A DNA stretch of 64,000 nucleotides, taken from assembly GCA_964036665.1 (NCBI GenBank), contig OZ038530.1, forward strand, positions 1,612,001 to 1,676,000, in the 5' to 3' direction. Both the position numbers and the translations under genes were made by a program. Origin of the DNA: Gordius sp. MW1. Its lineage: Eukaryota; Nematomorpha; Gordioida; Gordea; Gordiidae. Under the pieces are notes generated by a model. The model had not been told where the DNA came from and ran no database searches. It worked only from the letters and a program-made list of their open reading frames with translations. Positions within the stretch are counted from its first letter, which is position 1, and the number at the start of each line of letters is the position of its first letter. Positions 1 through 64,000 of the stretch are shown piece after piece.

Positions 1-2768
1 GTCACGGAGGGTTACGGATGGTCACGGACGGACAACGGACGGACAACAAAAAGCGAGACACATAAATTGCATAGCAATTAAAAAATAAATAATGTGGCTT
101 TAATTTGCTATCTAAGCATTATTTACGTTGGAAGGACGGACGGACAACGGACGGTCACGGACAGACACGGACGGACAACTGACGGACACGGACGCACAAC
201 GGACGGACAACAAAAAGCGAGCCCATAAATAAAATAAATAATTTGGCTTTAATTTGATATCTATCTAAGCATTATTTAACGGACAACAAAAAGCGAGACA
301 CATAAATTGCATAGCAATTAAAAAATAAATAGTGTGGCTTTAATTTGCTATCTAAGCATTATTTACGTTATAAGGACGGACGGACAACGGACGGTCACGG
401 ACGGACACGGACGGTCACGGACGGACAACAAAAAGCGAGCCCATAAATTGAGTAGCAATTAAAAAAATTAAAAATTTGGCTTTAATTTGATATCTATCTA
501 AGCATTATTTACGTTGGAAGGACGGACGGACAACGGACGGACACGGATGGTCACGGATCGTCACGGACGGTCACGGATGGTCACGGATGGTCACGGACGG
601 TCACGGACGGACACGGACGGACACGGACGGACACGGACGGTCACGAACGGTCACGAACGGTCACGGACGGTCACGGACGGTCACGGACGGACAACGGACG
701 GACAACAAAAAGCGAGACACATAAATTGCATAGCAATTAAAAAATAAATAATTTGGCTTTAATTTGATATCTATCTAAGCATTATTTACGTTAGAAGGAC
801 GGACGGACAACGGACGGACACGGATGGTCACGGACGGTCACGGACGGTCACGGATGGTCACGGATGGTCACGGACGGTCACGGATGGTCACGGACTATCA
901 CGGATGGTCACGGACGGTCACGGATGGTCACGGACGGTCACGGACGGTCACGGATAGTCACGGACGGTCACGGATGGTCACGGACGGTCACGGATGGTCA
1001 CGGATGGTCACGGACGGACAACGGACCCACATCAAAAAGCGAGCCCATAAATTGCATATCAATTAAAAAATAATTAATTTGGCTTTAATTTGCTATCTAA
1101 GCATTATTTACGTTGGAAGGACCGACGGTCACGGATCGTCACGGACGGACAACGGACGGACAACAAAAAGCGAGCCCATAAATTGCATAGCAATTAAAAA
1201 ATAAATAGTTTGGCTTTAATTTGCTATCTAAGCATTATTTACGGACGGTCACGGAAGGTCCTGGACGGTCACAGATGGTCACGGATGGTCACGGACGGAC
1301 AACGAACGGACAACAAAAAGCGAGACACATAAATTGCATAGCAATTAAAAAATAAATAATTTGGCTTTAATTTGATATCTATCTAAGCATTATTTACGTT
1401 GGAAGGACGGACGGACAACGGACGGACACGGACGGTCACAGATGGTCACGGATGGTCACGGATGGTCACGGATGGTCACGGACGGTGACGGATGGTCACG
1501 GACGGTCACGGATGGTCACGGACGGACAACGGATGGACAACAAAAAGCGAGCCCATAAATTGCATAGCAATTAAAAAATAAATAATGTGGCTTTAATTTG
1601 CTATCTAAGCATTATTTACGTTGAAAGAACGGACGGACAACGAACGGTCACGGACAGACACGGACGAACAACTGACGGACACGGACGCACAACGGACGGA
1701 CAACAAAAAGCGAGCCCATAAATTGCATAGCAATTAAAAAATGAATAATTTGGCTTTAATTAAGCATTATTTAGGTTGGAAGGACGGAATGTCACGGATC
1801 GTCACTGATCGTCACGGACGGACAACGAACGGACAACAAAAAGCGAGCCCATAAATTGCATAGCAATTAAAAAATAAATAATTTGGCTTTAATTTGCTAT
1901 CTAAGCATTATTTACGTTGGAAGGACGGACGGTCACGGATGGTCACGGATTGTCACGGACGGTCACGTATGGTCACGGATGGTCACGGACGGTCACGGAT
2001 GGTCACGGACGGTCACGGATAGTCACGGACGGTCACGGATAGTCACGGGCGGTCACGGACGGTCACGGATGGTCACGGACGGTCACGGATGGTCACGGAT
2101 GGTCACGGACGGTTACGGATGGCACGGTACGGTCACGGATGGTCACGGATGGTCACGGACGGACAACAAAAAGCGAGCCCATAAATTGCATAGCAATTAA
2201 AAAATATTCGGCTTTAATTTGCTATCTAAGCATTATTTACGTTGGAAGGACGGACAAACACGGACGGACACGGATGGTCAGGGACGGTCACGGATGGTCA
2301 CGGACGGTCACAGATGGTCACGGACGGTCACAGATGGTCACGGACGGTCACGGACTATCACGGATGGTCACGGACGGTCACGGACGGTCACGGACGGTCA
2401 CGGATGGTCACGGATGGTCACGGACTATCACGGATGGTCACGGACGGTCACGGACGGTCACGGATGGTCACGGACGGTCACGGACGGACACGGACGGTCA
2501 CGGACGGACACGGACGGACAACGGACGGACAAAAAAAGCGAGACCCAAAAAATAAATAATTTGGCTTTAATTTGCTATCTAAGCATTATTTACGTTGGAA
2601 GGACAGACGGACAACGGACGGTCACGGATGGACACGGATGGACACGGACGGACACGGACGGTCACGGATGGTCACGGACGGACAACGGACGGACAATAAA
2701 AAGCGAGACACATAAATTGCATAGCAATTAAAAAAATAAATAATTTGGCTTTAATTTGATATCTATCT

Positions 2769-5275
2769 AAGCATTATTTACGTTGGAAGGACGGACGGAC
2801 AACGGACGGTCACGGACAGACACGGACGGACAACTGACGGACACGGACGCACAACGGACGGACAACAAAAAGCGAGCCCATAAATTGCAGAGCAATTAAA
2901 AAAATAAATAATTTGGCTTTAATTTGATATCTATCTAAGCATTATTTAACGGACAACAAAAAGCGAGACACATAAATTGCATAGCAATTAAAAAATAAAT
3001 AGTGTGGCTTTAATTTGCTATCTAAGCATTATTTACGTTGGAAGGACGGACGGACAACGGACGGTGACGGACGGACACGGACGGTCACGGACGGACAACA
3101 AAAAGCGAGCCCATAAATTGAGTAGCAATTAAAAAAATTAAAAATTTGGCTTTAATTTGATATCTATTTAAGTATTATTTACGTTGGAAGGACGGACGGA
3201 CAACGGACGGACACGGACCGTCACGGATGGTCACGGACGGTCACGGATGGTCACGGATGGTCACGGACGGTCACGGACGGACACGGACGGACACGAACGG
3301 TCACGGACGGTCACGGACGGACACGGACGGACACGGACGGTCACGGACGGTCACGGACGGACAACGGACGGACAACGGACGGACAACAAAAAGCGAGATC
3401 CAAAAATTGCATAGCAATTAAAAAATAAATAATTTGGCTTTAATTTGCTATCTAAGCATTATTTACGTTGGAAGGACGGACGGACAACAGACGGTCACGG
3501 ACAGACACGGACGGACAACTGACGGACACGGACGCACAACTGATGGACAACAAAAAGCGAGACCCAAAAATTGCTAAGCAATTAAAAAATAAATAATTTG
3601 GCTTTAATTTGCTATCTAAGCATTATTTACGTTGGAAGGACGGACGGACAACGGACGGACACGGATAGTCACGGATGGTCACGGATGGTCACGGACGGTC
3701 ACGGACGGTCACGGATAGTCACGGATGGTCACGGACGGTCACGGACGGACAACGGACGGACAACAAAAAGCGAGACCCAAAAAATAAATAATTTGGCTTT
3801 AATTTGCTATCTAAGCATTATTTACGTTGGAAGGACAGACGGACAACGGAAGGTCACGGATGGACACGGATGGACACGAACGGACACGGACGGTCACGGA
3901 TGGTCACGGACGGACAACCGACGGACAATAAAAAGCGAGACACATAAATTGCATAGCAATTAAAAAAATAAATAATTTGGCTTTAATTTGATATCTATCT
4001 AAGCATTATTTACGTTGGAAGGACGGACGGACAACGGACGGTCACGGATGTTCACGGATAGTCACGGATGGTCACGGACGGTCACGGATGGTCACGGACG
4101 GTCACGGACGGTCACGGACGGTCACGGATGGTCACGGACGGACAACGGATGGACAACAAAAAGCGAGCCCATAAATTGCATAACAATTAAAAAATAAATA
4201 ATGTGGCTTTAATTTGCTATCTAAGCATTATTTACGTTGGAAGGACGGACGGACAACGGACGGTCACGGATGGACACGGACGGACACGGACGGTCACGGA
4301 AGGTTACGGATGGTCACGGACGGACAACGGACGGACAACAAAAAGCGAGACACATAAATTGCATAGCAATTAAAAAATAAATAATGTGGCTTTAATTTGC
4401 TATCTAAGCATTATTTACGTTGGAAGAACGGACGGACAACGAACGGTCACGGACAGACACGGACGAACAACTGACGGACACGGACGCACAACGGACGGAC
4501 AACAAAAAGCGAGCCCATAAATTGCATAGCAATTAAAAAATAAATAATTTGGCTTTAATTTGCTATCTAAGCATTATTTACGTTGGAAGGACGGACGGTC
4601 ACGGATGGTCACGGATAGTCACGGACGGTCACGGATGGTCACGGACGGTCATGGACGGTCACGGACGGTCACGGACGGTCACGGATGGTCACGGACGGTC
4701 ACGGATGGTCACGGATGGTCACGGTAGGACAACAAAAAGCGAGCCCATAAATTGCATAGCAATTAAAAAATAAGTAATTTGGCTTTAATTTGCTATCTAA
4801 GCATTATTTACGTTGGAAGGACGGACGGACACGGGACACGGACGGTCACGAATGGTCACGGACGGTCACGGATGGTCACGGATTGTCACGGACTATCACG
4901 GATGGTCACGGACGGTCACGGACGCTCACGGATGGTCACGGACGGTCACGGACGGTCACGGATGGTCACGGACGGTCACAGATGGTCACGGATGGTCACG
5001 GACGGACAACGGACGGACAACAAAAAGCAAGACCCAAAAATTGCATAGCAATTAAAAAATAAATAATTTGGCTTTAATTTGATATCTATCTAAGCATTAT
5101 TTACGTTGGGCAGGACGGACGGACACGGACAAACAACGGACGGTCACGGATGGACACGGACGGTCACGGAGCTTTACGGATGGTCACGGACGGACAACGG
5201 ACGGACAACAAAAAGCGAGACACATAAATTGCATAGCAATTAAAAAATAAATAATGTGGCTTTAATTTGCTATCT
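2769..5275 (+). repeat. Higher-order block, copy 1 (2.5 kb)
   Basis: This multi-cassette block recurs 2507 bp downstream with almost every monomer variant and spacer variant preserved. Shared markers include the zero-array spacer fusion near 2945, the TTGAGTAGC spacer near 3118, the TTGCTAAGC spacer near 3570, and the GGACACGGGACACGG motif near 4830. The boundary is set where spacer subtypes on the two sides begin to agree. Confidence 0.85.
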
Positions 5276-7792
5276 AAGCATTATTTACGTTGGAAGGACG
5301 GACGGACAACGGACGGTCACGGACAGACACGGACGGACAACTGACGGACACTGACGCACAACGGACGGACAACAAAAAGCGAGCCCATAAATTGCAGAGC
5401 AATTAAAAAAATAAATAATTTGGCTTTAATTTGATATCTATCTAAGCATTATTTAACGGACAACAAAAAGCGAGACACATAAATTGCATAGCAATTAAAA
5501 AATAAATAGTGTGGCTTTAATTTGCTATCTAAGCATTATTTACGTTGGAAGGACGGACGGACAACGGACGGTGACGGACGGACACGGACGGTCACGGACG
5601 GACAACAAAAAGCGAGCCCATAAATTGAGTAGCAATTAAAAAAATTAAAAATTTGGCTTTAATTTGATATCTATTTAAGTATTATTTACGTTGGAAGGAC
5701 GGACGGACAACGGACGGACACGGACCGTCACGGATGGTCACGGACGGTCACGGATGGTCACGGATGGTCACGGACGGTCACGGACGGACACGGACGGACA
5801 CGAACGGTCACGGACGGTCACGGACGGACACGGACGGACACGGACGGTCACGGACGGTCATGGACGGACAACGGACGGACAACGGACGGACAACAAAAAG
5901 CGAGATCCAAAAATTGCATAGCAATTAAAAAATAAATAATTTGGCTTTAATTTGCTATCTAAGCATTATTTACGTTGGAAGGACGGACGGACAACAGACG
6001 GTCACGGACAGACACGGACGGACAACTGACGGACACGGACGCACAACTGATGGACAACAAAAAGCGAGACCCAAAAATTGCTAAGCAATTAAAAAATAAA
6101 TAATTTGGCTTTAATTTGCTATCTAAGCATTATTTACGTTGGAAGGACGGACGGACAACGGACGGACACGGATAGTCACGGATGGTCACGGATGGTCACG
6201 GACGGTCACGGACGGTCACGGATAGTCACGGATGGTCACGGACGGTCACGGACGGACAACGGACGGACAACAAAAAGCGAGACCCAAAAAATAAATAATT
6301 TGGCTTTAATTTGCTATCTAAGCATTATTTACGTTGGAAGGACAGACGGACAACGGACGGTCACGGATGGACACGGATGGACACGAACGGACACGGACGG
6401 TCACGGATGGTCACGGACGGACAACCGACGGACAATAAAAAGCGAGACACATAAATTGCATAGCAATTAAAAAAATAAATAATTTGGCTTTAATTTGATA
6501 TCTATCTAAGCATTATTTACGTTGGAAGGACGGACGGACAACGGACGGTCACGGATGTTCACGGATAGTCACGGATGGTCACGGACGGTCACGGATGGTC
6601 ACGGACGGTCACGGACGGTCACGGACGGTCACGGATGGTCACGGACGGACAACGGATGGACAACAAAAAGCGAGCCCATAAATTGCATAACAATTAAAAA
6701 ATAAATAATGTGGCTTTAATTTGCTATCTAAGCATTATTTACGTTGGAAGGACGGACGGACAACGGACGGTCACGGATGGACACGGACGGACACGGACGG
6801 TCACGGAAGGTTACGGATGGTCACGGACGGACAACGGACGGACAACAAAAAGCGAGACACATAAATTGCATAGCAATTAAAAAATAAATAATGTGGCTTT
6901 AATTTGCTATCTAAGCATTATTTACGTTGGAAGAACGGACGGACAACGAACGGTCACGGACAGACACGGACGAACAACTGACGGACACGGACGCACAACG
7001 GACGGACAACAAAAAGCGAGCCCATAAATTGCATAGCAATTAAAAAATAAATAATTTGGCTTTAATTTGCTATCTAAGCATTATTTACGTTGGAAGGACG
7101 GACGGTCACGGATGGTCACGGATAGTCACGGACGGTCACGGATGGTCACGGACGGTCATGGACGGTCACGGACGGTCACGGACGGTCACGGATGGTCACG
7201 GACGGTCACGGATGGTCACGGATGGTCACGGTAGGACAACAAAAAGCGAGCCCATAAATTGCATAGCAATTAAAAAATAAATAATTTGGCTTTAATTTGC
7301 TATCTAAGCATTATTTACGTTGGAAGGACGGACGGACACGGGACACGGACGGTCACGAATGGTCACGGACGGTCACGGATGGTCACGGATTGTCACGGAC
7401 TATCACGGATGGTCACGGATGGTCACGGACGGTCACGGACGCTCACGGATGGTCACGGACGGTCACGGACGGTCACGGATGGTCACGGACGGTCACAGAT
7501 GGTCACGGATGGTCACGGACGGACAACGGACGGACAACAAAAAGCAAGACCCAAAAATTGCATAGCAATTAAAAAATAAATAATTTGGCTTTAATTTGAT
7601 ATCTATCTAAGCATTATTTACGTTGGGCAGGACGGACGGACACGGACAAACAACGGACGGTCACGGATGGACACGGACGGTCACGGAGCTTTACGGATGG
7701 TCACGGACGGACAACGGACGGACAACAAAAAGCGAGACACATAAATTGCATAGCAATTAAAAAATAAATAATGTGGCTTTAATTTGCTATCT
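5276..7792 (+). repeat. Higher-order block, copy 2 (2.5 kb)
   Basis: Tandem copy of the block at 2769-5275, offset 2507 bp. It gains one extra 10-bp monomer near 7400, so its length is about 2517 bp. Scattered point changes are present, such as GACACTGACG near 5347. The high similarity suggests recent duplication or gene conversion. Confidence 0.85.
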
Positions 7793-9549
7793 AAGCATTA
7801 TTTACGTTGGAAGGACGGACGGACAACGGAGGTCACGGACAGACACGGACGGGCAACTGACGGACACGGACGCACAACGGACGGACAACAAAAAGCGAGC
7901 CCATAAATTGCAGAGCAATTAAAAAAATAAATAATTTGGCTTTAATTTGATATCTATCTAAGCATTATTTAACGGACAACAAAAAGCGAGACACATAAAT
8001 TGCATAGCAATTAAAAAATAAATAGTGTGGCTTTAATTTGCTATCTAAGCATTATTTACGTTGGAAGGACGGACGGACAACGGACGGTGACGGACGGACA
8101 CGGACGGTAACGGACGGACAACAAAAAGCGAGCCCATAAATTGAGTAGCAATTAAAAAAATTAAAAATTTGGCTTTAATTTGATATCTATTTAAGTATTA
8201 TTTACGTTGGAAGGACGGACGGACAACGGACGGACACGGACCGTCACGGATGGTCACGGACGGTCACGGATGGTCACGGATGGTCACGGACGGTCACGGA
8301 CGGGCACGGACGGACACGAACGGTCACGGACGGTCACGGACGGACACGGACGGACACGGACGGACACGGACGGTCACGGACGGTCACGGACGGACAACGG
8401 ACGGACAACGGACGGACAACAAAAAGCGAGATCCAAAAATTGCATATCAATTAAAAAATAAATAATTTGGCTTTAATTTGCTATCTAAGCATTATTTACG
8501 TTGGAAGGACGGACGGACAACGGACGGTCACGGATGGACACGGACGGACACGGACGGTCACGGAAGGTTACGGATGGTCACGGACGGACAACGGACGGAC
8601 AACAAAAAGCGAGACACATAAATTGCATAGCAATTAAAAAATAAATAATGTGGCTTTAATTTGCTATCTAAGCATTATTTACGTTGGAAGAACGGACGGA
8701 CAACGAACGGTCACGGACAGACACGGACGAACAACTGACGGACACGGACGCACAACGGACGGACAACAAAAAGCGAGCCCATAAATTGCATAGCAATTAA
8801 AAAATAAATAATTTGGCTTTAATTTGCTATCTAAGCATTATTTACGTTGGAAGGACGGACGGTCACGGATGGTCACGGATAGTCACGGACGGTCACGGAT
8901 GGTCACGGACGGTCATGGACGGTCACGGACGGTCACGGACGGTCACGGATGGTCACGGACGGTCACGGATGGTCACGGATGGTCACGGTAGGACAACAAA
9001 AAGCGAGCCCATAAATTGCATAGCAATTAAAAAATAAATAATTTGGCTTTAATTTGCTATCTAAGCATTATTTACGTTGGAAGGACGGACGGACACGGGA
9101 CACGGACGGTCACGAATGGTCACGGACGGTCACGGATGGTCACGGATTGTCACGGACTATCACGGATAGTCACGGACGGTCACGGACGCTCACGGATGGT
9201 CACGGACGGTCACGGACGGTCACGGACGGTCACGGATGGTCACGGACGGTCACAGATGGTCACGGATGGTCACGGACGGACAACGGACGGACAACAAAAA
9301 GCAAGACCCAAAAATTGCATAGCAATTAAAAAATAAATAATTTGGCTTTAATTTGATATCTATCTAAGCATTATTTACGTTGGGCAGGACGGACGGACAC
9401 GGACAAACAACGGACGGTCACGGATGGACACGGACGGTCACGGAGCTTTACGGATGGTCACGGACGGACAACGGACGGACAACAAAAAGCGAGACACATA
9501 AATTGCATAGCAATTAAAAAATAAATAATGTGGCTTTAATTTGCTATCT
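7793..9549 (+). repeat. Higher-order block, copy 3, internally deleted (1.76 kb)
   Basis: Follows the order of copies 1 and 2 but lacks about 760 bp. After the spacer near 8450 it jumps directly to the cassette matching about 6740 in copy 2. The deletion ends lie in equivalent spacer positions, as expected for unequal homologous exchange between cassettes. It carries private variants such as GGACGGGCACGG near 8300. Confidence 0.8.
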
Positions 9550-10390
9550 AAGCATTATTTACGTTGGAAGGACGGACGGACAACGGACGGTCACGGACAG
9601 ACACGGACGGACAACTGACGGACACGGACGCACAACGGACGGACAACAAAAAGCGAGCCCATAAATTGCAGAGCAATTAAAAAAATAAATAATTTGGCTT
9701 TAATTTGATATCTATCTAAGCATTATTTAACGGACAACAAAAAGCGAGACACATAAATTGCATAGCAATTAAAAAATAAATAGTGTGGCTTTAATTTGCT
9801 ATCTAAGCATTATTTACGTTGGAAGGACGGACGGACAACGGACGGTGACGGACGGACACGGACGGTCACGGACGGACAACAAAAAGCGAGCCCATAAATT
9901 GAGTAGCAATTAAAAAAATTAAAAATTTGGCTTTAATTTGATATCTATTTAAGTATTATTTACGTTGGAAGGACGGACGGACAACGGACGGACACGGACC
10001 GTCACGGATGGTCACGGACGGTCACGGATGGTCACGGATGGTCACGGACGGTCACGGACGGGCACGGACGGACACGAACGGTCACGGACGGTCACGGACG
10101 GACACGGACGGACACGGACGGACAACGGACGGACAACGGACGGACAACAAAAAGCGAGATCCAAAAATTGCATATCAATTAAAAAATAAATAATTTGGCT
10201 TTAATTTGCTATCTAAGCATTATTTACGTTGGAAGGACGGACGGACAACAGACGGTCACGGACAGACACGGACGGACAACTGACGGACACGGACGCACAA
10301 CTGACGGACAACAAAAAGCGAGACCCAAAAATTGCTAAGCAATTAAAAAATAAATAATTTGGCTTTAATTTGCTATCTAAGCATTATTTA
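9550..10390 (+). repeat. Higher-order block, copy 4, partial
   Basis: Begins like copy 3, with an offset of 1757-1758 bp, and shares its private GGGCACGG variant near 10057 and TTGCATATCAATT spacer near 10168. It then continues into the cassette type seen near 5990-6100 in copy 2, which copy 3 lacks. It therefore descends from a copy 3-like relative without the deletion, or was patched by conversion. Confidence 0.7.
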
Positions 10391-10628
10391 CGTTGGAAGG
10401 ACGGACGGACAACGGACGGACACGGATAGTCACGGATGGTCACGGATGGTCACGGACGGTCACGGATAGTCACGGATGGTCACGGACGGTCACGGATGGA
10501 CACGGACGGTCACGGATGGTCACGGATGGTCACGGATGGTCACGGACGGTCACGGATGGTCACGGACGGTCACGGATGTTCACGGACGGTCACGGATGGT
10601 TACGGATCGTCACGGATGGTCACGGACG

Positions 10629-10732
10629 GACAACAAAAAGCGAGCCCATAAATTGCATAGCAATTAAAAAATAAATAATTCGGCTTTAATTTGCTATCTA
10701 AGCATTATTTACGTTGGAAGGACGGACGAACA
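10629..10732 (+). repeat. Satellite spacer, representative copy
   Basis: A typical spacer between two monomer arrays. It holds the 15-bp perfect palindrome AATTGCATAGCAATT (6-bp stem, ATA centre), an A/T block, the segment TTAATTTGCTATCTAAGC and the junction TACGTTGGAAGGACGG. Other spacers differ mainly by TTTGCTATC versus TTTGATATCTATC, by AATTTGGC versus AATGTGGC or AATTCGGC, and by GAGCCCATAA versus GAGACACATAA or GAGACCCAAAAA. Those linked differences define spacer subtypes that can be tracked through the duplications. Confidence 0.95.
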
Positions 10733-10740
10733 CGGACGGA

Positions 10741-11010
10741 CACGGATGGTCACGGACGGTCACGGATGGTCACGGACGGTCACGGACTATCACGGATGGT
10801 CCCGGACGGTCACGGAGGGTCATGGATGGTCACGGACGGTCACGGATGGTCACGGACGGTCACGGACGGTCACGGATGGTCACGGATGGTCACGGACGGT
10901 CACGGACGGTCACGGACGGTCACGGACGGTCACGGACGGTCACGGACGGTCACGGACGGTCACGGACGGTCACAGATGGTCACGGACGGTCACGGATGGT
11001 CACGGACGGA
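10741..11010 (+). repeat. 10-bp monomer array, representative long run
   Basis: About 27 consecutive monomers of GGTCACGGAY with few deviations, among them a CCCGG, an AGGG and a CACAGA variant. The tenth base is the main variable site, C or T. The 10-bp period is not a multiple of three, so 30 bp (three monomers) is the coding period and all three forward frames read the same decapeptide, GHGRSRTVTD and its W/M/I variants. Confidence 0.95.
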
Positions 11011-14000
11011 CAACGGACGGACAATAAAAAGCGAGACACATAAATTGCATAGCAATTAAAAAATAAATAATTTGGCTTTAATTTGATATCTATCTAAGCA
11101 TTATTTACGTTGGAAGGACGGACGGACAACGGACGGTCACGGATGTTCACGGATAGTCACGGATGGTCACGGACGGTCACGAACGGTCACGGACGGTCAC
11201 GGACGGTCGTGGACGGTCACGGATGGTCACGGACGGACAACGGATGGACAACAAAAAGCGAGCCCATAAATTGCATAACAATTAAAAAATAAATAATGTG
11301 GCTTTAATTTGCTATCTAAGCATTATTTACGTTGGAAGGACGGACGGACAACGGACGGTCACGGATGGACACGGACAGACACGGACGGTCACGGAAGGTT
11401 ACGGATGGTCACGGACGGACAACGGACGGACAACAAAAAGCGAGACACATAAATTGCATAGCAATTAAAAAATAAATAATTTGGCTTTAATTTGATATCT
11501 ATCTAAGCATTATTTACGTTAGAAGGACGGACGGACACGGACGGTCACGTATGGTCACGGACGGTCACGGACGGTGACGGATAGTAACGAATGATTACGG
11601 ACGGTCACGGACGGTCACGGATGGTCACGGATGGTCACGGACGGTCACGGATGGTCACGGACAGTCACGGACGGTCACGGACGGTCACGGATGGTCACGG
11701 ACGGTCACGGACGGTCACGAACGGTCACGAACGGTCACGGACGGTCACGGACGGTCACGGACGGACAACGGACGGACAACGGACGGACAACAAAAAGCGA
11801 GACACATAAATTGCATAGCAATTAAAAAATAAATAATTTGGCTTTAATTTGATATCTATCTAAGCATTATTTACGTTGGAAGGACGGACGGACAACGGAC
11901 GGACACGGACGGTCACGGATGGTCACGGACGGTCACGGATGGTCACGGACGGTCACGGACGGACAACGGACGGACAACAAAAAGCGAGACACATAAATTG
12001 CATAGCAATTAAAAAATAAATAATGTGGCTTTAATTTGCTATCTAAGCATTATTTACGTTGGAAGGACGGACGGACAACGGACGGTCACGGACAGACACG
12101 GACGGACACGGACGGTCACGGAAGGTTACGGATGGTCACGGATGGTCACGGACGGTCACGGATGTTCACGGATGGTCACGGATGGTCACGGACGGTCACG
12201 GATGTTCACGGATAGTCACGGATGGTCACGGACGGTCACGAACGGTCACGGACGGTCACGGACGGTCGTGGACGGTCACGGATGGTCACGGACGGACAAC
12301 GGATGGACAACAAAAAGCGAGCCCATAAATTGCATAACAATTAAAAAATAAATAATGTGGCTTTAATTTGCTATCTAAGCATTATTTACGTTAGAAGGAC
12401 GGACGGACAACGGACGGACACGGATGGACACGGACGGACACGGACGGTCACGGAAGGTTACGGATGGTCACGGATGGTCACGGACGGTCACGGATGGTCA
12501 CGGACGGTCACGGACGGACACGAACGGACACGGACGGTCACGGACGGTCACGGACGGACACGGACGGACACGGACGGACAGGGACGGACAACGGACGGAC
12601 AACAAAAAGCGAGACACATAAATTGCATAGCAATTAAAAAATAAATAATGTGGCTTTAATTTGCTATCTAAGCATTATTTACGTTGGAAGGACGGACGGA
12701 CAACGGACGGTCACGGACAGACACGGACGGACAACTGACGGACACGGACGGACAACGGACGGACAACAAAAAGCGAGACCCAAAAATTGCAGTCACGGAC
12801 CATCACGGATGGTCACGAATGGTCACGGACGGACACGGACGGACACGAACGGTCACGGACGGTCACGGACGGACACGGACGGACACGGACGGACACGGAC
12901 GGACACGGACGGTCACGGACGGTCACGTATGGTCACGGCGGTCACGGACGGTCACGGATGGTCACGGACGGTCACGGATGGTCACGGACGGTCACGGACG
13001 GTCACGGATGGTCACGGACGGTCACGGATGGTCACGGATGGATAAAGGACGGACAACAAAAAGCGAGCCCATAAATTGCATAGCAATTAAAAAATAAATA
13101 ATTTGGCTTTAATTTGATATCTATCTAAGCATTATTTACGTTGGAAGGACGGACGGACAACGGACGGACACGGACGGTCACGGATGGTCACGGACGGTCA
13201 CGGATGGTCACGGACGGTCACGGACGGACAACGGACGGACAACAAAAAGCGAGACACATAAATTGCATAGCAATTAAAAAATAAATAATGTGGCTTTAAT
13301 TTGCTATCTAAGCATTATTTACGTTGGAAGGACGGACGGACAACGGACGGTCACGGACAGACACGGACGGACAACTGACGGACACGGACGGACAACGGAC
13401 GGACAACAAAAAGCGAGACCCAAAAATTGCAGTCACGGACGGTCACGGATGGTCACGGATGGTCACGGACGGACACGGACGGACACGAACGGTCACGGAC
13501 GGACACGGACGGACACGGACGGTCACGGACGGTCACGTATGGTCACGGACGGTCACGGATGGTCACGGACGGTCACAGATGGTCACGGACGGTCACGGAT
13601 GGTCACGGATGGTCACGGACGGTCATGGATGGTCACGGACGGTCACGGACGGTCACGGATGGTCACGGACGGTCACGGATGGTCACGGATGGACAAAGGA
13701 CGGACAACAAAAAGCGAGCCCATAAATTGCATAGCAATTAAAAAATAAATAATGTGGCTTTAATTTGATATCTATCTAAGCATTATTTACGTTGGAAGGA
13801 CGGACGGACAACGGACGGACACGGACGGTCACGGATGGTCACGGACGGTCACGGATGGTCACGGACGGTCACGGACGGACAACGGACGGACAACAAAAAG
13901 CGAGACACATAAATTGCATAGCAATTAAAAAATAAATAATGTGGCTTTAATTTGCTATCTAAGCATTATTTACGTTAGAAGGACGGACGGACAACGGACG

Positions 14001-14529
14001 GTCACGAATGGACACGGACGGTCACGGATGGTCACGGAAGGTCACGGATGGTCACGGATGGTCACGGACGGTCACGGATGGTCACGGACGGTCACGGATG
14101 GTCACGGACGGTCACGGACGGTCACGGATGGTCACGGATGGTCACGGATGGTCACGGATAGTCACGGATGGTCACGGACGGTAACGGACGGTCACGGAAC
14201 GACACGGACGGACACGGACGGACAGGGACGGACACAAGCGAGCCCATATATTGCAGAGCAATTAAAAAATAAATCATTTTGGCTTTAATTTGATATGTAT
14301 CTAAGCATTATTTACGTTGGGCAGGACGGACGGACACGGACGGACAACGTACGGACAACATAAAGCGAGCCCATAAATTGCATAGCAATTAAAAAATAAA
14401 TAATTTGGCTTTAATTTGCTATCTAAGCATTATTTAGGTTGGAAGGACGGACGGTCACGGATCGTCACGGACGGACAACGGACGGACAACAAAAAGCGAG
14501 CCCATAAATTGCATAGCAATTAAAAAATA

Positions 14530-16470
14530 AATAATTTGGCTTTAATTTGCTATCTAAGCATTATTTACGTTGGAAGGACGGACGGTCACGGATGGTCACG
14601 GATTGTCACGGACGGTCACGGACGGTCACGGACGGTCACGGACGGTCACGGACGGTCACGGATGGTCACGGACGGTCACGGATGGTCACGGATGGTCACG
14701 GTAGGACAACAAAAAGCGAGCCCATAAATTGCATAGCAATTAAAAAATAAATAATTTGGCTTTAATTTGCTATCTAAGCATTATTTACGTTGGAAGGACG
14801 GACGGACACGGGACACGGACGGTCACGAATGGTCACGGACGGTCACGGATGGTCACGGACGGTCACGGATGGTCACGGATTGTCACGGACTATCACGGAT
14901 GGTCACGGACGGTCACGGACGCTCACGGATGGTCACGGACGGTCACGGACGGTCACGGATGGTCACGGACGGTCACGGATGGTCACGGATGGTCACGGAC
15001 GGACAACGGACGGACAACAAAAAGCAAGACCCAAAAATTGCATAGCAATTAAAAAATAAATAATTTGGCTTTAATTTGATATCTATCTAAGCATTATTTA
15101 CGTTGGGCAGGACGGACGGACACGGACAAACAACGGACGGTCACGGATGGACACGGACGGACACGGACGGTCACGGAGGGTTACGGATGGTCACGGACGG
15201 ACAACGGACGGACAACAAAAAGCGAGACACATAAATTGCATAGCAATTAAAAAATAAATAATGTGGCTTTAATTTGCTATCTAAGCATTATTTACGTTGG
15301 AAGGACGGACGGACAACGGACGGTCACGGACAGACACGGACGGACAACTGACGGACACGGACGCACAACGGACGGACAACAAAAAGCGAGCCCATAAATT
15401 GCAGATCAATTAAAAAAATAAATAATTTGGCTTTAATTTGATATCTATCTAAGCATTATTTAACGGACAACAAAAAGCGAGACACATAAATTGCATAGCA
15501 ATTAAAAAATAAATAGTGTGGCTTTAATTTGCTATCTAAGCATTATTTACGTTGGAAGGACGGACGGACAACGGACGGTGACGGACGGACACGGACGGTC
15601 ACGGACGGACAACAAAAAGCGAGCCCATAAATTGAGTAGCAATTAAAAAAATTAAAAATTTGGCTTTAATTTGATATCTATCTAAGTATTATTTACGTTG
15701 GAAGGACGGACGGACAACGGACGGACACGGACCGTCACGGATGGTCACGGACGGTCACGGATGGTCACGGATGGTCACGGACGGTCACGGACGGACACGG
15801 ACGGACACGAACGGTCACGGACGGTCACGGACGGACACGGACGGACACGGACGGACACGGACGGTCACGGACGGTCACGGACGGACAACGGACGGACAAC
15901 AAAAAGCGAGATCCAAAAATTGCATAGCAATTAAAAAATAAATAATTTGGCTTTAATTTGCTATCTAAGCATTATTTACGTTGGAAGGACGGACGGACAA
16001 CAGACGGTCACGGACAGACACGGACGGACAACTGACGGACACGGACGCACAACTGACGGACAACAAAAAGCGAGACCCAAAAATTGCCAAGCAATTAAAA
16101 AATAAATAATTTGGCTTTAATTTGCTATCTAAGCATTATTTACGTTGGAAGGACGGACGGACAACGGACGGACACGGATAGTCACGGATGGTCACGGATG
16201 GTCACGGACGGTCACGGACGGTCACGGATAGTCACGGATGGTCACGGACGGTCACGGACGGTCACGGATGGTCACGGATGGACACGGACGGTCACGGATG
16301 GTCACGGAAGGTCACGGATGGTCACGGATGGTCACGGACGGTCACGGATGGTCACGGACGGTCACGGATGTTCACGGACGGTCACGGATGGTTACGGATC
16401 GTCACGGAAGGACAACGGACGGACAACAAAAAGCGAGCCCATAAATTGCATAGCAATTAAAAAATAAATA
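14530..16470 (+). repeat. Higher-order block recurring at a distance
   Basis: The cassette order seen at about 7056-8460 and 5690-6250 reappears here. It includes the GGACACGGGACACGG cassette near 14810, the zero-array spacer fusion near 15460, the TTGAGTAGC spacer near 15632 and the TTGCCAAGC relative of the TTGCTAAGC spacer near 16084. Intervening cassettes at about 10.4-14.5 kb are of other types, so block order has been reshuffled. Confidence 0.7.
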
Positions 16471-16727
16471 ATTTGGCTTTAATTTGCTATCTAAGCATTA
16501 TTTACGTTGGAAGGACGGACGGTCACGGATGGTCACGGATTGTCACGTATGGTCACGGATGGTCACGGACGGTCACGGACGGTCACGGACGGTCACGGAT
16601 TGTCACGAACGGTCACGGATGGTCACGGATGACGGACGGTCACCGATGGTCACGGACGGTCACGGATGGTCACGGATGGTCACGGACGGACAACAAAAAG
16701 CGAGCCCATAAATTGCATAGCAATTAA

Positions 16728-18140
16728 AAAATAAATAATTCGGCTTTAATTTGCTATCTAAGCATTATTTACGTTGGAAGGACGGACGAACACGGACGGA
16801 CACGGATGGTCACGGACGGTCACGGACGGTCACGGACTATCACGGATGGTTCCGGACGGTCACGGACGGTCATGGATGGTCACGGACGGTCACGGATGGT
16901 CACGGACGGTCACGGATGGTCACGGATGGTCACGGACGGTCACGGACGGTCACGGACGGTCACGGATGGTCACGGACGGTCACGGACGGACACGGACGGA
17001 CACGGACGGACACGGACGGTCACGGACGGTCACGGACGGACACGGACGAACACGGACGGACAACGGACGGACAACAAAAAGCGAGACCCAAAAATTGCAT
17101 AGCAATTAAAAAATAAATAATGTGGCTTTAATTTGCTATCTAAGCATTATTTACGTTGGAAGGACGGACGGTCACGGATGGTCACGGATAGTCACGGACG
17201 GTCACGGATGGTCACGGACGGTCACGGACGGTCACGGACGGTCACGGACGGTCACGGACGGTCACGGATGGTCACGGACGGTCACGGATGGTTACGGATG
17301 GTCACGGACGGACAACAAAAAGCGAGCCCATAAATTGCATAGCAATTAAAAAATAAATAATTCGGCTTTAATTTGCTATCTAAGCATTATTTACGTTGGA
17401 AGGACGGACGAACACGGACGGACACGGATGGTCACGGACGGTCACGGACGGTCACGGACTATCACGGATGGTCCCGGACGGTCACGGACGGTCATGGATG
17501 GTCACGGACGGTCACGGATGGTCACGGACGGTCACGGATGGTCACGGATGGTCACGGACGGTCACGGACGGTCACGGACGGTCACGGACGGTCACGGATG
17601 GTCACGGACGGTCACGGACGGACACGGACGGACACGGACGGACACGGACGGTCACGGACGGTCACGGACGGACACGGACGAACACGGACGGACAACGGAC
17701 GGACAACAAAAAGCGAGACCCAAAAATTGCATAGCAATTAAAAAATAAATAATGTGGCTTTAATTTGCTATCTAAGCATTATTTACGTTGGAAGGACGGA
17801 CGGTCACGGATGGTCACGGATGGTCACGGACGGTCACGGACGGTCACGGACTATCACGGATGGTCCCGGACGGTCACGGACGGTCATGGATGGTCACGGA
17901 CGGTCACGGATGGTCACGGACGGTCACGGATGGTCACGGATGGTCACGGACGGTCACGGACGGTCACGGACGGTCACGGATGGTCACGGACGGTCACGGA
18001 CGGACACGGACGGACACGGACGGACACGGACGGACACGGACGGTCACGGACGGTCACGGACGGACACGGACGAACACGGACGGACAACGGACGGACAACA
18101 AAAAGCGAGACCCAAAAATTGCATAGCAATTAAAAAATAA
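16728..18140 (+). repeat. Local tandem amplification of one long cassette
   Basis: Three near-identical long cassettes begin near 16751, 17373 and 17765. All contain the run CACGGACTATCACGG, then a CCCGG or TCCGG variant, then GGTCATGGATGG, and all end in mixed GGACACGG monomers with a GGACGAACACGG variant. The 622-bp and 392-bp steps show amplification of one-cassette and two-cassette units. Confidence 0.75.
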
Positions 18141-20845
18141 ATAATGTGGCTTTAATTTGCTATCTAAGCATTATTTACGTTGGAAGGACGGACGGACAAC
18201 GGACGGTCACGGATGGACACGGACGGACACGGACGGTCACGGAAGGTTACGGATGGTCACGGACGGACAACGGACGGACAACAAAAAGCGAGACACATAA
18301 ATTGCATAGCAATTAAAAAATAAATAATGTGGCTTTAATTTGCTATCTAAGCATTATTTACGTTGGAAGAACGGACGGACAACGAACGGTCACGGACAGA
18401 CACGGACGAACAACTGACGGACACGGACGCACAACGGACGGACAACAAAAAGCGAGACCCAAAAATTGCATAGCAATTAAAAAATAAATAATTTGGCTTT
18501 AATTTGCTATCTAAGCATTATTTACGTTGGAAGGACGGACGGACAACGGCACGGATAGTCACGGATGGTCACGGATGGTCACGGACTGTCACGGAAGGTC
18601 ACGGATGGTCACGGATGGACACGGACGGTCACGGATGGTCACGGAAGGTCACGGACGGTCACGGACGATCACGCACGGTCACGGATGGTCACGGATGGTC
18701 ACGGACGGACAACGGACGGACAACAAAAAGCGAGACACATAAATTGCATAGCAATTAAAAAATAAATAATGTGGCTTTAATTTGCTATCTAAGCATTATT
18801 TAGGTTGGAAAAACGGATGGTCACGGATGGTCACGGACTATCACGGATGGTCACGGACGGTCACGGACGCTCACGGATGGTCACGGACGGTCACGGACGG
18901 TCACGGATGATCACGGACGGTCACGGATGGTCACGGATGGTCACGGACGGACAACGGACGGACAACAAAAAGCGAGACACATAAATTGCATAGCAATTAA
19001 AAAATAAATAGTGTGGCTTTAATTTGCTATCTAAGCATTATTTACGTTATAAGGACGGACGGACAACAAAAAGCGAGCCCATAAATTGAGTAGCAATTAA
19101 AAAAATTAAAAATTTGGCTTTAATTTGATATCTATCTAAGCATTATTTACGTTGGAAGGACGGACGGACAACGGACGGACACGGACCGTCACGGATGGTC
19201 ACGGACGGTCACGGATGGTCACGGATGGTCACGGACGGTCACAGACGGACACGGACGGACACGAACGGTCACGGACGGTCACGGACGGACACGGACGGTC
19301 ACGGACGGTCACGGACGGACAACGGACGGACAACAAAAAACGAGCCCATAAATTGCATAGCAATTAAAAAATAAATAATTCGGCTTTAATTTGCTATCTA
19401 AGCATTATTTACGTTGGAAGGACGGACGAACACGGACGGACACGGATGGTCACGGACGGTCACGGATGGTCACGGACGGTCACGGACTATCACGGATGGT
19501 CACGGATGGTCACGGATGGTCACGGATGGTCACGGATGGTCACTGGCTTTAATTTGCTATCTAAGCATTATTTACGTTGGAAGGACGGACGGACAACGGA
19601 CGGTCACGGACAGACACGGACGGACAACTGACGGACACGGACGGACAACGGACGGACAACAAAAAGCGAGACCCAAAAATTGCAGTCACGGACGGTCACG
19701 GATGGTCACGGATGGTCACGGACGGACACAGACGGGCACGAACGGTCACGGACGGTCACGGACGGACACGGACGGTCACGTATGGTCACGGACGGTCACG
19801 GACGGTCACGGATGGTCACGGACGGTCACGGATGGTCACGGATGGTCACGGACGGTCACGGATGGTCACGGACGGTCACGGACGGTCACGGATGGTCACG
19901 GACGGTCACGGATGGTCACGGACGGTCACGGATGGTCACGGACGGTCACGGACGGACAACGGACGGACAACAAAAAGCGAGACACATAAATTGCATAGCA
20001 ATTAAAAAATAAATAATGTGGCTTTAATTTGCTATCTAAGCATTATTTACGTTGGAAGGACGGACGGTCACGGATGGTCACGGATTGTCACGGACGGTCA
20101 CGGATGGTCACGGACGGTCACGGACGGTCACGGACGGTCACGGATGGTCACGGACGGTCACGGATGGTCACGGATGGTCACGGATGGTCACGGTAGGACA
20201 ACAAAAAGCGAGCCCATAAATTGCATAGCAATTAAAAAATAAATAATTTGGCTTTAATTTGATATCTATCTAAGCATTATTTACGTTGGAAGGACGGACG
20301 GACAACGGACGGTCACGGATGGACACGGACGGACACTGACGGTCACGGATGGTCACGGACGGACAACGGACGGACAATAAAAAGCGAGACACATAAATTG
20401 CATAGCAATTAAAAAATAAATAATTTGGCTTTAATTTGATATCTATCTAAGCATTATTCACGGTGGAAGGACGGACGGTCACGGACGGTCACGGATGGTC
20501 ACGGATGGTCACGGACGGTCACGGACGGTCACGGATGGTCACGGACGGTCACGGATAGTCACGGATGGTCACGGACGGTCACGGACGGTCACGGACGGAC
20601 ACGGACGGTCACGGACGGACAACAAATAGCGAGCCCATAAATTGAGTAGCAATTAAAAAAATTAAAAATTTGGCTTTAATTTGATATCTATCTAAGCATT
20701 ATTTACGTTGGAAGGACGGACGGACAACGGACGGACACGGACCGTCACGGATGGTCACGGATCGTCACGGACGGTCACGGATGGTCATGGATGGTCACGG
20801 ACGGTCACGGACGGACACGGACGGACACGGACTATCACGGATGGT

Positions 20846-20976
20846 AGCGGGTATTTTCACGCTAAAACAGAAGGAGTTACAAGGAAAAGTAATGTGTATA
20901 AATTTGAAGGCTCATTTTTTTAAAAATTCGGGATTGCCATTGGTTATACGAGAAAACATAAAAGATGAAAATCCTC
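20846..20976. other. Unique junction at forward-to-reverse satellite switch (copy A)
   Basis: 131 bp of non-satellite sequence separates a forward array ending in GGATGGT from a reverse array starting GTGACCATCCGTGACC. It is AT-rich, has no coding signal that I recognise, and is not seen elsewhere in the window except in copy B. Confidence 0.85.
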
Positions 20977-23900
20977 GTGACCATCCGTGACCGTCCGTGA
21001 CCGTCCGTGACCATACGTGACCGTCCGTGACAATCCGTGACCATCAGTGACCGTCCGTCCTTCCAACCTAAATAATGCTTAGATAGCAAATTAAAGCCAA
21101 ATTATTTATTTTTTAATTGCTATGCAATTTATGGGCTCGCTTTTTTTGTCCGTCCGTTGTCCATCCGTGTCCGTCCGTCCTGCCCAACGTAAAAAATGCT
21201 TAGATACATATCAAATTAAAGCCAAAATGATTTATTTTTTAATTGCTCTGCAATATATGGGCTCGCTTGTGTCCGTCCCTGTCCGTCCGTGTCCGTCCGT
21301 GTCGTTCCGTGACCGTCCGTTACCGTCCGTGACCATCCGTGACTATCCGGGACCATCCGTAACCATCCGTGACCGTCCGTGACCATCCGTGACCGTCCGT
21401 GACCATCCGTGACCGTCCGTGTCCATCCGTGACCATCCGTGACTGTCCGTGACCGTCCGTGACCATCCGTGACCGTCCGTGACCATCCGTGACTATCCGT
21501 GACCGTCCGTGACCGTCCGTTACCATCCGTGACTATCCGTGACCGTCCGTGACGATTCGTGACCGTCCGTGACCGTCCGTGACCATCCGTGACCGTCCGT
21601 TACCATCCGTGACCGTCCGTGTCCGTCCGTTGTCCGTCCGTCCTTCCAACGTAAATAATGCTTAGATAGATATCAAATTAAAGCCAAATTATTTATTTTT
21701 TAATTGCTATGCAATTTATGGGCTCGCTTTTTTTTGTCCGTCCGTTGTCCGTCCATGACCATCCGTGACCGTCCGTGACCATCTGTGACTATCCGTGACC
21801 GTCCGTGACCATCCGTGATAGTCCGTGACCATCCGTGACCGTGCGTGACCGTCCGTGACCATCCGTGTCCGTCCGTGACCGTCCGTGACCATCCGTCCTT
21901 CCAACGTAAATAATGCTTAGGTAGATATCAAATTAAAGCCAAATTATTTATTTTTTAATTGCTATGCAATCTATGGGCTCGCTTTTTGTTGTCCGTCCGT
22001 GACCATCCGTGACCATCCGTGACCGTCCGTGACCGTCCGTGACCGTCCGTGACCGTCCGTGACCATCCGTGACCGTCCGTGACCGTCCGTGACCGTCCGT
22101 GACCATCCGTGACCATCCGTGACCGTCCGTCCTTTCAACGTAAATAATGCTTAGATAGATATCAAATTAAAGCCAAATTTTTAATTTTTTTAATTGCTAC
22201 TCAATTTATGGGCTCGCTTTTTGTTGTCCGTCCGTGACCGTCCGTGTCCGTCCGTGACCGTCCGTGACCGTCCGTGACCGTCCGTGACCGTCCGTGACCG
22301 TCCGTGACCATCCGTGTTCGTCCGTTGTCCGTCCGTCCTTCCAACGTAAAAAATGCTTAGATAGATATCAAATTAAAGCCAAATTATTTATTTTTTAAAT
22401 GCTATGCAATTTATGGGCTCACTTTTTATTGTCCGTCCGTTGTCCGTCCGTGACCATCCGTGACCCTCCGTGTCCGTCCGTGTCCATCCGTGACCGTCCG
22501 TTTTCCGTCCGTCCTTCCAACGTAAATAATTCTTAGATAGCAAATTAAAGCCAAATTATTTATTTTTTAATTGCTATGCAATTTTTGGGTCTCGTTTTTG
22601 TTGTCCGTCCGTGTCCGTCCGTAACAGCCCGTAACTGTCCGTGTCCGTCCGTGTCCGTTCGTGTCCGTCCGTTCTCCGTCCATCCTTCCAACGTAAATAA
22701 TGCTTAGATATCAAATTAAAGCCAAATTATTTATTTTTTAATTGCTATGCAATTTATGGGCTCGTATTTTGTTGTCCGTCCGTTGTGCGTCCGTGTCCGT
22801 CAGTTGTCCGTCCGTGTCCGTCCGATGTCCGTCCGTGACCGTTTGTGTCCGTCCGTGTCCGTCCGTCCTGCCCAACGTAAATAATGCTTAGATAGATATC
22901 AAATTAAAGCCAAATTATTTATTTTTTAAATTTTTGGGTCTCGCTTTTTGTTGTCCGTACGTTGTCCGTCCGTGTCCGTCCGTCCTGCCCAACGTAAATA
23001 ATGCTTAGATACATATCAAATTAAAGCCAAAATGATTTATTTTTTAATTGCTCTGCAATATATGGGCTCGCTTGTGTCCGTCCCTGTCCGTCCGTGTCGT
23101 TCCGTGACCGTCCGTTACCGTCCGTGACCATCCGTGACTATCCGTGACCATCCGCGACCATCCGCGACCATCCGCGACCATCCGTGACCATCCGTGACCG
23201 TCCGTGACCGTCCGTGACCGTCCGTGACCATCCGTGACCGTCCGTGACCATCCGTGACCATCCGTGACCATCCGTGACCGTCCGTGACAATCCGTGACCT
23301 TCCGTGACCATCCGTGACCGTCCGTGTCCATCCGTGACCATCCGTGACCGTCCGTGACCGTCCGTGACCATTCGTGACCGTCCCTGACCGTCCGTGACCA
23401 TCCGTGACTATCGGTGACCGTCCGTGACCGTCCGTGACCGTCCGTGACCATCCGTGACTATCCGTGACCGTCCGTAACCATCCGTGACCGTCCGTGACCA
23501 TCCGTGACCGTCAGTGACCATCCGTGACCGTCCGTGACCATCCGTGACCGTCCGTGACCATCCGTGACCGTCCGTGATCATCCGTGACCATCCGTTACCG
23601 TCCGTGACCGTCCGTGACCATACGTGACCGTCCGTGACCATCCGTGACCGTCCGTCCTTCCAACGTAAATAATGCTTAGATAGCAAATTAAAGCCAATGC
23701 AATTTATGGGCTCGCTTTTTGTTGTCCGTCCGTTGTCCGTCCGTGACGATCCGTGACGATCCGTGACCGTCCGTCCTTCCAACCTAAATAATGCTTAGAT
23801 AGCAAATTAAAGCCATATTATTTATTTTTTAATTGCTATGCAATTTATGGGCTCGCTTTTTGTTGTCCGTACGTTGTCCGTCCGTGTCCGTCCGTCCTGC

Positions 23901-24419
23901 CCAACGTAAATAATGCTTAGATACATATCAAATTAAAGCCAAAATGATTTATTTTTTAATTGCTCTGCAATATATGGGCTCGCTTGTGTCCGTCCCTGTC
24001 CGTCCGTGTCCGTCCGTGTCGTTCCGTGACCGTCCGTTACCGTCCGTGACCATCCGTGACTATCCGTGACCATCCGTGACCATCCGTGACCGTCCGTGAC
24101 CGTCCGTGACCATCCGTGATTGTCCGTGACCATCCGTGACCGTCCGTGACCATCCGTGACCATCCGTGACCATCCGTGACCGTCCGTGTCCATCCGGACC
24201 ATCCGTGACCGTCCGTGACCGTCCGTGACCATCCGTTACCGTCCGTGACCGTCCATGACCATCCGTGACTATCCGTGACCGTCTGTGATAGTCCGTGACA
24301 AGCCGTGACCGTCCGTGACCATCCGTGACCGTCCGTGACCGTCCGTGACCATCCGTGATCGTCCGTGACCATCCGTGACCGTCCGTCCTTCCAACGTAAA
24401 TAATGCTTAGATAGCAAAT
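20977..24419 (-). repeat. Inverted satellite domain (copy A)
   Basis: The same cassettes as in domain 1 but on the complementary strand (monomer GTCCGTGACC). It includes spacers of the divergent type CATATATTGCAGAGC with TTGGGCAGG near 21210-21260, 22990-23070 and 23900-23980. It ends in a spacer truncated at TAGATAGCAAAT. Confidence 0.95.
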
Positions 24420-24700
24420 AAAAATGTTAAAAGGGGCAAGCCCCTTTAAGGGGGTATGGGTGGGTGGGAGTATTAGTTAGTATTAGTTAGTATTAGTTAA
24501 TATTAGTTAGTATTCTGTAGTGGCAGAATCTATGCCTAGAAGTTAAGATTCTAATATGTGTATTTACACCTTCAGATTTGGTCCTTTTCGAATTTCTACT
24601 AAGCCAAGCATCTTTATTAGTAAGAATATCGTTTTTTACGCTTCTTGAGCGAAAGATGCTTGGCTCAGTACAAATTCGAAAAAGACCAAATAAAGTACTG
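24420..24700. other. Unique junction at reverse-to-forward satellite switch (copy A)
   Basis: 281 bp of non-satellite DNA. In order it holds a short palindrome AAGGGGCAAGCCCCTT, a T/G-rich stretch, four units of a TTAGTATTAG-type 10-bp repeat, and a long hairpin annotated separately. Forward satellite resumes at ATGGTCACGG. No protein is recognisable. Confidence 0.85.
24576..24691 (-). other. Long hairpin (36-40 bp stem) at the satellite junction, copy A
   Basis: Arms at 24576-24615 and 24652-24691 are near-perfect inverted repeats around a 36-nt loop. The core 36-bp stem has three mismatches as DNA. Two of these become G.U wobbles if the minus strand is transcribed, leaving one G-G mismatch. 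That makes a minus-strand RNA hairpin the better-paired product. Size and pairing resemble a microRNA precursor or a small TIR element remnant; the sequence alone cannot decide between them. Confidence 0.7.
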
Positions 24701-26559
24701 ATGGTCACGGACGGTCACGGATGGTCACGGAGGGTCACGGACGGTCACGGATGGTCACGGATGGTCACGGACGGTCACGGATGATCACGGACGGACAACG
24801 GACGGACAACAAAAAGCGAGCCCATAAATTGCATAGCAATTAAAAAATAAATAATTTGGCTTTAATTTGATATCTATCTAAGCATTATTTACGTTAGAAG
24901 GACGGACGGAAACGGACGGTCACGGATCGTCACGGACGGTCACGTATGGTCACGGACGGTCACGTATGGTCACGGACGGTCACGGACGATGACGGATAGT
25001 AACGGATGGTCACGGACGGTCACGGATGGTCACGGATGGTCACGGATGGTCACGGACGGTCACGAACGGTCACGGACGGTCACGGACGGTCACGGACGGA
25101 CAACAAAAAGCGAGACACATAAATTGCATAGCAATTAAAAAATAAATAATTTGGCTTTAATTTGATATCTATCTAAGCATTATTTACGTTAGAAGGACGG
25201 ACGGACAACAGACGGACACGGACGGTCACGGATAGTCACGGACGGTCACGGATGGTCACGGACGGTCACGGACGGACAACGGACGGACAACAAAAAGCAA
25301 GACACATAAATTGCATAGCAATTAAAAAATAAATAATTTGGCTTTAATTTGATATCTATCTAAGCATTATTTACGTTGGAAGGACGGACGGACAACGGAC
25401 GGACACGGACGGTCACGGACGGTCCCGGATGGTCACGGATGGACAACGGACAGACAACAAAAAGCGAGCCCATAAATTGCATAGCAATTAAAAAATAAAT
25501 TTGGCTTTAATTTGATATCTATCTAAGCATTATTTACGTTGGAAGGACGGACGGACAACGGACGAACACGGATGGTCACGGATGGTCACGGACGGTCACG
25601 GACGGACAACGGACGGACAACAAAAAGCGAGACACATAAATGGCATAGCAATTAAAAAATAAATAATTTAGCTTTAATTTGATCTCTATCTAAGCATTAT
25701 TTACGTTGGAAGGACGGACGGACCACGGACGGACACGGACGGTCACGGATGGTCACGGATGGTCACGGACGGTCACGGATAGTCACGGACGGTCACGGAG
25801 GGTCACAGACGGACAACGGACGGACAACAAAAAGCGAGACACATAAATTGCATAGAAATTAAAGATAAATAATTTGTCTTTAATTTGATATCTATCTAAG
25901 CATTATTTACGTTGGAAGGACGGACGGACAACGGACGGACACGGACGGTCACGGACGGTCCCGGACGGTCCCGGATGGTCACGGACGGACAACGGACGGA
26001 CAACAAAAAGCGAGCCCATAAATTGCATAGCAATTAAAAAATAAATAATTTGGCTTTAATTTGCTATCTAAGCATTATTTACGATCACGGAAGGTCACGG
26101 ACGGTCACGGATAGTCACGGACGGTCACGGACGGACAACGAACGGACAACAAAAAGCGAGACACATAAATTGCATAGCCAATAAAAAAATAAATAATTTG
26201 GCTTTAATTTGATATCTATCTAAGCATTATTTACGTTGGAAGGACGGACGGACAACGGACGGTCACGGACGGTCACGGACGGTCACGGACGGACACGGAC
26301 GGTCACGGACGGACACGGACGGTCACGGACGGACAACAAAAAGCGAGCCCATAAATTGAGTAGCAATTAAAAAAATTAAAAATTTGGCTTTAATTTGATA
26401 TCTATCTAAGCATTATTTACGTTGGAAGGACGGACGGACAACGGACGGACACGGACCGTCACGGATGGTCACGGATCGTCACGGACGGTCACGGATGGTC
26501 ATGGATGGTCACGGACGGTCACGGACGGACACGGACGGACACGGACTATCACGGATGGT
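24701..26559 (+). repeat. Forward satellite between the two inverted domains
   Basis: Short cassettes with 3-20 monomers. They include GGTCCCGG monomer variants near 25420 and 25950, a spacer missing part of its A/T block near 25495, a spacer lacking the GTTGGAAGGACGG end near 26083, and a spacer with ATAGCCAATAAAA near 26175. All of these recur 5.7 kb downstream. Confidence 0.92.
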
Positions 26560-26690
26560 AGCGGGTATTTTCACGCTAAAACAGAAGGAGTTACAAGGAA
26601 AAGTAATGTGTATAAATTTGAAGGCTCATTTTTTTAAAAATTCGGGATTGCCATTGGTTATACGAGAAAACATAAAAGATGAAAATCCTC
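26560..26690. other. Unique junction at forward-to-reverse switch (copy B)
   Basis: 131 bp, apparently identical to the junction at 20846-20976, with the same flanking monomers on both sides. Confidence 0.85.
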
Positions 26691-29600
26691 GTGACCATCC
26701 GTGACCGTCCGTGACCGTCCGTGACCATACGTGACCGTCCGTGACAATCCGTGACCATCAGTGACCGTCCGTCCTTCCAACCTAAATAATGCTTAGATAG
26801 CAAATTAAAGCCAAATTATTTATTTTTTAATTGCTATGCAATTTATGGGCTCGCTTTTTTTGTCCGTCCGTTGTCCATCCGTGTCCGTCCGTCCTGCCCA
26901 ACGTAAAAAATGCTTAAATACATATCAAATTAAAGCCAAAATGATTTATTTTTTAATTGCTCTGCAATATATGGGCTCGCTTGTGTCCGTCCCTGTCCGT
27001 CCGTGTCCGTCCGTGTCGTTCCGTGACCGTCCGTTACCGTCCGTGACCATCCGTGACTATCCGGGACCATCCGTAACCATCCGTGACCGTCCGTGACCAT
27101 CCGTGACCGTCCGTGACCATCCGTGACCGTCCGTGACCATCCGTGACCGTCCGTGTCCATCCGTGACCATCCGTGACTGTCCGTGACCGTCCGTGACCAT
27201 CCGTGACCGTCCGTGACCATCCGTGACTATCCGTGACCGTCCGTGACCGTCCGTTACCATCCGTGACTATCCGTGACCGTCCGTGACGATTCGTGACCGT
27301 CCGTGACCGTCCGTGACCATCCGTGACCGTCCGTTACCATCCGTGACCGTCCGTGTCCGTCCGTTGTCCGTCCGTCCTTCCAACGTAAATAATGCTTAGA
27401 TAGATATCAAATTAAAGCCAAATTATTTATTTTTTAATTGCTATGCAATTTATGGGCTCGCTTTTTTTTGTCCGTCCGTTGTCCGTCCATGACCATCCGT
27501 GACCGTCCGTGACCATCTGTGACTATCCGTGACCGTCCGTGACCATCCGTGATAGTCCGTGACCATCCGTGACCGTGCGTGACCGTCCGTGACCATCCGT
27601 GTCCGTCCGTGACCGTCCGTGACCATCCGTCCTTCCAACGTAAATAATGCTTAGGTAGATATCAAATTAAAGCCAAATTATTTATTTTTTAATTGCTATG
27701 CAATCTATGGGCTCGCTTTTTGTTGTCCGTCCGTGACCATCCGTGACCATCCGTGACCGTCCGTGACCGTCCGTGACCGTCCGTGACCGTCCGTGACCAT
27801 CCGTGACCGTCCGTGACCGTCCGTGACCGTCCGTGACCATCCGTGACCATCCGTGACCGTCCGTCCTTTCAACGTAAATAATGCTTAGATAGATATCAAA
27901 TTAAAGCCAAATTTTTAATTTTTTTAATTGCTACTCAATTTATGGGCTCGCTTTTTGTTGTCCGTCCGTGACCGTCCGTGTCCGTCCGTGACCGTCCGTG
28001 ACCGTCCGTGACCGTCCGTGACCATCCGTGTTCGTCCGTTGTCCGTCCGTCCTTCCAACGTAAAAAATGCTTAGATAGATATCAAATTAAAGCCAAATTA
28101 TTTATTTTTTAAATGCTATGCAATTTATGGGCTCACTTTTTATTGTCCGTCCGTTGTCCGTCCGTGACCATCCGTGACCCTCCGTGTCCGTCCGTGTCCA
28201 TCCGTGACCGTCCGTTTTCCGTCCGTCCTTCCAACGTAAATAATTCTTAGATAGCAAATTAAAGCCAAATTATTTATTTTTTAATTGCTATGCAATTTTT
28301 GGGTCTCGTTTTTGTTGTCCGTCCGTTGTCCGTCCGTGTCCGTCCGTAACAGCCCGTAACTGTCCGTGTCCGTCCGTGTCCGTTCGTGTCCGTCCGTTCT
28401 CCGTCCATCCTTCCAACGTAAATAATGCTTAGATATCAAATTAAAGCCAAATTATTTATTTTTTAATTGCTATGCAATTTATGGGCTCGTATTTTGTTGT
28501 CCGTCCGTTGTGCGTCCGTGTCCGTCAGTTGTCCGTCCGTGTCCGTCCGATGTCCGTCCGTGACCGTTTGTGTCCGTCCGTGTCCGTCCGTCCTGCCCAA
28601 CGTAAATAATGCTTAGATAGATATCAAATTAAAGCCAAATTATTTATTTTTTAAATTTTTGGGTCTCGCTTTTTGTTGTCCGTACGTTGTCCGTCCGTGT
28701 CCGTCCGTCCTGCCCAACGTAAATAATGCTTAGATACATATCAAATTAAAGCCAAACTGATTTATTTTTTAATTGCTCTGCAATATATGGGCTCGCTTGT
28801 GTCCGTCCCTGTCCGTCCGTGTCGTTCCGTGACCGTCCGTTACCGTCCGTGACCATCCGTGACTATCCGTGACCATCCGCGACCATCCGCGACCATCCGC
28901 GACCATCCGTGACCATCCGTGACCGTCCGTGACCGTCCGTGACCGTCCGTGACCGTCCGTGACCATCCGTGACCGTCCGTGACCATCCGTGACCATCCGT
29001 GACCATCCGTGACAATCCGTGACCTTCCGTGACCATCCGTGACCGTCCGTGTCCATCCGTGACCATCCGTGACCGTCCGTGACCGTCCGTGACCATTCGT
29101 GACCGTCCCTGACTGTCCGTGACCATCCGTGACTATCGGTGACCGTCCGTGACCGTCCGTGACCGTCCGTGACCATCCGTGTCTATCCGTGACCGTCCGT
29201 AACCATCCGTGACCGTCCGTGACCATCCGTGACCGTCAGTGACCATCCGTGACCGTCCGTGACCATCCGTGACCGTCCGTGACCATCCGTGACCGTCCGT
29301 GATCATCCGTGACCATCCGTTACCGTCCGTGACCGTCCGTGACCGTCCGTGACCGTCCGTGACCATACGTGACCGTCCGTGACCATCCGTGACCGTCCGT
29401 CCTTCCAACGTAAATAATGCTTAGATAGCAAATTAAAGCCAATGCAATTTATGGGCTCGCTTTTTGTTGTCCGTCCGTTGTCCGTCCGTGACGATCCGTG
29501 ACGATCCGTGACCGTCCGTCCTTCCAACCTAAATAATGCTTAGATAGCAAATTAAAGCCATATTATTTATTTTTTAATTGCTATGCAATTTATGGGCTCG

Positions 29601-30164
29601 CTTTTTGTTGTCCGTACGTTGTCCGTCCGTGTCCGTCCGTCCTGCCCAACGTAAATAATGCTTAGATACATATCAAATTAAAGCCAAAATGATTTATTTT
29701 TTAATTGCTCTGCAATATATGGGCTCGCTTGTGTCCGTCCCTGTCCGTCCGTGTCCGTCCGTGTCGTTCCGTGACCGTCCGTTACCGTCCGTGACCATCC
29801 GTGACTATCCGTGACCATCCGTGACCATCCGTGACCGTCCGTGACCGTCCGTGACCATCCGTGATTGTCCGTGACCATCCGTGACCGTCCGTGACCATCC
29901 GTGACCATCCGTGACCATCCGTGACCGTCCGTGTCCATCCGGACCATCCGTGACCGTCCGTGACCGTCCGTGACCATCCGTTACCGTCCGTGACCGTCCA
30001 TGACCATCCGTGACTATCCGTGACCGTCTGTGATAGTCCGTGACAAGCCGTGACCGTCCATGACCATCCGTGACCGTCCGTGACCGTCCGTGACCATCCG
30101 TGACCGTCCGTGACCATCCGTGACCGTCCGTCCTTCCAACGTAAATAATGCTTAGATAGCAAAT
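26691..30164 (-). repeat. Inverted satellite domain (copy B)
   Basis: Duplicate of the inverted domain at 20977-24419. It is about 31 bp longer through gains and losses of whole monomers, as expected for slippage in the 10-bp arrays. The same divergent spacers recur near 26910, 28730 and 29660. Confidence 0.93.
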
Positions 30165-30443
30165 AAAAATGTTAAAAGGGGCAAGCCCCTTTAAGGGGGT
30201 ATGGGTGGGTGGGAGTATTAGTTAGTATTAGTTAGTATTAGTTAATATTAGTTAGTATTCTGTAGTGGCAGAATCTATGCCTAGAAGTTAAGATTCTAAT
30301 ATGTGTATTTACACCTTCAGTTGGTCCTTTTCGAATTTCTACTAAGCCAAGCATCTTTATTAGTAAGAATATCGTTTTTTACGCTTCTTGAGCGAAAGAT
30401 GCTTGGCTCAGTACAAATTCGAAAAAGACCAAATAAAGTACTG
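30165..30443. other. Unique junction at reverse-to-forward switch (copy B)
   Basis: 279 bp duplicate of 24420-24700. It carries a small deletion just before the hairpin, which shortens the outer stem. Confidence 0.85.
30323..30430 (-). other. Long hairpin at the satellite junction, copy B
   Basis: Arms at 30323-30358 and 30395-30430 are the same as in copy A, with the loop unchanged. The 3-bp deletion upstream removes most of the outer stem extension but leaves the 36-bp core intact. Confidence 0.7.
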
Positions 30444-33400
30444 ATGGTCACGGACGGTCACGGATGGTCACGGAGGGTCACGGACGGTCACGGATGGTCA
30501 CGGATGGTCACGGACGGTCACGGATGATCACGGACGGACAACGGACGGACAACAAAAAGCGAGCCCATAAATTGCATAGCAATTAAAAAATAAATAATTT
30601 GGCTTTAATTTGATATCTATCTAAGCATTATTTACGTTAGAAGGACGGACGGACACGGACGGTCACGGATCGTCACGGACGGTCACGTATGGTCACGGAC
30701 GGTCACGTATGGTCACGGACGGTCACGGACGATGACGGATAGTAACGGATGGTCACGGACGGTCACGGATGGTCACGGATGGTCACGGATGGTCACGGAC
30801 GGTCACGAACGGTCACGGACGGTCACGGACGGTCACGGACGGACAACAAAAAGCGAGACACATAAATTGCATAGCAATTAAAAAATAAATAATTTGGCTT
30901 TAATTTGATATCTATCTAAGCATTATTTACGTTAGAAGGACGGACGGACAACGGACGGACACGGACGGTCACAGATAGTCACGGACGGTCACGGATGGTC
31001 ACGGACGGTCACGGACGGACAACGGACGGACAACAAAAAGCAAGACACATAAATTGCATAGCAATTAAAAAATAAATAATTTGGCTTTAATTTGATATCT
31101 ATCTAAGCATTATTTACGTTGGAAGGACGGACGGACAACGGACGGACACGGACGGTCACGGACGGTCCCGGATGGTCACGGATGGACAACGGACAGACAA
31201 CAAAAAGCGAGCCCATAAATTGCATAGCAATTAAAAAATAAATTTGGCTTTAATTTGATATCTATCTAAGCATTATTTACGTTGGAAGGACGGACGGACA
31301 ACGGACGAACACGGATGGTCACGGATGGTCACGGACGGTCACGGACGGACAACGGACGGACAACAAAAAGCGAGACACATAAATGGCATAGCAATTAAAA
31401 AATAAATAATTTAGCTTTAATTTGATCTCTATCTAAGCATTATTTACGTTGGAAGGACGGACGGACCACGGACGGACACGGACGGTCACGGATGGTCACG
31501 GATGGTCACGGATGGTCACGGACGGTCACGGATAGTCACGGACGGTCACGGAGGGTCACAGACGGACAACGGACGGACAACAAAAAGCGAGACACATAAA
31601 TTGCATAGAAATTAAAGATAAATAATTTTTCTTTAATTTGATATCTATCTAAGCATTATTTACGTTGGAAGGACGGACGGACAACGGACGGACACGGACG
31701 GTCACGGACGGTCCCGGACGGTCCCGGATGGTCACGGACGGACAACGGACGGACAACAAAAAGCGAGCCCATAAATTGCATAGCAATTAAAAAATAAATA
31801 ATTTGGCTTTAATTTGCTATCTAAGCATTATTTACGATCACGGAAGGTCACGGACGGTCACGGATAGTCACGGACGGTCACGGACGGACAACGAACGGAC
31901 AACAAAAAGCGAGACACATAAATTGCATAGCCAATAAAAAAATAAATAATTTGGCTTTAATTTGATATCTATCTAAGCATTATTTACGTTGGAAGGACGG
32001 ACGGACAACGGACGGACACGGACGGTCACGGATGGTCACGGATGGTCACGGATGGTCACGGACTATCACGGATGGTCACGGACTATCACGGATGGTCACG
32101 GACTATCACGGATGGTCACGGACGGTCACGACTAGTCACGGATAGTCACTGATGGTCACGGACGGTCACGAATGGTCATGGACGATCACGGATGGTCACG
32201 GACGGTCACGGACGGACAACGGACGGACAACAAAAAGCGAGCCCATAAATTGCATAGCATTTAAAAAATAAATATTTTGGTTTTAATTTGCTATCTAAGC
32301 ATTATTTACGTTGGAAGGACGGACGGTCACGTATGGTCACGGATGGTCACGGATGGTCACGGACGGTCATGGATGGTCCCGGACGGTCACGGATGGTCAC
32401 GGACGGTCACGGATGGTCACGGATGGTCACGGATGGTCACGGACGGTCACGGATGGTCACGGACGGACAACAAAAAGCGAGCCCATAAATTGCATAGCAA
32501 TTAAAAAATAAATAATTTGGCTTTAATTTGATATCTATCTAAGCATTATTTACGTTGGAAGGAGGGACGGACAACGGACGGACACGGATGGTCACGGACG
32601 GTCACGGATGGTCACGGATGGTCACGGACGGTCACGGAGGGTCACGGACGGTCACGGAGGGTCACGGAGGGTCACGGACGGTCACGGACGGTCACGGACG
32701 GTCACGGACGGTCTCGGACGGTTACGGACGGACAACGGACGGACAACAAAAAGCGAGCCCATAAATTGCATAGCAATTAAAAAATAAATAATTTGGCTTT
32801 AATTTGCTATCTAAGCATTATTTACGTTGAAAGGACGGACGGACACGGACGGTCACGGATGGTCACGGACGGTGTAGGACGGTCACGGATGGTCACGGAC
32901 GGTCACATATGGTCACGGATGGTCACGGACGGTCACGTATAGTCACGGACGGTCACGGATGGTCACGGATGGTCACGGACGGACAACGGACGGACATCAA
33001 AAAGCGAGCCCATAAATTGCATATCAATTAAAAAATAAATAATTTGGCTTTAATTTGCTATCGAAGCATTATTTACGTTGGAAGGACGCACGGTCACGGA
33101 TCGTCACGGACGGACAACGGACGGACAACAAAAAGCGAGCCCATAAATTGCATAGCAATTAAAAAATAAATAATTTGGCTTTAATTTGCTATCTAAGAAT
33201 TGTTTAAGTTGGAAGGACGGACGGTCACGGATGGTCACGGACGGTCACGGACGGTTACGGCTGGTCACGGATGGTCACTGACGGTCACGGATAGTCACGC
33301 CACGGACGGTCACGGATGGTCACGGACTGTCACGGACGGTCACGGACTGTCACGGCTGGTCACGGATGGTTACGGACGGTCACGGATGGTCACAGACGGT

Positions 33401-35449
33401 CACGGATAGTCACGGATGGTCACGGACGGTCACGGACGGTCACGGACGGTCACGGATGGTCACGGACGGTCACGGATGGTCACGGACGGTCACGGATGGT
33501 CAAGGACGGTCACGGATAGTCACGGATAGTCACGGATGGTCACGGAGGGTCACAGTTGGTGACGGACGGACAACGGACGGACAACAAAAAGCGAGCCCAT
33601 AAATTGCAAAGCTATTTAAAAATTAATAATTTGGCTTTAATTTGCTATCTAAGCATTATTTACGTTGGAAGGACGGACGATCACGGACGGTCACGGATGT
33701 CACGGACGGTCACGGACAGTCACGGATGGTCACGGACGGTCACGGCTGATCACGGACTATCACGGATGGTCACGGACGGTCACGGATAGTCACGGATGGT
33801 CACGGACGGTCACGGATGGTCACGGAGAGTCACGGATGGTCACGGATGGTCACGGACGGTCACGGACGGTCACGGATCGTAACGGATGGTCACGGACTAT
33901 CACGGATGGTCACGGACAAGGATGGTCACGGATGGTCACGGACGGTCACGGATGGTCACGGACGGACAACGGACGGACAACAAAAAGCGAGCCCATAAAT
34001 TGCATAGCAATTAAAAAATAAATAATTAGGCTTTAATTTGATATCTATCTAAGCATTATTTACGTTGGAAGGACGGACGGACAACAGACGGACACGGATG
34101 GTCACGGACGGTCACGGATGGTCACGGACGGACAACGGACGGACAACCAAAAGCGAGCCCATAAATTGCATAGCTATTAAAAAATTAATATTTGGCTTTA
34201 ATTTGCTATCTAAGCATTATTTACGTTGGAAGGACGGACGATCACGGACGGTCACGGATAGTCACGGATAGTCAAGGACGGTCACGGACAGTCACGGATG
34301 GTCACGGACGGTCACGGACGGTGACGGCTGGTCACGGACTATCACGGATGGTCACGGACGGTCACGGATAGTCACGGATAGTCACGGATGGTCACGGATG
34401 GTCACGGACGGTCACGGATGGTCACGGACAGTCACGGATGGTCACGGACGGACAACAAAAAGCGAGCTAATAAATTGCATAGCAATTAAAAAATAAATAA
34501 TTTGGCTTTAATTTGATATCTATCTAAGCATAATTTACGTTGGAAGGACGGACGGACAACGGACGGTCGGTCACGGATGGTTACGGACGGTCACGGATGG
34601 TCACGGACGGTCACGGATAGTCACGGATGGTCACGGACGGTCACGGATGGTCACGGACCGTCACGGATGGTCAAGGACGGTCACGGATAGTCACGGATGG
34701 TCACGGACGGTCACGGAGGGTCACGGATGGTCACGGACGTACAACGGACAGACAACAAAAAGCGAGCCCATAAATTGCATAGCAATTAAAAAATAAATAA
34801 TTTGGCTTTAATTTGATATCTATCTAAGCATTATTTACGTTGGAAGGACAGACGGACAACGGACGGACACGGATAATCACGGACGGTCACGGACGGTCAC
34901 GGATGGTCACGGATGGTGACGGACGGACAACAAAAAGCGAGCCCATAAATTGCATAGCAATTAAAAAATAAATAATTTGGCTTTAATTTGCTATCTAAGC
35001 ATTATTTACGTTGGAAGGACGGACGGTCACGGATCGTCACGGACGGACAACGGACGGACAACAAAGAGCGAGCCCATAAATTGCATAGCTATTAAAAAAT
35101 TAATAATTTGGCTTTAATTTGCTATCTAAGCATTATTTACGTTGGAAGGACGGACGATCATGGACGGTCACGGATAGTCACGGACGGTCACGGACGGTCA
35201 CGGATGGTCACGGACGGTCACGGACGGTCACGGCTGGTCACGGACTATCACGGATGGTCACGGACGGTCACGGATGGTCACGGACGGTCACGGATTGTCA
35301 CGGACGGTCACGGATCGTCACGGATGGTCACGGACTATCACGGATGGTCACGGACGGTCACGTATAGTCACGGATGGTCACGGACGGTCACGGATGGTCA
35401 CGGATGGTCACGGATGGTCACGGACGGTCACGGATGGTCACGGATGCTC
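30444..35449 (+). repeat. Forward satellite domain 2, irregular cassettes
   Basis: Continuation of copy B to about 32010, then more diverged cassettes. Monomer variants GGATAGTCACGG, GGACTATCACGG and GGCTGGTCACGG are frequent. Some spacers have GCATAGCTATTAAAAAATTAAT in place of the usual palindrome, for example near 34170 and 35085. The array near 33200-33560 has several phase slips, such as TCACGCCACGG. No block-scale duplication was recognised between 32.0 and 35.4 kb. Confidence 0.9.
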
Positions 35450-38400
35450 ACGGACGGACAACAAAAAGCGAGCCCATAAATTGCATAGCAATTAAAAAAT
35501 AAATAATTTGGCTTTAATTTGCTATCTAAGCATTATTTACGTTGGAAGGACGGACGGACAACGGACGGACACGGATGGTCACGGACGGTCACGGATGGTC
35601 ACGGACGGTCACGGATAGTCACGGATGGCCACGGACGGTCACGGATGGTCACGGACGGTCACGGACGGTCACGGACGGTCACGGATAGTCACGGATGGTC
35701 ACGGACGGTCACGGACGGTCACGTATGGTCACGGATGGTCACGGACGGACAACGGACGGACAACAAAAAGCGAGCCCATAAATTGCATAGCAATTAAAAA
35801 ATAAATAATTTGGCTTTAATTTGATATCTATCTAAGCATTATTTAAGTTGGAAGGACAGACGGACAACGGACGGACACGGATAATCACGGACGGTCACGG
35901 ATGGTCACGGATGATCACGGAAGGACAACGGACGGACAACAAAAAGCGAGCCCATAAATTGCATAGCAATTAAAAAATAAATAATTTGGCTTTAATTTGC
36001 TATCTAAGCATTATTTACGTTGGAAGGACGGACGGACAACGGACGGACACGGATGGTCACGGACGGTCACGGACGGTCACGGATGGTCACGGACGGACAA
36101 CGGACGGACAACAAAAAGCGAGCCCATAAATTGCATAGCTATTAAAAAATTAATAATTTGGCTTTAATTTGCTATCTAAGCATTATTTAGGTTGGAAGGA
36201 CGGACGGTCACGGACGGTCACGGACGGTCACGGGTGGTCACGGATGGTCACGGATGGTCACGGACGGTCACGGCTGATCACGGACTATCACGGATGGTCA
36301 CGGATCGTCACGGACGGTCACGGATGGTCACGGACGGTCACGGATCGTCACGGACGGTCACGGATCGTCACGGACGATCACGGATCGTCACGGACGGTCA
36401 CGGATCGTCACGGATAGTCACGGATCGTCACGGACGGTCACGGATCGTCACGGACGGTCACGGATGGTCACGGACGGTCATGGATGGTCACGGACGGTCA
36501 CGGACGGTCACGGACGGTCACGGACGGTCACGGACGGTCACGGATGGTCACGGACTATCACGGATGGTCACGGACGGTTCCGGATAGTCACGGATGGTCT
36601 CGGACGGTCACGGATGGTCACGGATGGTCACGGACGGTCACGGATGGTCACGGATGGACAACAAAAAGCGAGCCCATAAATTGCATAGCAATTAAAAATT
36701 AATAATTTGGCTTTAATTTTATATGTATCTAAGCATTATTTACGTTGGGCAAGACGGACGGACACGGACGGACAACAGACGGACAACAAAAAGCGAGCCC
36801 ATAAATTGCATAGCAATTAAAAAATAAATAATTTGGCTTTAATTTGCTATCTAAGCATTATTTACGTTGGAAGGACGGACGGACAACGGACGGACACGGA
36901 TGGTCACGGACGGTCACGGACGGTCACGGATGGTCACGGACGGACAACGGACGGACAACAAAAAGCGAGCCCATAAATTGCATAGCTATTAAAAAATTAA
37001 TAATTTGGCTTTAATTTGCTATCTAAGCATTATTTAGGTTGGAAGGACGGACGGTCACGGACGGTCACGGGTGGTCACGGATGGTCACGGACGGTCACGG
37101 CTGATCACGGACTATCACGGATGGTCACGGATCGTCACGGACGGTCACGGATCGTCACGGACGGTCACGGATCGTCACGGACGGTCACGGATCGTCACGG
37201 ACGGTCACGGATGGTCACGGACGGTCACGGACGGTCACGGACGGTCACGGATGGTCACGGACTATCACGGATGGTCACGGACGGTTCCGGATAGTCACGG
37301 ATGGTCTCGGACGGTCACGGATGGTCACGGATGGTCACGGACGGTCACGGATGGTCACGGATGGACAACAAAAAGCGAGCCCATAAATTGCATAGCAATT
37401 AAAAATTAATAATTTGGCTTTAATTTGATATCTATCTAAGCATTATTTACGTTGGAAGGACGGACGGACAACGGACGGACACGGACGGTCACGGATGGTC
37501 ACAGACGGTCACGGATAGTCACGGATGGTCACGGACGGTCACGGATGGTCACGCAATTAAAAAATAAATAATTTGGCTTTGATTTGATATCTATCTAAGC
37601 ATTATTTACGTTGGAAGGACGGACGGACAACGGACGGACACGGACGGTCACGGATGGTTACGGACGGTCACGGATGGTCACGGACAGTCACGGATAGTCA
37701 CGGATGGTCACGGACGGTCACGGACGGTCACAGTAGGTCACGGATGGTCACGGACGGTCACGGATGGTCAAGGACGGTCACGGATAGTCACGGATGGTCA
37801 CGGACGGTCACGGAGGGTCACAGATGGTCACGGACGGACAACGGACGGACAACAAAAAGCGAGCCCATAAATTGCATAGCAATTAAAAAATAAATAATTT
37901 GGCTTTAATTTGATATCTATCTAAGCATTATTTACGTTGGAAGGACAGACGGACAACGGACGGACACGGATAATCACGGACGGTCACGGATGGTCACGGA
38001 TGGTCACGGACGGACAACGGACGGACAACAAAAAGCGAGCCCATAAATTGCATAGCAATTAAAAAATAAATAATTTGGCTTTAATTTGCTATCTAAGCAT
38101 TATTTACGTTGGAAGGACGGACGATCACGGACGGTCACGGATGGTCACGGACGGTCACGGACGGTCACGGCTGGTCACGGACTATCACGGATGGTCACGG
38201 ACGGTCACGGACGGTCACGGACGGTCACGGACGGTCACGGACGGTCACGGACGGTCACGGATTGTCAAGGACGGTCACGGATCGTCACGGATGGTCACGG
38301 ACTATCACGGATGGTCACGGACGGTCACGTATAGTCACGGATGGTCACGGACGGTCACGGATGGTCACGGACGGTCACGGATGGTCACGGATGGTCATGG

Positions 38401-40551
38401 ACGGTCACGGATGGTCACGGATGGTCAGGACGGACAACAAAAAGCGAGCCCATAAATTGCATAGCAATTAAAAAATAAATAATTTGGCTTTAATTTGATA
38501 TCTATCTAAGCATTATTTACGTTGGAAAGACGGACGGACAACGGACGGACACGGACGGTCACGGATGGTCACGGATGGTCACGGACGGTCACGGATAGTC
38601 ACGGATGGTATTAAAAAATAAATAATTTGGCTTTAATTTGATATCTATCTAAGCATTATTTACGTTGGAAGGACAGACGGACAACGGACGAACACGGATA
38701 ATCATGGACGGTCACGGATGGTCACGGATGGTCACGGACGGACAACGGACGGACAACAAAAAGCGAGCCCATAAATTGCATAGCAATTAAAAAATAAATA
38801 ATTTGGCTTTAATTTGCTATCTAAGCATTATTTACGTTGGAAGGATGGACGGTCATGGATCGTCACGGACGGACAACGGACGGACAACAAAGAGCGAGCC
38901 CATAAATTGCATAGCAATTAAAAAATAAATAATTTGGCTTTAATTTGCTATCTAAGCATTTTTTACGTTGGAAGGACGGACGGTCACGGATGGTCACGGA
39001 TTGTCACGGACGGTCACGTATGGTCACTGACGGTCACGGATGGTCACGGACGGTCACGGATGGTCACGGACGGTCACGGATGGTCACGGACGGTCACGGA
39101 TAGTCACGGACGGTCACGGACGGTCACGGATGGTCACGGACGGTCACGCATGGTCACGGATGGTCACGGATGATCACGGACGGTCACGAACGGTCACGGA
39201 ACGACACGGACGGACACGGACGGACAGGGACGGACACAAGCGAGCCCATATATTGCAGAGCAATTAAAAAATAAATCATTTTGGCTTTAATTTGATATGT
39301 ATCTAAGCATTATTTACGTTGGGCAGGACGGACGGACACGGACGGACAACAGACGGACAACAAAAAGCGAGCCCATAAATTGCATAGCAATTAAAAAATA
39401 AATCATTTGGCTTTAATTTGCTATCTAAGCATTATTTACGTTGGAAGGACGGACGGACAACGGACGGAGATGGTCATGGACGGTCACGGATGGTCAGGAC
39501 GGTCACGGATGGTCACGGACGGACAACGGACGGACAACAAAAAGCGATCCCATAAATTGCATAGCTATTAAAAAATTAATAATTTGGCTTTAATTTGCTA
39601 TCTAAGCATTATTTACGTTGGAAGGACGGACGGTCACGGACGGTCACGGGTGGTCACGGATGGTCACGGACGGTCATGGCTGATCACGGACTATCACGGA
39701 TGGTCACGGATCGTCACGGACGGTCACGGATCGTCGCGGACGGTCACGGATCGTCACGGACGGTCACGGAGGACGGTGGATCGTCACGGACGGTCACGGA
39801 TCGTCACGGACGGTCACGGATGGTCACGGACGGTCACGGACGCTCACGGACTATCACGGATAATCACGGACGGTCACGGATAGTCACGGATGGTCTCGGA
39901 CGGTCACGGATGGTCACGGACGGTCACGGATGGTCACGGATGGACAACAAAAAGCGAGCCCATAAATTGTATAGCAATTAAAAATTAATAATTTGGCTTT
40001 AATTTGATATCTATCTAAGCATTATTTACGTTGGAAGGACGGACGGACAACGGACGGACGTGGACGGTCACGGATGGTCACGGACAGTCACGGATGGTCA
40101 CAGACGGTCACGGATAGTCACGGATGGTCACGGACGGTCACGGACGGTCACGGACGGTCACGGATGGTCACGGACTCACAACGGACGGACAACAAAAAGC
40201 GAGCCCATAAATTGTATAGCAATTAAAAAATAAATAATTTGGCTTTAATTTGATATCTATCTAAGCATTATTTACGTTGGAAAGACGGACGGACAACGGA
40301 CAGACACGGATCATCACGGACGGTCACGGACGGTCACGGACAGTCACGGATGGTGACGGATGGTCACGGACGGACAACGGACGGACAACAAAAAGCAAGC
40401 CCATAAATTGCATAGCAATTAAAAAATAAATAATTAGCTTTAATTTGATATCTATCTAAGCATTATTTACGTTGGGCACAACGGACAGACATGAACGGAC
40501 ACGGACGGACACGGACGGTCACGGACGGACACGGACGGACAACTGACGGAC
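35450..40551 (+). repeat. 5.1-kb tandem duplication, copy 1
   Basis: Multi-cassette block repeated at an offset of 5102 bp. Markers include the array near 36190-36650 rich in GGATCGTCACGG, the spacer with AATTTTATATGTATC near 36716, the array fused to GCAATTAAAAAATAAAT near 37554, the array fused to ATTAAAAAATAAAT near 38608, and the divergent CATATATTGCAGAGC spacer near 39248. Confidence 0.93.
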
Positions 40552-43500
40552 ACGGACGGACAACAAAAAGCGAGCCCATAAATTGCATAGCAATTAAAAA
40601 ATAAATAATTTGGCTTTAATTTGCTATCTAAGCATTATTTACGTTGGAAGGACGGACGGACAACGGACGGACACGGATGGTCACGGACGGTCACGGATGG
40701 TCACGGACGGTCACGGATAGTCACGGATGGCCACGGACGGTCACGGATGGTCACGGACGGTCACGGACGGTCACGGACGGTCACGGATAGTCACGGATGG
40801 TCACGGACGGTCACGGACGGTCACGTATGGTCACGGATGGTCACGGACGGACAACGGACGGACAACAAAAAGCGAGCCCATAAATTGCATAGCAATTAAA
40901 AAATAAATAATTTGGCTTTAATTTGATATCTATCTAAGCATTATTTAAGTTGGAAGGACAGACGGACAACGGACGGACACGGATAATCACGGACGGTCAC
41001 GGATGGTCACGGATGATCACGGAAGGACAACGGACGGACAACAAAAAGCGAGCCCATAAATTGCATAGCAATTAAAAAATAAATAATTTGGCTTTAATTT
41101 GCTATCTAAGCATTATTTACGTTGGAAGGACGGACGGACAACGGACGGACACGGATGGTCACGGACGGTCACGGACGGTCACGGATGGTCACGGACGGAC
41201 AACGGACGGACAACAAAAAGCGAGCCCATAAATTGCATAGCTATTAAAAAATTAATAATTTGGCTTTAATTTGCTATCTAAGCATTATTTAGGTTGGAAG
41301 GACGGACGGTCACGGACGGTCACGGACGGTCACGGGTGGTCACGGATGGTCACGGATGGTCACGGACGGTCACGGCTGATCACGGACTATCACGGATGGT
41401 CACGGATCGTCACGGACGGTCACGGATGGTCACGGACGGTCACGGATCGTCACGGACGGTCACGGATCGTCACGGACGATCACGGATCGTCACGGACGGT
41501 CACGGATCGTCACGGATAGTCACGGATCGTCACGGACGGTCACGGATCGTCACGGACGGTCACGGATGGTCACGGACGGTCATGGATGGTCACGGACGGT
41601 CACGGACGGTCACGGACGGTCACGGACGGTCACGGACGGTCACGGATGGTCACGGACTATCACGGATGGTCACGGACGGTTCCGGATAGTCACGGATGGT
41701 CTCGGACGGTCACGGATGGTCACGGATGGTCACGGACGGTCACGGATGGTCACGGATGGACAACAAAAAGCGAGCCCATAAATTGCATAGCAATTAAAAA
41801 TTAATAATTTGGCTTTAATTTTATATGTATCTAAGCATTATTTACGTTGGGCAAGACGGACGGACACGGACGGACAACAGACGGACAACAAAAAGCGAGC
41901 CCATAAATTGCATAGCAATTAAAAAATAAATAATTTGGCTTTAATTTGCTATCTAAGCATTATTTACGTTGGAAGGACGGACGGACAACGGACGGACACG
42001 GATGGTCACGGACGGTCACGGACGGTCACGGATGGTCACGGACGGACAACGGACGGACAACAAAAAGCGAGCCCATAAATTGCATAGCTATTAAAAAATT
42101 AATAATTTGGCTTTAATTTGCTATCTAAGCATTATTTAGGTTGGAAGGACGGACGGTCACGGACGGTCACGGGTGGTCACGGATGGTCACGGACGGTCAC
42201 GGCTGATCACGGACTATCACGGATGGTCACGGATCGTCACGGACGGTCACGGATCGTCACGGACGGTCACGGATCGTCACGGACGGTCACGGATCGTCAC
42301 GGACGGTCACGGATGGTCACGGACGGTCACGGACGGTCACGGACGGTCACGGATGGTCACGGACTATCACGGATGGTCACGGACGGTTCCGGATAGTCAC
42401 GGATGGTCTCGGACGGTCACGGATGGTCACGGATGGTCACGGACGGTCACGGATGGTCACGGATGGACAACAAAAAGCGAGCCCATAAATTGCATAGCAA
42501 TTAAAAATTAATAATTTGGCTTTAATTTGATATCTATCTAAGCATTATTTACGTTGGAAGGACGGACGGACAACGGACGGACACGGACGGTCACGGATGG
42601 TCACAGACGGTCACGGATAGTCACGGATGGTCACGGACGGTCACGGATGGTCACGCAATTAAAAAATAAATAATTTGGCTTTGATTTGATATCTATCTAA
42701 GCATTATTTACGTTGGAAGGACGGACGGACAACGGACGGACACGGACGGTCACGGATGGTTACGGACGGTCACGGATGGTCACGGACAGTCACGGATAGT
42801 CACGGATGGTCACGGACGGTCACGGACGGTCACAGTAGGTCACGGATGGTCACGGACGGTCACGGATGGTCAAGGACGGTCACGGATAGTCACGGATGGT
42901 CACGGACGGTCACGGAGGGTCACAGATGGTCACGGACGGACAACGGACGGACAACAAAAAGCGAGCCCATAAATTGCATAGCAATTAAAAAATAAATAAT
43001 TTGGCTTTAATTTGATATCTATCTAAGCATTATTTACGTTGGAAGGACAGACGGACAACGGACGGACACGGATAATCACGGACGGTCACGGATGGTCACG
43101 GATGGTCACGGACGGACAACGGACGGACAACAAAAAGCGAGCCCATAAATTGCATAGCAATTAAAAAATAAATAATTTGGCTTTAATTTGCTATCTAAGC
43201 ATTATTTACGTTGGAAGGACGGACGATCACGGACGGTCACGGATGGTCACGGACGGTCACGGACGGTCACGGCTGGTCACGGACTATCACGGATGGTCAC
43301 GGACGGTCACGGACGGTCACGGACGGTCACGGACGGTCACGGACGGTCACGGATTGTCAAGGACGGTCACGGATCGTCACGGATGGTCACGGACTATCAC
43401 GGATGGTCACGGACGGTCACGTATAGTCACGGATGGTCACGGACGGTCACGGATGGTCACGGACGGTCACGGATGGTCACGGATGGTCATGGACGGTCAC

Positions 43501-45643
43501 GGATGGTCACGGATGGTCAGGACGGACAACAAAAAGCGAGCCCATAAATTGCATAGCAATTAAAAAATAAATAATTTGGCTTTAATTTGATATCTATCTA
43601 AGCATTATTTACGTTGGAAAGACGGACGGACAACGGACGGACACGGACGGTCACGGATGGTCACGGATGGTCACGGACGGTCACGGATAGTCACGGATGG
43701 TATTAAAAAATAAATAATTTGGCTTTAATTTGATATCTATCTAAGCATTATTTACGTTGGAAGGACAGACGGACAACGGACGAACACGGATAATCATGGA
43801 CGGTCACGGATGGTCACGGATGGTCACGGACGGACAACGGACGGACAACAAAAAGCGAGCCCATAAATTGCATAGCAATTAAAAAATAAATAATTTGGCT
43901 TTAATTTGCTATCTAAGCATTATTTACGTTGGAAGGATGGACGGTCATGGATCGTCACGGACGGACAACGGACGGACAACAAAGAGCGAGCCCATAAATT
44001 GCATAGCAATTAAAAAATAAATAATTTGGCTTTAATTTGCTATCTAAGCATTTTTTACGTTGGAAGGACGGACGGTCACGGATGGTCACGGATTGTCACG
44101 GACGGTCACGTATGGTCACTGACGGTCACGGATGGTCACGGACGGTCACGGATGGTCACGGACGGTCACGGATGGTCACGGACGGTCACGGATAGTCACG
44201 GACGGTCACGGACGGTCACGGATGGTCACGGACGGTCACGCATGGTCACGGATGGTCACGGATGATCACGGACGGTCACGAACGGTCACGGAACGACACG
44301 GACGGACACGGACGGACAGGGACGGACACAAGCGAGCCCATATATTGCAGAGCAATTAAAAAATAAATCATTTTGGCTTTAATTTGATATGTATCTAAGC
44401 ATTATTTACGTTGGGCAGGACGGACGGACACGGACGGACAACAGACGGACAACAAAAAGCGAGCCCATAAATTGCATAGCAATTAAAAAATAAATCATTT
44501 GGCTTTAATTTGCTATCTAAGCATTATTTACGTTGGAAGGACGGACGGACAACGGACGGAGATGGTCATGGACGGTCACGGATGGTCAGGACGGTCACGG
44601 ATGGTCACGGACGGACAACGGACGGACAACAAAAAGCGATCCCATAAATTGCATAGCTATTAAAAAATTAATAATTTGGCTTTAATTTGCTATCTAAGCA
44701 TTATTTACGTTGGAAGGACGGACGGTCACGGACGGTCACGGGTGGTCACGGATGGTCACGGACGGTCATGGCTGATCACGGACTATCACGGATGGTCACG
44801 GATCGTCACGGACGGTCACGGATCGTCGCGGACGGTCACGGATCGTCACGGACGGTCACGGAGGACGGTGGATCGTCACGGACGGTCACGGATCGTCACG
44901 GACGGTCACGGATGGTCACGGACGGTCACGGACGCTCACGGACTATCACGGATAATCACGGACGGTCACGGATAGTCACGGATGGTCTCGGACGGTCACG
45001 GATGGTCACGGACGGTCACGGATGGTCACGGATGGACAACAAAAAGCGAGCCCATAAATTGTATAGCAATTAAAAATTAATAATTTGGCTTTAATTTGAT
45101 ATCTATCTAAGCATTATTTACGTTGGAAGGACGGACGGACAACGGACGGACGTGGACGGTCACGGATGGTCACGGACAGTCACGGATGGTCACAGACGGT
45201 CACGGATAGTCACGGATGGTCACGGACGGTCACGGACGGTCACGGACGGTCACGGATGGTCACGGACTCACAACGGACGGACAACAAAAAGCGAGCCCAT
45301 AAATTGTATAGCAATTAAAAAATAAATAATTTGGCTTTAATTTGATATCTATCTAAGCATTATTTACGTTGGAAAGACGGACGGACAACGGACAGACACG
45401 GATCATCACGGACGGTCACGGACGGTCACGGACAGTCACGGATGGTGACGGATGGTCACGGACGGACAACGGACGGACAACAAAAAGCAAGCCCATAAAT
45501 TGCATAGCAATTAAAAAATAAATAATTAGCTTTAATTTGATATCTATCTAAGCATTATTTACGTTGGGCACAACGGACAGACATGAACGGACACGGACGG
45601 ACACGGACGGTCACGGACGGACACGGACGGACAACTGACGGAC
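40552..45643 (+). repeat. 5.1-kb tandem duplication, copy 2
   Basis: Near-identical to 35450-40551. The only length change I found is loss of one 10-bp monomer in the long GGTCACGGAC run near 43300, after which the offset falls from 5102 to 5092 bp. Such similarity means a very recent duplication, ongoing homogenisation or an assembly duplication. Confidence 0.93.
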
Positions 45644-46055
45644 ACGGACGGACAACAAAAAGCGAGCCCATAAATTGCATAGCAATTAAAAAATAAATAA
45701 TTTGGCTTTCATTTGATATCTAAGCATTATTTACGTTGGAAGGAAGGACGGACGGGCAATGGACGGACACGGGCGGTTACGGACGGACAACGGACGGACA
45801 ACGGACGGACAACAAAAAGCGAGCCCATAAATTGCATAGCAATTAAAAATTAAATAATTTGGCTTTAATTTGATATCTCTAAGCATTATTTACGTTGGAA
45901 GGACGGACGGACAACGGACGGACACGTACGGTCACGGACGGACATGGACGGTCACGGATGGTTACGGACGGTCACGGACGGTCACGGATGGTCACGGACC
46001 GACAACGGACGGACAACAAAAAGCGAGCCCATAAATTGCATAGCAATTAAAAAAT
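45644..46055 (+). repeat. Last satellite cassettes before the transposon-rich edge
   Basis: Three diverged cassettes with short arrays. They contain a GGAAGGACGG variant near 45742 and shortened spacers. The final spacer stops at AATTAAAAAA and abuts the TE-S element start. Confidence 0.85.
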
Positions 46056-46270
46056 ACTCGGGGCCTTCGGCCCTCGTGGGAAGGGGGAGGGGAGAAGGGA
46101 AGGGGGGAAGGGAAGGGGGGAAGGGAAGGGGGAAAGGGAAGGGGGGAAGGGAAGGGGGGAAGAGAAGGGGGGACGACTCATTTATACTTCGTATAAATGT
46201 ATCATATTTGCTATGCAATTTATGGGCGAGAAAGGTGGGAAGGGGCGAGAATGCCTATAGGGGGGTATTA
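46056..46270 (+). repeat. ACTCGGG G-rich repeat, copy 1
   Basis: Left end of TE-S: hairpin GGGCC-TTC-GGCCC, a run of GGGAAGGG units, then GAGAATGCCTATAGGGGGG. Related fragments stand at 55246-55405 (+), within 59484-59669 (-) and at 62905-63110 (+), so this end also disperses separately. Confidence 0.85.
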
Positions 46271-46517
46271 AATGCCTAATGATTAATTAATTATTTATAC
46301 AAATTTTCCATTTATAGGCAAAATGTAATATAGGCAAGTGTTAGGGTTAGATTTAGTGTTTGCATCTAGTTGCGTATTACATTAGTTTTTATGGCCTTTA
46401 GTGATTATGGGTCTAACAAACATTATATTCTAAAACATCACAATGTTAAGAATTAGCAGAATTGTTGGGAGAAATTTTTTGATGAATTTGAACAATTTTT
46501 AATTAAAAAAATCAAAA

Positions 46518-47080
46518 ACTTGGCCAATGGTCATTTGTTCCATTGGTCAGTACCAACAGATACTCTATAAGTCAATGATAGCCAAAAGAACGGAAAAAAA
46601 ATTTTTGATGCTCACTTTGGCCAATGGTCATTTTTTTCCATTGGTCAGCAGCCAGCACACGGAGTGGATATAAATTCATAAGAGTAAAAAAAACGAAAAA
46701 AAAATTTTCGAATCACATTTTGGCCAATGGTCATTTTTTTCCATTGGTCAGCAGCCAGGACACGGTAAAAGTGGGTATAAATTCATAATAGTCAAAAAAA
46801 AACGAAAAAATTAATTTCGATTCACATTTTGGCCAATGGTCATTTTTTCCATCGGTCAGGAGCCAGCGGACGGCCAAAAAGTCATAATAGCAATGGTAGT
46901 AACAGGAACAATCATAATAGTCAAAAAAAACGAAAAAATAAACTCGGATTCACATTTTGGCCAATGGTCATTTTTTTCATTGGTCAGCAGCCAGCGGACG
47001 GCCAAAAAGTCTTATTATCAATGATAGTAACAAGAACAATCATAAGAGTCAAAAAAAACTCCGGGATTCTAACCCAAAAA
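46518..47080 (+). repeat. Five tandem units with a CCAATGG/CCATTGG hairpin
   Basis: Units begin near 46520, 46616, 46718, 46827 and 46955. Each opens with TGGCCAATGGTCA, a T-run and CCATTGGTCAG, giving a 7-bp stem. Units 2-5 then have a GGAGCCAG or CAGCCAG segment and an A-rich tail with CGAAAAA. Units 4 and 5 are about 128 bp; the earlier ones are about 96-109 bp. The mirror set lies at about 58490-59235. Confidence 0.85.
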
Positions 47081-47101
47081 CTAGTTAAATTGCATTGCAA
47101 T

Positions 47102-47425
47102 TAAAAGTAAACAACTTTTATTTATGTATATTAAATAATAAAATGAAACAATAATAGAACAAGCGGACGGCCAAAAAGTCATATTATCAATGGTAGTAAC
47201 AGGAAAAATATATTAATTTAATTTAAAAAATAAAAAAAAAATTTGCCCTCTCCGGGAATCGAACCAGCAATTCAGAACGTTCGCCGGGGTTCGCCCCCAC
47301 ATTAATAGAGCCCTAGGCTTTTGTAGGGGCACAGGGACCCATATCAGTAGAGGCATAGGCCCAGTGGAGGGCATAGGGTAATTATAGCAATTAATATCAA
47401 TGTTACCCAATTCAAAAACGAATAG
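47102..47425 (-). mobile_element. Copy 1-specific insertion with tRNA-like core (possible SINE)
   Basis: About 324 bp present in TE-S copy 1 but missing from copy 2, where flanking sequences join directly. It holds a partial CCAATGG-type unit and, on the minus strand, a Pol III B-box-like GGTTCGATTCC at 47255-47265. Upstream of that is a weak A-box-like stretch at about 47296-47313, and downstream a T-run at 47232-47240 that could terminate Pol III. The T-arm stem pairs only 3 of 5 positions and no acceptor stem was found, so this is not a functional tRNA. A tRNA-derived SINE fragment is the leading reading, with moderate doubt. Confidence 0.4.
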
Positions 47426-47649
47426 ATATACTTATGAATTAATTTAACGTAGCAATTAAAACCCGACCCCGCCCGAAAGCGAGGGAGATAGAGATGAAGG
47501 GTGGGGCACCTCTTATGCATTAATTTAAAAAATAACACAGCGAGGGAGATAGAGATGAGGGGTGGGGCACCTCTTTCTCATGCATTAATTTAAAAAATCG
47601 ATAACCTAATATACCCAATGCAAATAGATAGGGAGGGTAACGGACGGAC

Positions 47650-48451
47650 TAGAGGTGTGCACGGATCAAATTTTCGTGATCCGATCCGATCCGAGGGGTT
47701 TTTGGAAAATTTTATATCCATCCGATCCGATCCGAGTTTTTTAAAATCTAAATCCGATCCGATCCGATCCGAGTTTTTTAAAATCTAAATACGATCCGAT
47801 CCGATCCGATCCGAAATTTTTAAATTAAAATTTTACGACAAGAACTTTTTATTGATGATTAAATTCAAAATACATAAAAATAAGGTAAGCAATTTTAATA
47901 GACCTGAAATAAATATAAAATTTTATTTGACTAATTCCATATTATCCTATAAAAATAATAAAGAATCTTAATTTTCTGGTTTAATTCGGGGAAAGGAGCT
48001 ACGCGTGTGCCTTAAGGAAAGGGGAGATTGTGATTGATAATTTTCGGAGTTGAGTTAAGATAGAAAGAGATGCGTGTGCTAAAAAGGAAACGGAAGATGC
48101 TGATTTATCATTGACACTAGCTTCTTTCTCGCCAAACAAGAAAGTCTAGCTAGGGAAAAACGCTAGGGAAATACTGATAAATATATTAGGGTAAGTAAGG
48201 TGAGAGGTGGTATTGGGCATCAAAAATGGTAAAAGAATGCAAAGATAATTAACTAAAAATAATTAATTTAATTAATTAGAACTTATTATTGTTTATTTTA
48301 AATTTGAAAATCCGATCCGATCCGACTAAAATAAAATGTTGATCCGATCCGATCCGACTTCCAAAATTAAAATGTTGATCCGATTCGTCCGAATCCGAGT
48401 TCGGACGGATCGGATCGGATGTCGGATCGGATTGATCCGTGCACACCTCTA
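47650..48451. mobile_element. 802-bp MITE with hAT-like ends
   Basis: Terminal inverted repeats TAGAGGTGTGCACGGATC and its complement, flanked on both sides by GGACGGAC, an 8-bp direct repeat. Ends of the form YAGRGGTG and 8-bp target duplications are typical of the hAT superfamily. Subterminal clusters of GATCC pentamers lie in both ends. The interior is AT-rich, without a credible reading frame. One caution: the target is itself a (GGAC)n tract, so the duplication could be partly coincidental. Confidence 0.8.
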
Positions 48452-48535
48452 GGACGGACAACGGACGGATAACGGACGGACGGACGACGGACGGACGGAC
48501 AACCAAAAACGAGCCCATAAATTGCATAGCAATTA

Positions 48536-49981
48536 ATAAATAATTTGGCTTTAATTTGATATCTATCTAAGCATTATTTACGTTGGAAGGACGGACGGAC
48601 AACGGACGGACACGGATGGTCACGGATGGTCACGGACAGTCACGGATGGTCACGGACGGTCACGGATGGTCACGGACGGACAACGGACGGACAACAAAAA
48701 GCGAGCCCATAAATAGCATAGCAATTAAAAAATAAATAATTTGGCTTTAATTTGATATCTATCTAAGCATTATTTACGTTGGAAGGACAGACAACGGGCG
48801 GGCACGGACGGTCACGGATGGTCATGGATGGTCATGGACAGTCACGGATTGTCACGGACGGTCACGGGCGGTCATGGACGGTCAGGGACGGTCACGGCTG
48901 GTCACGGACTATCACGGATGGTCACGGACGGTCACGGATAGTCAGGGACTGTCACGGACGGTCACGGATGGTCACGGACGGTAACGGATGGTCACGGACG
49001 GACAACGGACGGACAACAAAAAGCGAGCCCATAAATTGCATAGCAATTAAAAATAAATAATTTGGCTTTAATTCGATATCTATCTAAGCATTATTTACGT
49101 TGGAAGGACGGACGGACACGGATGGTCACGGACGGTCACGGATGGTCACGGACGGACAACGGACCGACAACAAAAAGCGAGCCCATAAATTGCATAGCAA
49201 TTAAAAAATAAATATTTTGGCTTTACTTGCTATCTAAGCATTATTTACGTTGGAAGGACGGACGGTCACGGACGGTCACGGATGGTCACGGACGGTCACG
49301 GACGGTCACGGACGGTCACGGACGGTCACGGACGGTCACAGTCACGGATAGTCACGGATGGTCACGGATGGTCACGGATAGTCACGGATGGTCACGGATG
49401 GTCACGGATGGTCAAGGACGATCACGGACGGTCACAAATGGTCATGGACGGTCACGGACGGTCACGGACGGTCACGGATCGTCACGGATGGTCACGGACT
49501 ATCACGGATGGTCACGGACGGTCACGGATGGTCACGGACGGTCACGGATGGTTACGGACGGTCACGGATGGTCACGGACGGACAACGGACGGACAACAAA
49601 AAGCGAGCCCATAAATTGCATAGCAATTAAAAAATAAATAATTTGGCTTTAATTTGATATCTATCTAAGCATTATTTACGTTGGAAGGACGGACGGACAA
49701 CGGACGGACACGGATAGTCACGGACGGTCACGGACGGTCACGGATGGTCACGGACGGTCACGGATGGTCACGGACGGTCACGGATGGTCACGGACGGTCA
49801 CGGATGGTCACGGACGGTCACGGACGGACAACGGACGGACAACAAAAAGCGAGCCCATAAATTGCATAGCAATTAAAAAATAAATAATTTAGCTTTAATT
49901 TGATATCTATCTAAGCATTATTTACGTTGGAAGGACGGACGGACAACGGGCGGTCACGGACGGTCACGGATGGTCATGGAC
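48536..49981 (+). repeat. Forward satellite between TE-S and the foldback element
   Basis: Resumes at ATAAATAATTTGGC directly after the TE-S end. Cassettes are diverged, with GGTCATGG, GGTCAGGG and GGGCGG monomer variants near 48790-48960 and an array with phase slip CGGTCACAGTCACGG near 49335. It ends inside an array at the foldback element. Confidence 0.92.
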
Positions 49982-50261
49982 GTGTTGTTAATCTGCTAAA
50001 TGGGTTCTGCTGGTATAGTGCTAAACCTGGTAATAGGCACATATCTCCTACCATTACCATCATTATTAAGCAGCACATGCTGCTTAATAACCCGGTTGCT
50101 ATCACTGGCAACCATGGTTGCTTGGTTGTAAGAGATGTAAGTAACCGGGCATTTGGCAGATAGGATTGATATAACCGTGGTATTGAGCAGGCTCGTTTTA
50201 AACTAAACATGGTTTTTAGCAAATTCAATTTTAGCTTACTATTAGAGTTGGTAGCTGCCAT
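49974..50261 (-). CDS. Hypothetical 95-residue frame in left foldback arm
   Basis: An open frame starting MAATNSNSKLK within the left arm. Its first 62 residues match the frame in the right arm at 51731-51994 except for one L/F change. The arms are near-identical as DNA, so matching frames are expected and do not show selection. The C-terminal part diverges and runs a few bases past the element boundary into satellite. I recognise no domain, and the basic serine/leucine-rich composition is uninformative. A chance frame is the simplest reading; an element-encoded small protein is possible. Confidence 0.15.
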   Translation of the reverse strand: MAATNSNSKLKLNLLKTMFSLKRACSIPRLYQSYLPNARLLTSLTTKQPWLPVIATGLLSSMCCLIMMVMVGDMCLLPGLALYQQNPFSRLTTRP

Positions 50262-50349
50262 ATAATGCTAATCAATATTTTTCAATCATATATTAATCCA
50301 AAAATGGTGATTAAAAAATTTAAATATATTATAAATTTGTCCCGTTATT

Positions 50350-51029
50350 TTGCCCCCCCCCCTAATTTTTTATCCTCTTTCTCACCAGGGGGGAGGGGGG
50401 GGGGGGGGGGGGGTGTTTTGCCCCCCCCCCTAATTTTTTATCCTCTTTCTCACCAGGGGGGGGGGGTGTTTTGCCCCCCCCCTAATTTTTTATCCTCTTT
50501 CTTACCAGGGGTGAGGGGGGGGGGGGGTGTTTTGCCCCCCCCCCCTTATTTTTTATCCTCTTTTTGACGAGAGGGGAGGGGGGGGGGTGTTGCCCCCCCC
50601 CTTATTTTTTATCCTCTTTCTCACCAGGGGGGGGGGGGTGTTTTGCCCCCCCCCCTTATTTTTTATCCTCTTTTTGACGAGAGGGGAGGGGGAGGGGTGT
50701 GTTGCCCCCCCCCCCTTATTTTTTATCCTCTTTCTCACCAGGGGGGGGGGGGTGTTTTGCCCCCCCCCCTTATTTTTTATCCTCTTTCTCACTAGGGGGG
50801 AGGGGGGGGTGTTTTGCCCCCCCCCCTAATTTTTTATCCTTATTTTGACCAGAGGGGAGGGGGGGTGTTTTGCCCCCCCCCCCACTATTTTTTAGGCTTT
50901 TTCTCACCAGGGGGGAGGGGGGGGGGGTGTTTTGCCCCCCCCTTATTTTTTAGGCTTTTTCTCACCAGGGGGTAGGGGGGGTGTTTTGCCCCCCCCCCTT
51001 TATTTTTTTATCCTCTTTCTCACCAGGGG
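50350..51029 (+). repeat. Left G/C-tract subrepeat array of the foldback element
   Basis: About 11 units. Each has a C-run, TTATTTTTTATCCTCTTTCT or a relative, CACCAGGGG, a G-run and GTGTTTTG. The G-run and the next C-run pair around GTGTTTTG, so each unit is itself a hairpin, and G-runs of 7-17 could form quadruplexes. Some units carry a TTTTTGACGAGAGGGG variant. Confidence 0.9.
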
Positions 51030-51030
51030 C

Positions 51031-51645
51031 CCCCTGGTGAGAAAGAGGATAAAAAATAAGGGGGGGGGGCAAAACACCCCCCCTACCCCCTGGTGAGAAA
51101 TAGGATAAAAAATTAGGGGGGGGGGCAAAACACCCCCCCCCCCTGGTGAGAAAGAGGATAAAAAATAAGGGGGGGGGGCAAAACACCCCCCCCCCTCCCC
51201 CCCTGGTAAGAAAGAACGTAAAAAATTAGGGGGGGGGGCAAAACACCCCCCCCTCCCCTCTCGTCAAAAAGAGGATAAAAAATAAGGGGGGGGGCAAAAC
51301 ACCCCCCCTACCCCCTGGTGAGAAATAGGATAAAAAATTAGGGGGGGGCAAAACACCCCCCTCCCCCCTGGTGAGAAAGAGGATAAAAAATAAGGGGGGG
51401 GGGGGCAAAACACCCCCCCCCCCTCCCCCCCTGGTAAGAAAGAACGTAAAAAATTAGGGGGGGGGGGCAAAACACCCCCCCCCCCGCCCTGGTGAGAAAG
51501 AGGATAAAAAATAAGGGGGGGGGCAAAACACCCCCCCCCCCCTACCCCCTGGTGAGAAAGAGGATAAAAAATTAGGGGGGGGGCAAAACACCCCCCCCCC
51601 CCCCCTGGTGAGAAAGAGGATAAAAAATTAGGGGGGGGGCAAAAT
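51031..51645 (-). repeat. Right G/C-tract subrepeat array of the foldback element
   Basis: Inverted counterpart of the left array with about 10-11 units, including a GGTAAGAAAGAACGT variant near 51210 and 51434 that I did not find in the left arm. Unit order is not an exact mirror, so the arms have shuffled or gained units since the palindrome formed. Confidence 0.9.
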
Positions 51646-51730
51646 AACGGGACAAATTTATAATATATTTAAATTTTTTAATCACCATTTTTGTATTAAT
51701 AAATGATTGAAAAATATTGATTAGCTTTAT

Positions 51731-51994
51731 ATGGCAGCTACCAACTCTAATAGTAAGCTAAAATTCAATTTGCTAAAAACCATGTTTAGTTTAAAACGAG
51801 CCTGCTCAATACCACGGTTATATCAATCCTATCTGCCAAATGCCCGGTTACTTACATCTCTTACAACCAAGCAACCATGGTTGCCAGTGATAGCAACCGG
51901 GTTATTAAGCAGCATGATGCTGGTTATGATGATGGTAATGGGCGAGATGTATGCTACTACCATAGGTTATGGTAGTAGCATTTTGGCATTTTAA
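51731..51994 (+). CDS. Hypothetical 87-residue frame in right foldback arm
   Basis: Mirror-arm partner of the frame at 49974-50261, with the same start codon context and the same first 62 residues except one. After residue 62 it becomes methionine-rich and ends just inside the element terminus. No family is recognised, and no start-site or splice evidence is visible. It is listed only because the frame is kept open in both arms, which is weak evidence given their DNA identity. Confidence 0.15.
   Translation: MAATNSNSKLKFNLLKTMFSLKRACSIPRLYQSYLPNARLLTSLTTKQPWLPVIATGLLSSMMLVMMMVMGEMYATTIGYGSSILAF
51951..51981. other. Terminal hairpin in right foldback end
   Basis: Perfect 14-bp stem ATGCTACTACCATA with a GGT loop, ending 19 bp inside the right terminus. 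The left end lacks it, so the element's two ends are distinguishable. Confidence 0.85.
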
Positions 51995-52000
51995 CAACAC

Positions 52001-54115
52001 TAGTCACGGATTGTCACGGACGGTCACGGACGGTCATGGACGGTCACGGACGGTCACGGCTGGTCACGGACTATCACGGATGGTCACGGACGGTCACGGA
52101 TAGTCACGGATGGTCACGGACGGTCACGGATGGTCACGAACGACGGATAGTCACGGACGGTCACGGATGGTCACGGACGGTAACGGATGGTCACGGACGG
52201 ACAACGGAAGGACAACAAAAAGCGAGCCCATAAATTGCATAGCAATTAAAAAATAAATAATTTGGCTTTAATTCGATATCTATCTAAGCATTATTTACGT
52301 TGGAAGGACGGACGGACACGGATGGTCACGGACGGTCACGGATGGTCACGGATGGTCACGGACGGACAACGGACGGACAACAAAAAGCGAGCCCATAAAT
52401 TGCATAGCAATTAAAAAATAAATATTTTGGCTTTACTTGCTATCTAAGCATTATTTACGTTGGAAGGACGGACGGTCACGGACGGTCACGGATGGTCACG
52501 GACGGTCACGGACGGTCACGGACGGTCACGGACGGTCACGGACGGTCACGGACGGTCACGGACGGTCACGGACGGTCACGGACGGTCACGGACGGTCACG
52601 GACGGTCACGGATAGTCACGGATGGCACGGATGGTCAAGGATAGTCACGGATGGTCACGGATGGTCAAGGACGATCACGGACGGTCACGGATGGTCACGG
52701 ACGGTCACGGACGGTCACGGACGGTCACGGACGGTCACGGACGGTCACGGATCGTCACGGATGGTCACGGACTATCACGGATGGTCACGGACGGTCACGG
52801 ATGGTCACGGACGGTCACGGATGGTTACGGACGGTCACGGATGGTCACGGACGGACAACGGACGGACAACAAAAAGCGAGCCCATAAATTGCATAGCAAT
52901 TAAAAAAGAATAATTTGGCTTTAATATGATATCTATCTAAGCATTATTTACGTTGGAAGGACGGACGGACAACGGACGGACACGGATAGTCACGGACGGT
53001 CACGGACGGTCACGGAGGGTCACGGATGGTCACGGATGGTCACGGACGGACAACGGACGGATCACAAAAAGCGAGCCCATAAATTGCATAGCAATTAAAA
53101 AATAAATAATTTGGCTTTAATTTGCTATCTAAGCCTTATTTACGTTGGAAGGACGGACGGTCACGGACGGTCACGGATGGTCACGGACGGTCACGGACGG
53201 TCACGGACTATCACGGATAGTCACGGACGGTCACGGATAGTCACGGATAGTCACGGACGGTCACGGACGGTCACGGACGGTCACGGACGGTCACGGACGG
53301 ACAACGGACGGACAACAAAAGCGAGCCCATAAATTGCATAGCAATTAAAAAATAAATAATTTGGCTTTAATTTGATATCTATCTAAGCATTATTTACGTT
53401 GGAAGGACGGACGGACAACGGACGGTCACGGACGGTCACGGATGGTCATGGATGGTCACGGATTGTCACGGACGGTCACGGCTGGTCACGGACTATCACG
53501 GATGGTCACGGACGGTCACGGATAGTCACGGATGGTCACGGACGTCACGGACGGTCACGGATGGTCACGGACGGTCACGGATGGTCACGGACGGTCACGG
53601 ATGGTCACGGACGGACAACGGACGGACAACAAAAAGCGAGCCCATAAATTGCATAGCAATTAAAAAATAAATAATTTGGCTTTAATTTGATATCTATCTA
53701 AGCATTATTTACGTTGGAAGGACGGACGGACAACGGACGGATACGGACGGTCACGGATGGTCACGGACGGTCACGGACGGACACGGACGGTCACGGACGG
53801 ACACAGACGGTCACGGACGGACACTGACCGTCACGGACGGACACGGACGGTCACGGATGGTCACGGATGGCCACGGACCATCACGGATGGTCACGGACGG
53901 TCACGGATAGTCACGGATGGTCACGGATGGTCACGGACGGTCACGGATGGTCACGGACGGTCACGGATGGTCACGGACGGTCACGGACGGACAACGAACG
54001 GACTACGGACGGACAACAAAAAGCGAGCCCATAAATTGCATAGCAATTAAAAAATAAATATTTTGGCTTTAATTTGCTATCTAAACATTATTTACGTTGG
54101 AAGGACGGACGGTCA
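52001..54115 (+). repeat. Forward satellite domain 3
   Basis: Cassettes close to those at 48780-49640: the arrays with GGATCGTCACGG followed by GGACTATCACGG near 49490 and 52755 match, so the two segments derive from a duplicated block on either side of the foldback element. The array near 53760-53850 mixes GGACACGG and GGTCACGG monomers. It ends abruptly in GGACGGTCA. Confidence 0.9.
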
Positions 54116-54487
54116 AATAATTCTTAGATAGATATCAAATTAAAGCCAAATTATTTATTTTTTAATTGCTATCCAATTTATGGGCTCGCTTTTTGTTGTC
54201 CGTCCGTTGTCCGTCCGTGTCCGTCAGTTGTGTGTCCGTGTCCGTCCGTGACCGTCCATGACCGTCTGTGTACGTCCGTGTCCGTCCGTTGTTCGTCCGT
54301 GCTTCTAACGTAAATAATGCTTAGATATCAAATTAAAGCCAAATTATTTATTTTTTAATTGCTATGCAATTTATGTGTCTCGCTTTTTGTTGTCCGTCCG
54401 TTGTCCGTCCGTGTCCGAGCGTGACCATCCGTGACCGTCCGTGACCATTTGTGACCGTCCGTGACTATCCGTGACCGTCCGTGATAG
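54116..54487 (-). repeat. Terminal inverted satellite segment
   Basis: Begins AATAATTCTTAGATAGATATC, the middle of a spacer on the complementary strand, fused directly to a forward array. It holds one full and one partial inverted cassette and ends at CCGTGATAG, the right limit of the continuous satellite. Confidence 0.92.
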
Positions 54488-54527
54488 TGATGGTGGAATA
54501 GCGTTTGCTAGGCGCTTAAGCTATAGC

Positions 54528-54738
54528 ACATAGGCACGTGGAGGCGCTACAGTTATAGGAGATAGTCACGTGGAGGCGCTACAGTTATAGGAGATAGTCA
54601 CACGAGGGCGCTAGAGCTATAGGAGATAGGAACACGAGGGCGCTAGAGCTGTAGGAGATAGTCACACGAGGGCGCTAGAGCTGTAGGAGATAATCACACG
54701 AGGGCGCTAGAGTTGTAGGAGATTGTCCCATTAGGTGC
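54528..54738 (+). repeat. 32-bp minisatellite next to the hAT-like terminus
   Basis: About 6.5 units of 32 bp. Each contains a CACGTGG or CACACGAGG segment, then GGCGCTAGAGCT or GGCGCTACAGTT, then GTAGGAGATAG. The last unit degrades into GGTGCTAGAGGTATAGC, the start of the hAT-like inverted repeat, so the array may have grown from subterminal element sequence. Confidence 0.85.
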
Positions 54739-55050
54739 TAGAGGTATAGCTATAGCGTAGCGCTATCCTTGTTATGATTTTTTATTGTTAAGTAGCATCT
54801 GTGCACATTTGCTTTAAACTATCTTTATATAAGTGACCTAAATTAAGTATGAAAGACGCAGGCACATACATAAACAGAATCTCGTCTGGTCTGACGACCT
54901 TTTAATTTATATATTCAAGAAAGTTATTTCAATCGATCTAAAATAAGATTTTTAAATCTGTTATTTCTAATTAAATAATTTTAATATTTATATTTTCGGC
55001 TTTTTTAATAATTTAAGAGTATTCAATATAAATTTAGTCCCTCATTTAAA
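54739..55050 (+). repeat. Left inverted repeat of the hAT-like element
   Basis: Starts TAGAGGTATAGCTATAGCG and runs to CCTCATTTAAA. It is the inverted counterpart of 60695-61012, with scattered substitutions and small indels. Confidence 0.85.
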
Positions 55051-55245
55051 GTACTTTTAAAAGAACTTAACCGCATTTCTAAAGATTAAAATTCAATTAT
55101 AAAACGTTAGAGTTCTCAAGCAGATGTATTATAAAACTTATATTTATAATATTATAAACAACTATCTTAATTTTTTAATTTATTTATCTCACATCCACAA
55201 AATATGTAATTCACTTTATAAAAATAATAAATGATTAAATATTAA

Positions 55246-55405
55246 ACTCGGGCCTTCGGCTCTCGTGGGAAGGGGGAGGGGAGAAGGGAAGGGGGGAAGG
55301 GAAGGGGGCACGACTCATCTATACTTCGTATAAATGTATCATATTTGCTATGCAATTTATGGGCGAGAAAGGTGTGAAGGGGCGAGAATGCCTATAGGGG
55401 GGGTA
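55246..55405 (+). repeat. ACTCGGG G-rich repeat, copy 2 (solo fragment)
   Basis: Starts ACTCGGGCCTTCGGCTCTCG, followed by GGGAAGG tracts, the CTTCGTATAAATGTATC segment, TTGCTATGCAATTTATGGGC, and ends GAGAATGCCTATAGGGGGG. Unlike copies 1 and 4 it is not followed by the ATGATTAATTAATTATTT-type segment. Confidence 0.85.
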
Positions 55406-56220
55406 TTTTTAATTTATATATTAAACCGTAAAAAAAATTTCGCTTCAAAATGATAAGAGTTAGATTTCTAATATTTTGAAGAAGCATTGGTAACCCTACT
55501 TAATTTTTTTTACATTAATTCAATTTCAAACTTCCAAGAGCTTGTTCTAAGGTTTTGTGCACACAATATTATATGTTAAACATACTAATTTTATTTTATA
55601 ACTCAATGTTCGAAAATAAGTTACAAATATAATGGATTAAAAACACTAAATTTAATGCAAATATTTTAATTATATTTATTTATAGTCTATAAGAAACACG
55701 AATGTCGAAAATAGGTTTGAAAAAAATATAGCAATTAATGTGATTAACAATAAAGGGATAAATTAAAATTTTATTATCCATATCCATTATTTAAATTTGA
55801 ATTTAATGCAAAAAGTACCCAAGGTTAATATACATAGGCGTAGTGGGTAAGCATTGACCAATGTAAGTAAAACATTCCCAACCTTAATCATACCCATTAT
55901 TCTTTTTTTTATTGTATTAATTTTAACAATGCTTAACATTTTTGGTTTGTTCGCCCATTTTTTATTTTATTATTCCTTTTTATAATTATATATTTTTTAT
56001 ATATTTTATTGAAGAATTCTTATTTAATACTTTTTGAATGACAATTTTCAAATTAATTTTTGCATTTTCTATTAATCCCCACTTAATTACTCGACTCGAT
56101 AACTTTAATATACATAAAATTAAACCAAAAATCATCGCTCCTTTAAGAAATTGTAACATGAGGGCTAACTTGTAAATCAACGCAGGTGTAACTTGTATTT
56201 TTTAGTTCGTAAAAATAGTC

Positions 56221-56400
56221 TCCACCAGTGGCGTAGCTAGCCTTTTTGCCTTGGGGGAGGGGGGGGCTGAGCAGGTAAAGCCATGGGGGGGGGGGGGGGG
56301 ACACAAAAATTTTAACTACTAAAACCCTTCAAAATTTAAAAATATTATGTTTTGTCCCCCCCCCCCCTAATCCAAAATCTGGATACGACCATGGGTCAAA
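56221..56400. repeat. Element fragment with GGCGTAGCTAGC end and paired G/C runs
   Basis: CACCAGTGGCGTAGCTAGCC is followed by two long G-runs (near 56256 and 56284) and an opposed C-run near 56355. It ends near CCAAAATCTGGATACGACC. Related GCGTAGCCAGG motifs occur near 62514 and in the MITE at 63601. Class is not determined. Confidence 0.5.
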
Positions 56401-56884
56401 CGCAAATGAAAAATTTTTCCCTCATAAACGTTGGACAAACTTAAAATTCAGCTACTACTTTCGGTATTTTTTCTAATAACATCACACTGGTATGTCTCAG
56501 ACCCTCATGTTTTTAGGGCATAAAATAAATAAAATTTATTCATGAATAAAATAAAGTAATGTAGTTGAAACAATATAAAAAATTTCACATGGTATAATAT
56601 GTTTTTTTATAAATGAATTGTAAGAGCACAAAGTGGAACGAGGATATTGGCAAGAAATCGTTGACATTTTAAAAAATAATACAAATAGTAAAAAAAACTA
56701 TACAGTGTTTTTATAAAATGATTTAATTGCCACCCAAAAAATCTTGGCCATATATATAACAAATTTTAATTTTACATATGCAATATTGGCAGCATTTTAA
56801 GGTAGCATTTATATCAGGAAAACAATGAGAACATTTAAAAGCGTTTGGCATCCTCACAAGGCGTAATTATAACAAAACTCGTTT

Positions 56885-57175
56885 TAATTAAAAAATCGAT
56901 AACCTAATATACCCAATGCAAATAGATAGGGAGGGTGTAACCCACCGAGGGAGATAGAGATGAGGGGTGGGGCACCTCTTATGCATTAATTTAAAAAATA
57001 ACACAGCGAGGGAGATAGAGATGAGGGGTGGGGGCACCTATTTCTCATGCTTTATTTTAATAAGTCGATAACCTAATATACCCAATGCAAATAGATAGGG
57101 AGACGGACGGACGGACGGACAACGGACATACAACGGACGGACAACCAAAAACGAGCCCATAAATTGCATAGGAAT
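56885..57175 (+). repeat. TE-S fragment, copy 3 (distal part)
   Basis: Two copies of the GAGGGAGATAGAGATGAGGGG module, the CCCAATGCAAATAGATAGGG segment (here twice), a (GGAC)n stretch, and the end CGAGCCCATAAATTGCATAG followed by GAATTA. It lies immediately downstream of the transposase stop codon. It is a third context in which the satellite spacer end is attached to TE-S. Confidence 0.8.
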
Positions 57176-57182
57176 TAATAAT

Positions 57183-57455
57183 TCATGTCATTCCTTTCCA
57201 GCTATTCACGCATAGCATTTGATTCAAAGTAATGGGAGACAATCTTGATCTTTTCTTTGTCAATATATTTCCGGCCTTGGAAAATAAACGCTCACTGGGG
57301 ACGGAAGTGCTCTGATGGCATAAATAATCTCTGGCCATAGCTGCCAGACTCGGAAATCTAAACGATGATGATTTCCACCACTCAAGTATATTAACATCGC
57401 CGTGACATTCAGTCTCAATAATATAACTATCTAATTCATCATCACCCAGAAACAT
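57183..57455 (-). pseudogene. hAT transposase C-terminus, hATC dimerisation domain
   Basis: This 90-residue frame carries the conserved hAT C-terminal dimerisation region. It shows WWKSSSFRFPSLAAMARDYL, then TSVPSERLFSKAG, and KKRSRLSP with NQMLCVNSW. In the family this segment pairs transposase subunits and closes the catalytic fold in the nucleus. The order and spacing fit hATC well. The apparent methionine start is internal; the true protein would begin far upstream on the same strand near 60450, but frameshifts and an insertion separate the parts. The stop is followed at once by a TE-S fragment. A domesticated single-domain gene is conceivable, but nothing here supports expression. Confidence 0.85.
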
Positions 57456-58173
57456 TCGTGAACTAAATATTGTAAAATTTACACAAAATTATTTTACCTG
57501 CGTTTTTTCTGTAAAATTGATTCGGTAAATGAACCACTTATCATCGGTCTCTCTAGTAAATAACGACCGCTATAATTATCAATAAAGTCCCGACGAAAAT
57601 TATCCCAATGTTCATCGGTGTTTAAATGACTAGGCATTGCTTTTCTCTTACACGTGGGTCCAATATAGAGCATGTATATACCTCTTGGGTACACATTAAG
57701 GAAAAATATGTTTGGCTTTAACAATCATTTTGGTGGCTGCCTCCGTAAGAGTGGGATATGTTATACTATTTCTTTCTAATTCGCAAATAATTTCTTCAAA
57801 AAAATTTCCGACAATACCCATTGTCGGGATTATTTCTGTGCAAAGTCCCAAAGTTACCTTTTTATTGTCAATGTATAAAAAAATATTTAATATACTTTGT
57901 AGAATGGAAGAAAAAAATTCTCAACTTCTTTTAAATATCTAATTTCTTCATGATTCATCTGGAAAATATTTCTGTACAATGATGTTCAAGGTGCTCATTT
58001 CCTGAAAAAATATTGTATAATTTCGATATAATAAACCTTATTTGCCTTTTGTAACATTAGGTATGTTGAATTCCACCGAGTGTTGTTCGCTAAAGGAATC
58101 AAGGAATTAGAATGGTTGAACCATTCCTCCCTCATTGCGGACTTGTAATGAATATAATGGACCAGGCGATTGA
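57456..58173 (-). pseudogene. hAT transposase middle region, broken
   Basis: Read on the minus strand from 58173, the frame gives a segment ending in the hAT signature TRWNSTYLML (58052-58081) and then a stop. Pieces of the expected continuation follow in shifted frames: EEIRYLKEVENFFLPFYKVY, then a stop, then KKVTLGLCTEIIPTMGIVG and, about 20 residues on, a TYPTLTEAATKM-like stretch before another stop near 57695. At least three lesions separate this region from the hATC frame. Its upstream join to the TDNASN part is interrupted by TE-S copy 2. In intact relatives this region lies between the catalytic core and the dimerisation domain. Decay is certain; assignment to hAT is firm because of the signature. 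Confidence 0.8.
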
Positions 58174-59669
58174 TTTTTAATTGCTATGCAATTTATGGGC
58201 TCGTTTTTTGGTGTCCGTTGTCCGTCCGTCCTCCCTATCTATTTGCATTGGGTATATTAGGTTATCGATTTTTTAAATTAATGCATGAGAAAGAGGTGCC
58301 CCACCCCTCGTCTCTATCTCCCTCGCTGTGTTATTTTTTAAATTAATGCATGAGAAAGAGGTGCCCCACCCCTCATCTCTATCTCCCTCGCTTTCGGGCG
58401 GGGTCGGGTTTTAATTGCTACGTTAAATTAATGCATAAGTATATCTATATTTAAATTTTGGTAATTGCTATGCAATTTAACTAGTTTTGGGGTTAGAATC
58501 CCGGAGTTTTTTTTGACTCTTATGATTGTTCTTGTTACTATCATTGATAATAAGACTTTTTGGCCGTCCGCTGGCTGCTGACCAATGAAAAAAATGACCA
58601 TTGGCCAAAATGTGAATCCGAGTTTATTTTTTCGTTTTTTTTTGACTATTATGATTGTTCCTGTTACTACCATTGCTATTATGACTTTTTGGCCGTCCGC
58701 TGGCTCCTGACCGATGGAAAAAATGACCATTGGCCAAAATGTGATTCGAAATTATTTTTTTCGTTTTTTTTGACTATTATGATTGTTCCTGTTCTTACCA
58801 TTGCTATTATGACTTTTTGGCCGTTAGTTTTGGCTCCATCCCCAATACCCCAAGTAAACAAGGAGGAAGGTGCATCAAAAAAGTATGAGGTATGAGTAAT
58901 CTGCACAAGAGTATCACTCGTAGGGGTATTTTTCATACTCTCATCTACTGTGTCAATTTCTTTTTTTTTACTTCGCTGGCTGCTGACCAATGGAATAAAA
59001 TGACCATTGGCCAAAATGTGATTCGAAAATTTTTTTTTCGTTTTTTTTTGACTATTATGAATTTATATCCACTTTTACCGTGTCCTGGCTGCTGACCAAT
59101 GGAAAAAAATGACCATTGGCCAAAATGTGATTCGAAAATTTATTTTTCGTTTTTTTTACTCTTATGAATTTATATCCACTTTTACCGTGTGCTGGCTGCT
59201 GACCAATGGAAAAAAATGACCATTGGCCAAATTTTTGATTTTTTTAATTAAAAATTGTTCAAATTCAACAAAAATTTCTCCCAACAAATCTGCCAATTAT
59301 TAACATTGTGATGTTTTATAATATAATGTTTGTTAGACCCATAATCACTAAAGGCCATAAAAACTAATGTAATACGCAACTAGATGCAAACACTAAATCT
59401 AACCCTAACCCTTGCCTATATTACATTTTGTCTATATTACATTTTGCCTATAAATGGAAAATTTTTATAAATAATTAGGTTATCATTAGGCATTTAATAC
59501 CCCCCTATAGGCATTCTCGCCCCTTCCCACCTTTCTCGCCCATAAATTGCATAGCAAATATGATACATTTATACGAAGTATAGATGAGTCGTCCCCCCTT
59601 CCCTTCCCCCCTTCCCTTCCCCCCTTCCCTTTTCCCCTCCCCCTTCCCACGAGGGCCGAAGGCCCGAGT
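58174..59669 (-). mobile_element. TE-S element copy 2, inserted in the hAT transposase
   Basis: Inverted copy of 46056-48535 without the MITE and without the 324-bp tRNA-like insertion. On the minus strand it starts ACTCGGGCCTTCGGCCC at 59669 and ends with the (GGAC)n tract, CGAGCCCATAA and the palindrome AATTGCATAGCAATTA near 58178. It separates the HPYLI and NRLVHYIHYK parts of the transposase, so both element ends can be read against a known interrupted gene. This is the cleanest evidence that the satellite spacer end belongs to a mobile unit. Confidence 0.8.
58490..59235 (-). repeat. CCAATGG hairpin units within TE-S copy 2
   Basis: Mirror image of the five-unit array at 46518-47080, with GACCAATGG and CCATTGGCC pairs near 58580, 58708, 58986, 59094 and 59203. 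The unit between 58708 and 58986 contains about 140 bp of extra sequence not in copy 1. Confidence 0.8.
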
Positions 59670-60448
59670 ATAATTAAATAAGGATGGATAATTTTCAACC
59701 CTTCGCCAGCAATGAGGTTTATAACATGAGCACCGCATCTGAAATTTAAAATTTTGGTAGTGGGCATATTATTACGCAATAAAGTAATTGCGTTTATTTT
59801 ATTGGAGGCATTGTCGGTGGTGAAAGAGAGAAACTTATCTTCCAGATTGAAATCGACTAATACTTTGTGCAAAATATTCGATATTTCTCTACCCGTATGG
59901 GGTGTTGGCATCATTAGTATTTGAAGTAACAGATTTTCCAGCCGCCATTGTTTATTGATGAAATGTATTGTTATTCCTATATATGACACATTATTCGGGC
60001 TTTGCCCATGCGTTGTTATGGTCCTAAGTTTATTTGAGAGGATTTCTTTCTGGCCTTCATATATTTCGAGCAGGTGGGTTTTTGCAGTTTGTTTGCACCA
60101 CAAATTGATGTTGCCGCTAAGACATTCCAACATCATTTTCAAACTTGGGCTATTATAGGTCGATAGCGGAATATTGTCATTAATGACATATTCTAAAAAT
60201 TTACTATTAAAAGTTTCATTTTGTTCATCAGTCACGGCACCTTTAAAAATGGATGGTGTCTTTTCGATCGCAATTAATTTTTCCGGATGGGCGTTATTAA
60301 AATGTGTCCTGATGTTAGTGACGGAAGTTTTAAGGCTAAATGTTCTGGTGCACTCGATACATTTCTTTTTGGTTTTACGTGGGTATAGACTTTTATAGCT
60401 TTGGGGGATAACGTTAAATCGCTTGTATTTAAGGATGACATTGACATT
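59670..60448 (-). pseudogene. hAT/ZBED transposase N-terminal part with BED finger and catalytic core
   Basis: The open frame begins after a stop at 60451 and runs to the TE-S insertion. Residues 30-54 hold a BED-type zinc finger: CIEC, 15 residues, then H-x4-H (codons at 60361, 60352, 60304 and 60289). BED fingers bind the transposon ends. Further on, YIGITIHFI, HTGREISNIL, TDNASN (about residue 211) and RCGAHVINLI (about 237) match the RNase H-like core of hAT transposases, and the frame leaves the gene at IIHPYLI. No in-frame ATG precedes the finger; the nearest ATGs, about 10-16 bp inside the frame, are in another frame, which implies a lesion or a missing upstream exon. A nuclear cut-and-paste role is known for the family; this copy cannot encode it. 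Confidence 0.85.
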
Positions 60449-60615
60449 TTACTTAGAGAAAAAATAACTATATTTTAATAAATACTTTTTAGCTATATAT
60501 ACAAGGAAAGCGCACAGGTGTGTCCTTTGTGGAGTAGCCCTTATGGGAAATTTTGTCTATTAGATAATCCCTCCCTCCCACCTTTGTATATGTAGGTAAA
60601 TATTTAGCAATAACA

Positions 60616-60690
60616 AGTAGTAAGGTCGGAAATATACTGACAAAGAAAAGATCAAGATTGTCTCCCACTACTTTGAATCAAATGCTATGA
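60616..60690 (+). pseudogene. Inverted duplicate of the hATC 3' end
   Basis: On the plus strand the frame reads SKVGNILTKKRSRLSP and then TTLNQML before a stop at 60688-60690. This matches the minus-strand hATC segment SKAGNILTKKRSRLSP at 57220-57300. It lies 4 bp from the right inverted repeat, whereas the full transposase begins its 5' end about 170 bp away. The right end of this element is therefore a copied 3' end. Confidence 0.85.
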
Positions 60691-60694
60691 GTAG

Positions 60695-61012
60695 TTTAAA
60701 CGAGGGACTAAATTTATATTGAATACTCTTAAATTATTAAAAAAGCCGAAAATATAAATATTAAAATTATTTAATTAGAAATAACAGATTTAAAAATCTT
60801 GTTTTAGATCGATTAAAATTAACTTTCTTGAATATATAAATTAAAAGGTCGTCAGACCAGACGAGATTCTGTTTATGTATATGCTATGCCTGCGTCTTTC
60901 ATACTTAATTTAGGTCACTTATATAAAGATAGTTCAAAGCAAATGTGCACAGATGCTACTTAACAATAAAAAATCATAATAAGGATAGCGCCACGCTATA
61001 GCTATACCTCTC
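60695..61012 (-). repeat. Right inverted repeat of the hAT-like element
   Basis: Inverted counterpart of 54739-55050. It ends GCGCCACGCTATAGCTATACC followed by TCTC. It is the likely boundary of the element, with unrelated T-rich sequence beyond. Confidence 0.85.
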
Positions 61013-62757
61013 GAGACCTTTTTTTTTGCTCTCAGGAAAATGACAAGCCTTTTTTTTTAATTTGCCCCCCCCCAAGCCGTTAACAAAAAATTTACAAAAA
61101 AAAGTGTATAAATAATGAAAAGCACGACAATAAACCTATACATGACAAAATTTCATTTTTAAGGTTGAATAAACTTTAAATTAAAAAAATTAATCATTAA
61201 AAAAATTTAAGTTTAATGAATTTAAACTATACCCCTCCAATGTACTTATGAGGTCTAAGAAACCCCACGAAAGTTATAATTTAACACCACTTAAAGAGTT
61301 TTAAATTTAGAGATTTGGTTTTTTTAGAGTTTTCATAGTGCAAAAGCTACATTTTCTGAAAATTTCATAGGATTTGCTTCAATACTTTTGGAGAGATAAG
61401 CGTTTGGTCAATTAAGAAAGTTTTTTTTATTTTTTATCAAATTTTTATTTTATTTTTTACTTAAAATAGTAATTTAAGCATGTGTATAACATTTGGATCA
61501 ATATCGCTAGTTATATTTGTTTATGGAAAACAAGATTTTCGTGCAATAGGCGTCAAAACTCTGTCTGTGTTGATCACACTATATAATATTTTGCGAAAAT
61601 TGCAGCGAAAAATGCGAAATGACCATTTTTTAGAGTCTTTTATTTTTTTTACTGTATAATCATTTTATCATGAATGCATGTTTTTTATATTATTCAAACC
61701 TTCTTTTAATAAAAAAAACATTTGCTTTTTATATTTCTACTAACTGTTTGGTCTCCTTTATAAAAATAAAACATTTCATTTTGATTTTTATTCATTTTCT
61801 TTGTGTTTGGTAAATTGCATATAATTTTAGAATTACTATTTATAATTAAATTTTTTTTTACAAACCTATAAGAGGCTTTAGTAAACTTATATTTAAAATT
61901 TGAAAAGTGTTACTCTATTGATTTTAAAATTATGATCATTTTAAGAATGGGGTTTTATAAACCCCATAAGTCACTTCAGGGTTGGGATTTCTATAAGTAA
62001 ATTGGAGGGATTCTAGGAAAATTTTGAAAAAAAAAGCACTAATTTATACAAGAAATGACTATTTTATAAAAAAGTGCAAAATATGGTGTATGAGTTGCAA
62101 AATAACATGTAAGGTTGGGGAAGGAGTGTGTTACATGCGAAGGGGAGAGAAGGAATGAGCGATTCATGTTAGACGCTATGATTGATTACCCCTTTTCTCT
62201 CCTAATAGTGTGCAGGAGAGGAATAAGAAGTGCAAAAGTTTAGGTAAACGCTGTAATATGGCCAAGTATAAGACTTAATCATATATCGATTTATTTGACA
62301 ATATATACATTGAAAAGCTGGTGGTTTTGTCCGACTATTAGGACTAAATAAGTGTAAATTTTGTCTAGTAGAAGCAACAATGCCAAATATTTGTTTAAAA
62401 ATAATATATAAAGTAAATGCCGTTTGCAAAACAGGCCGAGACATCGTAATTACGCAAAATGGTGATAATATTTTCTTGGTTAGTAAATGTTGGTGCAACC
62501 AAACAAAGCAGGCGCGTAGCCAGGGTCTAGAGAGCCAATGTCGTAAAAGTAAATTTTTTGACACGCCCGGCTGGCAACAAAAGAATTTGAGCAATTTGGG
62601 CCCATTAAGATTTTATTTTATATAGTGTATTATTTTATTTTTGTGCATTATTATGTCACCTCCTTATTTGATTGTATAATAATTATTAATCGTATTTCTT
62701 ATCTAAATATGAAAGTATACCTAAATTACTGCTACAAATTTCATTATTAAGGGCCAG
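61013..62757. other. AT-rich intergenic DNA, nothing recognisable
   Basis: Low-complexity AT-rich sequence with homopolymer runs and a C-run near 61065. Frames on both strands around 62202-62625 overlap each other, have no recognised domain and run into a GCGTAGCCAGGG repeat motif near 62514, so I do not call a gene. Confidence 0.6.
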
Positions 62758-62865
62758 GCAGTTCGGGTATTTTTGAATGGTTTAAGTGGGCCAGGGTGGG
62801 TTATTAGTTATAAACTCGAACCGGGACGGGTTCGGGTACAAAATTTTAACAAATCTGACCTCTAA
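62758..62865. repeat. GTTCGGGT/ACCCGAAC-type repeat fragment
   Basis: CAGTTCGGGTATTTTT and CGAACCGGGACGGGTTCGGG resemble the CCCGA-rich subterminal DNA of hAT-type MITEs, as at 63385-63580. It is short, and its boundaries are not clear. Confidence 0.4.
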
Positions 62866-62904
62866 AATATAAGATCTGTGTAAAATATACAACATTATAA
62901 AAAA

Positions 62905-63110
62905 ACTCGGGCCTTCGGCTCTTGTGGGAGGGGGGAAGGGAAGGGGGAGGGAGGTGCAGGAGGCAAGGGGGAACGAAACTCATTTATACTCCGTATAAAC
63001 GTAGCATATTTGCTATGCAATTTATGGGCGAGAAAGGTGGGAAGGGGCGAGAATGCCTATAGGGGTGTATAAAATGCAAAATGATTAGTTAATTATTTAT
63101 ACAAATATTT
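62905..63110 (+). repeat. ACTCGGG G-rich repeat, copy 4
   Basis: ACTCGGGCCTTCGGCTCTTG with GGGAAGGG tracts, a TATACTCCGTATA hairpin variant, TTGCTATGCAATTTATGGGC, GAGAATGCCTATAGGGG and a downstream ATGATTAGTTAATTATTT segment shared with copy 1. Confidence 0.85.
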
Positions 63111-63384
63111 AAAAAGTTTAATTTTTGTAAACCCTGCTATTATTGAGGAATAGGTTTTCTTTCATTCATTCTTAATTATCAACTTCTAAATTAATCAAAA
63201 GGACGAAAGGAACGCAAATAGAGGGTATGACCTTGGAAAAGCCAATAGTCATCCTTCCAAAACATACAACTTTCAATTTAGAGTTTTTTAGATACTGTAT
63301 AAATTTGAACAATTTGGTGTAGGCGACCTATAATTTGAATTATGACTATAGACTAGAGAACTGCAAAGTTATTTTTTTTCGACC

Positions 63385-63580
63385 CGAACCCGACCCGACC
63401 CAAATTTTTTCGAAATTTTCAACCCGAACCCGACCCGAAAGCATTTTAAAATTTTTAACCCGACCCGACCCGAAAGCATTTTAAAATTTTTAACCCGACC
63501 CGGCCCGATCCGAAAGTGTTAAAAAAATTTTAACCGAATTCCTTCCGAACGTGTTTCAAATTTTGTTATCCAACCCGAGA
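63385..63580. repeat. ACCCGACCCGA-rich repeat
   Basis: Tandem clusters of CGACCC and CCCGAA pentamers/hexamers joined by AAAGCATTTTAAAATTTTTA, the latter module in two copies. The style matches subterminal DNA of hAT-type MITEs such as the element at 47650, but no paired terminus was found. Confidence 0.5.
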
Positions 63581-63600
63581 GTAAAAAAAATTGCGGTGTG

Positions 63601-63761
63601 CATGGGCGTTGCCAGGAGGTGGCAGGGAGGAACGGCTGCCCCCCTCTAAATTTAAAAATCTTAGATATTTTATCAAATGGCTAAAATTAAAAAAATGTTT
63701 AATTTGCCCCTCCCTTAATCATTATTGCCCCCTCTAATTTAATTTCCTGGCTACTCCCATG
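63601..63761. mobile_element. 161-bp MITE-like element
   Basis: Terminal inverted repeats CATGGGCGTTGCCAGGA and, on the other strand, CATGGGAGTAGCCAGGA (15 of 17 match). The interior has opposed C-runs and AT-rich DNA. No clear target duplication. It is too small to encode a protein. Confidence 0.6.
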
Positions 63762-63853
63762 AGGGTGATTAAAATTTAATCAACAAATTAAGGTGCGATT
63801 TATGAAACTAAACAGATTTTGATTACTAAATTTATTTTCATAATTTATTATAG

Positions 63854-63871
63854 ATATATATATATATATAT
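63854..63871. repeat. (AT)n microsatellite
   Basis: About nine AT dinucleotides in AT-rich intergenic DNA. Confidence 0.9.
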
Positions 63872-64000
63872 GATAGCATACAGTATCAGGTCACATTCAA
63901 TTTGAGAAATAGAGTTTTTCAAATGAATCATTTAATAAATTTAAACATTATCTTATTTGTTTTATGAATATAAATTTATTTAGTTTAAATTAATAATCAA

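Follow-up and report, generated by a model that had tools for sequence, protein, structure and literature searches.

The window analysed here, a stretch of 64,000 nucleotides from Gordius sp. MW1, raises the question of how a satellite array and a transposable element come to share a short motif. A sequence-only reading had proposed that the satellite spacer forms the distal end of an element (TE-S) in three places, and that the satellite arose by tandemisation of this whole non-autonomous element. We observed that CGAGCCCATAA-ATTGCATAGCAATT, the shared motif, forms together with the neighbouring GGAC stretch the 5′ terminus of a dispersed element; at the 3′ end of this element the motif recurs in inverted form, accompanied by a GGGCCGAAGGCCC hairpin. 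The dispersed element is probably a non-autonomous, HINE-like rolling-circle element, and the satellite on C4 its 5′ module, amplified without the 3′ end in a process begun by terminator loss. Mobile DNA turning into satellite DNA by way of a rolling-circle-like transposon is a known route, and Helentron-type elements have already been published as a satellite source, as far as the available parts of PMC7492417 and PMC12628747 go. What the present case reveals is the part that was amplified, namely the 5′ terminal module alone.

Ends and copies of the dispersed element

The window holds three copies in which the two ends are present, plus the 3′ end of a fourth (Table 1), and its hairpins and exact 3′ subTIRs are only those of these four elements. 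The motif lies at 48510-48534, at 57152-57176 (with a single mismatch, CATAGGAATT) and, in inverted form, from 58179, with a GGAC/GTCC stretch adjoining it each time, just as a (GGAC)n stretch had been described beside it. The inverted motif that had been read at the opposite end was found with the hairpin at all three copies and at the fourth 3′ end (46057-46227, 55247-55364, 59538-59668 on the other strand, and 62906-63029). The proposed identity of spacer and element end holds for the motif but fails for the AT-rich half of the spacer, which was seen in no bounded element among the C1 loci and the AT-segment matches listed; likewise, the motif is indeed terminal, but the end called distal is the 5′ end.

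Table 1. Coordinates of the elements, modules, gene parts and satellite tracts in the window
Feature	Position	Strand	Remarks
Satellite	1..46053	.	Tandem 5′ modules + 10-bp minisatellite + 60-bp AT-rich segment; median spacing ~200 bp; mostly minus (element orientation), two inverted tracts, broken up by other inserts
Copy 1 (TE-S), HINE-like	46054..48535	-	In satellite spacer; both ends present
MITE inside copy 1	47650..48451	.	Inverted TAGAGGTGTGCACGG ends; GGACGGAC on either side (8-bp duplication)
Satellite, continued	48536..49981	-	
Satellite, continued	52001..54420	.	Orientation switch near 54120
Copy 3, HINE-like	55246..57176	-	Both ends, in the right order; most of interior unlike copy 2
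hAT gene, second part	57177..58177	-	Stops in every frame; hAT dimerisation domain, E 7e-23
Copy 2, HINE-like	58178..59671	+	In hAT transposase gene; empty site at C7, C2, C6
5′ terminal module	58179..58228	+	15-bp palindromic subTIR AATTGCTATGCAATT, TTATGGGCTCG, GTCC microsatellite; also in dispersed copies
3′ terminal module	59538..59668	+	Inverted subTIR, second hairpin ATACATTTATACGAAGTAT, CCCTT stretch, hairpin GGGCCGAAGGCCC, GAG
hAT transposase, first part	59669..60448	-	zf-BED E 0.0032, 17.9 bits, below cut-off 20.6
Fourth element, 3′ end	62906..63109	-	5′ end outside the window

Copy 2 is a bounded insertion. As previously noted, it interrupts a transposase gene: the hAT dimerisation domain lies in the 3′ part of the split gene, and three uninterrupted hAT paralogues display the empty site, with GATTGATTTT directly followed by AATTAAATAAGG, against GATTGATTTT-T-AATTGC...GGCCCGAG-TAT-AATTAAATAAGG in the filled one, and no target duplication. 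This insertion bears out that the motif moved within an element. The longest reading frame wholly within copy 2 (the copy scored) has 111 aa, and no transposase was found there. The empty-site comparison extends to copy 1: with the T ahead of AATTGC and the TAT behind GAG assigned to the element, the flanks of this copy rejoin to an intact spacer without duplication. Copy 1 had hinted at a target duplication of 4 bp (TATT), which is ruled out by the ends of the other copies and by the empty site. Copy 1 is itself split by a MITE, which we take from its anatomy to be a hAT element; the 8-bp duplication around it sits in repeated GGAC sequence and is weak taken alone. The two ends of copy 3 presumably belong to one element.

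Beyond the window, a scan of the 212-Mb genome with exact or near-exact patterns, which miss diverged copies, returned 6,382 exact 5′ ends (satellite ones counted in) and 4,540 3′ ends (at most one mismatch), against zero for backward-pattern controls. Chance is excluded for the motif, since AATTGCATAGCAATT occurs 8,587 + 8,387 times in the genome and its letters read backward not at all. Subfamilies that have diverged from one another have the 5′ terminus in common. In the window, the 202 pattern matches resolve into 198 satellite modules, three element 5′ ends and one internal motif. For 35 of the first 100 5′ ends listed on C1, the source of nearly all loci fetched for reading, the feature listed next is a 3′ end on the same strand, at 0.39-3.79 kb (limit, 4 kb). 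Of 39 matches to the 5′ end, 35 have TT in front of them (background TT, 13.8%), as have 34 of 37 once a satellite fragment on C8 and one 3′ subTIR that the pattern had picked up are set aside; T follows 12 of 12 3′ ends. The element has T(T)AATTGC and GAGT as its ends, at a T-rich boundary, where at least one T is its own judging by the empty site, so that the site preference is less exact than the count.

Composition of the satellite and of 5′ module clusters

Each of the 198 satellite modules of the window combines the 5′ terminus with the same AT-rich segment, and none has a 3′ end. The AT segment stands directly upstream in 197 of them and is parted from the last one by copy 1. A satellite of tandem complete elements is rejected for the window, as its units consist of the 5′ module only. 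The solo copies that the earlier proposal led one to expect (one spacer half, 10-mers, the other half) were absent from 20 C1 loci of 9.9 kb and from the AT-segment matches listed; nor was the AT segment itself found in these C1 loci, with up to 14 of 43 mismatches allowed. Among the matches listed, this segment is nearly restricted to C4, which holds 100 of 100 exact places (of 1,699) and 99 of 100 near-exact ones (of 2,204). The two lists span only part of C5-C12, and the near-exact one does not run through the contigs in simple order, which leaves "C4 only" unproved. The single place on C8 is a fragment wedged inside an element, with no element ends of its own. Of eight C4 stretches taken as candidate edges of the array, four still lay within the satellite, and no 3′ end was seen at the other four, the real edges (L047, L048, L049, L052). 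A CCAAC-like word follows the microsatellite in several dispersed subfamilies, as it does in the AT segment, a likeness too short to weigh.

5′-biased tandemisation recurs in the genome, because head-to-tail 5′ modules with no intervening 3′ end are present on C1 as well. The C1 list contains six same-strand 5′ clusters, and in the four that were fetched (L043-L046) successive modules have no 3′ end between them. At C1:2681183, six Ts link a complete 3′ end with a complete 5′ end; the locus holding this junction (C1:2678827-2687287) has six exact 5′ ends against two exact 3′ ends, inexact ones left out. For neighbouring ends within 4 kb, we counted 17 same-strand 5′ ends against seven opposite 3′ and two opposite 5′ ends, and within 1 kb there are four 5′ neighbours on the opposite strand. 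Pairs, small clusters and a complete head-to-tail dimer are possible intermediates, and their presence in the same genome makes the order of events testable.

Origin of the satellite

For the first tandem copies, we favour loss of the rolling-circle terminator. The amplified module would have comprised the 5′ subTIR, a GTCC-derived minisatellite and then the 60-bp AT-rich segment, the latter of which may be a captured 5′ flank. With the 3′ terminator lost, rolling-circle replication could restart at the 5′ end and lay down the first tandem copies, and the array would later have been enlarged by unequal exchange and block duplication. That no 3′ end was seen at the real array edges speaks against terminator loss in its simplest form.

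A less probable but serious alternative dispenses with rolling-circle replication: an insertion on C4 would have left a 5′-end fragment that was duplicated in tandem with ∼60 bp of its 5′ flank and then grew by unequal exchange. Indeed, the AT segment occupies the place of an insertion's 5′ flank, ends in a T-rich run as other 5′ flanks do, and has almost all its places on C4 among the matches listed. Against this stand the 5′-only tandem modules at other loci, and the CCAAC-like word offers a weak hint that the AT segment is interior instead.

The series of 5′ modules might also result from repeated self-insertion, with elements landing in the T runs of other elements, and the satellite would have begun as such a nest; we regard this as rather unlikely. 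Junctions are T-rich, adjacent modules in L043 and L044 resemble different subfamilies by eye, and the modest orientation bias of neighbouring ends means that self-insertion could produce many clusters. However, self-insertion predicts as many 3′ as 5′ ends, unlike the six versus two of the C1 junction locus, and random orientation, whereas same-strand neighbours exceed opposite ones, albeit not decisively.

A broader version of the terminator-loss account is offered only tentatively. Rolling-circle transposition in this genome might often restart at the 5′ end unterminated and scatter head-to-tail series of 5′ modules over many loci. On C4, one such product would have expanded, by way of the GTCC microsatellite at its own terminus, into a satellite that is specific to this chromosome and has more than two thousand units. 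If true, the satellite would have been seeded by the replication origin of a Helentron, and intermediate stages would still be there to see.

Class of the element and likeness to known systems

In line with the Helentron-like class put forward earlier, we infer a HINE (non-autonomous Helentron) from the anatomy of the dispersed element. The 15-bp subTIRs are palindromic, a GTCC microsatellite stands at the 5′ end and a hairpin at the 3′ end, and T-rich sites are entered with no target duplication, all of which would befit such an element. The palindromic subTIR AATTGCTATGCAATT at the 5′ end has its inverted partner ATTTGCTATGCAATT at the 3′ end (12-15 bp expected), the 3′ palindrome sits 3-6 bp from the terminus, insertion is into TT or T-rich sequence, and a paralogous empty site lacks target duplication, as in HINEs. 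The canonical Helitron features (5′ TC, 3′ CTRR, A/T insertion) were not found.

It is improbable that the elements belong to another class with inverted subterminal repeats, such as MITEs of a cut-and-paste transposon. Such a class would suit the outcome of the search for an autonomous Rep/helicase partner with these ends, which found none among ten loci read (L029-L034, 3.5 kb; L036-L038, 9.9 kb; L056, 4.5 kb) after scoring 150 of 714 candidate Rep matches. In nine of the ten loci no such ends were seen, the short ones possibly stopping before the ends of their element. In L037, a copy of the HINE-like family, taken for an insertion, begins 38 bp past the Rep-helicase frame on the same strand; L036 and L038, the two loci with a readable 3′ end, are ordinary Helitrons. 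The empty site without target duplication, the asymmetric ends, the terminal 3′ hairpin and the T-rich boundary all argue against a cut-and-paste class. Finally, a satellite that came first and lent its spacer to elements by ectopic recombination is very improbable, since the satellite fragment within a C8 element, devoid of element ends of its own, is outweighed by thousands of 5′ ends, diverged subfamilies with the same 5′ terminus, a bounded insertion with empty sites and the absence of the AT segment from 20 C1 loci of 9.9 kb.

According to the available part of PMC4067079, the element resembles Metaseiulus HINEs and Drosophila DINE-1, both non-autonomous Helentrons. The likeness lies in subTIRs of 12-15 bp, which are palindromes in the mite families, in a palindrome at the 3′ end, in insertion at TT or in T-rich sequence, in the terminal Ts of related families, and in microsatellites or tandem repeats within some copies. 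In the mite HINEs, the same part places the 3′ subTIR ∼38-60 bp and the palindrome ∼8-35 bp from the 3′ end. Here, the hairpin is nearer to the terminus and the subTIR further away, ending ∼110 bp from it in copy 2 because of the CCCTT stretch; the 38-60 bp distance is a measure of mite families and not a rule for all Helentrons. Cg_HINE of the Pacific oyster, in what is available of PMC7492417, similarly has a 5′ subTIR followed by a microsatellite, and satellite-like arrays are linked to HINEs, but the oyster repeats are central within elements whereas the unit repeated here holds the 5′ terminus without the 3′ end. In tandem arrays of truncated plant Helitrons, numerous 5′ ends go with only one 3′ end (Xiong et al. 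2016, via the accessible part of PMC12628747). These arrays and the C4 satellite are alike in that 5′ ends were amplified without 3′ ends; the C4 satellite differs from the arrays presented there in its HINE-type ends, in the expansion of a minisatellite and in that its four real edges, as read here, show no 3′ end.

Element anatomy and make-up of the C4 satellite

With the hairpin placed 3′, the dispersed elements read T(T)-AATTGCTATGCAATTTATGGGCTCG-(GTCC)n-variable interior-GCCCATAAATTGCATAGCAAATATG-hairpin-(CCCTT)n-CACGAGGGCCGAAGGCCCGAG-T, and copies are alike at their ends and unlike in their interiors. The positions that the sequence-only reading had given for the motif common to satellite and elements, with its adjoining GGAC, hold within a few bases, and the inverted motif copy together with the hairpin defines the opposite element end. 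A search of the whole genome (212 Mb, 12 contigs) returned 16,974 exact places for the 15-mer, 6,382 exact 5′ ends (satellite units among them) and 4,540 3′ ends with at most one mismatch, against 0 for each backward-read control. A GTCC-like stretch directly follows 38 of the 42 5′-end matches (≤3 mismatches; 26 fetched loci), a set that takes in a satellite fragment on contig C8; such a stretch is missing next to four matches, just one of which is a proper 5′ end.

In the window, which covers C4:1612001-1676000, the 5′ pattern (≤7/25 mismatches) matches 202 times, namely in 198 satellite modules, at the 5′ ends of copies 1–3 and at one internal motif of copy 2. The modules have a median spacing of ∼200 bp and the 60-bp AT-rich segment of the satellite unit lies immediately upstream in 197 of them, while at the remaining one (46048) copy 1 stands between module and AT segment. 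Hairpins (≤6 mismatches) and exact copies of the 3′ palindromic subterminal inverted repeat (subTIR) are absent from the window outside its four elements; at 5–6 mismatches the 3′ subTIR pattern also picks up 5′ modules, as expected. The satellite had been proposed to consist of tandemised whole elements, but its 198 modules in the window are devoid of 3′ ends, and whole elements are ruled out there as the repeated unit.

Genome-wide, the AT segment matches exactly at 1,699 places and with at most two mismatches at 2,204. The 100 exact places listed run from C4:43,556 to C4:79,954 on a single strand, with none for C1–C3 among the matches listed; of the 100 near-exact places listed, 99 are on C4 and one is on C8, where a lone satellite fragment lies within an element and has no ends of its own. 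Solo copies of the satellite unit, a check suggested earlier, are thus missing among these listed places. Going by the places listed, the satellite belongs to C4 and derives from the 5′ module. Judged by eye, some dispersed subfamilies (e.g. that of locus L028) seem closer to the satellite module (GCTTTTTGTTGTCC) than copies 1–3 do.

Class and insertion sites of the elements

TT precedes 35 of 39 5′ matches (34 of 37 once one 3′ subTIR and the C8 satellite fragment, both caught by the pattern, are excluded), compared with a TT background of 13.8%, and a T directly follows all 12 of the 3′ ends. Non-autonomous Helentrons (HINEs), in the part of PMC4067079 consulted, have palindromic subTIRs, a 3′ hairpin and T-rich insertion without duplication. 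Our elements match that part of the description in all of these features, T-rich boundary included, whereas their 3′ distances differ; we call them HINE-like. The Helentron-like class proposed from sequence alone therefore stands for the anatomy, but no autonomous partner was found at the 10 Rep/helicase loci read (Pfam Helitron_like_N search, 150 matches scored among 714 candidates). Two of these, L036 and L038, are ordinary Helitrons with Rep-helicase frames 98% identical and, in L036, 138-bp tandem repeats ahead of the frame. HINE-like ends were not found in the 3.5–4.5 kb of sequence read at each of the Rep loci L029–L034 and L056. At L037, a HINE-like copy lies shortly behind the Rep-helicase frame and is taken for an insertion.

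When the joined flanks of copy 2 were used as a genome query, three uninterrupted counterparts (C7, C2 and C6) were found with 95% identity across query bases 1–196, all reading GATTGATTTT directly followed by AATTAAATAAGG. A C8 counterpart (78% identical), which was fetched, is likewise uninterrupted, and one further C8 match and one C3 match also span the junction. The occupied site has one T ahead of AATTGC and TAT behind GAG, with no duplication, so that the earlier view of copy 2 as a bounded insertion is upheld by three empty sites. Given the empty site, at least one boundary T is part of the element. The same element-in-hAT site is occupied four times on C4, which we read as segmental duplication rather than four insertions; since one insertion recurs twice per orientation, large C4 blocks were seemingly duplicated. 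Copy 1 sits in satellite spacer and itself contains a MITE with an 8-bp repeat on both sides, and the order of events was therefore satellite, element, MITE.

Several elements (L023, L028, L043–L046) contain GGTTCGAATCC-like words, frequently close to the 5′ module, which resemble a tRNA B box. Internal AATTGCTATGCAATTTAACTAG followed by T resembles a Helitron 3′ end (hairpin and CTAG) and recurs in some places at ∼58-bp intervals. Finally, the palindrome with unrelated downstream sequence, mostly behind T-rich flanks, occurs at L013, L016, L017, L026 and L027, which may be remnants or other families.

Coordinates of elements, sites and inserts (window positions unless a contig or locus is named)
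Feature	Position	Strand	Remark
Copy 1	46054..48535	−	
Copy 2	58178..59671	+	
Copy 3	55246..57176	−	
Fourth element	62906..63109	−	3′ end
Internal AATTGCTATGCAATTTAACTAG then T	58463-58484; L018 7754-8240		examples
Rep-PIF1 (Helitron Rep-helicase) frame	L036 2747-7060		uninterrupted, 1,437 aa; Helitron 3′ end CTAG
Element-in-hAT sites	C4:198861, 316927	minus	
Element-in-hAT sites	C4:1537715, 1670079	plus	
Mixed 5′/3′ stretch	C1:2678827-2687287		six exact 5′ ends, two exact 3′ ends
Mitochondrial piece	L047 1-398 (C4:1459700)		
Mitochondrial piece	L048 163-438 (C4:380900)		
Mitochondrial piece	L049 (C4:358300)		by eye only
2-kb insert in satellite	49982-52000		inverted ends (GTGTTGTTAA...TTAACAACAC)
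Direct repeat	20600-24860; 26300-30600		∼5.7 kb apart
Inserts similar to the hairpin-rich one in the direct repeat	C4:1459700; C4:214300		

Origin of the array and other inserts on C4

Satellites linked to Helitrons or Helentrons are described in oysters and Drosophila and, in the part of the review PMC12628747 consulted, in plants. Compared by subject rather than by sequence or species, our finding is a further case of this known link, the particular feature of which is a satellite unit with the 5′ part only. The same part of that review ascribes arrays with many 5′ ends and one 3′ Helitron end to rolling-circle replication once the 3′ terminator is lost. We favour such replication after terminator loss as the event that would have seeded the C4 array, which may later have grown by GTCC minisatellite expansion, unequal exchange and block duplication. 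Among eight stretches fetched as candidate array edges on C4, four are still satellite and four are real edges (L047, L048, L049 and L052), beyond which the sequence continues as GGAC repeats, fragments of mitochondrial genes or other inserts. No 3′ end was seen at these four edges; therefore, either the simplest terminator-loss model is weakened or the edges were remade.

Possible intermediates are found on C1, where the listed 5′ ends include six same-strand clusters; the four fetched consist of serial 5′ modules with no intervening 3′ end. At one junction in the mixed C1 stretch, a full-length 3′ end is joined through six Ts to a 5′ end that is likewise complete. The first 100 listed 5′ ends share their stretch with 54 exact 3′ ends. 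For 35 of these 5′ ends the next feature on the list, up to 4 kb away, is a 3′ end on the same strand, for 17 it is a 5′ end on the same strand, and for seven a 3′ end and for two a 5′ end on the opposite strand; the other 39 have no listed feature so close. Neighbouring 5′ ends less than 1 kb apart were on the same strand nine times (random placement: mean 1.6, maximum 7) and on opposite strands four times. Clusters and neighbour counts fit 5′-biased tandemisation. Self-insertion of elements into T runs is another possible source of such 5′ series.

Besides, the mitochondrial pieces adjoining satellite at array edges, with Pfam matches to COX1 and ATP synthase subunit a at E 2.6e-27 and 1.1e-14, are nuclear copies of mitochondrial DNA inserted in the satellite region of C4. 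The 2-kb insert in the window is foldback-element-like, carrying long tandem units, G-rich ones in one orientation and C-rich ones in the other, and the direct repeat of one stretch contains satellite orientation switches and a hairpin-rich insert.
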